DNA of 64,000 bases from an uncultured Pelagibacteraceae bacterium (GTDB lineage Bacteria > Pseudomonadota > Alphaproteobacteria > Pelagibacterales > Pelagibacteraceae), in the NCBI GenBank assembly GCA_902586125.1, contig CACIGI010000003.1, positions 1 to 64,000 on the forward strand, written 5' to 3'. Numbering within the stretch: the stretch's first letter is position 1; each line of letters opens with the position of its first letter. Positions 1-64,000 of the stretch are shown here, one piece after another. The notes beneath the pieces are model-generated. The model made no database searches and was not told the origin of the DNA. It saw only the letters and a program-made list of their open reading frames with translations. The position numbers were made by a program, and so were the translations under genes.

Positions 1-1020
1 TAGATAACCAATTGCTATGTGAATTTTATTTGTATTACCCACTCCGTGTGCATTATTATGTTCCCAAATAAAAAATAAACTAAAGTTATCATCATAAATA
101 ACATCAACACCTACTTCACCATTAATATTGTGTAATGCTCCAGAATTTAATTCAGTATCAAATTTACTTGAGCTATCACTTATGTAAGAATACTTTATGT
201 TAGAAGAGCGGTGTAAATTAGCTTGATATTCAATCTTGCCATGAGCTTTCATTTTATATTTTTTATTGTTTAATTCTTCAACTGAAGCTAGAGATAATCT
301 TAAATTTCTTGACTGAATACTTTGTTTATCAAATCTCATTGCAGTTTTTCCACTTTCAGAATAACTACTTAACAACGTATATCCTAAATCTACTTGAACA
401 GCTGGTATCAAGGTAAGTTCTTCTTTTTCAATTTCTTCTTTCAATTTTAAAGTTCCATAGATTTGTTTACCATTTCTATTTCCGGTTAATTGATTTCCAT
501 CTAAGACACTTGAGATATCTGAATTAAGTGCACCCATACCAATAACCGTATCTAAAAATCTACTATCGTCTTTTACTGGAGTAGTTGAATAATAAGTTAA
601 GTTATAAGTATTAGTATCTAATTTACTTCCATCGATACCAACTTTAACGTCATTTTGACTAAATCTAAACGCTAGCCCCTTAATCTCTCCATCATCAGTA
701 AACTTGTCAGCACCAATAGTAATACCATCGGTATAGATTTTTTTCTTAGAAGAAGTATCTGTTTCACGGACTTTACCAAAGGCTAAACTTCCCTCAGCCC
801 AATAAAAAATATCTTTATTTTTACTTTTTTCTTTAGATGTAGTGGAAACCTGAATAGCTTCAGCAAGAGAAGCTAACATTTGATTAGAAAAATTAAGTTT
901 AATATTTCTAAAGCTTAAATCTTGAAGATCTTTATTTCGTCTAATCCATTTTAAACGATTGAGCGCTGTGTCTGTTGAGTGTTCAATTGTTCTGTTTGCA
1001 ATATTAACTTGAGCTTCAGC
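1..1020. repeat. Direct DNA repeat (copy A) matching ~2234..3255, encoding the linker/barrel region
   Basis: Long near-identical stretches by eye, e.g. 'gccccttaatctctccatcatcagtaaacttgtcagcacc' and 'tagataaccaattgctatgtgaatttt' in both copies. Confidence 0.8.
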
Positions 1021-1950
1021 CACTCCTCTTCTATCTCCTTCAGTGATCTCTGTACATTTTCCAGCAAAAAGATTGAACGGACAAGGTAAGTGATACTCTT
1101 TAACTAAATCATCAATTCCTGCAACATACATTCTTAACCCGGAGGGACTAAAGTCTATACTACTGGCGTCAGTCTCGGTATCCCTTGCACCACCATCAAA
1201 AGAAGCTGTCGCAATATTAAAACCCTCAGATAAAGTATATTGATTAACAGCATTTACTTGTGAGTCTACCATAAACAATCTTGTACCACTTTGATTGAAC
1301 ACTATACCATTATGTGTAGATCCATTCAAAAGTGTTGTCACTGCAGCAGATCTTATAAAATTAGCTCCACCCGAAAGATCAAAACTTTTGTTTAATGAAT
1401 ATTGATGCAAGCCAAACGCTTGCTCAGTAATAATCATAATTTTGCCATCAGGACTAAAAGTTAGACCATTTAAAAAGCTAGTAAGTTGCGGTGAAACATC
1501 AATAAAATTTCCAGTATACGTTACTGATGCCGATGATATATCGAAATTTGTAGAGAGCGAGTATTCAAATACTTTTCTTTCTCCTCTTCCAGCAATAAAC
1601 ATTTTTGATCCATCATTGTTAAACTTAACTTTAAAAGGTTTACTAGATTGACCACTAACTGATAGGCTTTGGACAAAAGAAGCTGTCGATATGTTGTAAG
1701 GTGTTGATAAAATATATTCAAATACACTTCTTGTTTGTTGTTCAACCGTAAACATTTTTTTTCCATCATTACTAAATGTAATATCTCTAGGGTCGGTTGT
1801 TTGAGCTGAAGTATCGAATCTTCGTATTTCATAGTTGGAAGTAGAAAGTGTGTCGCCACTTGCTATAAAATTCGCATACGCGTTTTGAGCAAAAAAATTA
1901 GATATTACAAAAAAAAAAGATAAAAATATGTAGATCTTATTTTTTTTCAT
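1..1950 (-). CDS. Predicted surface/autotransporter-like protein, propeller-like repeats plus C-terminal barrel (3' end beyond window), paralog of 2057..4345
   Basis: Start codon at 1950 (MKKNKIYIFLSFFFVISNFFAQNAYA..., signal peptide); frame open to position 1 and ending ...IHIAIGYL, colinear with the 762 aa neighbour. Not in the ORF track, probably because no stop lies in the window. Confidence 0.8.
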   Translation of the reverse strand, partial: MKKNKIYIFLSFFFVISNFFAQNAYANFIASGDTLSTSNYEIRRFDTSAQTTDPRDITFSNDGKKMFTVEQQTRSVFEYILSTPYNISTASFVQSLSVSGQSSKPFKVKFNNDGSKMFIAGRGERKVFEYSLSTNFDISSASVTYTGNFIDVSPQLTSFLNGLTFSPDGKIMIITEQAFGLHQYSLNKSFDLSGGANFIRSAAVTTLLNGSTHNGIVFNQSGTRLFMVDSQVNAVNQYTLSEGFNIATASFDGGARDTETDASSIDFSPSGLRMYVAGIDDLVKEYHLPCPFNLFAGKCTEITEGDRRGVAEAQVNIANRTIEHSTDTALNRLKWIRRNKDLQDLSFRNIKLNFSNQMLASLAEAIQVSTTSKEKSKNKDIFYWAEGSLAFGKVRETDTSSKKKIYTDGITIGADKFTDDGEIKGLAFRFSQNDVKVGIDGSKLDTNTYNLTYYSTTPVKDDSRFLDTVIGMGALNSDISSVLDGNQLTGNRNGKQIYGTLKLKEEIEKEELTLIPAVQVDLGYTLLSSYSESGKTAMRFDKQSIQSRNLRLSLASVEELNNKKYKMKAHGKIEYQANLHRSSNIKYSYISDSSSKFDTELNSGALHNINGEVGVDVIYDDNFSLFFIWEHNNAHGVGNTNKIHIAIGYL

Positions 1951-2056
1951 AAATTTTATAAATTAATTTTTAATTATTAAGGAACAAAAATAACAGAAAT
2001 GTTAAAAATTTGAACTATAATTAGGTGTTTTACTATAACCTATATTTGAGCTTGGC

Positions 2057-4345
2057 TTAAAAAACTTTTCTTAAATTTAAGGCAATTTCATCAATGGTTT
2101 CAGGTCTCATCGCATTATTATTTAATAAATGAAAATCAATATCTAAACCATTAACATTTTTAGTATAAATATATTTTGATTTTAAAATTTCATCTCCTTC
2201 GATTTTAAAAGCAAAATTAGTATTTTTTTGCGGTAGATAACCAATTGCTATGTGAATTTTTTGAGTATGACTAAAGCCAAGTGCCTTATTATGTTCCCAA
2301 ATAAAAAATAAACTAAAGTTATCATCGTAAATAATATCAATACCTACTTCACCATTAATATTGTGTAATGCACCTGCAGTGAATTTAGTATCAAACTTAC
2401 CACTCGCACTATCACCAATATAGGAATATTTCGCATTTGAGGAACGATTTAGATTAGCTTGGTACTCAATTTTACCATGTTTTTTCATTTTATATTTTTT
2501 ATTGTTTAATTCTTCAACTGAAGCTAGGGATAATCTTAAATTTCTTGATTGAATACTTTGTTTATCAAATCTCATCGCAGTTTTTCCACTTTCAGAATAA
2601 TCACTTAATAGTGTATAACCAAAATCTATTTGACCTGCTGGGATTAAAATATGTTCATCTTTTTTAATCTCCTCTTTCAATTTTAAAGTTCCATAGATTT
2701 GTTTACCATTTCTATTTCCGGTTAATTGATTTCCATCTAAGACACTTAAAATTTTTGATTTCAAAGCGCCAATACCAATAACCGCATCTAAAAATCTATT
2801 GTCGTCTTTTACTGGAGTAGTTGAATAATAAGTTAAGTTATAAGTATCAGTATTTAACCCACTTCCAACCGTACCTACACTCACATCATTTTGGCTAAAT
2901 CTAAATGCTAGCCCCTTAATCTCTCCATCATCAGTAAACTTGTCAGCACCAATGGTGATACCATCGGTATAGATTTTTTTCTTAGATGATGTATCGGTTT
3001 CTCGAACTTTACCAAAGGCTAAACTTCCCTCAGTCCAATAAAAAATATCTTTATTTTTATTATTTTCTTTAGGAGATGTTGAAACTTTAATAGCTTCAGT
3101 AAGAGAAGCTAACATTTGATTAGAAAAATTAAGTTTTAAATTTTGATAACTTAAGTTTTGAAGATCTTTGTTTCGTCTAATCCATTTTAGTCGATTGAGA
3201 GCTGTATCGGTTGAGTACTCAATCGTTCTTTTTGCTACTTCAATTTGAGCTTCGACCAATCCTTTACGATCCCCTGCAGTAATTTCGGGGCACTTACCCT
3301 CAATGATATTAAATGGACAAGTTAAATCATAATGAAAGATCTCGTCTTGGCCATTGTCTCGATCACTTGTTACGTACATCTGTAATCCATTTTTGCTAAA
3401 TGCAATTCCTCGAGGTTGAGAGTTTGAGTCAGCCATTCCATGACCTGCTCCACCAATCTGTAAACTTCCATCTATTGTAAATGAAGATGTATCAAAAGCT
3501 TTTGAGAGTGAAATTTGAGTAACTCTCATAGTTCCGCCATGGGCATGACTTGTAACAAATAATCTTTTTCCATTTGCACTAAATCTCATACCTGCTGGAT
3601 TATCCGTTCCAATTGTAACTGATGTTGTAAATTCTATTCCTGCAGACGTTACTATTGATAATGTGGATAAATCATATGGAGTTGAAAGTGTGTATTCATA
3701 AAGTCTAGAGTCAACCGAGCCATTATGAACATCATAAAAAAGTAAAAACAGTTTAGAACCATCATTATTAATTTCTATTGATTGCAATCTGTGTAATCTT
3801 AAATTTTGAGTATAATCAAAATTTCCAGCTTGACTGCCAGTGTTAAAGCCACTTGAATCAAGATCTGTTGTTTCTGAAGCAAGATTACAAGTTGAGATGT
3901 CATATGGTGAACTTAAATTAAATACGTAAGCCTTATCTTTATCAGCTACATTAGCATTACCTGATCTTGTAACGACCAATAATTTCATTCCATCTTTACT
4001 GATTTCTAAATCATATATTTGTTCTAATGCATCTGCACCAGTCAATATACATCTCTCGCTGTCTCCCGCATAAACTCTCGAAGAAATGTCGTAAGGAATA
4101 GATAAATTATATTCATTTATAAAATGAAGTTCATTGGCATCTTTCATATTAAAATTGTTTGAATAACTTACAAACACTTTTGTTCCATTATGGTTGAATT
4201 CTATACCGGCAGTAAGACCAGCAGTACCACCAGAGGCATAGTTATCAAAATCAACTTCTTGATTAAAGGTTACATATCCCGCAAATAAATTGGTACACGG
4301 AAATAGAAATAAAAAAACTAAAATGAAATTTCTAATTTTTTTCAT
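2057..4345 (-). CDS. Predicted surface protein with repeated 'LSxPYDIS...F..DGxKMFV' units and C-terminal autotransporter-like beta-barrel
   Basis: 762 aa, signal peptide, repeated propeller-like units, CPFN..xC linker, terminal Phe (RKVF) typical of outer-membrane proteins. Confidence 0.75.
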   Translation of the reverse strand: MKKIRNFILVFLFLFPCTNLFAGYVTFNQEVDFDNYASGGTAGLTAGIEFNHNGTKVFVSYSNNFNMKDANELHFINEYNLSIPYDISSRVYAGDSERCILTGADALEQIYDLEISKDGMKLLVVTRSGNANVADKDKAYVFNLSSPYDISTCNLASETTDLDSSGFNTGSQAGNFDYTQNLRLHRLQSIEINNDGSKLFLLFYDVHNGSVDSRLYEYTLSTPYDLSTLSIVTSAGIEFTTSVTIGTDNPAGMRFSANGKRLFVTSHAHGGTMRVTQISLSKAFDTSSFTIDGSLQIGGAGHGMADSNSQPRGIAFSKNGLQMYVTSDRDNGQDEIFHYDLTCPFNIIEGKCPEITAGDRKGLVEAQIEVAKRTIEYSTDTALNRLKWIRRNKDLQNLSYQNLKLNFSNQMLASLTEAIKVSTSPKENNKNKDIFYWTEGSLAFGKVRETDTSSKKKIYTDGITIGADKFTDDGEIKGLAFRFSQNDVSVGTVGSGLNTDTYNLTYYSTTPVKDDNRFLDAVIGIGALKSKILSVLDGNQLTGNRNGKQIYGTLKLKEEIKKDEHILIPAGQIDFGYTLLSDYSESGKTAMRFDKQSIQSRNLRLSLASVEELNNKKYKMKKHGKIEYQANLNRSSNAKYSYIGDSASGKFDTKFTAGALHNINGEVGIDIIYDDNFSLFFIWEHNKALGFSHTQKIHIAIGYLPQKNTNFAFKIEGDEILKSKYIYTKNVNGLDIDFHLLNNNAMRPETIDEIALNLRKVF
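2234..3255. repeat. Direct DNA repeat (copy B) matching ~1..1020
   Basis: See copy A. Confidence 0.8.
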
Positions 4346-4352
4346 GCAAAAA

Positions 4353-6557
4353 CTAGAAAGTACCAGAAATCTCTAAATTTGCACCATAATCTGGGATTTT
4401 ACTAAATAAACTATAATTAGAATTTAATTTTAAATTAAAATTACCAAAATTTTTTAAATAACTAATCGTCGTCTTATTATTATTTGTTGGATCATAAATC
4501 ACATCAAAATTTGCTTGATGAACTTGTTTTTTTCCTAATTTAAATAATAAACTATCTGAGTAAGCACTATCGCTTAAACTTTGAAATCTTTCATAGTTGA
4601 TTGCAAAAGTATAACCATTAATATTCGCATATTCGAAACCAATATTTCCTCTAGTATTATGTAATGAATGTTTTTTTATAGTTTTTCTAACTAGTACATT
4701 GTCGTGATAATTTTTAAAAAAATGATCAATATCTGGAGTTAAATCATAAATATACTCTACAAAACCATTTCTACTGATAGTTTTTTCATCTAAATATAAA
4801 ATATCATCAAACTTTAGACCTCCTGAAATATTTCCAGTCTTAAATGTTAGTCTCTCATGTAAATCCACACTATTTGTAGCAGAGGTACCAAAATCTGTAT
4901 ATTCTGAGAGCTGAGTGATGCCTAATTCTAATTTTCCAAAAGGAATTAAATCATAGTCAGTATACTCATTTTCATTTTGATAAGTGAGTGATGTAAAAAT
5001 TTGTCTACCATATCGCTCTCCTGTAATTGTGCCCTTTACTAATTGATCAATACTTAAGAAACTTGCCCCAATTAAAGCGTTTAAATTTGATTTGCCGTCA
5101 AGAGGTAAGCTGCTATAGAGATTTAAGGTATAGGCTTGTGAGTCTAGTTTACTTCCAGCATCTGTATCAATTTTGACATCATCATTGCCATATCGAAAAG
5201 CCAAGCCAAAAATTTTATTATCAATTAATTTATCAGCTCCAAACATAATACCTCTTGTTCTTATGTCTTTTGGTTTAACGAAACCTTTTTCGCCTACTCT
5301 GCCAAATGAAATATCTCCATGAGACCAATGAGACCAATTTCTCATATTCTTGAAAGGATTTTTATCTTTTAAGGATGCATGAATATATTGATTATTATTA
5401 AGTGAGTTTTCTAAATTATGTTTTAATGAGTTCTCTAACTTATGCTTAAATGAAGCTAAAATTGGATTATTGATATCTAGTTTAATATCATGACTGTTTA
5501 AATTTCTTTTTTCCTCATTTCTACGTAACCAATCGAATCTTCTGAAAATTGTATTTGAATTTTGATAAATTACATTTTTAGCAATTTCTGCTTGAGCCCC
5601 TATTGCTGTAGCAACTTCTGCTTCACAAATTACAATTCCAAAGGGGCAACTTAGATCATACTCAAAAACTTTATTTTTTAAGGTACCATTCCAAGTAACC
5701 TGATAAAATTTCATACCATTTTTCGCAAAACGCATACCTCCTGCTGATCCATCAGCTCCTGCAGCACTAAAAACATTCACTACACTTCCAACGAAAGTTG
5801 CTGTTGAAGTATCAAAACCAGTACTTAACTTATAAACATAAATCTTATTATTTGTTGATGCTTCGTTTGACTCAATAACATACATTCTTGTACCATCATC
5901 ATCAAAATCAAAATCTTGTAATGTTTTAGAATTTTCGGTTATTGCAAAAAAATTTCCAAAACTTGCTGAACCTGGCAAAAAGGGAGTGCTTAGATTAAAT
6001 TCAGCAATACCAACTGTACCGTTGACATCCATCAAGAACATTTTTGTTCCATCGTTATTAAAACGTATACCATGAGACCTACGAGCACTATCCGAGCCAC
6101 CTTCACCAGCTGCAAAGGTTGCCCAATCTACCCCATCATCTGCATCTTTTGAAAAATTAGATATATCATAAGGAGTCGATAAACTATGGACATTCATATT
6201 CCCAGCCATATCTATTGCATATAGTTTTGTACCATCGCTATTAAATGTGTGACCTTCCAATCGATTACTTACTAAAAAATCACCACTGTCACCACTATTT
6301 ACATTTAAAGTAACTATTGAAGCAGTATCTATTGATGACACATTAAATGGAATACTTAAATCATACTGGGTTATAACAGGCGAAGTTCCATACTGAGAAA
6401 AGTGTATTCTGGTTCCATCTGGAGTTAAAGTTACTCCAATCGCTTGATTTACATTTGTGTCTGCTGAGCGTACAAAAGTTGGCTTAACTTCTGCTTTCAA
6501 ATATGTAAATTGAAATACAAGTAAAAATAATATTAGGCAATTTATTATTTTTTGCAT
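4353..6557 (-). CDS. Predicted surface protein, same family (propeller-like repeats plus barrel)
   Basis: 734 aa, signal peptide, repeats 'LSTPYDISNFS', 'NNDGTKMFLM', CPFGIVIC linker, ends NLEISGTF. Confidence 0.75.
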   Translation of the reverse strand: MQKIINCLILFLLVFQFTYLKAEVKPTFVRSADTNVNQAIGVTLTPDGTRIHFSQYGTSPVITQYDLSIPFNVSSIDTASIVTLNVNSGDSGDFLVSNRLEGHTFNSDGTKLYAIDMAGNMNVHSLSTPYDISNFSKDADDGVDWATFAAGEGGSDSARRSHGIRFNNDGTKMFLMDVNGTVGIAEFNLSTPFLPGSASFGNFFAITENSKTLQDFDFDDDGTRMYVIESNEASTNNKIYVYKLSTGFDTSTATFVGSVVNVFSAAGADGSAGGMRFAKNGMKFYQVTWNGTLKNKVFEYDLSCPFGIVICEAEVATAIGAQAEIAKNVIYQNSNTIFRRFDWLRRNEEKRNLNSHDIKLDINNPILASFKHKLENSLKHNLENSLNNNQYIHASLKDKNPFKNMRNWSHWSHGDISFGRVGEKGFVKPKDIRTRGIMFGADKLIDNKIFGLAFRYGNDDVKIDTDAGSKLDSQAYTLNLYSSLPLDGKSNLNALIGASFLSIDQLVKGTITGERYGRQIFTSLTYQNENEYTDYDLIPFGKLELGITQLSEYTDFGTSATNSVDLHERLTFKTGNISGGLKFDDILYLDEKTISRNGFVEYIYDLTPDIDHFFKNYHDNVLVRKTIKKHSLHNTRGNIGFEYANINGYTFAINYERFQSLSDSAYSDSLLFKLGKKQVHQANFDVIYDPTNNNKTTISYLKNFGNFNLKLNSNYSLFSKIPDYGANLEISGTF

Positions 6558-6693
6558 AACCCATATTATAATTTAAAAAATATCAATAAAGTCAAAAAGA
6601 ACTAAGTTAAAAATTTTACTCTTAAAAAATATTAATTTCCTATCATAAAAATAATTATTTTTTTAAGTAATATTTTGGTTATTTGCTTTTAAA

Positions 6694-9099
6694 CTAGAAA
6701 GTTCCAGAAATTTCTAGATTTACCCCATAGTCTGGAATTTTATCATATAAACTATAGTTAGAATTTAATTTAAGATTTAAATTACCAAGATTTTTATTGA
6801 AGCTGATGTTCGCATAATTTTGATTGAGAGGATCAAAATCTAAAGCAAAATTATTTTCGTCTGTTTCTTTTGAGCGACTAATTTTAATTATAAACCTTTC
6901 AGTGATAGCTTTATCTATGAAATCATCATAATTTAAAGGTGATCCTTTAATAGCGAATGTTTTCTCATACATCGGTGATAAAGTGAGACCATCAGGATAA
7001 ATCAGTTCAAAACCTAGTCTGGTTCTTAGATTTGATTCAGAATATGCCCCGTTAATAGTGTCAGTATTTACTTGATTTGAACCTACTAGTGAATAATCAT
7101 AATCAATATCACTTGTTAAATCATAATAAAATTCCATTCCTCCCATCGGTTGAAAGGTTTTATCATTTATAATTATCTGATCTGTCTCGAACAAAAACCC
7201 ACTGGAAATTTGTCCACTTGTGAACGTGTCTTCATGGTATCTGATATTTTGCGCAGGTGAAATTGCATCACTTATAAAATCTGTATATTCACCTAACCTT
7301 GTAATTCCAAAAGTCAATTTTGTTGTAGGTGTTAGATTTAATTTACTATAGGTATTTTTAGTTCTAAAATCTATTGCAGTGAACAATTGTTTACCGTATC
7401 TTTGGCCTGATTTTTTTCCTAAATAATGACTATCTATCTTAAGCGCACTCAAACCTAAAACTGCATTTAAATATTTTTCTTTATCCTTTGGCATAACGCC
7501 ATATAAATTCAATGTTAACGAGTCCATGTGAATATTTTGTTTTGTTTGAGCAATGTTCGATCTGCCATTGCCATATCTTATTGCCCAACCAAAAAATTTA
7601 TTATCACTGAATTTTCTATCAGCACCAAATGTTATTCCCTCAGTTCTAATACTTTTTGCATTTTCAAATCCCAATTTATCAAAATTACTTAAGGATAAGT
7701 CACCTAAGCTCCATGAAGACCATTTAGATTTCTTCTGATCCTTTTTTGGGGTACTTACAAGAGTAGCTATCTTTTCTTTAGCAGCTGGCTTTAAGCTCAT
7801 TGCTAAACTCTTCAATAAAGGATTTGGATAATTGATGTTGATGTTATGACTGGTGAAGTTTTCTTCATCTCTATTTCTTTTGATCCATTCAAATCTGTAA
7901 AAAATTGAGGAGATATTTAAAGCAATATTTTGTTTAGCTAATTCAACTTGAGAACTAATACTTGCGGTTGGATCTGATACACAAGCAACAACACCAAAAG
8001 GACATTCAAGGTCAAATTGATAAATATTATCCACCGCCTGACCCCTATCTACTTGTGAAATAAATAATTTCATACCATCGCTTGAAAAGGAAAATCCCCA
8101 TATTATTCCATGACCAACTGGGTATCCTTTTGCTGTATCTGCTGCTCGTAAAGCTCCTCCAGGGGACACACGATAAAGAAAATCGTGGCCCCCAACATGA
8201 GTTGCTGTTGAAACATCGTAATTTTTACCTAAACTAAATTGTTGAATACTATTAGTATGATCAGATCCTTTAAAAACTGAGATAAACATTGCACTACCAT
8301 TATCATTAAATTCAATATCTCTAGTTGATGTATCATCTGCAATTCCAATTGTACGTAAGTCTAGACTATGTATTTGTGTAGCAGATGTGATATCAAATGC
8401 TGTTGATAATGAATAAGTTATTAGCGTAGGTGTGTCAGTAGTTGCAAGCAAAGAATACATTTTTGTACCGTCTCTGCTAATCGAAAAACCACCTATTGAA
8501 TGATTATTAAAATCAAATTCATTTACATATACCGCTGTTCTAAAATCAAAAGCTGTGCTTAAATCAAATCTATGTACTTCAGATTCAGCACTCATAATAT
8601 AAAAAATTTTACCACCTTGAGCTACATGAATACTTCTATATGCAGTAGTTTCAGTGCTCATACCTTGTGCCAAAAAATCTGGATGATCAATATCAAAACC
8701 ATCAATATCATCACAAGTATGTGTTCCAAGGAAAGTTTTTACAGTGTTTAATTCAAATGGAGTACTAACTTTATTCATAGATAAATCAAGATCACCAAAA
8801 TCAGATTCATTCATATTAGCATTTGTAGTAAAAACCATTCTACCGTCATTGCTCCATATAATATCTCTAAGATCTTCGGTTCGATCATTATCAAGCTCAA
8901 CTGTTGTTCTTTGAGAACTAAAACAACCGGATGCACCAGAAGGTATTCTATTATCTTTATGTGTAAGTGTTAAAGCGGCGGCTAGAGCTAGTGTAGAAAA
9001 AAAAATCCCTAAAAGGATTAGGAATACATTTGTTTTAAGAGAACCTTTTAATACAGATTTTAAAATCTTTTTTGATTTTAATTGTCTCAAAACTTTCAT
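6694..9099 (-). CDS. Predicted surface protein, same family (propeller-like repeats plus barrel)
   Basis: 801 aa, hydrophobic N-terminus, repeats, CPFGVVAC linker, C-terminus nearly identical to the 734 aa paralog (YDKIPDYGVNLEISGTF). Confidence 0.75.
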   Translation of the reverse strand: MKVLRQLKSKKILKSVLKGSLKTNVFLILLGIFFSTLALAAALTLTHKDNRIPSGASGCFSSQRTTVELDNDRTEDLRDIIWSNDGRMVFTTNANMNESDFGDLDLSMNKVSTPFELNTVKTFLGTHTCDDIDGFDIDHPDFLAQGMSTETTAYRSIHVAQGGKIFYIMSAESEVHRFDLSTAFDFRTAVYVNEFDFNNHSIGGFSISRDGTKMYSLLATTDTPTLITYSLSTAFDITSATQIHSLDLRTIGIADDTSTRDIEFNDNGSAMFISVFKGSDHTNSIQQFSLGKNYDVSTATHVGGHDFLYRVSPGGALRAADTAKGYPVGHGIIWGFSFSSDGMKLFISQVDRGQAVDNIYQFDLECPFGVVACVSDPTASISSQVELAKQNIALNISSIFYRFEWIKRNRDEENFTSHNININYPNPLLKSLAMSLKPAAKEKIATLVSTPKKDQKKSKWSSWSLGDLSLSNFDKLGFENAKSIRTEGITFGADRKFSDNKFFGWAIRYGNGRSNIAQTKQNIHMDSLTLNLYGVMPKDKEKYLNAVLGLSALKIDSHYLGKKSGQRYGKQLFTAIDFRTKNTYSKLNLTPTTKLTFGITRLGEYTDFISDAISPAQNIRYHEDTFTSGQISSGFLFETDQIIINDKTFQPMGGMEFYYDLTSDIDYDYSLVGSNQVNTDTINGAYSESNLRTRLGFELIYPDGLTLSPMYEKTFAIKGSPLNYDDFIDKAITERFIIKISRSKETDENNFALDFDPLNQNYANISFNKNLGNLNLKLNSNYSLYDKIPDYGVNLEISGTF

Positions 9100-9175
9100 A
9101 AGACAAATTTATATTTTGATTTATAGACGAGTCAAAAAGATAATTTAGCGTAAAAAAGTGATAAAACGTAAATAT

Positions 9176-9466
9176 TTATCGAAGAACACTTAGTGGATCG
9201 TGATAACAACCTGTTTCCTCTATCGTCTCAAAAAATATATTATTGATTTCTGAAGAATGAAAAGTTTGACAAATTCTTTCTGCTTCTAAATTATTAGCAT
9301 AGTCTTTTTTCGCTTCGTTAATCGCTAATGAACTTGATAAAGAAGTTGTTGCTTGAGCAAAACTTCCTGTGTGAGCCAATGTTATACTCGGACCTATTAC
9401 AGCAGTGTATTGAGTACAATTACTCAATATCGGTAATAGTAACAATAAAAAAAAGATTCGTTTCAC
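9176..9466 (-). CDS. Small predicted lipoprotein
   Basis: 96 aa; lipobox-like MKRIFFLLLLLPILSNC. Confidence 0.6.
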   Translation of the reverse strand: MKRIFFLLLLLPILSNCTQYTAVIGPSITLAHTGSFAQATTSLSSSLAINEAKKDYANNLEAERICQTFHSSEINNIFFETIEETGCYHDPLSVLR

Positions 9467-9529
9467 AACTGCAATCTACATAAAAATGATTAATTTTAAA
9501 CAACCAATTTATTCAATTTGGGTTTCAAA

Positions 9530-11581
9530 TTATTTCTTCTTTATCAGCTCAGTATTATTAATGTTAATTGCCATACAAGTGATGTCATCCCTTAACTTTT
9601 CTGCACCCCAGTTAAGCTCTTTTTCGATAGCTTCGACGATGGACTTTGGTGTTACCTGTGACATTTCGTTTATAATTTTTTGTACCCCTTCAGCGCCTAA
9701 CTCTTCACCATTTTTCATATACCCTTCAGTAACTCCATCCGTGTAAACCACAAAAGTTTTATCTTTAAGATTAATAGTATTTGATTTCACCATCGACTCG
9801 GTGAAATATTTAACAATGCCAATGGGTGGCATTTCGGATTTGATATATTTATAATTTTTATTTTCATCAAAAGTAAGAATGCTTTCATGACCTGCATTTA
9901 TAAAAACTAACTCGCCAGTTTTAATATTTAATTTACCAAAAACAGCGGTGACAAACATTCCTTTAAACTTTGCCTCCACTAATTCATTATTGACACCAAA
10001 GACAACTTTTTCTAGAGGAAATTTTAAATTAGTTAAAGTTCTAAAGATAGAAGATGCTTTTGCCATATACATTCCAGCTTTAACCCCTTTGCCAGATACA
10101 TCAGCTAAGGTGAAAAAATATTCTTCAGGTGTTGATCTGACAACATCAAAATAATCTCCTGATACATCTCTAGCTGGAACGTTTTTGGCAAAAATAAAGT
10201 TTTCAAACTTTGAAATATCAGGGAATAAGCTTTTTTGAACTCCTGCAGCAAGTTCTCGTTCTTTTAAAAGTTTAGCTTCTTTTTGTAAATTAGCTAAAGC
10301 CATTTTATTTTCCTCTATAAATCTAAAATATAATCCTGTTAAAAAAGTTATTGTTACAATGAAAATAGGATAACTAAAATCTACTAACTCTGATCTAAAT
10401 TTATAAATAGAAAAACCAATAATAATAATTGCTAAAATGTTACCAAAGAAGATTGATAAACTATATTTTGGTTTAATTTTTTGTGATAAAATAAAAGTTA
10501 AAAGAGCAATAATAATAGAAAAGATTAGCTCAAAAATATAAGTGTTTGGATTTCTAATTAAATATGATTGATCTAAAATATTTTCAATAACATTAGCGTG
10601 AACTTCTACTCCAGGAATGGTTACACCGAGTGGTATTTTAACTAGATCGAATAAACCTTGAGCGGAAGCACCAATTAAAACATACTTATTTTCAAAAAAA
10701 CTTTTTTCAAAATTGCCTTCATAAACATCACCAGCTGAAATATATTGTTTCTTTTGTGATTTTTTATATTTAATCCAAATAATACCATTAGGATCAGACT
10801 CTACTTTATGAGGTCTAGCACTTATTCTTTGAATGCCTACTTCATTTAATTCAACATAAATATTTTTTTGTTTTGATCCAACTCGAACCATTTCTAAACC
10901 CATGGTTGGATATATTTTTTTATTAAACTGAACTATTAGAGGTAATGATCTAATAATACCATCGAGCTGATCTAAAAAAGAAATTGAGCCCAAACCTTGA
11001 ACATTTTTTTCTAATTTTTCTAATGAACCTATTGAGTAAGGATAGGCATAAGTAAATTCCTCTGGCTTTCCTCCTTTGGAAAGAAATCGTGCTTTTGCTT
11101 TTCGATTATAATTCGCATGAGAAGGTACATTACTACCTAACACTGCAATAATTGATTTTGACTCTTTTAATTTTTCAGCAAATAAATCATCTGGCCCTTT
11201 AAGATTTTGTAATTCAGAGACATCTGATGGAATTAGATTATATGATTTGATAATTGCATCAGGTGACTGCTTATCTTTTTCAGTAAAAAATATATCGAAC
11301 CCAATTGCTTTTGGGTTTGCGGTATTTAATTGATCAAGGATTTTTGCAAACACTGTTCTATTCCATGGAAATTGACCAAACTTACCAAGGCTTTGTTCAT
11401 CAATATCAATGATAACCACTTCACTCTCTTTTTCTTCAACAAAAATTTTTTGGTACAAATCAAAACTTAAATAGGAAACTGACTTGATAAATGCTGGATT
11501 TAAAATTTTAAGAAAAATTAATAAGGTAAGTACAATTAAGAAAACAAAATAATTTAGATTTTTTTGTACAAAAGCTTCCAC
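9530..11581 (-). CDS. CHASE2 sensor domain plus SpoIIE-type PP2C serine phosphatase
   Basis: 683 aa; CHASE2-like N-terminus (VVIIDIDEQSLGKFGQFPWNRTVFAKIL), TM helices, SpoIIE motifs DVSGDYFD, ADVSGKGVKAGMYMAKAS, NAGHE, YTDGVTE, DDIT. Confidence 0.9.
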   Translation of the reverse strand: MEAFVQKNLNYFVFLIVLTLLIFLKILNPAFIKSVSYLSFDLYQKIFVEEKESEVVIIDIDEQSLGKFGQFPWNRTVFAKILDQLNTANPKAIGFDIFFTEKDKQSPDAIIKSYNLIPSDVSELQNLKGPDDLFAEKLKESKSIIAVLGSNVPSHANYNRKAKARFLSKGGKPEEFTYAYPYSIGSLEKLEKNVQGLGSISFLDQLDGIIRSLPLIVQFNKKIYPTMGLEMVRVGSKQKNIYVELNEVGIQRISARPHKVESDPNGIIWIKYKKSQKKQYISAGDVYEGNFEKSFFENKYVLIGASAQGLFDLVKIPLGVTIPGVEVHANVIENILDQSYLIRNPNTYIFELIFSIIIALLTFILSQKIKPKYSLSIFFGNILAIIIIGFSIYKFRSELVDFSYPIFIVTITFLTGLYFRFIEENKMALANLQKEAKLLKERELAAGVQKSLFPDISKFENFIFAKNVPARDVSGDYFDVVRSTPEEYFFTLADVSGKGVKAGMYMAKASSIFRTLTNLKFPLEKVVFGVNNELVEAKFKGMFVTAVFGKLNIKTGELVFINAGHESILTFDENKNYKYIKSEMPPIGIVKYFTESMVKSNTINLKDKTFVVYTDGVTEGYMKNGEELGAEGVQKIINEMSQVTPKSIVEAIEKELNWGAEKLRDDITCMAININNTELIKKK

Positions 11582-11640
11582 AAAGTGAAATTTATAACTA
11601 ATTTAAGCAATGTAAATGAAACTTATTAAGAACTAGCTAA

Positions 11641-12894
11641 TTACTTCTTTTTTCTTCTTTTCTTCTTGGCTTTTCTCTTTTTAGCAGCTCTTTTCTTTTT
11701 AACGATCTTTCTCTTCTTCGCTACTTTTTTCTTAATCTTCTTTTTAGGTTTTTTCTTTTTAACTACTTTCTTTTTCTTCTTAACTACTTTTTTCTTTTTA
11801 ACTTTTTTCTTTTTAACTGCTTTTTTCTTTTTAGCAGGTTTTTTCTTCACTGCTTTTTTCTTAGTAGCTTTTTTCTTAGTAGCTTTTTTCTTAGTAGCTT
11901 TTTTCTTTTTTCCTTCTTTTTTCTTAACTACTTTTTTCTTTTTAGAACCTTTTTTAGTAGCTTTTTTCTTTTTACCTTTTTTCTTATCTACTTTTTTAGC
12001 TTTTTTCTTTTTATTTTTTTTCTTTTCTGCTTTAGCTTTTTTCTTTTTAGCTTTTTTCTTCTCAGCTCTTTCTTTTTTAATAGCTACTTTCTTCTCTTTA
12101 TCTTTTTGAATATTTTCTCTTATAATTGATTTAATTTCTTCTTTTTCAAAACCCATCGACTTAAGCTCTTTTCTTAACTGCTTTTTCATTTCTTTTCTCT
12201 TACCTTTTTTTTCCTCCGGTGAGAGTTTGGCAACTCTTAGAGCTTTCATTTTTTTATTGAATTTCTTTAACTGATTCTTTGTAATTTTTTTTGCTTGTCC
12301 TGGCGCTTTACCTTTCGTCATCGAAGCCATGCTGTATGGATTATCAAGTAAGGTTGAACCTAAGTTGTTTCCAACTAAAACTGCTCCGGGTCTCATCCCT
12401 AAAGTATTATTTTTTCCTGGACCTATTAATAGAGTATCTGTCTTACCTTTTGATACAACTGTTTGAAACTCTGTTCCTCGTGATCCAAGTGTTCCCTCTG
12501 GCACTTCCACTGTCAAACTATCAGGATTTTTTTTACTAATTAAACCAGAGATAACCTTCAAACTTCCTTGTTTTACACTTGCAACTATTTTTCCATCATT
12601 TGTTGCGGGATCAAATATAAATGTATCCATTACAACTTCTGAGTCTTCACCTATAGTAAATGTTGATTGGTCTAAAAGTAAAATTTGTGTTCCGGATCCT
12701 GCACCAGCAACAATTGTTTCATTTAAATAAATTTTGTCACCAGCTTTTAATTCTCTTGTTTCAGTTTTAACAGTTCCTGAAATTGCACCTACAATTCCAA
12801 CTAATTGTTTTTCAATAGTTAATTTTTCCTCAGCAAAAACACTTGTGCTGATCATGAAAATAAGACCTGTTATAACTGATAGTAATTTTCTCAT
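11641..12894 (-). CDS. FecR-domain protein with long Lys/Ala-rich C-terminal tail
   Basis: 417 aa; signal peptide, FecR-like (GDKIYLNETIVAGAGSGTQILLLDQSTFTIGEDSEVVMD...VKQGSLKVISG...EVPEGTLGSRGTEF), then ~170 aa of K-rich low complexity. Confidence 0.85.
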   Translation of the reverse strand: MRKLLSVITGLIFMISTSVFAEEKLTIEKQLVGIVGAISGTVKTETRELKAGDKIYLNETIVAGAGSGTQILLLDQSTFTIGEDSEVVMDTFIFDPATNDGKIVASVKQGSLKVISGLISKKNPDSLTVEVPEGTLGSRGTEFQTVVSKGKTDTLLIGPGKNNTLGMRPGAVLVGNNLGSTLLDNPYSMASMTKGKAPGQAKKITKNQLKKFNKKMKALRVAKLSPEEKKGKRKEMKKQLRKELKSMGFEKEEIKSIIRENIQKDKEKKVAIKKERAEKKKAKKKKAKAEKKKNKKKKAKKVDKKKGKKKKATKKGSKKKKVVKKKEGKKKKATKKKATKKKATKKKAVKKKPAKKKKAVKKKKVKKKKVVKKKKKVVKKKKPKKKIKKKVAKKRKIVKKKRAAKKRKAKKKRRKKK

Positions 12895-12991
12895 CGTAGT
12901 AAAGTTAACAAAAATTTAAAAAAAATAAACTTTAAAAACTCAAATTGAACGTCAAAAAAAGCCCGTAATAAGTGAATTTTCAAAAGATTGA

Positions 12992-14296
12992 TTAATTAAG
13001 TCTTAAAGCTTTTGAAAAACTCAAAGCAAAAGAATCAGCTACGTAGTCATAATTCATAATATTTGCCTCTGAAAAAGTTTTTTCATATGACAGGTTTATA
13101 AACAATGACCTGTTAGGATCAATATTTGGAAAAATATCTCCTATGGCTTTTGTGATCATTAAGTCTGTTGTCGTTGCGTGGTCAGATCTCAACTTGGTAG
13201 TGTCTACAGTAGTATCGGCAGCTTTATAGTCATTAAAACTAGTTGAGGCGCTCCAAGCAATATATGCCCAAGGAAACGCAAAATTTAAACCAATACCAAA
13301 TTCATAGGTTTCATAATCATTTCCAGCATCAACTTTTGCATCACTATCACTATAACCTAAACTTAGTGAGCTAGAAATTATTGGGGTCAAAATTAAATCA
13401 TAACCAAAAGTATAACCATGCCCAATTGCATTTGTTTCATCTGCTGTTCCATCTGATGCATTCACATTTGCTTTAGAGTCTGAATAAGAATAACCATAAC
13501 TAAAAGAATGCCTTTCACCTGCTGTAAAAAAACCTCCAATTCCTAACATCAATGAGAAACTATCTGCATCATGCTGTGCATCAGTTTTACTCATAATAAC
13601 ATAAGGACTTAAACTTTGATTACCTAGAGTGGTATCTAAACCAATTGTTAAACCATAACTTTGAAAATCATCATCAGCTTCTTGATATTGATTAGATGTA
13701 GTGTGTGCAAAATTTAATAATAACGATGACTCTTCTCCTATAGGTCTAGTAGCAGCAATACCTATAGATGCAACTTCAGTTCTGTCATGTTTAGGAGAGG
13801 TAAAAGCAGAAATTGAATTCGCATCATATTTTAGTCTGGTTTTAGAAACACTGTTTACGTTATCAGAAAACGTCAAACCAAAACCAATATCAGCTGTTAA
13901 ATTCCACAAACTTGGTTCACGATCTCTTAACTCTTCTTCAATTTCTTGTAAAGTTTCTAAGTCCTCTGCAGAAAGGTCTCTTCTTAGTTTCATGTCTTCT
14001 ATTATAGTGTTGGCTTTTTCTGGAGAGTCGACCTGAACTAAAACAGATAACAAATATAATTTTATTTCAACATTGTCTGGATAGAGCATATTCAATCTCT
14101 CAAGTGTTGAGATTGTTTGTTTAAAGTTACCAACTTTTCCTTGTTGCTGTGCATACTTTAAATTTAAATCTAAGTTGTTAGGGTCCTGCAAGATTTGCAT
14201 GTAAGTAATGTTTTTTTCTGACGAAAAAGCAGCTGTCGCAATCAACAGAATTGTTGATATTAAAAATAATTTTAATCTTACAAAATACGAAAACAT
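12992..14296 (-). CDS. TPR-containing outer-membrane beta-barrel protein
   Basis: 434 aa; signal peptide, TPR-like N-terminus, alternating barrel-like C-terminus. Confidence 0.6.
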   Translation of the reverse strand: MFSYFVRLKLFLISTILLIATAAFSSEKNITYMQILQDPNNLDLNLKYAQQQGKVGNFKQTISTLERLNMLYPDNVEIKLYLLSVLVQVDSPEKANTIIEDMKLRRDLSAEDLETLQEIEEELRDREPSLWNLTADIGFGLTFSDNVNSVSKTRLKYDANSISAFTSPKHDRTEVASIGIAATRPIGEESSLLLNFAHTTSNQYQEADDDFQSYGLTIGLDTTLGNQSLSPYVIMSKTDAQHDADSFSLMLGIGGFFTAGERHSFSYGYSYSDSKANVNASDGTADETNAIGHGYTFGYDLILTPIISSSLSLGYSDSDAKVDAGNDYETYEFGIGLNFAFPWAYIAWSASTSFNDYKAADTTVDTTKLRSDHATTTDLMITKAIGDIFPNIDPNRSLFINLSYEKTFSEANIMNYDYVADSFALSFSKALRLN

Positions 14297-14356
14297 AAAA
14301 AAGAAAAGATATTAAGTCTATTATTTTTTTCAATTAATTAATTTTAGAAATTACTC

Positions 14357-16519
14357 TTATTTTCCAATACTTATTAAAGTTAAGTCATCAGATAATTTTC
14401 GGTTTTGGCTCGTTCCTATTACAGATTGAGTAATGCTGTCTAATTGTTTAACTGTATCTTTATTAAAGTTTTGTTCAATAATACCAATTGAACCATCGAT
14501 CCCTATTTCCTCACCTTTATCGTTTAAACTTTCAGATAAACCATCGGTAAAAGCGTAAAACCTCGAACCATTTAATTTTGTTTTATGAATGTTATAAACA
14601 CTTTTATCTTTTTGTTTAATCACACCTAATGGTGGTGCCGAACTTTCAAACTGATCATATTTACCATGTCCATTTCTTAAAATTGCAGGTTGATGTCCTG
14701 CGTTTACCCATCTGATTTCATCTGTAATCAAATTGTACTCTCCAACTATAGAGGTTACAAACATACCAGCCGTTTTAGTATTATTTAAATCATTGTTCAT
14801 ATGAAAGACCATTTCATCGGGGTCTACTTTTGATTGTGCTAAAACTTCAAATAAAGTTGAAGCCTTAGCCATGACCATTCCAGCATGAATTCCTTTACCA
14901 GCAACATCAGCAATTATAAAATAAATACTATCATTATGAGGATAAAAACTGAAAAAATCACCAGATACTTCTCTTGCTGCAATATTTATTCCATGTACAG
15001 GATAATTATTTAAGTTTCTTTTTGGTAAAAAATTTTCTTGAACTTTAACTGCAAGTTTTACTTCTTTTGAAATTCTTTCTCGCCATTTATTTTTTTCATC
15101 TTCGCTAGTCTCAAGCTTGCTCATAAGCTTATTATAATAAAGACCAATTACACCTCCGGCTGTAAAAGGATCTTGAGGACCTCTTACTTTAAGATCACCT
15201 GACTCTGATTGTTTGTCTAAAATTGATATTAAATCATGTTCAATGGACACAGCATTATGCTCAGCGATATTTAAACCCAATTCTTCTTGAACAGGGCTTA
15301 CTCTAAGTGGATAAAATTTATTAAAAACACTAAGGATTATAAATGAAGAGGTAAATGTAAATGCTCCAATCGAAATTATACCAATTAATTGTATTTTAAC
15401 TTGTGAAAATCTATCAAGATCTGTATCTAAAATACTTAAGTCGCTAAATAAACCAACCGCTAATGTTCCCCAAACACCTGCTGCTAAATGAACTGGTACC
15501 GCTCCAACAACATCATCAATTTCAAATTTATTTAATACTTCGTTTACTATAATTGCAATTATCGCTCCGACGATACCAACAAATATTGAGGTAACTGAAG
15601 TCATTGAATTACATCCAGCAGTAATTGCAACCAAACCAGCTAAAGGACCTAAAATGATATAAAATGGATCTGGCTTTTTAAACCTTAGATATGAAATACC
15701 TAAACCGGTTAACAACCCAAAAGCTGCTGCTAAGAAAGTATTTATTAAAATTAAAGGAACAGCCTCATCCATTGCACCATTGCTACCCCCATTGAAACCG
15801 AACCAACCAAACCACAAAATAAGGGTACCTAACACTGCTAAAGGAAAACTTGAGCCAGTAAACTTTCCTTTGTTCGCATCAGAATACTTACCAATCCTTG
15901 GACCTAAAATGATAACCGCTGCTAACGCAATCCATCCACCCACTGAGTGAACAATTGTACTTCCTGCAAAATCGATAAAACCTAAATCTGATAACCAGCC
16001 CGTAGTTTTGACTGTACCTGTAATTGCTAAAAGTTGATCAACTGTATCATATTTAGATAAATAACTCGAAGACCAAGCCCAATGACCAACAATTGGATAA
16101 ATTATTCCTGTCGCTAAAACAGTCATGATTAAATAACCATTAAACTTCATTCGTTCAGCGACAGCTCCTGAAATAATAGTTGCTGCTGTTGCAACAAACA
16201 TCGCTTGAAAAACAAAGTATGTCATGTACTCAGCTTTATCTGTTTTAAAGAAAAATAAATCGGTACCAAATAATCCATTATAAGAAGTACCGAACATCAA
16301 ACCAAAACCAAAAATCCAAAAGATAACAACGGAGACACCAAAATCAGCAGCGTTTTTTAAGGCCACGTTGATGCTATTTTTATGTCTAGATAAACCAGTT
16401 TCCATGCACATAAAACCAGCCTGCATGATAAAAACTAAGATTGCACAATCGATCACCCACAAGGTATCAATGTTACTCGTTAATATATCAATCACGTCTT
16501 GTGCCATAACTTTATCCAT
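14357..16519 (-). CDS. Ammonium transporter (Amt) fused to SpoIIE-type PP2C phosphatase
   Basis: 720 aa; Amt motifs (MQAGFMCMETGLSRHKN, DFAGSTIVHSVGGW, VPVHLAAGVWGTLAVGLFSD), then EVSGDFF, ADVAGKGIHAGMVMAKAS, NAGHQ, FTDGLSE, DDLT. Confidence 0.95.
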   Translation of the reverse strand: MDKVMAQDVIDILTSNIDTLWVIDCAILVFIMQAGFMCMETGLSRHKNSINVALKNAADFGVSVVIFWIFGFGLMFGTSYNGLFGTDLFFFKTDKAEYMTYFVFQAMFVATAATIISGAVAERMKFNGYLIMTVLATGIIYPIVGHWAWSSSYLSKYDTVDQLLAITGTVKTTGWLSDLGFIDFAGSTIVHSVGGWIALAAVIILGPRIGKYSDANKGKFTGSSFPLAVLGTLILWFGWFGFNGGSNGAMDEAVPLILINTFLAAAFGLLTGLGISYLRFKKPDPFYIILGPLAGLVAITAGCNSMTSVTSIFVGIVGAIIAIIVNEVLNKFEIDDVVGAVPVHLAAGVWGTLAVGLFSDLSILDTDLDRFSQVKIQLIGIISIGAFTFTSSFIILSVFNKFYPLRVSPVQEELGLNIAEHNAVSIEHDLISILDKQSESGDLKVRGPQDPFTAGGVIGLYYNKLMSKLETSEDEKNKWRERISKEVKLAVKVQENFLPKRNLNNYPVHGINIAAREVSGDFFSFYPHNDSIYFIIADVAGKGIHAGMVMAKASTLFEVLAQSKVDPDEMVFHMNNDLNNTKTAGMFVTSIVGEYNLITDEIRWVNAGHQPAILRNGHGKYDQFESSAPPLGVIKQKDKSVYNIHKTKLNGSRFYAFTDGLSESLNDKGEEIGIDGSIGIIEQNFNKDTVKQLDSITQSVIGTSQNRKLSDDLTLISIGK

Positions 16520-16593
16520 AATCTTAATTACCTACCAAATAAATTTCAACTAGCAATTAATTAAGTGATCAATTTGATGTTAATGAGGGATTT

Positions 16594-17064
16594 TTAACAA
16601 TTATCGTTTTCTAAAAAATCTCCAACACGACTTAAGGTAAGAACACAGCCAGTGGCAGCTGTTTCACCAACTTCTAAGGCCATTATAAAATAATTAGAGG
16701 GATTAGTACTATCACTTGCGATACAAATTTCATAACCCATTTCTTTTGCTGTTTTGCTAGTCGGATTGTTTTGATCAGCAAATTCGTAGGTTAACTTTCC
16801 AAACAAATTAGTCTCTATATCTCTTGATGTTGTTGCTGACCCGTTGCAAGCGTTTTCATCGCCATTATCAAAAAAATTACCAGTATTTGAAATTTCTTCA
16901 GTTTGAGCAAGAGATACTTGCTGCATATATGATTTGGTTGCTGTTTTTTTTGTTCCAGCAACATAGCCATTATAACTTATAGTGGCAACGGCTGATAAAA
17001 TTCCGAGAATTGCAACAACTACTAAAAGTTCGACTAAACTAAAGCCAGAACTTTTAGTAGTCAT
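16594..17064 (-). CDS. Type IV pilin
   Basis: 156 aa; prepilin signal GFSLVELLVVVAILGILSAVATISYNGY, C-terminal Cys. Confidence 0.85.
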   Translation of the reverse strand: MTTKSSGFSLVELLVVVAILGILSAVATISYNGYVAGTKKTATKSYMQQVSLAQTEEISNTGNFFDNGDENACNGSATTSRDIETNLFGKLTYEFADQNNPTSKTAKEMGYEICIASDSTNPSNYFIMALEVGETAATGCVLTLSRVGDFLENDNC

Positions 17065-17101
17065 AAATATTTTTTCTACTCAAAACTTTAAATATTAAAA
17101 G

Positions 17102-17590
17102 CTATTCTACATCTACGGTATTTATTAATGTAGAGTCTCTACTATCAACATCGCATGCTGGACCAGTACCAATCTCCTCATAGCAAGTAGTTATACTTAT
17201 AGTACTACCGGCAACTGTTACATGAGTAACACCTTTAACAGTACCTGCTGCGGCACCATCTGTTGCAACTGTTTGTACAGCAGCGGTAGCAGTATCGAAT
17301 GCATTTTTGAATTCAGCCAAATCATCTACTGCTGCTGCTGGAACGCCACTTGCTGCAGCATTACATGTATAAGCCGTGCCTTTCGTGAATACAGTACCAT
17401 CTCCCATACTACATTTTGCTAATTCAGCAGCTATAAATTTTGTTACAGATGCATGATTAGATTTTGTTGCATTCTTTTTTGCTCCTGATGTGTAGCCTTG
17501 GTATGCAACAGTTCCTACTGCAGCTAAAATACCAATAATCGCTACCACCACCAATAATTCGATAAGTGTAAATCCTTTGTTATTTTTCAT
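17102..17590 (-). CDS. pilA: Type IV pilin (major pilin candidate)
   Basis: 162 aa; KGFTLIELLVVVAIIGILAAVGTVAYQGY; C-terminal Cys pair CYEEIGTGPAC; own strong promoter and RBS (AGAGGA). Confidence 0.85.
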   Translation of the reverse strand: MKNNKGFTLIELLVVVAIIGILAAVGTVAYQGYTSGAKKNATKSNHASVTKFIAAELAKCSMGDGTVFTKGTAYTCNAAASGVPAAAVDDLAEFKNAFDTATAAVQTVATDGAAAGTVKGVTHVTVAGSTISITTCYEEIGTGPACDVDSRDSTLINTVDVE

Positions 17591-17679
17591 TATGTTCCTC
17601 TTTATTATTAATTAATTAATTAAACAATAATGAAAATTTAATAAAAATATAAGTAATGTAAACTAATAAATTACCTTAA

Positions 17680-17709
17680 ATTATAGTATAAATAGCAAAT
17701 CTTGATCAA
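17680..17709 (-). promoter_or_regulatory. Predicted sigma70-type promoter of the pilin gene, -35 overlapped by a palindrome
   Basis: Minus strand TTGATC-18 bp-TATAAT; TTGATCAA palindrome at 17702..17709. Confidence 0.55.
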
Positions 17710-17763
17710 ATTGGGTTTAATTTTAATAGGTTTTTTGTTATTAGCTTATATTGAGTTTATATA

Positions 17764-18048
17764 ATGAAATTTAAAGTAACAGAAAACGAAAACATAAGTA
17801 CAGTTTTTCTAAATGGGGAGATTGACATGGATATTGCTGACAATGTTAGAGAAGTTATATTTCCTCTTATCGACTCTGGAAAGGAAGTGCATTTAAACAT
17901 GAAAGATGTTCAGTACATGGACTCTTCTGGAATATCTGTGATAGTAGAAAGTAATCAAAGAGCAAAAGAAAAAAACACTAAAGTTGAATTAAAAGAAGTC
18001 AGTCAACCTGTTGAAAAAGTTTTAGCTATGGCAAGGAAATTTCTATGA
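17764..18048 (+). CDS. STAS-domain anti-anti-sigma factor-like protein (RsbV/SpoIIAA family)
   Basis: 94 aa; YMDSSGISVIVE with the conserved phospho-Ser context. Confidence 0.9.
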   Translation: MKFKVTENENISTVFLNGEIDMDIADNVREVIFPLIDSGKEVHLNMKDVQYMDSSGISVIVESNQRAKEKNTKVELKEVSQPVEKVLAMARKFL

Positions 18049-18344
18049 CCTATAAAGTTACAGATGAAGGTGATACTAGCACTGTTTTTTTAGATGGTGA
18101 AATTGATATGGATAAAACCGAAGGTGCTAAAGAAGTTATTTTCCCTCTTATCGATGCTGGAAAAAATGTGAACTTAAATTTAAGCAATGTTCAGTACATG
18201 GATTCTTCTGGAATATCAGTTCTCATTGAAAGTCATCAAAAAGCTTTAGAAAAAGGTACTAAGCTAATTATCAAAGATGTGAGTAAATCTGTTTTAAAAG
18301 TAATTATGATGGCTAAATTAGAGCAAATTTTAAATTTGGAGTAA
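18045..18344 (+). CDS. STAS-domain anti-anti-sigma factor-like protein, tandem paralog
   Basis: 99 aa; YMDSSGISVLIE; ATGA start/stop overlap with upstream STAS gene. Confidence 0.9.
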   Translation: MTYKVTDEGDTSTVFLDGEIDMDKTEGAKEVIFPLIDAGKNVNLNLSNVQYMDSSGISVLIESHQKALEKGTKLIIKDVSKSVLKVIMMAKLEQILNLE

Positions 18345-18351
18345 TCCTTTA

Positions 18352-18789
18352 ATGAGTACTGAAAGTACAAATCAAAATAATTTATCAGAAAAGAAAGATT
18401 TTTTAGTACGATCATCTAGTTTAAAAGATGTGAGAAATTTTTCTAGAGAAGTCTTTGAAAAATTTAAAATAAACGAAGATCTTAGAGAAGAATTAGTATT
18501 AGCTATAGCAGAGGCTGCACAGAATATTGTCAAACATGCTTATAGGGATTTTCCAGATACACAAGATAGAATGGCGGTAAGGATCTCTTGTTCTGATAAA
18601 GAACTTGAAATTGCTTTTTTTGATAAAGGCAAACCAGTTGAAAAAAGTAAGGTTAAACATAGGGCAATTGATGACGTCAAACCTGGTGGACTAGGAACTT
18701 TTTTTATTCAGGAAATTATGGACTCAATTAAATTTAAAGAGGGCGATAAACCTTGGATAAATAATTTAGTATTAACAAAGAAATTATAA
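18352..18789 (+). CDS. HATPase_c serine kinase / anti-sigma factor-like (RsbW/SpoIIAB family)
   Basis: 145 aa; N-box-like LVLAIAEAAQNIVKHAY, G-box-like VKPGGLGTFFIQEIMD. Confidence 0.88.
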   Translation: MSTESTNQNNLSEKKDFLVRSSSLKDVRNFSREVFEKFKINEDLREELVLAIAEAAQNIVKHAYRDFPDTQDRMAVRISCSDKELEIAFFDKGKPVEKSKVKHRAIDDVKPGGLGTFFIQEIMDSIKFKEGDKPWINNLVLTKKL

Positions 18790-18790
18790 A

Positions 18791-20026
18791 TTAATTAATC
18801 AATGCACCAACGTTAAATATTGGTGAGTACATTGCAATCATTAATCCACCAATCATCACACCCATAAAAACAATCATAATTGGTTCTATTAAACTTGACA
18901 TATTGTCAACTGTTGTATCGAATTCCTCTTCATAATAAGCCGCTACGGAATTAAACATTTCATCTAACTGACCTGTTTGTTCTCCGACTGAAATCAATTG
19001 ACTAAAGGTTGGTGGAAAGAGTGGTTCCTTTAAAAAAAGTTTTGTTAATGTATCACCTGAAAAAACACCTTTTTTTACATTCTCTAATGCATCAGTGACG
19101 ACGTCATTGTTACTTACTGATTTTGCTATTTCCAAACTTTCTAAGAGATTTACACCCGCAGCACTTAAGTTTCCTAATATTAATGAAATTCTTGCTAACA
19201 AAGATTTTAAAATCATATCTCCAAAAAGAGGTAATTTTAATACTTGTCTGTGCCATTTAAAACGGATAGCTGCATTCTTTTTAGTTATATATCTAAATCC
19301 AAAAAAACCACCTACTCCACCAAACAAAATTATTTTTCCACCTGTCCCCCTTAAAAAATCACTCATAGACATAATTGTTGCTGTAGCAGCTGGCAGTTCT
19401 AAACCCATACCATCATACATTTTTGCAAAAACTGGAACTACTTTAACTAACATGAAAGCACTCACAGTAATTGCCACCGAGAACATGATTGCTGGATACA
19501 TTAAGGCGGACTTAATCTTTTTCTTAACCTTCTCTCTCTTTTCCAAAGATTCCACAATTTTTAATAGAAAAACATCCAATTTACCACTAGCTTCACCTGC
19601 TTTTATCAGGTTCACATATACATTATCAAAATGTTGCGGGTATTTTTCAAAACATTTAGACAAGTTTACACCACCTTCCAAACTCTTTCTTATATCTTCA
19701 ATAATGTCCTTTATACCAGGGTTTTCCATCTGATCTCTTAACATTGCTAAGACTTGTAAAATTGGTAAACCCGCTTTAACCATCGTTGCGAATTGTTTTG
19801 AAAATATAAGAATATCTTCCATCTTAACTTTCTTTTTGTTGCTTAAGAATGAAAAGCTACTAGATTTTTTTTTAGTATCGGATTTCTTTTTTTTTGATTT
19901 TACTATGTTGGTAATAATTATTTTCTGCTCTTTTAATAAATGTGAAGCCTCATCAAGATTTATGGCCTCTATATCACCTTGGACATATTTACCATCAGAA
20001 ATTCCTTTATAAGTAAAAGCTTCCAT
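18791..20026 (-). CDS. pilC: Type IV pilus inner-membrane platform protein PilC
   Basis: 411 aa; GspF/PilC family (FSKQFATMVKAGLPILQVLAMLRDQ). Confidence 0.93.
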   Translation of the reverse strand: MEAFTYKGISDGKYVQGDIEAINLDEASHLLKEQKIIITNIVKSKKKKSDTKKKSSSFSFLSNKKKVKMEDILIFSKQFATMVKAGLPILQVLAMLRDQMENPGIKDIIEDIRKSLEGGVNLSKCFEKYPQHFDNVYVNLIKAGEASGKLDVFLLKIVESLEKREKVKKKIKSALMYPAIMFSVAITVSAFMLVKVVPVFAKMYDGMGLELPAATATIMSMSDFLRGTGGKIILFGGVGGFFGFRYITKKNAAIRFKWHRQVLKLPLFGDMILKSLLARISLILGNLSAAGVNLLESLEIAKSVSNNDVVTDALENVKKGVFSGDTLTKLFLKEPLFPPTFSQLISVGEQTGQLDEMFNSVAAYYEEEFDTTVDNMSSLIEPIMIVFMGVMIGGLMIAMYSPIFNVGALIN

Positions 20027-20028
20027 AA

Positions 20029-21780
20029 TTATCCTTCAGAGAGAACTCGTTCATATTCTCTAAAATTCAATTCTCCGGATGCAATTAATCTTCTGCCCAT
20101 ATCTTGCATTGTCTGAAAACCCTCTTTAACCCCTATCTCTCTTAACTCAGGGGTAGTTGCTTGTCTTAAAATAGCTTCTTTAAGTGGTTTTGATACAACC
20201 AAAATTTCATAAATACCTTGTCTTCCTTTATAACCGGTATTACTACATTTGCTACAACCCTTTCCTTTGACAGCTTTAACTCTTGAGGCAAGTTCAGCTG
20301 TAAAACCTAAGTCTTGTAAAACTTTTGGATTAACATCATCATCAGGAACTCTGCAATCTTTACAGTTTTTTCTTGCAAGTCGTTGCGCAACTACAAGCTG
20401 GCAAGCAGCACTTATTAAATAATCTGGCGTTCCCATATTTTGCAATCTAGTAATTGTGCTCGGAGCATCATTTGTGTGTAATGTACTAAATACTAAGTGA
20501 CCAGTAAGGGCTGCTTTTAATCCTATGTCAACAGTTTCTTTATCTCGCATTTCTCCTACAAGAATAATTTCTGGATCTTGTCTTAAAAAAGATCTCAGAG
20601 CTGAGGCAAAAGTTAACCCAATATCATCTTTGATTTGCACTTGTCCTACTCCATCTAACTCGTATTCAACTGGATCCTCAGCAGTTAATATGTTCAAATG
20701 AGGTTTACTTACTTCCTTTAAAATACTATACAAAGTAGTCGATTTTCCAGATCCAGTTGGTCCAGTTACCAAAATTAGTCCTTGAGTACTATGGATTGCT
20801 TTTCTAAGATTTTTTAAATCTTGTTCCTCAAAATTTAATTGCTCAAGTTTTATGTCACCTGCATCCTTATTCAGAATACGCATTACAATTCTCTCGTTAT
20901 TAGCAGTTGGCAAAATAGATAATCGAAGATCTACTACTTTACTTTCAATCTTAAAATTAATTGCTCCATCTTGTGGCAATCTTCTTTCTGCAATGTCTAA
21001 TTTACCCATAATTTTAAATCGAGTAACTACCGCGCCATAATTATCATGAAGAAATTGTTTGTATTGCTCTTGTTCCTGTAACATTCCGTCTAAACGATAT
21101 CTTACTCTTGAACTAAATCTATAAGGTTCGATGTGGATATCACTTACTCCCATTTTAATTGCCTCTGCAACGACTGCTGTACTAAACTTGATTACTTCAG
21201 ACTCATTTTCTATCGCCTCTATATCTTCTTCAGGTGCTTTTTCTAAAACTTCACCTGCATCCCCTAAATCAGAGTCAAAAGTTTTTATTTTTTTTCTATT
21301 TTCATCTCTTATTGATGCAATGGTTACTTCGTCTGTATCACTCGATAACTTCTCAATAAATTCAGAAATGTCTGAAACCTTAGCAGCATGTAGCTCAATA
21401 TTTTTTTTTGTAATGGCTTTTAAATTTCTCATTAGTCCAAGTTTAGAACTATCTGAAATAGCAATATGTAAAGTTTTTCCATCAATCTTGAAAGGTGCTA
21501 CGAAATTAATTTTTATATAATTTGATGGTAAAACTGCTTTTATGTCATCTGTGACTTCAACTTTTTTTAAATCAACAGTATCTAAATTTTGCTCTTTGAT
21601 TAATAGATTTATTATTTTTTGTTCATCTGTAAGCTTCAATTCAAAGATAGCATCAATTTGAGATTTATTACTCTCAGTGCTTACTTTTTTTATATTTATT
21701 AAATCTTTTCCTGATATGATATCGTTATCAATTAAGACATTGACTAAGTTGATTTCACTTTCTCTACTTATTTTTAACAT
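20029..21780 (-). CDS. pilB: Type IV pilus assembly ATPase PilB
   Basis: 583 aa; Walker A GPTGSGKSTTLYSIL, IRQDPEIILVGEMRD-like Walker B, CxxC-type CKDC/CSKC zinc motif. Confidence 0.95.
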   Translation of the reverse strand: MLKISRESEINLVNVLIDNDIISGKDLINIKKVSTESNKSQIDAIFELKLTDEQKIINLLIKEQNLDTVDLKKVEVTDDIKAVLPSNYIKINFVAPFKIDGKTLHIAISDSSKLGLMRNLKAITKKNIELHAAKVSDISEFIEKLSSDTDEVTIASIRDENRKKIKTFDSDLGDAGEVLEKAPEEDIEAIENESEVIKFSTAVVAEAIKMGVSDIHIEPYRFSSRVRYRLDGMLQEQEQYKQFLHDNYGAVVTRFKIMGKLDIAERRLPQDGAINFKIESKVVDLRLSILPTANNERIVMRILNKDAGDIKLEQLNFEEQDLKNLRKAIHSTQGLILVTGPTGSGKSTTLYSILKEVSKPHLNILTAEDPVEYELDGVGQVQIKDDIGLTFASALRSFLRQDPEIILVGEMRDKETVDIGLKAALTGHLVFSTLHTNDAPSTITRLQNMGTPDYLISAACQLVVAQRLARKNCKDCRVPDDDVNPKVLQDLGFTAELASRVKAVKGKGCSKCSNTGYKGRQGIYEILVVSKPLKEAILRQATTPELREIGVKEGFQTMQDMGRRLIASGELNFREYERVLSEG

Positions 21781-23333
21781 TATAAGATCCTTGGAGCTAT
21801 AAATACCAATAGTTCATTCATAGTATCAGCTTTAGAAGTACCTTTAAATAGGCCCCCTACTATTGGCGCATTGCTTACACCAGGAACTCCTCTCTTAAGG
21901 TCAGAAATTTGGTTTTTCTTTATTCCACCTATTACTACAATATCACCATCAGCAACTAATAATTTAGTATTAATTTCCATTGTGTTTATACCAGGAGTGC
22001 CGGGGGTTGATCTGTTTGGAGTGTCGTTATTTACTACGATTTTCAACATAACGTTCCCATCTCCAATAATATTAGGTGTAACCGTAAGTTTTAGAGCAGC
22101 ATCAGCAAATGTATCAGCACCTTCTCCTCCAGACACGGGTATTTGTTCCCCTTGTTTAATACTGGCAGTTTGATTGTCTAGGGTAAACAATTTTGGATTA
22201 GAAACTGTTCTTCCTAACCCTTGAGATTCCAACGCATCTAGTTCAATTTTTAATACTGCTGAGCCAGTTGCTTTTAAAATACCTATTCCACTTGTAGCAC
22301 CAGCGGTTCCAAAACTAAAAAGATTATCTGGTCCTGCTCCAGAAGAAAAAGATGCTGAGTTCGAAGAAATTTCTCCCGTGCTATCAAAAGGTCCACCAAC
22401 TGTACTACCGCCTATAGTACCACCAATTCTCTCACCATTTCGAGTGTAGACTGCGCCCATTTTTTTTCCTAAAGCTTTTTCAAAAGATGAGGTCGCCTCT
22501 ACAATAAAAGCCTCAATTAATACTTGTTTAGTTCTTTTATCTATTTCTCTTATAACCTTATCAACAATATCTAAATCTTTCTCTTTACCTCTAACAATTA
22601 TTGATCTCGTTGTTTTTTCTTCAGTAACCTGGATAGGCATAAAACTTGCACCTGAACCAACAGATGTAAATAATTCTGTAATTGTTGCTTTAGCTTCTGC
22701 CGGAGAAATATAATATAATCTAAATATTTCTGAAATTATAGGTTCTACAGAGTCCTCAAGTTCAACTTTCTTTTTAACTGCTGACGCCCTTGCTGATTTA
22801 TAACTTTCTTGTGATGTTAAATTAGAGGGAGTTGATACTCTTATAATATTACTTGCAACATCAATGTCTGCTGCGTAACTTTTTAAATCTAAAAGAGCAT
22901 TAAATGCTTTATCCCAAGGAACATTTTCTAGCTCTGCACTCACAGCTCCAGCAACTTCCTCACCAACTAATATATTAATATTGCCAATCTCAGCCATTAG
23001 TGCCATCGCTTCTTTATAATCAAGATTTTGAAATTTGAATGAAACGTTTTGTTTTAAAGACTCAAAATCCTCAGAAATTAATAAATAATTTCTTTCTTTA
23101 ACTGAGGATAATTGTTTTCTTTTTTTTAGTTTTATAACATCGCCTTCGATAGGAATTGGTCCCATTTCAGCACTTTTCTCCAATTCTTTTTTTCCTAATT
23201 CTTTAACATCAGTTTTGATCAGAGGTGTGTCATGCTTAAATACCTTTTTTTTAGCCATTTTATCAGCACAGCCTGTCAACAATAAGATTAAAAAAGGAAT
23301 TAATAGGTAGGATGTTTTATTTTTAAACTTCAT
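21780..23333 (-). CDS. pilQ: Type IV pilus secretin (PilQ/MshL-like)
   Basis: 517 aa; lipobox LLLTGCA; secretin motifs (VSNPKLFTLDNQTASIKQGEQIP, GDIVVIGGI, GVPGVSNAPIVGGLFKGTS). Confidence 0.9.
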   Translation of the reverse strand: MKFKNKTSYLLIPFLILLLTGCADKMAKKKVFKHDTPLIKTDVKELGKKELEKSAEMGPIPIEGDVIKLKKRKQLSSVKERNYLLISEDFESLKQNVSFKFQNLDYKEAMALMAEIGNINILVGEEVAGAVSAELENVPWDKAFNALLDLKSYAADIDVASNIIRVSTPSNLTSQESYKSARASAVKKKVELEDSVEPIISEIFRLYYISPAEAKATITELFTSVGSGASFMPIQVTEEKTTRSIIVRGKEKDLDIVDKVIREIDKRTKQVLIEAFIVEATSSFEKALGKKMGAVYTRNGERIGGTIGGSTVGGPFDSTGEISSNSASFSSGAGPDNLFSFGTAGATSGIGILKATGSAVLKIELDALESQGLGRTVSNPKLFTLDNQTASIKQGEQIPVSGGEGADTFADAALKLTVTPNIIGDGNVMLKIVVNNDTPNRSTPGTPGINTMEINTKLLVADGDIVVIGGIKKNQISDLKRGVPGVSNAPIVGGLFKGTSKADTMNELLVFIAPRIL

Positions 23334-23336
23334 AAA

Positions 23337-23840
23337 TTAAAAACTTCTCTCAGTAATTTGATTTTTAAAATTTATTACTAGTAACGATTCACTATTCTTT
23401 TCAAAAACTGCTTCTTTGTTATTGATTGCAACTAATTTTATTCCTGGGCTTAATTCCTCAAACAAGCTTACAGTGATAATGTCTCCGCCTGCATTTACTA
23501 AAGATACAAACCCGCCATTTTTTTCAGACTTCATAACTCCCACAAGTTTAAATTTATATAAACTCATTTCATTCTGAGCCTCTTTTGGGTCGTTGGTCAA
23601 TATAGCACCTCCTGTTAAAGAACTATCACCAACAAAAGGATCATTTAGCGGAAGTGGTTCTTCTTTACTTATCTCAGACGATATGTTTGCTTGTGATTTT
23701 GCTTGCTTCTCTTTAATTTTTTGATTTATCTCTTTAGCTTTATCTAAAATATTTTGTTCTGTATCATGGCTATCAGCCATTGATGTATTTGAGATCAACA
23801 TAAAGAATAAAGAGATAAAGAATATTTTAAAAAAATTCAT
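23337..23840 (-). CDS. pilP: PilP-like pilus assembly protein
   Basis: 167 aa; position between pilO and secretin; 'LYKFKLVGVMKSEKNGGFVSL' PilP-like core. Confidence 0.75.
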   Translation of the reverse strand: MNFFKIFFISLFFMLISNTSMADSHDTEQNILDKAKEINQKIKEKQAKSQANISSEISKEEPLPLNDPFVGDSSLTGGAILTNDPKEAQNEMSLYKFKLVGVMKSEKNGGFVSLVNAGGDIITVSLFEELSPGIKLVAINNKEAVFEKNSESLLVINFKNQITERSF

Positions 23841-24513
23841 CAGGTAAACCCACTATTGTTAATGTTCCTCTCACTTTTATCGCTCCAGTTGAATCTCCTT
23901 TTACCACCTGTATAGACTCTTTGTCAAAGTTTAACATCTTATTGGATAGCGAGAGAGCTCTTTTAAATTTAATATATCCAATAAAATTGCCATCAATTTC
24001 AAAAGTAACGGGAATTAAATAATAAGCGACATTCTTTTTATTAATAGTTTGATTTGTTTTATTTGATTTAGCTTTTTTTCCATCTGCCTTAGCTAAAGCT
24101 TCAGTTTTCATAACCCTTTTAATCTCTTTTTTCTCAATTTTTGAGATGACTAAATCATTTTGTCCTGCAAAAACACTCAATGTTTGGTAAAGACCCTCTA
24201 CCTCAGCTTTTGAATGAAACAGACTAGAATACTTTTCGTATTCTGGTTTAAGTGTTTTAATTCTTGCTTTCATTTTTTTAACATCATTAACAAACTGAAC
24301 AGTCTCTAATTTCTTTTTATTCATATCATCTAACTTGGCTTTTCTCGAATTAACCATGGGATTTAGAACAGCGTAATAAATGATTAAAAACAAAACAACA
24401 GCACCAAAAATAATTCCAATTTTTGTTACTAATTTTTTGTTTGCTAATAATTTTGTAATCTGTTCTTTGACGTCAGACATATTTATGTTTTTTAAATCAA
24501 TATTCATTGCCAT
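23827..24513 (-). CDS. pilO: PilO-like pilus assembly protein
   Basis: 228 aa; single N-terminal TM, coiled coil, position in operon. Confidence 0.75.
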   Translation of the reverse strand: MAMNIDLKNINMSDVKEQITKLLANKKLVTKIGIIFGAVVLFLIIYYAVLNPMVNSRKAKLDDMNKKKLETVQFVNDVKKMKARIKTLKPEYEKYSSLFHSKAEVEGLYQTLSVFAGQNDLVISKIEKKEIKRVMKTEALAKADGKKAKSNKTNQTINKKNVAYYLIPVTFEIDGNFIGYIKFKRALSLSNKMLNFDKESIQVVKGDSTGAIKVRGTLTIVGLPDEFF

Positions 24514-24515
24514 AA

Positions 24516-26996
24516 TTAGCCTCTCTTAATTTTAACTATTACTCTAAAACCTTTCATTGTTGCAGTGCCTGCTCTACCTTTAGGTAACCGCATCGATGAT
24601 AAAGATGCTTGCTCAATTAAATTTTGCTTACCGAGATTATCTATAAACTTTAAAATATCTTGATCACTCGCCGCTACGCCTTGGACTATTAAATTTCGAC
24701 TACCATCATAATCAACCTTATCAAATCTAACTCTATTAGGTACACTCGATGCAACTTGAGCTAAAATTCTATAAGTTAATTCTTTATTCGAGCTCAAAGA
24801 TTTACTTAACTTTAACGATGTATTAATTAGACCAAGTTCTTTTGATACTATTTTTTTTTCTTGAACTATTTTTGTGTGATCAGCTTTAACAATTTCGTAT
24901 TGTTTTAACTTAGAATTGTATGAAAAAATATTCCAAAAAGATAAGCCAAATAAAACCAAATATATTCCAGCTACAGCAGCTGTAATTCCTTTAAAAGCAA
25001 ATCCAGAAATAGCCTTCATCTTTTTTTGCTTCATTACACTTGATCTATCAGGTAATAGGTTGATGTTTTTTACAGCGGTTACGAATTTATAGTAACCAAA
25101 AACGTCCAGTTTTCTAAAAGCTAAACCAACAGCTGTTGATAGAAAAGATCTATCTGCTTTACTATCTAAAGTTTGTTGATATTGACTTGGAATTTTTAAT
25201 CCTTCTGTTGGATCAAATGTATTAAAACCAACATTCATCAAACTTTTTCTGAAGCTCCCTAAATATTCCTCAAGATTCTCAATATCAGAAACTACTCTAA
25301 TATTTCTTATTCTTTTTTCGTATTTTGTCTCAAAATCTTGTATCGCTTGTTTAACTTGAGTTACATATCTTCTTACTAAACCCTCTTTTTCTTCAGCATC
25401 CTGTGACTCTTGCAATATTTTTCTATCTTGCCCTCTAATGAAAATGTCAGTGATTATGGGATTATTATCATAGAGTATCATTAAATAATTTTCATCTAAA
25501 CCAAACTCTAAAACTGCAGTTAAATTTGCATCTTCTGGCTTATTTGCTAGTTGATTTGACTGATCTACTGCAGATTTTAATGCAAAACACTTAACATCAA
25601 TAATAACTGGATTTAATCCTGCATTTTTTATTATTGAGGTGTAACTGTTTATATCGGTTAGTTTTGATGCAACGAATAATATATCCATTGTATTATCTTT
25701 TTCATTTCTATTAATCACTTGGTGAAAAATAGAATAATCTTCTAAATTGTCAGTAAGTTGAACTAAATTTTCCCATAATGAGTTTGTTTCAATAGCTTTA
25801 TTTAATTCATCATCTTTCATGAGAGGTGCAGTCACAACTCTTATAATTGCACTTGTTACAGGAATTGAAATTGCAACATTTGGTGATGAAATCTTATATT
25901 TTTGAATTGCAAGACTAAGTTCCTCTGAAAATTTATCAGCATTTTCAATTGGAGTGCTGTCATCTGTAATATTAACAGGATGTATATAAAGCTTATCTAG
26001 TACCCATTGGTTAGCTTTATTACTTGAAACTTGAACCAATCTTATTTCTTTGTTAGCAAGTTCAACACCTAATATTTCCTCACCTTGTACACTTGATTTT
26101 CCCAATTTAGATTTTAAAAAATTTTCAAACTTTGATTTAAAACTACCTAATTTAGATTTATTAAAAGTTTTTTTATTTGATTTGTTTGCAAATGAAGGTT
26201 TACTTATTTTAATCTCTTTTAATTTTCCAAAAATATTAGAGAGTTTTCCTTTTAATTGATCTTGTTTACTTTGTTCAGCGTTTTCGCTTTCAGTAACCGG
26301 AGAGACTTGTGTTTGTGTTTGGTTTGAGGTGGTATCAATTGTCGTCTTTACCTCATCTGATACTGTTGTTGTATCTTGAGGTTCTTGTATGTTCTCTAAT
26401 GTTGAAATATTTTCATCTAAATCACTTTGATTTTCATTAATTTGGTTATCATTAATTTGATTTTTTAATTTTTCACTTTCTTTTTGAACATCGTCATACC
26501 ATTTTTCTAAAATTGGAATTGCTTCATCTAAATTAGTTGTGCCTGAAGATGAAATTTTTTGTTTTCCGTCAATATAAAGTCTACCAACCCAATTTTTTGA
26601 CTTCAATTCGCCCTTATATTTATCTTGTCTAACATAAATGTGTAATCGGCCATCTTTTTTATGTATTACTTGGTGACTAGAACTAGCCTCTTCGTCTTTT
26701 TTTTCACTTAGAGCATCTGAGCTTTGATTTTCGTTAGCACCCTGTGGGTCTGTGTCATTATTTTTAGAGACAGGGTCTTGATTTTCATCTTTTTTTTCGT
26801 TTGAAGCCTCAAAAACATTTGTTTGATCATTGTTTTGATCAACATTTTGATTTTCATTTTTTAAATTATCATCAGAGGAGATTTTTACACTCTCAGATTG
26901 AGAGGTTTCATCAACTAGAGGTTGATTTTCTGAATTACCCTCAGTTGAGTCCTGATTTATATTTTTTTTATCGTCGTCTTGATCGTTCATATCCAA
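24516..26996 (-). CDS. PilM-PilN fusion with disordered N-terminus and a small integrase Arm/AP2-like domain
   Basis: 826 aa (TTG start at 26996; ATG at 26990); PilM ILGVELANKEIRLVQV, PilN INLLPDR plus TM; N-terminal GRLHIYVRQDKY...WVGRLYIDGKQKISSSGTTNLDEAIPILEKWYDD. Confidence 0.85.
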   Translation of the reverse strand: MDMNDQDDDKKNINQDSTEGNSENQPLVDETSQSESVKISSDDNLKNENQNVDQNNDQTNVFEASNEKKDENQDPVSKNNDTDPQGANENQSSDALSEKKDEEASSSHQVIHKKDGRLHIYVRQDKYKGELKSKNWVGRLYIDGKQKISSSGTTNLDEAIPILEKWYDDVQKESEKLKNQINDNQINENQSDLDENISTLENIQEPQDTTTVSDEVKTTIDTTSNQTQTQVSPVTESENAEQSKQDQLKGKLSNIFGKLKEIKISKPSFANKSNKKTFNKSKLGSFKSKFENFLKSKLGKSSVQGEEILGVELANKEIRLVQVSSNKANQWVLDKLYIHPVNITDDSTPIENADKFSEELSLAIQKYKISSPNVAISIPVTSAIIRVVTAPLMKDDELNKAIETNSLWENLVQLTDNLEDYSIFHQVINRNEKDNTMDILFVASKLTDINSYTSIIKNAGLNPVIIDVKCFALKSAVDQSNQLANKPEDANLTAVLEFGLDENYLMILYDNNPIITDIFIRGQDRKILQESQDAEEKEGLVRRYVTQVKQAIQDFETKYEKRIRNIRVVSDIENLEEYLGSFRKSLMNVGFNTFDPTEGLKIPSQYQQTLDSKADRSFLSTAVGLAFRKLDVFGYYKFVTAVKNINLLPDRSSVMKQKKMKAISGFAFKGITAAVAGIYLVLFGLSFWNIFSYNSKLKQYEIVKADHTKIVQEKKIVSKELGLINTSLKLSKSLSSNKELTYRILAQVASSVPNRVRFDKVDYDGSRNLIVQGVAASDQDILKFIDNLGKQNLIEQASLSSMRLPKGRAGTATMKGFRVIVKIKRG

Positions 26997-27011
26997 TATA
27001 AATATATTTTC

Positions 27012-27344
27012 TCTAACACAATTTTACGAATCTCTAACACAAATTTACAATTAAGTCTAACACAAAAATATTTATTATGTTCAAAATGGGCTAAAAAATT
27101 TAAAAAGCTAGTAAAATAGGCATTTTTTATAATTTATAAATTTTAAGTAGAAATATATAAACCTAGTAATTTTCAATTTTCTCTAACACAAACATGTTAA
27201 ATGAAATTGTGTTAGAGTAAATTTGATTTGTGTTAGAGTAAATTTTATTTTTTTATATTTAAATAAGTCAATAAAATCAACAAAAATGTATTTTTGTCTA
27301 AAATTTATATATTTTGTGTTAGAGTATAATTTTTTGTGTTAGAG
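27012..27344. repeat. Array of eight copies of a 10-bp motif TCTAACACAA (4 forward) / TTGTGTTAGA (4 reverse) in a 540 bp intergenic region
   Basis: Cores at 27013-27022, 27034-27043, 27057-27066, 27182-27191 (+) and 27207-27216, 27228-27237, 27314-27323, 27334-27343 (-). Confidence 0.95.
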
Positions 27345-27540
27345 ATAATTTTAAAATATAAATTACAATAAAATTTTAATATCAAAAATTCTCAAGAGGC
27401 TATTTTTTACAAAATTTTTCTATTTCTAGCAAAAATTGATTAATTTTTTATAAAATTTAATATTTTTTCACTTTAAAAGTGTAAATAATAATAAAAATTA
27501 AATTTTTTCATCGTGATAGAAAAAATTATTAAATTTAATA

Positions 27541-27843
27541 TTAATTTGGGTTACCTTTTATATCAGTTGTTAATTCTTGATAGATCAAAACAGAGATTGT
27601 GTTTAAATTTTCTATAACTCTCTCAAAGTCCCATGACAAATCAACATTATTACAATTGAGTTCTCTAAAATAATATACTTCTGTTAATGGAATAGCTGGT
27701 TTAATTTCCGATGCTATAATATTTAATTGCTTAGTTCTTTTTTCAATCGTGAAATTATACCTACAAACATTTGAAGTTGCCCAATACATAAGTGAAATAA
27801 TAATAATTGAAATAAATATCATTACTTTACTTATTCCAAACAT
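27541..27843 (-). CDS. Hypothetical small single-TM protein
   Basis: 100 aa; N-terminal TM; no family recognised. Confidence 0.5.
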   Translation of the reverse strand: MFGISKVMIFISIIIISLMYWATSNVCRYNFTIEKRTKQLNIIASEIKPAIPLTEVYYFRELNCNNVDLSWDFERVIENLNTISVLIYQELTTDIKGNPN

Positions 27844-27854
27844 AAATTAATAAC

Positions 27855-29288
27855 TTAATCCCCGTCAACAACTACAATGGTTAAGTCATCTTTTTGTATT
27901 CGACCTGATTTAATTATATCTTCAACAATTTTATTTAACCTTTCATGATTTGGAACTTGTTGATACTTTTTTATATAATTTTTAAAACCTTCAGACTCCA
28001 ACATATCTCCTTTTGAATTTTTAATTTCAGTAATACCATCGGTAAAAATATACATTGAGCTTTCTTGAAAACTAAATTTTGTTTCTTTAAATTTAAATTT
28101 TGGTGCAATTCCTAATGGTGGTCCAGCTTCTTCAAAATTAGAAAAATTTCCATCCTTAGTATAAATTAATGGATGTTCATGTCCTGCATTCGCTAAAGTT
28201 AACTCTTTTTTATTTCTGTCGTAAATTCCAATTAACATTGTTACAAACATACCTCTTGATGTTGTCTCACAAATTTCAGAATTCAAAATGTTTAATAATT
28301 CTGCTGCAGAAAAATTTGTTTTACTTAAACACCTATATAAGCTTGATGCCTTTGACATTAATAATGAAGATTTAATTCCTTTGCCTGATACATCAGCAAC
28401 ACCAAAACCAAAAACTTCTTTAGATAATTCTGCAAAATTATAAAAATCTCCTGAAACAACTTTGGCTGGTATATTTATTCCTGCTATAGGGAAATTTTGC
28501 TTTTTATTTTGTGACAATAAAGTTTTTTGAATCTCACCAACAATTTCAATTTCTTTCTGCATTCTGTTCTTATCTATTAAATCTTTTGCCATTTTTGCAT
28601 TATTAATTGCTAAAGCTGCTGGTCCAGACAAAGTTTCCAATAACTTTCTATCGTTCTCTTCGAAAAGTTTATTATTTGTTTTTTTATTTAAACAATGGAT
28701 AACTCCAATACATTCATCTGAAACAATTAATGGAGAACACAATACTGAATACGTTGTGAAATTTGTTTTGTTATCTAAATCAAAATAAAATTCAGCAATT
28801 TCTCTTACATCTTTTCTTACATCGCCAACTCTTATACATTTTTTCATCACTGCAGCTTTGCCCATCACACCTTGTGTTATAGGAATTTCAAAATCCTCAA
28901 GGTAAGCTTGATGTTTTGAAGCAATACATTGGAAGGATTGATTTTTTTCATCTATTAGAAAAATGTTTGCTGCTTGTGCATTAATTCTTTTTATAATTAG
29001 CTCTAAAGAATTGTTTAAGGTCTCCTTCAAATCAAGAGACTTTGCAAACTCTTGATTCATTTTAGTCACTAGCTCCAAATCTTTACTACTAGTGTCGTCT
29101 ATTTTGATAGTTTCCTTTTTTTTTGCGCCAAAAAACATGTTATTTATAAATTGATATTCGTTATTTTTTTGATAATTTTGAAGTTGATGGAAGTCATTAT
29201 TCATGCGCCTAATTTCTATCTGCACCTGTCTGATGCAATGATGTTCATACAATACTGCATAAATGGGCTCATAGAATTTTCCTCTCAA
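27855..29288 (-). CDS. GAF-domain SpoIIE-type PP2C phosphatase
   Basis: 477 aa; GAF-like region (ANIFLIDEKNQSFQCIASKHQAYLEDFEIPITQGVMGKAA), SpoIIE motifs VSGDFYN, ADVSGKGIKSSLLMSKAS, NAGHE, FTDGITE, DDLT; start may be internal (MNNDFHQ). Confidence 0.9.
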   Translation of the reverse strand: MRGKFYEPIYAVLYEHHCIRQVQIEIRRMNNDFHQLQNYQKNNEYQFINNMFFGAKKKETIKIDDTSSKDLELVTKMNQEFAKSLDLKETLNNSLELIIKRINAQAANIFLIDEKNQSFQCIASKHQAYLEDFEIPITQGVMGKAAVMKKCIRVGDVRKDVREIAEFYFDLDNKTNFTTYSVLCSPLIVSDECIGVIHCLNKKTNNKLFEENDRKLLETLSGPAALAINNAKMAKDLIDKNRMQKEIEIVGEIQKTLLSQNKKQNFPIAGINIPAKVVSGDFYNFAELSKEVFGFGVADVSGKGIKSSLLMSKASSLYRCLSKTNFSAAELLNILNSEICETTSRGMFVTMLIGIYDRNKKELTLANAGHEHPLIYTKDGNFSNFEEAGPPLGIAPKFKFKETKFSFQESSMYIFTDGITEIKNSKGDMLESEGFKNYIKKYQQVPNHERLNKIVEDIIKSGRIQKDDLTIVVVDGD

Positions 29289-29303
29289 ATTAAACTATAA
29301 ATT

Positions 29304-30068
29304 GTGTTCTATATTATAGTATTTATCTTTGGAAGTATATGGGGGAGTTTTAGCAACGTATGTATTCACAGAATCCCTGATAATATTAGTGTTATCTCTG
29401 ATCGTTCATATTGTCCTTCATGTAAAAAACTTATTAAATGGTATGACAACATTCCTTTATTATCTTTTATAATACTAAAAGCAAAATGTAGAGGTTGTTC
29501 AGCTAAGATAAAGACTAAATATTTTATTATAGAGTTAATCTCGGCATTGAGTTTCGTATTAATATTTCATGTTTACGGTATATCATTAACCACACTTTTA
29601 TTATTTATTTTGAGTATTTGTTTTATAATTATTTTCTTCATAGATTTAAAACACTTTATAATACCAAATGAAATAACATATCCATTAATGATAATCGGTT
29701 TTTTAAAGTCGTTCGATCCTAATTTAAATTTACACTTGTTTCCAAACTTTATTAATTCATTAATTGGTGGAATTTTTGGCTTTACGATAATCTGGTTAAT
29801 AATTTTTATTTATAAAAAATTAAGAAACAAAGATGGTATGGGATTAGGAGATGCAAAATTACTTTCTGCAATTGGTTTTTGGTTTGGGTGGGTTTCGATA
29901 CCTTTTATTATTTTTTTTTCATCGGCAATTGCTCTATTAAGTGTAGTTCCTGATTTAATTAAAAAAAAGAAACAACTTTCGTCACAGATACCTTTCGGTC
30001 CTTATTTAATAATTGGAAATTTAGTTTTTCTTTTCTTAATCAATCCAATAAAGATCTTTATTAATTAA
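29304..30068 (+). CDS. pilD: Prepilin peptidase (A24)
   Basis: 254 aa; GSFSNVCIHRIP, CPSCKKLIKWYDNIPLLSF...CRGC, GMGLGDAKLLSAIGFWFG. Confidence 0.93.
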   Translation: MFYIIVFIFGSIWGSFSNVCIHRIPDNISVISDRSYCPSCKKLIKWYDNIPLLSFIILKAKCRGCSAKIKTKYFIIELISALSFVLIFHVYGISLTTLLLFILSICFIIIFFIDLKHFIIPNEITYPLMIIGFLKSFDPNLNLHLFPNFINSLIGGIFGFTIIWLIIFIYKKLRNKDGMGLGDAKLLSAIGFWFGWVSIPFIIFFSSAIALLSVVPDLIKKKKQLSSQIPFGPYLIIGNLVFLFLINPIKIFIN

Positions 30069-33000
30069 AAACCAGTATCTCTCCAGCCACCTTGATTAGT
30101 TAGAACTTCACCAGGTATAGATAAAATTGAATATAAAGTATCTTCATTCTCACTTGGTCCAGCAACGTTAGCAAATAATTGATCTCCAAATATAACTAAT
30201 TCAGATAAAACACCGTCTCTTACAAAAGTACAAGTTTGTACTTGAGCTTCCTTACCTTTAACAAGTTTATGAGAATTGTCTGTTCCACATTCATCATCAT
30301 GAACACAAATAAATGCCTTACCAATAGCACATTTGTTTGATCCCGAGGGTGGTTCGTAAACAGGATAATAAACTTGTCCTTTAAATAAAGTCGGAGGTGC
30401 AGAAGCTTTTCTAAAATTATTATCGTTATCAGTTCTTAGATCACCTACTGCGGGTTTATTGGCCTCTGTAAATTCTCCAGCAGCTACTGCTTCGGCAATC
30501 TCTGACGCAGAATAAAACTCATCGGGTCTATCTAAATGATAAACCCAACCACTTTCTGTACTAGGACACAAATCCCCTGTTTCATCTTCTGTAACATCTG
30601 AACATACAGCAAGATCGTCGATAGACATGGCCAGATTAGCTCCATTGTGAGCTATCTCTGAAAAAGTATCAGAAGTTGGTTCTGGAACAGTAACAGTATT
30701 TAAATGTCTAAATAAAGGATAGTCACGATCTCGAATGCCGTACAAAATATTATCCATCCCTCGAGTTTTATCCCCAAGTGCATTAAAGTCTCCTGTGCCT
30801 CCAAATAACCAAAAGTCCTTAGTTTCTAAACCTATTCCTGCATCCATTGAAAAAAATGAGTATCTTCTATTTACCGAACTAGCATTCAACCTAAATAAAG
30901 TAGTCTGATCAAAAAAATTTGCACTATCTGTACAACAGTCTGTTAGATTTATTTTTGTAATTTTACCTTCTCTATCGTTTATATAAACCATTGCTCCTTT
31001 CCAAGGAATTCCAAAAGCTGTATCAGGAGTGATAACAACTGGTGTAGTAGGTACAGCATTATTAATGTCACTGCCATTATCTGTGGTAATCCCACTATTT
31101 CCAAACGATACTCCTGATGGATGAGTATCAACAATTGTTATTGGTCCATTGTTATATTCATGACCATAAATCCTTCCTGGGTTAGCCATATCACTTAAAT
31201 CAACCAAATATACTGCAGAGCCAGTGCATGAATTACTTGATGACATACCAGCACCCATAATTGCCACATATTTATCTGTTGATGTCCCACCAGCATCAGA
31301 GGTCAGGCCCAGTGTATCAGAGGGTAGCCTAACAATTCTAGGCGTTGACCAAGTTTCACCTAATTTACTATAATCATATTGAGTATCATCAATTGATGTT
31401 GCTTGGCATGATGTTTGAATAAAAATATTATCACCTTCTACTTGGGTTACATTGCCTTGCGCATCTGTTATTTCTTGGTCACCTCGATTAATGACCTTGT
31501 CCTCATTAAATGTAATTACAAACTCTCCATTAACCATTCTTGCCTCTGAGAAATCGAGTGGTTCGAACGCTCCATTTTTTAGTTCAGTAACATTTAATAA
31601 AGCCTTATCGATTGCCACATTATTTGGCGTATTTAATTGAATGTCTTTAAAAGTGAAAGTTGTACCCTCAAAACAGGAATTGGTTCCATTAGTTTTAAAG
31701 TTTTGACCTAATGCAGCTAACTCGGTTTGGGTTTGACATGCTTGAATATTGTCTCGGTTAGTGGTTGTAGCCGAGTCGGTGCCACCATCTGCAGCAGCAG
31801 CTGTATTATAATTATTAAGAGCAGTAACTCCTTCTTCTGATTGACCTAAAGAGGCAGAGCCTGAGGAGTATTCATAAGATGTGATAAGTCCATCGCTATC
31901 TACTCTATAAACTACGTTATTGATATAATCATTATAGACTGTAAACATGTGTAGAGGTCCAAGTCCATTTTCTACAATTGGATTAGTTACATCGAGAACT
32001 GTAAATCCTGATCCACCTCGCCCAAATGGAACGAATAATATTGTATGCCAGTCTTCTGTGGTACTAATAGTTCCATCAGGTTCTAAACCTTTTATAAACA
32101 CATCATGTACGACTGGTGAGCCATCTACTCCAAATATTGCGTTACTTCCTCCTTTGTCACCTCCTACTCTCCCGTCAAGAGCAGAATTTATTAGTGTGGG
32201 TAATTTTCCAATTAACACTGGAGGAAGAAATGCCCATTCCTCTTGTCCAGTTTCTGCATTAAATGCATGTAACAATCCACTATTCGAACCTGCATAAACA
32301 ACGCTTCTTCTGTTTTGATGAGAATTTATAAATCCTTGGTAATTATTTATTGTTCTAAAATAAGCTTCTTCATTTTGTGCATCGAATTCAACACTGGCAT
32401 TTGGTGCACCAATTTCAATCAATTGAGAATGGTATATGTCACCAAGAACATGATCTCTTAATTCTACTGTGCCTTGTGGGTTAGTTGTGCAATCTCCATC
32501 ATAATCAAAAAAATCTTGTCCTGCTAAAAAACGGAAAAGTCCCCTTGCTTCATCGATTGTCGTATCCAGTCCACCACAGGTTGAGCTTGTTGTATGATAA
32601 TTTGAAAGCCGAAAACCTAACATTTCCATTTCAGGGATTAAGAGCTCAGCATTATCATCATTTAGATTGTCCCAATTACCAATATAACCACCATCTGCGT
32701 CCGGAATTACAGTCCATAAATTTCTCGAATCATCTCCACTATAATCGGCGCTTCCAGAAGATTGTAGGCGTACTTGTTCAGCTGCATTCCAATTCCCAGG
32801 AAAGTTTGGGTCGTGAGCCACTCTTCCATCTGCAAATAATCTTTTTCTTAAAATAGTCCCTTTCCATTCACCATATTGTTCATATTCAAATTGTGCTTGA
32901 TATAAAGAACCTCCTTGCTCAATAGTCGCTGTAATTGATGGCGCGGTAAATGACAATCGTTCTGCAACGATTTGTCTGATTTTCTGTTGAAGCACAGTTT

Positions 33001-34957
33001 GAAGTTCTTCAGGTGTCGCTGCAACGATTGTAGGCTCGCAGTCTGCATCTCCAGCTTGAGCACATGAACCTGCTACTGCTAATTCGTCAAATGATGTCAT
33101 TCCTTCTGCTCTAATTCCATTTCCATACGCAACAAATAACGTTTTAATACCCTTGCCTCTTAGGGCCTCAAGTCTTGCCGCAGTTCGACCTCTATTATTA
33201 CTACTTGGTAATCCAGTTTTCTTCTGCATTCCATCACCAATAACAATTACATAATTCAACTGACAGTCAGAATCTTCGTCAAGAGGTGAAACATCACCTG
33301 TAAAATAATCATGAGCAATTTGAGAAAACGCCTCTGAGTCGGTTCCAAAACTTGTTCTAATATTCCTCACGATTGGGATGGCTCTTGTAGATCCCTCGGG
33401 TCCAATACCAACATTTAAACAAGAGTTTGAAGTGCATATTCTGCTTCTACCATTTGGATGATTGCCGACCCATCCTCCATAATAATTACATGGATTATTA
33501 TCATTATGACAATGACCACCACCCCTACCTCTTGGTGGTCTGACTGTTCTTCCTAGGTTTCTTTCACCAGCATTCCAATGACCAAAACCAAATTGAGCAC
33601 CAGTATTTAATGTACTATCTGAGAATATTGAAATAATAGCCTTTTTTGCTCCTTCCAATCTCGAAAAAAGAGTTCCTCCATATTGAATTTGCCATGCAGT
33701 GTCCTCTGTTCCATCAGCAAAATCTGCTAATGTAAGTTCATCAACATAACCAGCATGACTAAATATAAGTCTATTATTGGATATATTCATTGCTCCAAGA
33801 CCATTAGTTATTCTAATCGATCCAGCAGCAAGTGTGCCTGCATCGATAGCATCTCCAGCAGCATCGACATTTGCAGAGGAACTGTCAGTTCCAGCTTCGA
33901 CTGTAGCAGTACAAGTAGTGTCTGATGTCCAGCTTACATTTTGTATTTTTCTTTGTCGATTACCTCCAACATACATCACATCATTATCGTTTGGAGAGAT
34001 ATCAAACATAGTCGTAAATGTAACCTGGTTTCCTGTAGCGTTTGCTCTTCCTCGACAAAATCTCGTCGACGCACCTCTCATAACTTTGACTGTTCCTTGG
34101 TCTCTTGTTGGATATCCATAAACATTTCCATCATCAGCAAAATAAATCATGGATGAGTTATTATTTAATCTTAATCGAGAGGCATCAAAAACTCTTGACC
34201 AAACATTATTTCTACTTCTTCTGCCAGCAGATCTTACGCAGTCACCTTCATCAAGGTTACAAGTCATTATGTAAGCATTTCTTCCATCTCTCCCATAGAT
34301 AGCAATAACATTGTTGTTGTTGGCATCTACACTCATATCAAAACCTCTAATTTGAGTTCCACGTCTACCACCTCCAGGCTTTATCGCTAATCGACATTGA
34401 AAATTTGAGTCAAGAGCAAAAACTGCTGTATTATTATTATTGGGTTGGTATTGACCTACAAATAAAAGTGTTTCATTATTTATATTAGTTCCACCGATAG
34501 TGACATTGCTTAAATAAAATGCCCCATGTAACATTCTGTTTGTCGATATATTTGAGTTTTGACTTATATTACCTCTTTGATTAATTCCCCAATCACAACT
34601 TCGATCAGTATTTCCATTAGCCCACCAAGTTCTAGCCTCATATGTGGCACCATTGTCTCTAGTTCCTGTAATATTTGTTCTTACTCCATTAGAATTAATT
34701 AGAAATAAACCTCCATCACGTTTGCTTGCTGCTGTGAGATATCTATCTCCTGTTGTAGGATTTACTGTGATTGAGGTAATATTAGGCAAACCATCTCCAA
34801 TTTTATTATCCATACTATTAGAACTATCTAATAAAATTAAAATATTTGCTTTTACATCTCCTTCACCTGAACCTGGTGGTAAAGGCTTTGCTTTTATCGG
34901 TTGACCAATGCATAGGATCAAAATTAAAAAACTGAATATTTTATAAAAATTTTTCAT
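30065..34957 (-). CDS. pilY1: PilY1-like pilus tip/adhesin protein
   Basis: 1630 aa; N-terminal vWA-like ILILLDSSNSMD, C-terminal PilY1 propeller VVYAGSNSGLLHAFNAETGQEEWAFLPP. Confidence 0.93.
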   Translation of the reverse strand: MKNFYKIFSFLILILCIGQPIKAKPLPPGSGEGDVKANILILLDSSNSMDNKIGDGLPNITSITVNPTTGDRYLTAASKRDGGLFLINSNGVRTNITGTRDNGATYEARTWWANGNTDRSCDWGINQRGNISQNSNISTNRMLHGAFYLSNVTIGGTNINNETLLFVGQYQPNNNNTAVFALDSNFQCRLAIKPGGGRRGTQIRGFDMSVDANNNNVIAIYGRDGRNAYIMTCNLDEGDCVRSAGRRSRNNVWSRVFDASRLRLNNNSSMIYFADDGNVYGYPTRDQGTVKVMRGASTRFCRGRANATGNQVTFTTMFDISPNDNDVMYVGGNRQRKIQNVSWTSDTTCTATVEAGTDSSSANVDAAGDAIDAGTLAAGSIRITNGLGAMNISNNRLIFSHAGYVDELTLADFADGTEDTAWQIQYGGTLFSRLEGAKKAIISIFSDSTLNTGAQFGFGHWNAGERNLGRTVRPPRGRGGGHCHNDNNPCNYYGGWVGNHPNGRSRICTSNSCLNVGIGPEGSTRAIPIVRNIRTSFGTDSEAFSQIAHDYFTGDVSPLDEDSDCQLNYVIVIGDGMQKKTGLPSSNNRGRTAARLEALRGKGIKTLFVAYGNGIRAEGMTSFDELAVAGSCAQAGDADCEPTIVAATPEELQTVLQQKIRQIVAERLSFTAPSITATIEQGGSLYQAQFEYEQYGEWKGTILRKRLFADGRVAHDPNFPGNWNAAEQVRLQSSGSADYSGDDSRNLWTVIPDADGGYIGNWDNLNDDNAELLIPEMEMLGFRLSNYHTTSSTCGGLDTTIDEARGLFRFLAGQDFFDYDGDCTTNPQGTVELRDHVLGDIYHSQLIEIGAPNASVEFDAQNEEAYFRTINNYQGFINSHQNRRSVVYAGSNSGLLHAFNAETGQEEWAFLPPVLIGKLPTLINSALDGRVGGDKGGSNAIFGVDGSPVVHDVFIKGLEPDGTISTTEDWHTILFVPFGRGGSGFTVLDVTNPIVENGLGPLHMFTVYNDYINNVVYRVDSDGLITSYEYSSGSASLGQSEEGVTALNNYNTAAAADGGTDSATTTNRDNIQACQTQTELAALGQNFKTNGTNSCFEGTTFTFKDIQLNTPNNVAIDKALLNVTELKNGAFEPLDFSEARMVNGEFVITFNEDKVINRGDQEITDAQGNVTQVEGDNIFIQTSCQATSIDDTQYDYSKLGETWSTPRIVRLPSDTLGLTSDAGGTSTDKYVAIMGAGMSSSNSCTGSAVYLVDLSDMANPGRIYGHEYNNGPITIVDTHPSGVSFGNSGITTDNGSDINNAVPTTPVVITPDTAFGIPWKGAMVYINDREGKITKINLTDCCTDSANFFDQTTLFRLNASSVNRRYSFFSMDAGIGLETKDFWLFGGTGDFNALGDKTRGMDNILYGIRDRDYPLFRHLNTVTVPEPTSDTFSEIAHNGANLAMSIDDLAVCSDVTEDETGDLCPSTESGWVYHLDRPDEFYSASEIAEAVAAGEFTEANKPAVGDLRTDNDNNFRKASAPPTLFKGQVYYPVYEPPSGSNKCAIGKAFICVHDDECGTDNSHKLVKGKEAQVQTCTFVRDGVLSELVIFGDQLFANVAGPSENEDTLYSILSIPGEVLTNQGGWRDTGF

Positions 34958-34969
34958 TTCAAATTTATA

Positions 34970-35488
34970 TTACATCACTTCTATAACTTCAGGTCCAAAT
35001 AAGTATTCTTTAAATTCAGGTTTAGTAATAGTTAGAGTCTCAAAATTGCCTTTAGAGTCACTTACTCGACCATAAATTACGTCAATGCCAAAAGATGCTA
35101 GACTTATTCCACCTACCCAGTCATCCTCAATAACTTCTTCAGAGACATAGCCCAAGGTATTATTAGCGAAATTAAAAATTTTATTTGTACTAGCCTCACC
35201 ATAGCCACCAATGATTTCGGTTCCAATAATTTTACCTTGTCTAACAAATACTTTGATCGATGAATTGTCTAGCTCAGAGTCTTCACAAAAGCTGAAGCTA
35301 TCATATTCGGTCATAAAAGTTAAGGACTCACCATCCTCATCATTTGGCTCATTTAAAAAGTCATATTTTTCTAAAATATTCGCTACCGGGGTGCCTATCT
35401 CCTCTTTAAGAAACTCACAGGCAGCACTTAAATTAATTGCGCTGATATAAATTGTAAAGGATATTAGAGCAATTAAGATTCTTTTCAT
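34970..35488 (-). CDS. Hypothetical exported protein within the minor-pilin cluster
   Basis: 172 aa; signal peptide MKRILIALISFTIYISAINLSAAC. Confidence 0.55.
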   Translation of the reverse strand: MKRILIALISFTIYISAINLSAACEFLKEEIGTPVANILEKYDFLNEPNDEDGESLTFMTEYDSFSFCEDSELDNSSIKVFVRQGKIIGTEIIGGYGEASTNKIFNFANNTLGYVSEEVIEDDWVGGISLASFGIDVIYGRVSDSKGNFETLTITKPEFKEYLFGPEVIEVM

Positions 35489-35558
35489 TACAAAATACTA
35501 CTAAATTTTTAAAAAAAATAAAATTAGACATTTGTGTTAATTAGTGACCATTTTGAGG

Positions 35559-36449
35559 TTAACTTGATAAGATAACTAAGCTTTCTAAGGGAATTAAAAT
35601 TTCAGGATCTGTTGTTAAAAAATCTCCCTCATCCATGCCTTTGGGCATCAAGTATCCACAACCATAAATTCTGTAAGCAGTCCCCTGTCTTTGAGCATTG
35701 GTCGCAGTTTTTTTAAGACTTGTACCAGCCCCTTTAAATTTTGAAGTACCTGCATTTATTGAAAAAAACTCATATCGGTATCTTGACAAATACTCAATCT
35801 CTTCAGCTGCTTCATTAGCAGTCAATCCAACATTAGCACCAGTTCCTATAATTGGAGCAAGTATTTCGCCAAAATTTAAATTAAATTGGTGGCTTGTTAC
35901 TAAAACAATACCTCTTTCTTTAAAATCTCCTTCATAGATAGCATCACGTGCTTCTTGTGTCATTTGTCCTGCGGCTACTAGAGCATCCAATTCAGCTAGA
36001 TCGTCTTGGGTCATGTAATGATTTATCTCTCTTATTAAATTCCTGAAACTATTAAAGCATTTAGTTTCTGTGGGTCTAATAAGATTTCTTGGTATTTCTC
36101 TTCCATCTGTATGTCTTGCAAATTGATCTGCTCCGCCAGCAAGTTCAGTAAGTTCGGTAATATAATTATCATGTAAAGTTATTTCTGTGACATCAGCACC
36201 TGGTGCTAATGGTGGAATATTATTAATTTCTAACCAAGGCCCAAGCATTCGATTTAAAATTTCTTTTTCCGCTTCTTTTAAAGCATGTTCAGCTACATAG
36301 AAAGTTTGCTGATACTGATCGCTTGTGTTATTGCTCTGATGATCGCCTGCAGAAATAACAATTAAACTTCCACCCATTAAAGACATTACTAACAATAAGA
36401 CAAGTGATAAAATTAATGTAAATCCATTTTGATTATTTTTTCTCATCAA
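35559..36449 (-). CDS. pilX: Minor pilin PilX-like
   Basis: 296 aa; NQNGFTLILSLVLLLVMSLMGGS, SDQYQQTFYVAEHALKEAE. Confidence 0.85.
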   Translation of the reverse strand: MMRKNNQNGFTLILSLVLLLVMSLMGGSLIVISAGDHQSNNTSDQYQQTFYVAEHALKEAEKEILNRMLGPWLEINNIPPLAPGADVTEITLHDNYITELTELAGGADQFARHTDGREIPRNLIRPTETKCFNSFRNLIREINHYMTQDDLAELDALVAAGQMTQEARDAIYEGDFKERGIVLVTSHQFNLNFGEILAPIIGTGANVGLTANEAAEEIEYLSRYRYEFFSINAGTSKFKGAGTSLKKTATNAQRQGTAYRIYGCGYLMPKGMDEGDFLTTDPEILIPLESLVILSS

Positions 36450-37393
36450 TATAAATTATCTCCTACAACATTCCTTGTGTGCACCGTCACAACCACATTA
36501 TCTCTTAAATTCCTATCGGTATAATTTTTTATCTGTCTTGAAAATCCACTTAACTCTCTAGGGTTTTCGTTACTTCGATTAAATCTGAAAAATGGTTTCT
36601 CAGATCTAAAAGCAATTCTGATATCAATTGAACTTATTTTGTACAAATTTTCCCTTGACGCGTCTGAATTTAAATTAGGAACAGGAGTTAAAACTCTTCC
36701 ATCCTTATCTAGAGCAATAAATTCAATATCCTCAACATAATCTCTAATCAATTCTCCTCTGTAACACTCTGGGCAATCAAAATTCCATTCCCCCCCTCTT
36801 TCATTTAAAGGTTGTTGCCAACTACTTTTTGACTTATAAATTGCATACCTTAGATTTGTTGCATTTTGCGAATCACCATCAAATTCTGTTTTGGCGAAGT
36901 AAGTTACCCTATATCTTTTATAAGGTTGAACAAGATCATTTTGATTAAAATCATCATAAACAAAGTGAATTTTATCACAACAAGCATCTACTTGACCTGG
37001 AATTAAATTATTTTTTTCCTCAGGCGTATAATCATCAGGATTTTCTGGATCATGACCTAGTTTATCCTTTTCAATAATAATTGGATCATGACTTTCTAAA
37101 ATGCTATCCGTTCCAATGAGAAATGTTAAATTACTTTTTTTTGGAAATCCTTTTTCATTATTTCCCAGATAATATTTGTACCCTGCCATTCGAGCATCTC
37201 GGATTAATAATTCAATTATATCCCTCGAAGAGCGACTTACTTTAGCTTTTTCTAATACTTGGCTATAAGTATTATTTACGATTGAATAAGTAGTATAAAT
37301 TGCAGCCATCATAATTGATGATACTATTATTCCAATTAATATTTCAATTAATGTGAGGCCAGTATTTGTTTTAAAAATTTTGTTACTCATCAT
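36446..37393 (-). CDS. pilW: Minor pilin PilW-like
   Basis: 315 aa; GLTLIEILIGIIVSSIMMAAIYTTY. Confidence 0.85.
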   Translation of the reverse strand: MMSNKIFKTNTGLTLIEILIGIIVSSIMMAAIYTTYSIVNNTYSQVLEKAKVSRSSRDIIELLIRDARMAGYKYYLGNNEKGFPKKSNLTFLIGTDSILESHDPIIIEKDKLGHDPENPDDYTPEEKNNLIPGQVDACCDKIHFVYDDFNQNDLVQPYKRYRVTYFAKTEFDGDSQNATNLRYAIYKSKSSWQQPLNERGGEWNFDCPECYRGELIRDYVEDIEFIALDKDGRVLTPVPNLNSDASRENLYKISSIDIRIAFRSEKPFFRFNRSNENPRELSGFSRQIKNYTDRNLRDNVVVTVHTRNVVGDNLY

Positions 37394-38130
37394 TGATTTT
37401 GATCGTTTTGATTTTGATCTCCCTGTGCTGGATTTTCAGGATTAGGTGGCCATCTTCTTAATTTATAATCTGCCTGAAAATATACAAACTTTCTTTTCTT
37501 TCCATTATTTATCTTCATCTCAACTCTTCCAATATAAAGAGGGTCATCAGTAATAGACTCTAATATATTTGGACAGGTATCAGCCCACTTGCAGATCTCA
37601 AATATCGCTAATTTTTTTTGTTCTTGATTGCTTTGGCATTTTAAAAATCTATTTTCCCCAATAATAGAGTTCCATTTGTCCGTTTTATTTCTTATTGCAT
37701 CTGTCTTTTGTGTCTCATAAACATTTTCTGTCGTTTGAAGATTGTTTGATGTCGTAGAGGCTGCTGTTGCTTCACAATTAAATTTAGTTTGGGTAGTATC
37801 TGGACTCCAATGATTATCAGTGTCACTAAAATGTTCTACAAATGATGTTAATGATGTCCCATTGAGTGTAGCCTCATTGTACATTGGATTATACATAATA
37901 TCTTGATTATTTGAACTTTGTTGAAAAAATGTATTTCTACTTCCAATTACATCCTCGACTATCATCTCACTAAGATAGTTTGCTTTAGTTCGATCACCTG
38001 AACTATTAATTGATTGAACTGAAAAGTTTGTCATTTGCAAAATTGCAATAAATCCAACACCAACAACTGCTGTAGAAACAATCGCCTCTAATATGGAAAG
38101 TCCAGCAATCTTATCTTTCTTTTTAATCAT
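37390..38130 (-). CDS. pilV: Minor pilin PilV-like (start trimmed to MIKKKDKIAGLSILE)
   Basis: AGLSILEAIVSTAVVGVGFIAILQM; the internal ATG at 38130 removes the overlap with the upstream fimT gene. Confidence 0.8.
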   Translation of the reverse strand: MIKKKDKIAGLSILEAIVSTAVVGVGFIAILQMTNFSVQSINSSGDRTKANYLSEMIVEDVIGSRNTFFQQSSNNQDIMYNPMYNEATLNGTSLTSFVEHFSDTDNHWSPDTTQTKFNCEATAASTTSNNLQTTENVYETQKTDAIRNKTDKWNSIIGENRFLKCQSNQEQKKLAIFEICKWADTCPNILESITDDPLYIGRVEMKINNGKKRKFVYFQADYKLRRWPPNPENPAQGDQNQNDQNQ

Positions 38131-38131
38131 A

Positions 38132-38920
38132 CTATTGTTTGACCCATCCTTGACCTTGTCTCCATTTTTCAAGGTTGATGTTCCCAAACCTTGTCCAATT
38201 TATTGCATATGTGTAAACTGGATTATTGGCGTCTTCCTCAGAAGGAGGTATTTCACAGACTGCTTCTGTCGTTCTTTTACAAAGAAATAAAACATTATCT
38301 GGCGCCTCTCCTAACATATTAACTTCGTTTTGATCACCCTCTTGTTGTCCCATTCCAGGATTACCTTCTTCTCCCGTTCCATCTCCACATTCATCTCCAC
38401 CCATACATCCACCAGCACTAAACCATCTTTCGTTTTTACTAAAACAAATCGCTCCAACATTACCTACCCAAGTTGTTGCAAGATTATCGATTTCAATTTG
38501 CCTAACTTCAATATTGTTTGCGCCTTGACTGGGGTCGTCATCCCAATAATTATTATCTGCAATATTACATCTATCTGGGGGTTCTGGGTTTCCTTCAGTA
38601 GCCGCCGGCCACCAACTACTATCACCATCATTTAACAAACTTCCTAATGTATCTGGTTTCATTCCTTTAGATGTTACTATCAAATTTCCTGCTGTTTCCT
38701 CTATATGAACCTGTACAAATGCATATTGACCTCTTTGAACTTGAGCATTAATCCCTTCCATCAAGGATTTAATTTTAACAACAGAGCTTCTAACTTCTCT
38801 CTCTACTCGCCATTTAGAAAATTCTGGGTAGCCTAATCCTGAAATTACTCCAATAATTACCAGGACAATAATTAATTCAAGTATATTGAAACCTTTAATT
38901 TTCTCGTCCTGCACTCGCAT
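38132..38920 (-). CDS. fimT: FimT/GspH-like minor pilin
   Basis: 262 aa; GFNILELIIVLVIIGVISGLGYPEFSKWRVEREV. Confidence 0.75.
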   Translation of the reverse strand: MRVQDEKIKGFNILELIIVLVIIGVISGLGYPEFSKWRVEREVRSSVVKIKSLMEGINAQVQRGQYAFVQVHIEETAGNLIVTSKGMKPDTLGSLLNDGDSSWWPAATEGNPEPPDRCNIADNNYWDDDPSQGANNIEVRQIEIDNLATTWVGNVGAICFSKNERWFSAGGCMGGDECGDGTGEEGNPGMGQQEGDQNEVNMLGEAPDNVLFLCKRTTEAVCEIPPSEEDANNPVYTYAINWTRFGNINLEKWRQGQGWVKQ

Positions 38921-39908
38921 CTATTTTTCCTGCTTTTACTAATTCTTCTAAAGATTTAGTCATAGTAATCATACCATCTTTTACAGCAGTTTGCATGATG
39001 CTTGGTATTTGATGAATTTTAGATTCCCTTATCAAGTTTTGAATTGGAGGTGTACACTTCATCACTTCGAAAGCACCACAACGGCCTTGACCATCTTTAG
39101 TTTTAAGAAGTCTTTGAGTTACTACCATTTTTAGAGAAGTAGAAATCTGTGCTCGGATCTGAGCTTGTTGTTCTGGTGGAAATACGTCAATTATTCTATT
39201 TATTGTGCTTGGTGCCCCACTTGTGTGCAAAGTTCCAAACACTAAGTGACCAGTTTCTGCAGCTGTTAATGCAAGTGAGACTGTTTCTAAATCTCTCATC
39301 TCTCCAACTAATATCACATCGGGGTCTTCTCGAAGAGCTGCTTTAAGGGCTGTTGCGAACGTTTGGGTTTGTTTTCCAACCTCTCTATGTGAGACAATAC
39401 TCTTTAAATCTTTGTGAATAAATTCCACTGGGTCTTCAACTGTTATGATGTTTGAGGTTCTTGTTTTATTTATTTCATTTACAATTGCAGCCAGAGTTGT
39501 GGACTTTCCTGATCCTGTCGGACCAGTTACCAAAACTAAACCTTTGTGCATATCAACAATATCATAGAGCACTTGGGGTAAATCAAATTGATCCATAGAG
39601 GGTATTACACTTTCAACTCTTCTTAAAACTGCAGCAGGTCCATGAATAGTTTTATAAAAATTCGCTCTAAACCTTAGTCCACTTAAAGTAACAGATGAGT
39701 CTAATTCATGAGTATCCTGAAATCTTTTCATTTCAATTTCATTGCAATTTGTTGATATTAAATCTTGCAGGTCTTGAGCTTTTACTACAACTTCTTGAAT
39801 TTTATGAATCTCTCCAGTTTGACGATAAGCTAATGGCCAGCCACTTCTAATATGAAAGTCTGAAATTTTTTTGTTATTTTTTGCTAATTCTTCTAATTTT
39901 TCAAACAT
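38895..39908 (-). CDS. pilT: Pilus retraction ATPase PilT
   Basis: 337 aa; GPTGSGKSTTLAAIV, REDPDVILVGEMRDLETV, TAAETGHLVFGTLHT. Confidence 0.93.
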   Translation of the reverse strand: MFEKLEELAKNNKKISDFHIRSGWPLAYRQTGEIHKIQEVVVKAQDLQDLISTNCNEIEMKRFQDTHELDSSVTLSGLRFRANFYKTIHGPAAVLRRVESVIPSMDQFDLPQVLYDIVDMHKGLVLVTGPTGSGKSTTLAAIVNEINKTRTSNIITVEDPVEFIHKDLKSIVSHREVGKQTQTFATALKAALREDPDVILVGEMRDLETVSLALTAAETGHLVFGTLHTSGAPSTINRIIDVFPPEQQAQIRAQISTSLKMVVTQRLLKTKDGQGRCGAFEVMKCTPPIQNLIRESKIHQIPSIMQTAVKDGMITMTKSLEELVKAGKIDASAGREN

Positions 39909-39980
39909 ACTAAATTTTATATATAATTTTAAAAAAAAACAATATCTAGTTATACGATAGCGACCAAAATAGGTAATTAT

Positions 39981-40322
39981 CTAGTATAGAAAGTAATATA
40001 ATATCCATACAATTAAGGAATATTCAAAAAAGTTTTTTGAAAAGATTAATTGTTTTTCGGTAAATTTTGAACTTAAAAATTTACTAAAGAACATAAATCC
40101 TAGGTGGACAATAAAGACTGACATAATAACACCAATTAAAGTAGGCTTTATAGAAAAATTTTTATATCCAAAATAAATTGCTGCTAAAAAAGTCAACCAG
40201 GAGACTTTTGAAATAAATATTTTAAAAATTAAACCTGTTTTTTTACTAAAAATCGATTGTGTTTTTATTAGAGAATAAGACCAAGTAAGACCAATTAAAA
40301 AACTTATATACTTTAAAATCAT
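39981..40322 (-). CDS. Hypothetical membrane protein
   Basis: 113 aa; multiple hydrophobic segments; overlaps msrB stop by 4 nt. Confidence 0.5.
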   Translation of the reverse strand: MILKYISFLIGLTWSYSLIKTQSIFSKKTGLIFKIFISKVSWLTFLAAIYFGYKNFSIKPTLIGVIMSVFIVHLGFMFFSKFLSSKFTEKQLIFSKNFFEYSLIVWILYYFLY

Positions 40323-40693
40323 CTCTTGTCTTTTTCATGAAAAACTAAACAAACTCCATTGTTGCAGTATCTTTTGCCTGTCGGTTGTGGACCATCATCA
40401 AAAATATGACCATGATGAGCATTACATTTTTTACAATGATACTCTGTTCTAGCATAACCTATTAGGTAATCAGTTTTAGTCTCAAAGACATCTGGTAAAG
40501 ATTGAAAAAATGAAGGCCAACCCGACCCACTTTCATATTTTGCTTTTGAATCAAATAATTTTATTCCACAATTAGCACAATGATAACTCCCCTCTCGCTT
40601 CTCATTATTCAATTCACTACTACCAGCACGCTCTGTGCCATCCTCAAACATTATTAATTTTTGTTCAGCAGTAAGATTAGGATTCTTTATCAT
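40319..40693 (-). CDS. msrB: Peptide-methionine (R)-S-oxide reductase
   Basis: 124 aa; CANCGIKLFDS, SGSGWPSFFQ, RTEYHCKKCNAHHGHIFDDGP. Confidence 0.95.
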   Translation of the reverse strand: MIKNPNLTAEQKLIMFEDGTERAGSSELNNEKREGSYHCANCGIKLFDSKAKYESGSGWPSFFQSLPDVFETKTDYLIGYARTEYHCKKCNAHHGHIFDDGPQPTGKRYCNNGVCLVFHEKDKR

Positions 40694-41586
40694 TTTAGAA
40701 GTTTAGCACAAGATTGATGTAAAATAGAATGTAATTCAACAAGTTTATCAAAATCTTTATTGTAACCACCACCTAGAACACCACACAAAGGTATACCTTG
40801 TGAAAAAAAATTTTGAGTTACCATTTCATCTCTTTTTTTAATTCCCTCATCTGAAATTTTTAATTTACCTAATCGGTCATTGTGATGGATATCAACTCCG
40901 GCAACATAAAAAACAAAATCAAAATTTTCTTCGTTAAATTGATTTAAATAAAAATCAAGTATCTTTATATATTGATCATCCTTCATATTATCATCAAGCT
41001 CAACATCAAGATCACTGATTGATTTTTTTGCTGGATAATTTGATTTTGAATGCATACTAAATGTAAATACATTTTTGTTATTTGCAAAAATATCTGCATT
41101 ACCATTTCCTTGATGGACATCTAAATCAACAATTAAAATTCTACCAGCTAAACCACGATCCAATAAGTATTGAGCCGCAACCGCCACATCATTGAATACA
41201 CAATAACCTGCACCCCCATCAAAATTAGCGTGATGACTGCCACCTGCAGTATTACATGCAACACCATTTTTTATTGCAAGCTTTGTGGCTAAAACTGTTC
41301 CACCAGTTGCAACTAATGACCTTTGAATAACACTATCAACTAATGGAAATCCAATTTTCTTAATTGTATTTTGATCTAATGTTTTATTTTTAACGTCCTT
41401 AATGTATTTTTCTGAATGAACTCTTTTTAAAGTATCCTCAGAGCATGCATAAGGTTTATGAAATTTTCTAATTATCTTTTTATCAATTAAATATTTTGCA
41501 AGTTCTCCAAATTTATTTATAGGGAATTTATGATCATCACCGATTTTTGCAAAATAATCCTCATGATTAACGACTGATAAATCCAT
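40690..41586 (-). CDS. Histone deacetylase / acetylpolyamine amidohydrolase family protein
   Basis: 298 aa; GGSHHANFDGGAGYCVFNDVAVAA, ILIVDLDVHQGNGNADIF. Confidence 0.92.
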   Translation of the reverse strand: MDLSVVNHEDYFAKIGDDHKFPINKFGELAKYLIDKKIIRKFHKPYACSEDTLKRVHSEKYIKDVKNKTLDQNTIKKIGFPLVDSVIQRSLVATGGTVLATKLAIKNGVACNTAGGSHHANFDGGAGYCVFNDVAVAAQYLLDRGLAGRILIVDLDVHQGNGNADIFANNKNVFTFSMHSKSNYPAKKSISDLDVELDDNMKDDQYIKILDFYLNQFNEENFDFVFYVAGVDIHHNDRLGKLKISDEGIKKRDEMVTQNFFSQGIPLCGVLGGGYNKDFDKLVELHSILHQSCAKLLK

Positions 41587-41588
41587 AA

Positions 41589-42539
41589 TTATTCGATTAC
41601 GCGAATTGGCTTACCGCCTACACAGGCTTCCAGTGACTCAATCATTTGATTATAATAGACATTATAATTTTCTGCAGTCACATATCCTAAGTGAGGTGTT
41701 AACAAAGCATTAGGTAAAAATCTTAGTTTATTATTCTCTGGTAAAGGTTCTTTCTCATAAACATCAAGTCCTGCACCTGCAATTACATTTGTAGATAAAG
41801 CAATGATCAAATCGTCTTCATTAATTATTGGACCTCTTGAGGTGTTGATCAAAAAAGCAGTTTTTTTCATTTTATCTAGTTCTTTCAAAGTAATACAATC
41901 TTTATATCTTTTACCGCCTTGAACATGAATTGATAAGAAATCAGAATTTTTAATTAAATCTTCCTTAGTGCAAGGCAAAACATCAAGCTCTTTACATTTA
42001 TCAAGATTGAGATTTTCACTCCAAGCCATCACCTCCATACCAAAAGCTTTCCCTATTTTTGCAACTTGAGAACCTACTTTTCCAAGACCAATTAATCCTA
42101 GTATTTTTCCCTTAAGCTCAACACCAACTGTGGTCTGCCAATAACCTTGGTACATATTATCAATTTCCTCTTTAATGTTTCTAGCTAAACCAAGAATTAA
42201 TGTCCAAGTTAACTCTGGAGTTGGGTTTAAATTACTTTCAGTTCCACTAACTATAATCTTTCTATTTTTTGTAGCATCCAAGTCTATTGATTTGTTTCTC
42301 AAGCCACTGGTGATTATAAATTTCAGCTTAGACAAATTTTCTATAATATTTTTTGTAATAGGGGTTCGTTCTCTCATGACTAATAATGCCTCAAAATCAG
42401 CTAATTTGTCTATGACATCAGCCTCATCTTCAAATGGCTCACTAAAAATTTTTATCTCATATTTTCCTGCAAGTTTTTCAAGATCTAAAAATTGTTGAGA
42501 AACATTTTGATAATCATCTAATATTGCAACCTTAAGCAT
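41589..42539 (-). CDS. D-isomer-specific 2-hydroxyacid dehydrogenase
   Basis: 316 aa; GLIGLGKVGSQVAKIGKAFGM, LINTSRGPIINEDDLI, AGAGLDVYEKEPLP. Confidence 0.92.
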   Translation of the reverse strand: MLKVAILDDYQNVSQQFLDLEKLAGKYEIKIFSEPFEDEADVIDKLADFEALLVMRERTPITKNIIENLSKLKFIITSGLRNKSIDLDATKNRKIIVSGTESNLNPTPELTWTLILGLARNIKEEIDNMYQGYWQTTVGVELKGKILGLIGLGKVGSQVAKIGKAFGMEVMAWSENLNLDKCKELDVLPCTKEDLIKNSDFLSIHVQGGKRYKDCITLKELDKMKKTAFLINTSRGPIINEDDLIIALSTNVIAGAGLDVYEKEPLPENNKLRFLPNALLTPHLGYVTAENYNVYYNQMIESLEACVGGKPIRVIE

Positions 42540-43425
42540 TTTTAATCTCCTTATTGGATAAAAATAAACCTAATATAATTAAAATTGCTCCAATCAAGTG
42601 AAAAAATTGGAATTGTTCATTATAAAAGAATATCGCCATCAAAGTGCTAAATAATGGTATTAAAGATAAAAATATTCCAGCTCGATTTGCCCCAATGATT
42701 GAAACAGCGCCAGCCCAACAATAGTAAGAGCCAATACTTGGAAATATTGCAACATAAGCTAAAATATAAAAAAAATTACTACTCATCTCAATAATTTTGC
42801 CTTGTGTCATATCTAAAATAAATAGAGGTAAAAGAAAAATTAATCCAAATGTGCAAATTATATGGACAAGAGCAAGTAAAGATACTTCAAAGGTTCTTTT
42901 TCTCAAATATGCAGAATATATTCCCCAAGCAATGATTGCTCCTACCATAAATAAATCGCCTTTGTTAAAATTTAAGGTAAGTAAAATATTTAGATCAAGT
43001 TTAGTAATAATAGCTAAAATTCCTAAAACTGAAATGACTAATCCAGATATTTGAAAAATATTTGTTTTTTCAATTTTTAATAAAAAACAAACTAAAATTA
43101 TTGTTACAGGTATTGCGGTATTAAAAAGTGATGCATTAATTACTTGAGTGTAATTTAAAGCGTTATAAGTAAAAGAAGTAAATATACATACACTAGTAGA
43201 ACCTAGAATAAGAAATAATAATAAATTTTCTTTAATTTGATATTTTAATTTTAATATCTCTTTATAGGTGAAGGGAAGTAATATTATCCATACTAAGCAC
43301 CACCTTAAAAATGCGAGTGAGTTGGGAGGTATATTTTCTAAATAAGCAAGCTTTGCTAATGTAAAGTTTCCTGCCCAAAATAATGTTGCACATACTAGCA
43401 TTATGTATGCCTTAGTATTTTGCAT
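42532..43425 (-). CDS. EamA/DMT-family transporter
   Basis: 297 aa; ten predicted TM segments, DMT duplicated fold. Confidence 0.85.
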   Translation of the reverse strand: MQNTKAYIMLVCATLFWAGNFTLAKLAYLENIPPNSLAFLRWCLVWIILLPFTYKEILKLKYQIKENLLLFLILGSTSVCIFTSFTYNALNYTQVINASLFNTAIPVTIILVCFLLKIEKTNIFQISGLVISVLGILAIITKLDLNILLTLNFNKGDLFMVGAIIAWGIYSAYLRKRTFEVSLLALVHIICTFGLIFLLPLFILDMTQGKIIEMSSNFFYILAYVAIFPSIGSYYCWAGAVSIIGANRAGIFLSLIPLFSTLMAIFFYNEQFQFFHLIGAILIILGLFLSNKEIKNA

Positions 43426-43429
43426 TTGA

Positions 43430-44671
43430 TTAACTAAATCTTACTGAGCTATAAGGATCTAAATTAAGATTTGTGTTTTCTTTAGCTATCATTCCAGAAA
43501 CAATCTTTCCAGAAATTGGACCTAATGTCCATCCTAAATGATGATGACCAAAACAATAAAATACATTTTTATAATTCTTTGATGGCCCCATCACAGGTAA
43601 AAAATCAGGAAGTGTAGGTCTAAAACCTAACCATTCATCTTCATGTTCTGGGAGATCACCTAACATATACTTAGCATTACTAATTAAATTTTTAATTCTA
43701 GATTTTGAGAGTGGATTATCTAATCCACCAAACTCTACAGTACCAACTACTCTTAATCCTTGTTCCATAGGGGTAATACCAAATCCTCTATTAGAAAAAA
43801 TAACAGGTCTACTTAAAAGATGATCACAATCTTTAAAATGAACATGGTAACCTCTTTCAGTATCAAGCGGAATTCGCTCACCTAAATTATCTGTTAATTT
43901 TTTTGAGAAAGCTCCACAAGCAATGACAATCTTATCAAAAATATATCTTTCGCCATCAGTTACAAAAACTGGTTTTTCTGTATCAAATTCAATATCATTA
44001 ATATTTTTCTTTTCAAACTTTCCACCTTTTTTTAAAAATAATTCAAATAATTTAAGTAAGATTTTTTTGGGGTTACGAGCATGCCTTGCGTAAGGGTAAT
44101 AAACTCCCGCATGGTAGAAAGGTTTTATATTTGGTTCCAGATCATGGATTTCAGATTTATTTAATAGTTGTTGTTTTACTCCAAGTTCATCTCTTACATT
44201 AATTTCTAATTCTCTACTCTTTAAATCTTTATCATTCCAAATGTAGAGAATACCTTTATTTTCGACAAGACCATCTAAATTAATTTCATCAAAAAGCTCA
44301 TCATATGCAGGTAATGCTAAATCTAAAATTTGATGCATATTTCTAGCGGTATGCATCATTTTATTTTTAGTTGTATTCAAAATAAATTTGAAAAACCAGG
44401 GTAACATTTTTGGCACATAGTTCCATTTTAGAGCTAGTGGGCCTGTTGAACTCAATAACATCGCAGGCACATCTGCAAGAACATCAGTTCTATTCAATGA
44501 TAATGAAGCGTAAGGGGAAAAGTGACCTGCATTTCCGTATGATGCTGCTGGGCTGCCAGGATTATCTCTATCAAAAATAGTAACCCTAAAACCTTTTTTT
44601 TGAAGAAATAAAGCATTGGATACTCCTTGAATACCTGAGCCAACTATTCCGACATGCAAATTTTTACTCAT
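43430..44671 (-). CDS. FAD-dependent D-amino acid dehydrogenase-like oxidoreductase (DadA family)
   Basis: 413 aa; VGIVGSGIQGVSNALFLQKKGFRVTIFDRDNPG, C-terminal GFRPTLPDFLPVMGPSKNYKNVFYCFGHHHLGWTLGPISG. Confidence 0.85.
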   Translation of the reverse strand: MSKNLHVGIVGSGIQGVSNALFLQKKGFRVTIFDRDNPGSPAASYGNAGHFSPYASLSLNRTDVLADVPAMLLSSTGPLALKWNYVPKMLPWFFKFILNTTKNKMMHTARNMHQILDLALPAYDELFDEINLDGLVENKGILYIWNDKDLKSRELEINVRDELGVKQQLLNKSEIHDLEPNIKPFYHAGVYYPYARHARNPKKILLKLFELFLKKGGKFEKKNINDIEFDTEKPVFVTDGERYIFDKIVIACGAFSKKLTDNLGERIPLDTERGYHVHFKDCDHLLSRPVIFSNRGFGITPMEQGLRVVGTVEFGGLDNPLSKSRIKNLISNAKYMLGDLPEHEDEWLGFRPTLPDFLPVMGPSKNYKNVFYCFGHHHLGWTLGPISGKIVSGMIAKENTNLNLDPYSSVRFS

Positions 44672-44720
44672 AAAAATATATACAATCTATCTGTCAAATA
44701 AGTTAAGCGACAAATTATAC

Positions 44721-45848
44721 TTAGGCAATCATTTGTTGATTGTGAACTCTAGCGCTCATGACAATTCCAAAACCAATCATAGTTGCTAACATTGAAGATC
44801 CGCCATAAGACATAATTGGTAAAGGAGAGCCAACTATAGGTAGTAAACCTAAAACCATACTCATATTTATGGTAATAAACACAAAGATTGCTGCACCAAA
44901 GCTATAACAGAAAATCTTTGCAAAATAACTTCTTGAACTAGCTCCGATTGCGACAATTCGATAAATAATAATCGCATAAATTACTAAAAGTATTGCAGAG
45001 CCAATAAATCCAAATTCTTCGGAAAAAAGTGTGAAAATAAAATCTGTATGTTTTTCGGGTAAAAATTCAAGATAACTTTGAGTTCCTTTTAAAAAACCTT
45101 TACCAAATATACCTCCAGATCCAACAGCTATTTTAGATTGAATAATTTGGTAACCAGCACCCAGAGGATCCTTGTCAGGATTTAGAAATGTTAACACTCT
45201 TAATTTTTGATAGGGTTTCAGGAAAGCTATGACAAAAGGTAAGGAAATTATAAATCCCAAAATAGTATAAATGAAATACTTATAATTTATTCCAGCAAAC
45301 CATAATACAGCAATGCCACTGATGGCAATTAAGACAGCTGTTCCAAGATCAGGTTGTACAATCACTAATCCCATTGGTAACAAAATAATTATCAAAGAAG
45401 TCAGAATTGTATAAATTGAATTAACATTTTCTAACTTCATTCGATGAAAAAATTTAGCCAAACAAACAATGATAAATATTTTCATTAATTCTGAGGGCTG
45501 TAAATTTATAAAGTATAAATTAATCCATCTTTGAGACCCTGATGAGGTAATTCCAAATAAATAGGTCCCAACCAATAAACCTATAACTACAACATAAACC
45601 AAATAACCAATTGAAAACCAGTATTTGATATTGATAAATGACATTACTAGCATCATCAAAGTAAAAACTGCTAATTTAATAAAATGACTTTTAGTGTGAA
45701 ACTTAACTTCCCCGCCGTCTGTAGAATACATGGTTGCTAAACTAATAAAACCAAGTATCAATATACAAACCAACAATATATAATCAAAGTTTCTAAACTT
45801 TTGAAAAAAACCCAGTCTATTTGTTGTTAATCTTGTATGTTGATACAT
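44721..45848 (-). CDS. rodA: Rod-shape-determining SEDS protein RodA
   Basis: 375 aa; QPDLGTAVLIAISG, PEKHTDFIFTLFSEEFGFIGS, LPIMSYGGSSMLA. Confidence 0.95.
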   Translation of the reverse strand: MYQHTRLTTNRLGFFQKFRNFDYILLVCILILGFISLATMYSTDGGEVKFHTKSHFIKLAVFTLMMLVMSFINIKYWFSIGYLVYVVVIGLLVGTYLFGITSSGSQRWINLYFINLQPSELMKIFIIVCLAKFFHRMKLENVNSIYTILTSLIIILLPMGLVIVQPDLGTAVLIAISGIAVLWFAGINYKYFIYTILGFIISLPFVIAFLKPYQKLRVLTFLNPDKDPLGAGYQIIQSKIAVGSGGIFGKGFLKGTQSYLEFLPEKHTDFIFTLFSEEFGFIGSAILLVIYAIIIYRIVAIGASSRSYFAKIFCYSFGAAIFVFITINMSMVLGLLPIVGSPLPIMSYGGSSMLATMIGFGIVMSARVHNQQMIA

Positions 45849-47723
45849 CTATATCTCCAAATAATTTTTATTTCTCAATGAATCTCTCATCTTATGTCGA
45901 TCGATTATTAGTTTAAATAGTTTAGTTGCCATTGGAGCGGCTGTTGTGCTTCCATTTCCTCCGTGTTCTACAATTATGCTTAATGCGTATCGAGGATTTT
46001 TATATGGCCCAAAAGCTACATATAAAGCATGATCTCTTTGCTCATATGGTATCTGGAATGTTTTAAGATCAAGCTCTCTTTCTTCTTCCGTAATTTTTTT
46101 AACTTGTGCTGTTCCAGTTTTGCCTGCAAACTGATATTTTGGATTGTCAATTCTCGAACGGTAAGATGTACCCATCACTTCATTTGTCGAGCTAAAAATA
46201 GCGTCTTGAACAATCTTGATATTTTTTGAATTTTTATAAAGTGGTGTAAATTTATCAATTAGCTGATCATTGACTTTATCATCGAGTACAAGATGAGGGT
46301 AAATTTTGTGACCTCCATTTGCAATTTGAGCTGTCATCAAACATAATTGAATTGGAGTAGTTTGAATATAGCCTTGTCCAATTCCTGTTATTATTGTTTC
46401 ACCTAATAGCCATCCTTTGCCAAGAGCATTTTTTTTCCATTGTGTGTTGGGAATTAAACCTTTTTTTTCAATATCAAATAGATCACCAAAAACTTTTTCT
46501 CCAAGACCAAATTTTTTTGCAGTCTCACTTAATTTATCAACTCCAAGTTTACGAGCAACCTCATAAAAATAAGTGTCACAAGATTGCTTCATCGCATTTC
46601 TCAAATTCATATAGCCATGACCTTTTTTCTTCCAACAATGATAAGTTTGACCATACATTTCCGTTTTACCAGTGCATTGAACTGTAAAATTAGTATTAAC
46701 AATTCCGTTTTCTAACGCAGATAAAGCAACTATTGGTTTAATCGTTGAACCTGGAGAGTAATTACCTTGTAAAGTTTTATTAACTAATGGTTTCATTGGA
46801 TCATTTCGAATTAATTCCCAATCATCTTGACTAATGCCAAAAACAAACAAATTTGGATCAAATGATGGTGATGAATGCATTGCAATTACTGCGCCAGTGT
46901 AAATATCCATTACACAGATAGATCCTGCTTTATCTTTCAGCAACTCATTTGCTAATTTTTGAACTTCGGTATCTATGGTCAGTCTTAAAGTTTTACCTTT
47001 TTGACCTTTTTGAAATTCCAACTGACTAATTCTTCTACCATAGGCATTGACTTCATATCTTTCTATATCATTAGTCCCTATTAATTTTTCCTCAAATGTT
47101 TTTTCTAAACCTACTTTTCCAACTTTTAAACCTGGAACAAAATTCTTTTTTATAGCTTGGGTAGTTTCAATATCGTCTTGGTTTGCCTGACTGACATAGC
47201 CTATTAAATGAGTAAAGTTTTCTTTAAAAGGATAGTTCCTTGAAATCGATATAACAGGTTTAACACCATTTAAATCATATAAATGGTTATTAATCTTCGA
47301 AAATTTTTGCCAACTTAAATTGTCAGAAACAATTAAAGTTTCCCATGGTTTTATTTCATTTTTCTTTTTTAATACTTTTTTAAATTCTATATCTGACAAT
47401 TCTAGTAAGTCTTTTAATCGATAAATAACATACCTAAAATCCTCAACTTGTTCTGGTATCACATGGAGTTGATAAGCTTCAAAATTGCCTGCAATGACAT
47501 TACCAAAATAATCATGAAATTCTCCCCTGACAGGAGCTAACTTCCATTCTCTAATTCTATTTTTATCCGAAAGAGTTAAATATTTTTTGTTTTCCTTAAC
47601 TTGTAAGAAAAATAATCTACTTACAATTCCAATCATTATAAAAAATTTCAAAGAGCCTGTAATGAACATTCTTCTATTAATAGAATTAAGTTTTTTTACA
47701 TTATCACTTGAAGAGTTAATCAT
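45849..47723 (-). CDS. mrdA: Penicillin-binding protein 2
   Basis: 624 aa; NYSPGSTIKP (SxxK), FAGKTGTAQV (KTG). Confidence 0.95.
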   Translation of the reverse strand: MINSSSDNVKKLNSINRRMFITGSLKFFIMIGIVSRLFFLQVKENKKYLTLSDKNRIREWKLAPVRGEFHDYFGNVIAGNFEAYQLHVIPEQVEDFRYVIYRLKDLLELSDIEFKKVLKKKNEIKPWETLIVSDNLSWQKFSKINNHLYDLNGVKPVISISRNYPFKENFTHLIGYVSQANQDDIETTQAIKKNFVPGLKVGKVGLEKTFEEKLIGTNDIERYEVNAYGRRISQLEFQKGQKGKTLRLTIDTEVQKLANELLKDKAGSICVMDIYTGAVIAMHSSPSFDPNLFVFGISQDDWELIRNDPMKPLVNKTLQGNYSPGSTIKPIVALSALENGIVNTNFTVQCTGKTEMYGQTYHCWKKKGHGYMNLRNAMKQSCDTYFYEVARKLGVDKLSETAKKFGLGEKVFGDLFDIEKKGLIPNTQWKKNALGKGWLLGETIITGIGQGYIQTTPIQLCLMTAQIANGGHKIYPHLVLDDKVNDQLIDKFTPLYKNSKNIKIVQDAIFSSTNEVMGTSYRSRIDNPKYQFAGKTGTAQVKKITEEERELDLKTFQIPYEQRDHALYVAFGPYKNPRYALSIIVEHGGNGSTTAAPMATKLFKLIIDRHKMRDSLRNKNYLEI

Positions 47724-48237
47724 TTATACCTTTCATATAATATTTGAATAATGATAAGAAAACTATGTATAATAAAAATGTACAAGTCGTGTTGATCAAA
47801 TAACTTATTAAAACCAAATCATAAGAAAAAAATAGTGTTAAAACTGAGTAATTTAATGAGTTAATCAGACTAATGATAAATAAAAAATAGAACCAATCTT
47901 TCATAGGACTTGGTCTAATTGTGATATTTCTTATATATGCTGTAGCAATACAAATTAAAGTATAGGATAAACTACTAATTCCCAAAGGTAAGCCTACAAC
48001 AGTATCATTCAGCAAGCCCGCAATAAATACAAAAAGATAATCAAAATGTTTAAAATCCTTTAAGGTAAAGAAAAAGATTAGAATAAATGGAAAATTGAAA
48101 GAAAAATATTCAAGTTGTAGATAATTAAAATCAAATTCATTAAGTACTGAAACAAATAATAAAATTATTGGTAACCAAGTATACAATTTAGATAATGTTC
48201 CTTTTGTTTTTAAATTAGCCACCAGTTCTACCTCCAT
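47716..48237 (-). CDS. mreD: Rod shape-determining protein MreD
   Basis: 173 aa; multi-TM, position between mreC and mrdA. Confidence 0.8.
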   Translation of the reverse strand: MEVELVANLKTKGTLSKLYTWLPIILLFVSVLNEFDFNYLQLEYFSFNFPFILIFFFTLKDFKHFDYLFVFIAGLLNDTVVGLPLGISSLSYTLICIATAYIRNITIRPSPMKDWFYFLFIISLINSLNYSVLTLFFSYDLVLISYLINTTCTFLLYIVFLSLFKYYMKGIND

Positions 48238-49444
48238 TCAAAACACAACTCCTATATTCCTCGGTTCCGACATTGAAGCCGTTTGTATTTAAAAAAGATT
48301 TTCTACACTTATGACCATGATCTAGATTCAATTTTAAAAATTCTAACTCTTGAGTATCAATATTGAATTGATTGATTTTTTTCTTTTGCGAGAAAATTTC
48401 ATTCTTTAAGACCGAAATTTGATTATTCAAATCATTTATTTCAATAATCAAATTTTCATTTTCTTCGATGAATTTTAAATTTGTTTCTTCAATAATTTTA
48501 AGTTCATCCTCTAAAATTTTTAATTTTGTCTCTTCAAGTTCTTCACTTTTATTTTCAACTGTAACCATATCTGGTGCAACTTCAGGAATTTCAATTTGAG
48601 TAATTGTTTCTGCAAAAACATACTTTAATTGTGTAAAATCGCTGTAGAATTCAACATTATATTTATTTGAAGAACCAATTTTATCAGATCTTAATTTGCC
48701 TATTGGCACTCCACTTTTAAATATTGCTCCGGTGCCTGAGGTATAAACTATACTTTCATCAACTAACTCCTCTGACAAACCTGCTTTGATATATTTAATT
48801 TGTCCATAATTTTCTCCAGACCCAGTGACGATTGCTTGAATATTCTGAGGTGCAATTGTTACTGGAACATTAGAGTTCAAATCTGATAATAGTAATACCC
48901 TAGATGTCTTATAATTTACCTCAATTACTCGACCAACTAAATACGATTGATCATAAATATTTGTACCTATTTTGATGTCGTCTTTACTACCTTTATTTAT
49001 GATAATACTTTTTAAAAAAGGGCTATCATGATCAACAATAATTTTTGCTAAAATTTTATTTGAACTTGAAATATAATCATCAATAAGTACCTTCAGTTCT
49101 TGATTTTCATACTGAATAATTTCGTTAGATACAAAATCAGATTTAAGATTGTCTAGTTCGTCTTTATTTTTTTGATATTTATTAAAAAAAGATGTGTATT
49201 CAATAATATTTATAGCAGAGTTCTTAATAAAGTTTTCTGGCACGGAGACAATAAAAGATGATCGATAAACTACCTCGCTCAATCCGGCTTTCAGGTATCT
49301 TACCGCTTTAAAGTCAAGGTTAGATAAAATAATAATAAATATCGAAATAAATACTAAGGTAAGTAGAGAAAATTTTTGCTGAGTGCTTTTTTTTAAAAAA
49401 GCAGAACGAATTGCTATTATAAAATCATCTCTGCTAGAGGCCAT
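48215..49444 (-). CDS. mreC: Rod shape-determining protein MreC with long C-terminal coiled-coil extension
   Basis: 409 aa; MreC core (INKGSKDDIKIGTNIYDQSYLVGRVIEVNYKTSRVLLLSD), then ~120 aa E/K-rich coil and a terminal Cys-pair motif. Confidence 0.93.
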   Translation of the reverse strand: MASSRDDFIIAIRSAFLKKSTQQKFSLLTLVFISIFIIILSNLDFKAVRYLKAGLSEVVYRSSFIVSVPENFIKNSAINIIEYTSFFNKYQKNKDELDNLKSDFVSNEIIQYENQELKVLIDDYISSSNKILAKIIVDHDSPFLKSIIINKGSKDDIKIGTNIYDQSYLVGRVIEVNYKTSRVLLLSDLNSNVPVTIAPQNIQAIVTGSGENYGQIKYIKAGLSEELVDESIVYTSGTGAIFKSGVPIGKLRSDKIGSSNKYNVEFYSDFTQLKYVFAETITQIEIPEVAPDMVTVENKSEELEETKLKILEDELKIIEETNLKFIEENENLIIEINDLNNQISVLKNEIFSQKKKINQFNIDTQELEFLKLNLDHGHKCRKSFLNTNGFNVGTEEYRSCVLNGGRTGG

Positions 49445-49449
49445 TACTC

Positions 49450-52061
<2,612 letters not shown>

Positions 52062-52148
52062 ATCAAAAATTTTATTATAGAAATATACAATTTCTCGTTT
52101 AGATTGCAAAAATAAAATACTGAATTTGCCTTAATTTGGAACTAAAAT

Positions 52149-53737
<1,589 letters not shown>

Positions 53738-53739
53738 AA

Positions 53740-55506
53740 TTAAACTAGAGCTTTACCTTTACCAGTGATTTTATTTTCATCTTTCTCACTTGGTCCTAAT
53801 ATCATTTGGTTATGAGGTTTTCCTGATGGAATCATTGGAAAACAATTTTCATTCGGATCTACTCGACAATCAAAAATAACAGGACCATCAAACTCTACCA
53901 TTTCTCTAATCTTTTCATCTAATTCATATGGTTTTTCAGCTTTTATACCTTTGCAGCCATAGGCCTCTGCCATTTTTATAAAATCTGGCAAAGCCTCAGT
54001 GTAGCTTTCAGAATAATTTTTTTCATGTAATAATTCTTGCCATTGCCTTACCATTCCCATGTATTGATTATTCAAAATAAAAATTTTAATGGGTAGATTA
54101 TATTGAACTGCTGTAGACATCTCTTGAATTGTCATTAGAACAGAAGCTTCACCTGCAATATCAATAACTAATTTTTTTGGATGAGCTATTTGAACACCAA
54201 CAGCAGCAGGTAAACCATATCCCATTGTTCCAAGACCACCAGAAGTCATCCAACGATTTGGCTTATTAAATTTATAATGTTGGGCTGCCCACATTTGATG
54301 TTGACCTACCTCAGTCGTCACATAAGTATCTTTATGTTTGGTAAGTTCATATAGTCTTTGAACTGCATGTTGAGGTTTTATTGTTTCATCACTATTTTTA
54401 AAATGAAGAGAATTTTTTGTTCGCCATTTTTGTATTTGTTCCCACCATTTAGCAATTTGTTGCTTATTAGATTTTTTCAAATCTAAGTTTTTCCTCTTCA
54501 AAGTTTTGTTTATACTTTTTAAAACCTCTTTAACATCACCAACTAACGCTAAATCAACTTTAATGATTTTATTTATTGATGAAGGATCAATATCAATATG
54601 AACTTTTTTTGATTTTGGAGAGAACTCATCAATTTTACCAGTTATTCTATCATCAAATCTTGCACCAATATTTATTAATAAGTCACAATCATGCATTGCA
54701 TTATTAGCTTCATAAGTTCCATGCATACCAAGCATGCCTAAAAATTGATTATCATCGCCTGGGTATGCTCCCAGACCTTGCAACGTAGAGGTGATTGGAA
54801 AACCTGTAAGTTCAACAAGTTCTCTTAAAACATTACTTGCCTCTGGTCCAGAATTAATAACGCCACCACCAGAATAAATGACAGGTTTTTTCGATTTATT
54901 CATTAAACCAATCAAAGTATCAATGTCTTTTTGCAAAAAATGATTTAACGATTTTCCATTTAGTTTTTTTTCAGCTTTAGGTTTTGAATAACCTATTTTA
55001 GCAAACTGGATATCTTTAGGTATATCAACTAAAACTGGTCCAGGTCTTCCTGTTGTTGCAACTCTAAAAGCCTCATGAAGAGTTTTTGATAAATCTTTAA
55101 TATCTTTGACTAACCAATTATGTTTTGTGCATGGTCTTGTAATTCCAGTTGTGTCACATTCCTGAAATGCATCAGTGCCAATTAGATGTGTCGGCACTTG
55201 TCCTGATATACAAACTAGTGGAACAGAGTCCATATATGCATCTGTTAATGCAGTAACAACATTGGTAGCGCCAGGTCCAGAAGTTACAAGTACAACACCT
55301 GGTTTTCCTGATGATCTGGCATATCCCTCTGCAGCATGTCCTGCTCCTTGTTCATGTCTGACTAAAATATGTTTAATAGTGTTATGATTTTTTAATTCAT
55401 CATAAATTGGTAACACTGCACCACCTGGATAACCAAAAATAAAATCCACTCCTTGATCCTCAAGACATTTGAATACAATTTCAGCACCTGTATATAATTT
55501 AGACAT
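53740..55506 (-). CDS. ilvI: Acetolactate synthase large subunit
   Basis: 588 aa; ThDP enzyme; [23 protein letters not shown]. Confidence 0.97.
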
Positions 55507-55559
55507 TCATCCAATCTAGCTGAAGTTGTGCTTATTGGTCAAGAATTACTACGTGATAT

Positions 55560-56468
55560 CTAAATTTTTTTTAAAAATTTATTTAGATCCACTGACTTTA
55601 TTTTGTTCCAATCCATCATATTGCCTCTGCCCCAAGTAGATTGTCTCTTAGCGTATTGCCTAGTCTTTATTGATATTTTCTCAATTACCTCTGATATTCC
55701 TATTTTTTTCTCGAGATATTCTCTGATTTCTGCAATACCAATTGCCTTTGAGGCAGTTTTAACTCTTGGAACTTTTAATCTTATAAATTTTTTTACCTCT
55801 GATATAGCTCCATTTTTAATCATATCTTTAGTACGATCACTAATTCTCTTAACTAATTCAACTCTTGGATAATCAATGTAAATTTTTAAAAAATCATCAT
55901 TTTCATAATCAGATCGTGTACTTTTAAACCAATCGTAAATTGATATATTTGTAAACAATTTTACCTCATAGGCTCGAATTATTCTTTGAGTGTCTGTAGG
56001 TTTAACAAAGTTTTTTGATATAGGATCTAACTTTATTAATTCTGAAAAAAACTTCTTTGTTCCAATTTTTTTATGTAACAACCTTATTTTTGATCTTAAT
56101 CGAATTGGTATATTTGGAATGTTCACCAAACCCTCTGTTATTGCTTTAAAGTACAGTCCGGTACCACCCACAAGAATAGGTGTCTTATTTCTTTTTTTTA
56201 TATCTAGAATTTTTTTATTAACTAATTTTAACCAATCCCCTGAAGAAAAGTTTTTTTTTACACTTTGAAATCCATATAAATGATGGTTAATATTCTTGTA
56301 ATCCTTTGGGAGTGGTCTCGCAGATAAAATTTTTAATTCTTTATATACCTGCATGCTATCAGCATTTACAATTTCACCATTAATTTTTTTAGCTAGTTTA
56401 ATTGCAAAATTAGATTTTCCAGATGCCGTGGGACCATAAATTAAAATAATCTTGGATTTGGAGTCCAT
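55560..56468 (-). CDS. miaA: tRNA dimethylallyltransferase
   Basis: 302 aa; IYGPTASGKSNFAIKLAKKINGEIVNADSMQVYKEL. Confidence 0.96.
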   Translation of the reverse strand: MDSKSKIILIYGPTASGKSNFAIKLAKKINGEIVNADSMQVYKELKILSARPLPKDYKNINHHLYGFQSVKKNFSSGDWLKLVNKKILDIKKRNKTPILVGGTGLYFKAITEGLVNIPNIPIRLRSKIRLLHKKIGTKKFFSELIKLDPISKNFVKPTDTQRIIRAYEVKLFTNISIYDWFKSTRSDYENDDFLKIYIDYPRVELVKRISDRTKDMIKNGAISEVKKFIRLKVPRVKTASKAIGIAEIREYLEKKIGISEVIEKISIKTRQYAKRQSTWGRGNMMDWNKIKSVDLNKFLKKI

Positions 56469-56471
56469 TAA

Positions 56472-57875
56472 TTAATCTAATTTAACACCAATATATCGTC
56501 TCTGATTTTGGCTATTATAAATAACTAATAAAATAGTTTTTTGACTACTATTTAAAACTTGTTCCACTATCTTGTTTAAATCATTTACATTTCTAATTTT
56601 TTTCTTTTGAGCTTCTAGAATGATACTGTTTACTTCAACAGAGCTTATTAAAGGACTATCATTTGCTATTTTAGTGACAACTAATCCAGATGTTTGATTA
56701 GGTAAATTTCTTGACTTAATATCATCTTTAGTAAGTTGTCTCACAGTCACTTTCAAGTCTTTTATCTCAGTTTCCTTTGGGCCCTCTGTCTTTTCTGAAA
56801 CTTTAAAGTCCTCTGAAGTTTCTAATCTTCCAAGAGTGACAATTTTAATAATTTCTTTTTTATCTCTCCAAATTTTTACTTCAACTCTTTTTCCAACCTC
56901 TGTTCTTGCAACAATCATTGGAAGTTCCTTCATCTGATTTATTTTTTTTCCATTAAATTCTAAAATGATATCTCCTGCTTTAACTCCAGCTTTGGCAGAT
57001 GGACTATTTTCTGCAACACTTGCAACCAAAGCACCACGCGGTTTATCTAATTTTTCAACTTCAGCAATTTCTTTTGTAACATCTTGAATTCTTACACCTA
57101 ACCAACCTCTTTTAGTTTCTCCAAACTCTATTAACTGATCAATAACTATTTTTGCACTATTCGAAGGTATTGAAAAACCAATTCCAATTGATCCGTTTCT
57201 TCCAAGTATGGCAGTATTAATTCCTATTACATTTCCATTCATATCAAACAAAGGTCCACCAGAGTTTCCTTGATTGATTGATGCATCAGTCTGAATATAA
57301 TCTTCGTATCTAGTTAAACCTATCGATCTATTTCTTGCAGAGATAATTCCCGAGGTTACAGTACCTCCAAGACCAAAAGGATTTCCAATTGCTATGACCC
57401 AATCACCAATTCTTGCTTTATCAGAGTCTCCAAATTTAACAGGTTTGAACTTTTCATTTGTCTCAAGTTGAAGAACAGCAATATCAGACAATGGATCAGC
57501 GCCTAGAACTTTAGCTTTAACTTCTTTGTCACCTACTCTTATGATAATATCATCGGCATCCTGAATTACATGATTGTTTGTAACAACAATACCTTTCTCA
57601 TCTATAATAAATCCTGAACCCAAAGCTGCTGATGGTCTTTCTTGTGGTGCTCCAAATTCTTTAAACATATCCTCAAATGGTGACCCTGGGGGAAATTGAA
57701 AAGGGAAAGGATTTGTTTGTGTTTTCACTATTGTGGTCGTTGAAATATTAACTACAGATGGCATCAACTCTTCCGCTAAATCAGCAAAAGAACTAGGATG
57801 ATTTTGGGCGAATGATTTTAATTGAAGACCTATAATTAAAATAATCGCTGTAAATAACGTATTTATTCTACTCAT
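56472..57875 (-). CDS. Do-like periplasmic serine protease (DegP/DegQ family, PDZ domains)
   Basis: 467 aa; signal peptide, NQGNSGGPLFDMNG catalytic Ser, two PDZ-like regions. Confidence 0.95.
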   Translation of the reverse strand: MSRINTLFTAIILIIGLQLKSFAQNHPSSFADLAEELMPSVVNISTTTIVKTQTNPFPFQFPPGSPFEDMFKEFGAPQERPSAALGSGFIIDEKGIVVTNNHVIQDADDIIIRVGDKEVKAKVLGADPLSDIAVLQLETNEKFKPVKFGDSDKARIGDWVIAIGNPFGLGGTVTSGIISARNRSIGLTRYEDYIQTDASINQGNSGGPLFDMNGNVIGINTAILGRNGSIGIGFSIPSNSAKIVIDQLIEFGETKRGWLGVRIQDVTKEIAEVEKLDKPRGALVASVAENSPSAKAGVKAGDIILEFNGKKINQMKELPMIVARTEVGKRVEVKIWRDKKEIIKIVTLGRLETSEDFKVSEKTEGPKETEIKDLKVTVRQLTKDDIKSRNLPNQTSGLVVTKIANDSPLISSVEVNSIILEAQKKKIRNVNDLNKIVEQVLNSSQKTILLVIYNSQNQRRYIGVKLD

Positions 57876-57876
57876 T

Positions 57877-58062
57877 TTAGTTTTTCATATAGTAAATAAT
57901 TATAAAACCTAATACTGCAAAGATTAATCCACCTGATCTAAGTTGACTATCTTTTATAAGTTCTAACTTTTTTAACATACTTTTCATTTTTGATGGAAAT
58001 ATGGCATATAAAATTCCCTCAATAAACAAGAATAGACCAAAGGCAATGATCAATTCCCTCAT
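57877..58062 (-). CDS. DUF2065-like small membrane protein
   Basis: 61 aa; LIIAFGLFLFIEGILYAIFPSKMKSML; located between degP-like and hflC. Confidence 0.75.
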   Translation of the reverse strand: MRELIIAFGLFLFIEGILYAIFPSKMKSMLKKLELIKDSQLRSGGLIFAVLGFIIIYYMKN

Positions 58063-58069
58063 TAAAATT

Positions 58070-58939
58070 CTATTGAGTTTTTGGTTTTATGTTTCCAAAA
58101 AATTTAAAGAACTCGCTATCAGGAGATAATATTAAGGACGTCTCTCCACCGATTAAAGCTTTTTCGTAAGCCTGCATGGCTCTGTAAAAAGCAAAAAATT
58201 CTGGATCTTGTCCAAAAGCATTAGCGAAAATATTATTTCTTTTACCATCGCCTTCTCCTTTCATAATCTCAGATTTTTTTTGTGCGTCTGCTAAAATAAC
58301 AGTCACTTCTTTGTCAGCAGTTGATGTAATCGTTACCGCCATCTCAGCTCCTTTTGCTCTAAATTCTTTAGCTTCTCTCTCCCTCTCTGTTTGCATTCTT
58401 CTAAAGATTGCATCACTGTTTGCTTGAGGGAGATCAGCACGTTTAATTCTTACATCTACAATTTCTATACCAAAGTTTTGTGCTTCATTGTTTACACCTT
58501 CTTGAATTAGAGCCATTTGTTTTGTTCTATCCTCTGATAAAAGCGTTTGTAGTTCTTGCTGACCTAATACGTTCCTAATTCTTGAGTTAATAATTGTTGC
58601 TAATCTAGATCTTGCTACTCTTTCGTTTCCAACTGAAATATAAAACTTAAGAGGATCTACAATTTGAAACCTAGCAAAAGCATCAACAATTAATCTTTTT
58701 TGATCTGACGCAATAACCTCTTCAGGTGGTGTATCTAGATTTAAAATTCTTTTATCTAAAAATACGACGTTTTGAATAAATGGTAATTTAAAGTTTAGTC
58801 CAGGTTTTAATATTATTCTTTTTGGATCACCAAATTGAAGTACTATTGCTTGATTAACTTCTTTGACTACAAATATTGAAAAAAATAATGTTGCTGCAAC
58901 TAAAACGGCTAAACCTGCTATAATTTTTCCTGTTTTCAT
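58070..58939 (-). CDS. hflC: HflC (SPFH)
   Basis: 289 aa; QAIVLQFGDPKRIILKPGLNFKLPFIQNVVFLDKRI. Confidence 0.96.
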   Translation of the reverse strand: MKTGKIIAGLAVLVAATLFFSIFVVKEVNQAIVLQFGDPKRIILKPGLNFKLPFIQNVVFLDKRILNLDTPPEEVIASDQKRLIVDAFARFQIVDPLKFYISVGNERVARSRLATIINSRIRNVLGQQELQTLLSEDRTKQMALIQEGVNNEAQNFGIEIVDVRIKRADLPQANSDAIFRRMQTEREREAKEFRAKGAEMAVTITSTADKEVTVILADAQKKSEIMKGEGDGKRNNIFANAFGQDPEFFAFYRAMQAYEKALIGGETSLILSPDSEFFKFFGNIKPKTQ

Positions 58940-58940
58940 C

Positions 58941-60050
58941 TTAATTCGTCGCTTTCTTTTTTAATTCTGGTAATGGCAAATATGGAACCACACCTGAGCC
59001 AGCATTTTTCTCAATTATCACTTTATCAATGTCAGCCAATACTTTTTCCATCGTCTCCAAGTACATCCTTTCTTGAGTTACAGATTTTGCTTTTTTATAT
59101 TCATTATAAATAGCTAAGAACCTGCTTGCTTCACCCTCTGCTTTAGCTACAACTTCTTTTTTATAAGCTTCTGCAGCTTGTAAAATCTTTGCTGCTTCTC
59201 CCCGCGCTCTTGGGATTACGTCATTAGCGTATGCTTCAGCTTCATTTTTTGATCTTTCCATGTCAGCCCTGGCAGCTTGCACATCACGAAACGCATCAAT
59301 TACTTGATCAGGTGGATCAGCTTTTTGCGTTTGAACTTGTGTAATTTGAATTCCTGATGTGTATTCGTCTAAAATCTTTTGAATTATTTCTTGTGTATCT
59401 GTCTCAATTAAAGATCTTCCTTCAGTAAGAATTGGCTGAATATCAGATCTTGCAATTACTTCTCTCATTGCCGTTTCTGCTGCAGCTTTAACAGTTCCTT
59501 CTGGGTCTTGAATTTTAAATAAAAAATTACCGGCATCTTTAATTACCCAAAAAACAGAAAAATCTATGTTCACGATGTTTTCATCACCAGTAAGCATAAG
59601 ACTTTCTTGAGGTACATCTGCTACACCTCCTGCAGCTGAAGAAAAACCACTATCTCTCTCCGACCTAAAACCAATATCTATTCGGTTAACCTTTGTAACT
59701 TTTGGTGTTAAAACAGTTTCTACAGGAAAAGGAATATGATAATTCAAACCTGGTTGGGTTGTTTTTACAAACTTTCCAAATCTCAAAACGACACCTTGTT
59801 CGTCAGGAAGTACTCTATAAAGACCACTTGCAAGCCATACAAAACCTAAAATAATTAAAACTAAAACAGCTTGCTTTCCCCCAGATGAACTTCCACCTGG
59901 TAAAAACTTTTTAATCTTTTCTTGAAACTCTTTGATAATTTTATCTACATCAGGCGGTCTTGGACCTCTTCCAGAACCATTACCACTTCCACCACCACCT
60001 GGGGGTGATCCCCAAGGACTACCACCTCTTTGTTGAAAATCATCAGACAT
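58941..60050 (-). CDS. hflK: HflK (SPFH)
   Basis: 369 aa; Gly-rich N-terminus, GLYRVLPDEQGVVLRFGKFVKTTQPGLNYHIPFP. Confidence 0.96.
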   Translation of the reverse strand: MSDDFQQRGGSPWGSPPGGGGSGNGSGRGPRPPDVDKIIKEFQEKIKKFLPGGSSSGGKQAVLVLIILGFVWLASGLYRVLPDEQGVVLRFGKFVKTTQPGLNYHIPFPVETVLTPKVTKVNRIDIGFRSERDSGFSSAAGGVADVPQESLMLTGDENIVNIDFSVFWVIKDAGNFLFKIQDPEGTVKAAAETAMREVIARSDIQPILTEGRSLIETDTQEIIQKILDEYTSGIQITQVQTQKADPPDQVIDAFRDVQAARADMERSKNEAEAYANDVIPRARGEAAKILQAAEAYKKEVVAKAEGEASRFLAIYNEYKKAKSVTQERMYLETMEKVLADIDKVIIEKNAGSGVVPYLPLPELKKKATN

Positions 60051-60100
60051 AGACTATCTATATAGTGTCTAATTTGACAAAAACAAGCTAAGATCAAATA

Positions 60101-60925
60101 ATGCAAGATAAAAAGCCAGAACTAAGTGCCGCAACGAGCAAAGAAAGCGGAAGAAAGATATTCACAAAAAAACCAATTATTGGAACAAAGTTTACTATAG
60201 CTATTTCAAGTGCGAAAGGAGGTGTTGGAAAGTCAACTTTTGCCACTAATCTTGCAATAGCATTAAAACATATCGGATGCAAAGTTGGTTTGTTAGATGC
60301 AGATGTTTATGGACCCTCAATCCCAAAAATGTTTGGTATAAATGAAAAACCTAAAAGTGATGGCCAAAAACTAGATCCTATAATTAAATATGACATTCAG
60401 TGTATGTCTATTGGTTTCCTCACTGATCAACAAACTCCAATGATTTGGAGAGGTCCAATGGTAACCAGTGCAATTAGAACTTTTACCCAAAAAGTAAATT
60501 GGAAAGATTTAGACTTTATAATTGTGGATATGCCTCCCGGTACAGGGGATACACAATTAACTTTCTCACAAGAAATTAAAATAGACGGAGCAATCATAGT
60601 CTCAACACCTCAAGAAGTGGCTTTATTAGATGTAAAAAGAGGAATAAAGATGTTTGATAAGCTAGGGGTAAAAATTTTAGGACTTGTAGACAATATGAGC
60701 TATTTTATTGGAGATGATAAAAAAAAATATAAAATATTTGGTGAAGGTGGTGTTCGTAAAACCTCAGAGGAATTTAAAAAAGAATTTTTGGGAGAAATAC
60801 CAATTAACTCTGAAATAGGAAAGACAAGTGATAATGGGAAACCAATAGTTGAGGAAGATTCAAATAGTGAAATTTCGAAAATTTATCTAAATTTTGCTAA
60901 TAAAATTAAATCAACTTATCTTTAA
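60101..60925 (+). CDS. mrp: Mrp/NBP35 (ApbC) family Fe-S carrier ATPase
   Basis: 274 aa; [33 protein letters not shown]. Confidence 0.95.
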
Positions 60926-61853
60926 GATTAAAAGCTTCCATCAATTCATTCCATTCTCTTTTTGACAAACCGGAATTTTCTAAATAGACATCTTCGCCTT
61001 TAATTAATTTTTGTATAACAACATTTCCTTTGGCAGAAACTTCTGTGCCACCAACTCTGTAATCCATAAAAGCTTCATAGGTTGTTGGTACCCACCTTTT
61101 TAATGTATCCAACATGATGTCAGCATAAACTCTAATTTCATATTGGGCATGACGATCTGCTCTTAATCTTAAAAAATTCATTAAATTTAAAAGATCTGTC
61201 TTCCAATACCACTGAGTATAAGTATTTAATGTTAAATTCATTCTAGCAAGTTCCCTAGCCAAACCTTTTTTACTATCATCTATAGTAGATCCATCATATC
61301 TTTCATTAAGCATAGTTTCATAATTGGAATACGTTCTTTCCGCATCATTTTTCAAAAGCTCTAAAACCTCTATTGCTTGAGTTCCCTCAATAACATCTCC
61401 CCTTCCTTGTCTATTACTTGTTGATTGAGCTGCTAAATTTTCAGAAGATGGTAAGTAAAATTCTTTATCTAAAATAGAATATCTTGCAGAATACTCATTA
61501 ACATTTGCAGTTCTATGTCTTATCCATTGACGTGCTATAAAAATCGGTAATTTGACGTGATATTTAATTTCACACATTTCAAATGGTGTGCTGTGCCAGT
61601 GACGCATCAAATATTTTATCAATCCGGCGTCTGTTGATACCTGCTTAGTTCCTTTTCCATAAGAAACTCTTGCAGCTTGAACAATAGACGTGTCATCACC
61701 CATATAATCAACTACCCTTACAAAACCATGATCTAAAGCTGGTAGTGCCTCATAAAGAATATTTTCCAACTCTGATACCACAACCCTTTTTGTTTTATTA
61801 CTTTGAGACTGCTGATTCTTAATTTCCGCAGATTGTTCCTTGGTTAATTTCAT
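60906..61853 (-). CDS. thyX: FAD-dependent thymidylate synthase (start refined)
   Basis: ThyX motif [19 protein letters not shown]; likely start [15 protein letters not shown] at 61853, because upstream ORF residues are antisense to the tmRNA acceptor piece. Confidence 0.93.
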
Positions 61854-61904
61854 GATTGTTATTGAATCTCTTGCAATTCCTTTTATATTAATAAAGTTGG
61901 TTTT

Positions 61905-62160
61905 CCAACTATGACGATAAACGAATTTCGTAATAACCATTGCGGACGTGGGGGCAGTACCCACCACCTCCACCAATTACAACTTATGGGGGTGAACTAG
62001 ATTCGACGGGTGACTAAAGGCTATTCTTTCGTTCGGAATTGTTCCTCCGTAAAGGGCTAATTTATAAATGCTAACGAAAGTTACGCAATTGCTGCTTAAT
62101 TAATTTTTATTAATTGAGTAAACGGGGTACGGGGCACCTGGCAACAGAACGCCCCCTAAA
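61905..62160 (+). ncRNA. ssrA: Circularly permuted two-piece tmRNA (acceptor piece ~61905-61975, coding piece ~61988-62160)
   Basis: Acceptor piece ends GGACGTGGGGGCAGTACCCACCACCTCCACCA (CCA at 61973-61975); coding piece starts GGGGGTGAACTAGATTCGACGGG (61988); 7-bp acceptor stem GGGGGUG/CACCUCC with G3-U; tag ORF 62070-62099. Outer ends approximate. Confidence 0.93.
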
Positions 62161-62232
62161 AGTATTTTTTGTCGCTTAAAATTTGAAAAAATTATTTAGT
62201 AAAATTTTAATTAAAGGTGTAGGAAAGTTTAA

Positions 62233-63603
62233 ATGAAAATTAAAGTAAATTTTATTTATGTTTTAATAATAGCATTTTTAATTATTTTATTAATTTTAGG
62301 TCATCAAATTAATAAGCAGAATTCTGCATCCAAAAAAAATGAAATTTCAAATATAGTAAATCAACTTAAAACAAGAAATAATCAGCTAGCTAAAATACAA
62401 AAAAATTTATTCGAAGATGGAAAAAACTTAAATGACATAATTAATAAAAAAGAGATCACTTTTGAAAATGTATTTAAAGATAGAAAACTTGATGGATTAA
62501 ATAATTTTTCTTATTCAAAATATTCAACTAAAGATATTTTATTTAATGGTAATCGTGGTGCTACCGGCACAGCATATATTGACTTTTATAATAATGATAA
62601 AAATTTGTTAATCGCAACTTATGATGGAATTTTTGCATTTACTAATCTTAATAACTTAGAAAATTTTGTTAAAATAAACTCAAATATTAATTCAATAATA
62701 AAATATGATAAATTTTATTTTCATGAACAATATGGCATTAAAGATATTCATATAAATAATAATAAATTGTACGTCTCATACATTGGTGAAAGAAAAGATA
62801 ATTGTTACGATCTTAAAATTATTTTTAGTGAATTGAATGAAAAATTTTTAAATTTTAGTTTGTTTTATCAAACATTAAATTGTGTTGATAAAAATAATAA
62901 TCATGGATTTTGGGCTCACCAAGGTGCAGGTGGAAGAATTGCTAATCTTGATAATTCAAACCTTTTATTTACCACAGGGGACTTTAGAAATAGACCTCTT
63001 TCGCAAGATATTCAAAGTGATTTTGGAAAAATATTAAAAATTAATATACGAAATAAGAAGTCTGAGGTTGTTTCCTTGGGTCATAGAAATCCACAAGGTT
63101 TATATTACAGCAAAAAATTTGACTTTATTTTATCTACAGAGCATGGACCAAAAGGTGGTGACGAAATCAATATAAATAATAACCCTTTTTTAAAAGTTAA
63201 AAATTTTGGATGGCCAATCTCATCTTATGGAGAACATTATAAAAAAAATTATTCTGAAAAAATATTAAATGAAGCACCATTGAACAAATCTCATAAAAAA
63301 TTTGGTTTTGAAGAACCTATTAAATATTTTGATCCATCGATTGGTATCAGTCAGACAATTTCCTTGAATAAAACAGATACAGAATTTTTAATTGGAGCAA
63401 TGGGAAATGAGATTGCCGATCAGGATTTAGGACTTCACTATATCAAGCTAAACGAGAAAAGAGATAAAGTTATAGATCATGATTACTTTTTACTCAATGA
63501 AAGAGTTAGGGATATGGTAGTTTCTAAAGATAAAAAGTTAATTATAATTTTTTTAGAGACCACAAGTTCAATATCAATTTTAAAAAAAATAGCTAATAAT
63601 TAA
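62233..63603 (+). CDS. PQQ-dependent sugar dehydrogenase-like protein (GSDH/Asd family), N-terminal TM anchor
   Basis: 456 aa; GHRNPQGLYYSKKFDFILSTEHGPKGGDEININ...NFGWPISSYGEHY. Confidence 0.85.
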   Translation: MKIKVNFIYVLIIAFLIILLILGHQINKQNSASKKNEISNIVNQLKTRNNQLAKIQKNLFEDGKNLNDIINKKEITFENVFKDRKLDGLNNFSYSKYSTKDILFNGNRGATGTAYIDFYNNDKNLLIATYDGIFAFTNLNNLENFVKINSNINSIIKYDKFYFHEQYGIKDIHINNNKLYVSYIGERKDNCYDLKIIFSELNEKFLNFSLFYQTLNCVDKNNNHGFWAHQGAGGRIANLDNSNLLFTTGDFRNRPLSQDIQSDFGKILKINIRNKKSEVVSLGHRNPQGLYYSKKFDFILSTEHGPKGGDEININNNPFLKVKNFGWPISSYGEHYKKNYSEKILNEAPLNKSHKKFGFEEPIKYFDPSIGISQTISLNKTDTEFLIGAMGNEIADQDLGLHYIKLNEKRDKVIDHDYFLLNERVRDMVVSKDKKLIIIFLETTSSISILKKIANN

Positions 63604-63604
63604 A

Positions 63605-64000
63605 TTAATTTTTAAATGAGATGTGAATTTTAGGTCCTCTTTTATAATTTCTGTAATCTAAACCTTTGATTGGGTAATTCCTTGTTGTTTTTTGTTTTTT
63701 TATCCTAAATTTTTTTGGATTAATTAATGTCATTTCAATTACTTGTGGTATCCCTTTACTATCGACACTACCATAATTATTTGCATTAATATGAATATTT
63801 CTTAGCTTAGATTTGTTTATAAAATCTTTTATTTTTTTTAAATTTTTTTTAAGATTATGAAATTCTATAATCACTAAATTTAGTTTATTAAAATTTTTAT
63901 TTATTTCTTTTAAAACCTTATATTCATCACCTTCAATATCTACTTTCAAAACAATATCTTTATTATCTCCGATTGCCTCAGAAATGGTTATTTGATTATC
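63605..64000 (-). CDS. FkbM-type methyltransferase (5' end beyond window)
   Basis: Frame open past the ATG at 63949 to the window end: DNQITISEAIGDNKDIVLKVDIEGDEYKVLKEI, typical FkbM motif. Confidence 0.75.
   Translation of the reverse strand, partial: DNQITISEAIGDNKDIVLKVDIEGDEYKVLKEINKNFNKLNLVIIEFHNLKKNLKKIKDFINKSKLRNIHINANNYGSVDSKGIPQVIEMTLINPKKFRIKKQKTTRNYPIKGLDYRNYKRGPKIHISFKN

Follow-up and report, generated by a model that had tools for sequence, protein, structure and literature searches.

A tandem array of SAR11 type Va autotransporters whose predicted five-bladed propellers are probably swappable surface-recognition heads on slot-bound anchors

The window, a stretch of 64,000 nucleotides from an uncultured Pelagibacteraceae bacterium, starts with four tandem paralogous genes on the minus strand (positions 1–9099) that encode type Va autotransporters of SAR11. 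The genes, their parts, and the upstream neighbors are as follows (Pfam matches with E-values in parentheses).

1–1950, minus strand: gene 1, 650 amino acids, open at its 3′ end beyond the contig (PF03797, 7.7e-29; SGL, 5.6e-6; Lactonase, 2e-4)
1830–1090, minus strand: gene 1, propeller (residues ∼41–287, AlphaFold), preceded by the signal sequence
801–1, minus strand: gene 1, barrel from residue 384, preceded by Cys-290, Cys-299, and linker helix 304–338
2057–4345, minus strand: gene 2, 762 amino acids (PF03797, 4.2e-24; PD40, 1e-3)
4273–3320, minus strand: gene 2, passenger (residues 25–342), followed by Cys-343 and Cys-352
3037–2060, minus strand: gene 2, barrel; the linker extends down to 3038
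4353–6557, minus strand: gene 3, 734 amino acids, passenger up to Cys-304/Cys-311 (5648/5627), barrel from 5327 (PF03797, 1.6e-17)
6694–9099, minus strand: gene 4, 801 amino acids, first gene of the array, passenger up to Cys-366/Cys-373 (8004/7983)
From 7713, minus strand: gene 4, barrel (PF03797, 1.4e-16)
9176–9466, minus strand: small lipoprotein, 96 amino acids, at the upstream border of the slot
9530–11581, minus strand: CHASE2-SpoIIE phosphatase gene, a neighbor outside the family
14357–16519, minus strand: ammonium transporter–SpoIIE phosphatase fusion, a neighbor also found in hypervariable region HVR1 of HTCC1062
16594–17590, minus strand: two proteins with a prepilin N-methylation motif, neighbors belonging to a type IV pilus locus

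The spacing of the array genes is operon-like, with 106, 7, and 136 bases between the open reading frames and 76 bases to the upstream gene. Gene 1 is cut by the contig end, as the contig and the window begin at the same base (G000:C3:1); in a relative, the orthologous gene (L043:12921–15104) terminates in ...LRKVF. A fifth family member lies on another contig (C28) of the same genome, and in a profile search all five above-cut-off PF03797 matches of this genome were members of the propeller autotransporter family. An earlier note, made from the sequence alone, had described four same-strand paralogues, which the open reading frames reproduce, and had called the proteins giant; at 650–801 amino acids this is overstated, because such a length is small for an autotransporter. 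The neighborhood of pilus and partner-switch genes that it reported is present as well, with genes for prepilin-like proteins, T2SSF, T2SSE, a secretin, STAS, HATPase, CHASE2-SpoIIE, and Amt-SpoIIE proteins.

In each protein, the signal sequence is followed by the propeller repeats, then by a small Cys–Cys loop and a helix, and finally by the PF03797 barrel. The barrel was detected above cut-off in all four genes (E-values from 7.7e-29 to 1.4e-16), and all four carry the propeller-type repeat units. The N termini read as hydrophobic, and the AlphaFold models place helices there (residues 2–14 and 3–24). The linker ahead of the barrel is also helical in the models (residues 359–391 in gene 2, 304–338 in gene 1), with a predicted length of ∼33 residues; in known autotransporters the corresponding helix occupies the pore. 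The sequence signatures picked out in the earlier note hold across the family: both cysteines of the CPF..C loop are present in 154 of 159 members, the arginine of the R..W(I/L)RRN linker is present in all 159, and a C-terminal phenylalanine, an outer-membrane signature, ends the three complete array genes and 130 of 141 distinct complete relatives.

The AlphaFold model of gene 1 (pLDDT 89.9, pTM 0.82) contains 20 strands in the correct order, which assemble into five four-stranded blades, the protein's own N-terminal strand (residues 41–46) completing blade 5. The passenger is thus modeled as a five-bladed β-propeller. With the full-length AlphaFold model of gene 2 as the query, Foldseek matched the barrel to EstA, AaaA, NalP (TMt 0.80), and BrkA (TMt 0.81), type Va autotransporters that share with the SAR11 proteins both the barrel fold and the order of signal, passenger, helix, and barrel. 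Another ∼80 residues of gene 2 beyond the Pfam barrel match are modeled as extra strands, with a pLDDT of only 46–55. Pfam, AlphaFold, and Foldseek therefore agree on the combination of a propeller and an autotransporter-type barrel that the earlier note had suggested and proposed to check by modeling. By analogy with the autotransporter family, the propeller should be displayed on the cell surface. The difference lies in the passenger, which is a β-helix or a GDSL esterase in proteins of the EstA, AaaA, NalP, and BrkA type, whereas the SAR11 passenger is predicted to be a five-bladed propeller.

Sequence searches of PHROGs, NCBIfam, and the PDB returned nothing specific to the array proteins, and when the passenger was compared with the PDB by Foldseek, the only matches were partial ones, to seven-bladed WD40 proteins (TMq 0.40–0.45), so that the passenger has no close solved relative. 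Weak Pfam matches to SGL, Lactonase, and Phytase-like families raise the idea that the passenger is an enzyme of the gluconolactonase, lactonase, or phytase-like kind. These matches, however, are short or near the cut-off and stem from generic propeller repeats, and the SMP-30/gluconolactonase, lactonase, and phytase-like families have 6–7 blades in place of five. Furthermore, 78 passengers show no invariant Asp, Glu, or His beyond the repeat turns. We rejected an enzymatic role for lack of a conserved site among these 78 passengers and regard it as very unlikely.

The nearest relatives of the passenger are instead propellers of marine phage tail-fibre-type proteins. Foldseek matched the passenger to viral proteins with a TMq of 0.70, an r.m.s.d. 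of 2.1 Å, and 28–33% identity, and a scan of IMG/VR with a canonical passenger recovered 270 stretches; scanning viral sequences with the full-length alignment yielded no relatives, since the patterns then came from the barrel. Homologous propellers (28–42% identity, TMq ∼0.70) occur in Lentibacter phage ICBM2 gp51, in Roseobacter phages CRP-9, CRP-13, and CRP-738, and on many IMG/VR contigs, and some of these phage proteins have tail-fibre N termini. Whereas the SAR11 passengers sit on a barrel, the phage proteins carry several propellers each and an autotransporter barrel in none of 98 cases, and the two sets form mostly separate groups in the tree. As judged from the sequences, the relation is one of a related domain and not of the same protein. 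A recent transfer of passengers from phages is not favored: 59 phage propellers group apart together with three passengers, at low basal support. The receptor-binding protein of phage phi11 also uses a five-bladed propeller for surface recognition, and a cavity of this propeller has been proposed to accommodate GlcNAc (PMC4901313). This is only an analogy, and the phi11 propeller is absent from the best 50 Foldseek matches of the passenger.

The array corresponds to HVR1 of Candidatus Pelagibacter ubique HTCC1062. A 2007 report lists SAR11_0042, 0044, and 0046 in HVR1 of HTCC1062/HTCC1002 as type V autotransporters and already describes copy-number change between strains, with the deletion of one autotransporter copy (PMC2217521); the array genes themselves are therefore not new. 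These HVR1 proteins belong to the same family and lie in the same kind of locus. In G446, carB is followed by three family members, a 114-amino acid protein, an HTH regulator, an SBF symporter, two Amt genes, proteins of 109 and 96 amino acids, and a pilin, in agreement with the HVR1 order in Table 7 of PMC2217521. The lipoprotein next to the array has a homologue at the same position in G021, and HVR1 of HTCC1062 contains a similar 96-amino acid gene. The accessible part of PMC2217521 mentions neither the passenger fold, nor cassette exchange, nor a phage relation for the HVR1 copies. To call the family apparently poorly characterized, as the earlier note did, is fair, but the family is not unknown. 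Among the near-complete Pelagibacteraceae genomes sampled, 54 of 127 (∼43%) contain family matches.

Comparison of family members shows separate histories of passenger and barrel. In example pairs, a passenger pS of 0.10 is combined with a barrel pS of 0.71, and a passenger pS of 0.71 with a barrel pS of 0.07. Between the window and G021, gene 3 shows a dS of 0.03 in the passenger and 0.61 in the barrel, and four related array records share a near-identical passenger at this gene on diverged barrels. The G021 orthologue of gene 4 bears a different passenger (dS 1.14, dN 0.61), with a dS of 0.33 in the signal sequence and 0.56 in the barrel (both dN ≤0.07); the neighboring genes have a dS of 0.34–1.09. 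Overall, the passenger pS was at least 0.6 in 113 of 388 close-barrel pairs, and the barrel pS was at least 0.6 in 114 of 372 close-passenger pairs. At least two passenger types were found on 20 of 25 barrel types, and at least two barrel types under 14 of 30 passenger types. Tests of separate passenger and barrel trees with 50 randomly chosen members gave ΔlnL values of 2687 and 2493 (AU p ≤3e-7). The junctions fall in the signal sequence and in the Cys loop and linker (breakpoints at residues ∼16–45 and 340–365 of gene 2), and close-barrel pairs come mostly from the same slot, with upstream DNA in common. Signal sequence, upstream DNA, and barrel thus stay with the chromosomal slot, whereas passengers have been exchanged many times between slots and strains.

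The records come mainly from single amplified genomes, in which chimeras can occur, and short reads handle tandem paralogues poorly, so that the mosaic could in principle reflect amplification chimeras or misassembled repeats. Such an artefact is extremely improbable, since the modularity also occurs in two single-contig genomes, G446 (1,308,759 bp) and G460. Two tandem genes of G460 differ by a pS of 0.14 in the barrel and 0.64 in the passenger, and an HTCC1062 gene compared with G460 gives 0.30 and 0.59, respectively. Moreover, the junctions preserve the reading frame, coincide with domain boundaries, and come in pairs, with the slot keeping its upstream DNA and signal sequence, and for one passenger type each of two barrel types is represented by three records. 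Alternatively, gene conversion might homogenize barrels while passengers evolve fast under weak constraint, with no exchange of heads at all. Between tandem genes 1 and 2, the barrels indeed share 81–92% DNA identity, unlike the passengers, and the dN/dS is 0.79 for the passenger versus 0.25 for the barrel. This explanation leaves unexplained the passengers at a pS of 0.06–0.2 on barrels at 0.6–0.7, as well as gene 3, and we consider it improbable; barrel conversion probably happens in addition to exchange.

Variability within the propeller is one-sided. Substitutions and length changes gather in the DA and BC loops on one face (replaced fractions 0.38 and 0.45), whereas the AB and CD loops change little (0.11 and 0.12), and the dN/dS is 0.76 for this top face versus 0.15–0.23 for the bottom. 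Because the chain exits the propeller on the conserved face, toward the linker, the modeled strand topology suggests that the variable face is turned outward, away from the cell. The pattern suggests adaptive diversification of the top face and does not prove it, because the pooled top-face dN/dS is below 1. The one-face variability, the separate histories of passenger and barrel, and the relation to phage propellers all appear to be new, as no earlier report of them was found in the open-access literature searched, where we also found no expression data on proteins of this family.

Taken together, the SAR11 array proteins are probably swappable surface-recognition heads on slot-bound type Va autotransporter anchors. 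The propeller would act as the recognition head, an adhesin or ligand-binding domain; homologous recombination between slots and strains would supply alternative heads; and time-varying or frequency-dependent selection, for example through phage adsorption, grazing, or specificity for partners and surfaces, would favor them.

What the heads recognize can be read in two ways. They may be phage receptors or decoys, swapped because common variants get killed. The variable, putatively outward face, the cassette exchange, and the spread of nearly identical passengers across divergent strains are consistent with this. For the SAR11 O-chain cluster, so far the prime candidate, a recent abstract (PMC11898729) reports no arms race with phages, leaving room for another variable receptor. 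However, partner or surface specificity fits the same pattern, and the related phage proteins belong to the tail side, where homology to the passenger does not imply binding to it; we regard this role as possible, if doubtful. Alternatively, the propellers may bind particles, polysaccharide, or neighboring cells together with the adjacent pilus, as adhesins or for nutrient capture, their variety reflecting many ligands and not an arms race. Pilus/T2S-like genes are repeatedly linked to the family in several genomes, and PMC12636525 proposes as an adhesin a large autotransporter of coastal SAR11 genomes that likewise lies beside type IV pilus genes, sometimes in hypervariable regions. The gene of this coastal autotransporter measures 5–9.5 kb and is described as rich in repeats, and the accessible text of that paper mentions neither a propeller nor exchange. 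Several slots lack pilus genes, and the strongly conserved positions are glycines, hydrophobic residues, the Cys pair, and the repeat-turn Asp/Lys, with no conserved ligand pocket. SAR11 is also free-living, and adhesion of its cells has not been observed (PMC12636525). We regard an adhesive or nutrient-capturing role as rather unlikely.

More broadly, and as a tentative proposal that falls just short of an even call, SAR11 may hold a population-wide pool of interchangeable extracellular propeller heads, which homologous recombination shuffles from one fixed autotransporter slot to another and whose outward face forms the variable recognition surface. The array could then be a main locus of an arms race or of partner recognition in these bacteria, built on a domain that is also found on marine phage tails.

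The family represents a class of autotransporters whose passenger is a propeller, and it also amounts to a naturally occurring modular system for display. No other group of heterotrophic bacteria is as abundant in the surface ocean as SAR11, whose genome is streamlined, and the array is likely a hot spot of surface recognition in these bacteria. If the variable faces are recognition surfaces, they would offer a concrete molecular target both for the long-standing question of which surface feature of SAR11 faces strong, changing selection and in the search for pelagiphage receptors.

The four tandem paralogues that the earlier note had described as same-strand genes all lie on the minus strand and have the expected sizes:

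6694–9099, minus strand: gene 4, 801 amino acids
4353–6557, minus strand: gene 3, 734 amino acids
2057–4345, minus strand: gene 2, 762 amino acids
1–1950, minus strand: gene 1, 650+ amino acids, cut by the contig end

Each matches PF03797 (the C-terminal barrel) with an E-value between 1.4e-16 and 7.7e-29, above the curated cut-off, and the N-terminal halves give generic propeller matches (SGL, Lactonase, and PD40), all weak. The genome contains five PF03797 matches above the cut-off, every one a family member, including one on another contig (C28). Judged from sequence comparison, the host is SAR11, because the best 80 relatives in GTDB genomes belong to Pelagibacteraceae/Pelagibacterales.

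Propeller and barrel, for which an AlphaFold/Foldseek search had been proposed, are both found in the models. The AlphaFold model of gene 2, built on 26 relatives (pLDDT 74.9, pTM 0.68), comprises a propeller, followed by a helix (residues 359–391) and a barrel from residue 434, and its top PDB matches in Foldseek are EstA, AaaA, NalP, EspP, and BrkA. The gene 1 passenger (the N-terminal propeller part), modeled with 78 diverse passengers (pLDDT 89.9, pTM 0.82), is organized in five blades with 20 strands, blade 5 being closed by the N-terminal strand 41–46. Its PDB matches are seven-bladed WD40 proteins and only partial. Beyond the Pfam barrel of gene 2, ∼80 residues (682–762; 2302–2060) form four or five extra strands in a low-confidence part of the model, and the barrel may possess more than 12 strands.

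Family matches occur in 74 of 297 Pelagibacteraceae genomes and in 54 of the 127 near-complete ones, part of them spanning only a portion of the profile. Outside the family Pelagibacteraceae, and not counting this genome itself, two of the 385 genomes of the class contain relatives, both propeller-plus-barrel proteins. Relatives of 1970–3270 amino acids (G463, G546, G556, G663, and locus L055) match the profile in parts, some over the passenger half only; from their sequences, these are possibly multi-propeller giants. PMC2217521 (2007) describes three “autotransporter” genes in the hypervariable region HVR1 of Candidatus Pelagibacter ubique HTCC1062, with a different copy number in HTCC1002, and the single-contig genome G446 has three family members in that published gene order. 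A larger coastal autotransporter adhesin adjoining type IV pilus genes is reported in PMC12636525 (2025). No report of propeller passengers or passenger exchange in SAR11 was found in literature that included few subscription papers, which leaves novelty unproven.

Several neighboring features were observed. A SpoIIE phosphatase fused with an ammonium transporter domain lies at 14357–16519, minus strand; this fusion also occurs twice in HVR1 of HTCC1062 (L260:14069–16219 and 16323–18560), and is possibly the ammonium-sensing input of the partner switch. Genes for two STAS proteins and one HATPase (17764–18789, plus strand) lie between pilin and T2SS-like genes and, with two SpoIIE proteins nearby, make up a complete-looking partner-switch set. 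A protein that combines a FecR domain and a very long tail rich in lysine (11641–12894, minus strand) adjoins a CHASE2-SpoIIE gene, and its synteny is kept in relatives. A 591-amino acid class surface protein of a different type (cluster n36) repeatedly adjoins propeller autotransporters (loci L071, L072, L075, L086, L087, L089, L095, L096, and L103). A tmRNA with the tag ANESYAIAA (starred type in ARAGORN) lies at 61881–62190, plus strand.

The closest viral models to the passenger are marine phage proteins (TMq 0.70, rmsd ∼2 Å, 28–33% identity). By tblastn, the propeller was detected in phages of Roseobacter, Lentibacter, Maribacter, and Synechococcus, and IMG/VR holds 270 stretches encoding propeller relatives. 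Among the 98 propeller ORFs of 82 phage loci (80 from IMG/VR and two phage records), several propellers per ORF are common and the autotransporter barrel is absent from all. Three of seven phage propeller proteins scanned start like a PHROG tail fibre protein, and the propeller genes of a Lentibacter phage and CRP-13 are located among tail genes. Recent exchange between phages and SAR11 is not indicated, because phage propellers and SAR11 passengers form mostly separate clusters in the tree.

Within the family, passenger and barrel behave as separate modules. A related genome (G021) has the same array at the same place, and neighboring genes differ from it by dS 0.34–1.09. Gene 3 shows dS 0.03 in the passenger versus 0.61 in the barrel; in gene 4, the passenger (dS 1.14, dN 0.61) is flanked by a signal sequence with dS 0.33 and a barrel with dS 0.56 and dN 0.07. 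Across 159 members, passenger pS is at least 0.6 in 113 of 388 close-barrel pairs and barrel pS at least 0.6 in 114 of 372 close-passenger pairs, counts that are not independent events, as members are related; greedy non-overlapping selection leaves 18 pairs of each kind. Extreme pairs reach passenger versus barrel pS of 0.10 versus 0.71 and 0.71 versus 0.07. Averaged difference profiles shift at gene 2 residues ∼16–45 and 340–365. Most close-barrel pairs share slot (the place in the chromosome) and upstream DNA, whereas members of most close-passenger pairs occupy different slots. Passenger and barrel each reject the other's tree by >2400 log units for 50 randomly chosen members (∼3000 in a set chosen for extremes), and two or more passenger types occur on 20 of the 25 barrel types. 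The records are mainly genomes of single cells; two single-contig genomes (G446 and G460) show the same modularity, but only in the close barrel/distant passenger direction.

Variation within the passenger is concentrated on one propeller face, formed by the BC and DA loops between blade strands. In close pairs, the replaced fraction is 0.45 in BC and 0.38 in DA loops, compared with 0.11 in AB loops, 0.12 in CD loops, and 0.18–0.24 in strands. Loop lengths vary in DA and BC and are nearly constant in AB and CD. Conservation of the AB and CD turns is in part structural, because they carry repeat motifs. Pooled over independent pairs, dN/dS is 0.76 (0.60–0.94) for the top loops (BC and DA), 0.15 (0.10–0.21) for the bottom loops (AB and CD), and 0.42 for strands; with a pooled value under 1, positive selection on the top loops is unproven. 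From the strand order, the last C strand terminates at the conserved face, at the start of the Cys loop and linker, and therefore the variable face of the modeled propeller should be directed outward.
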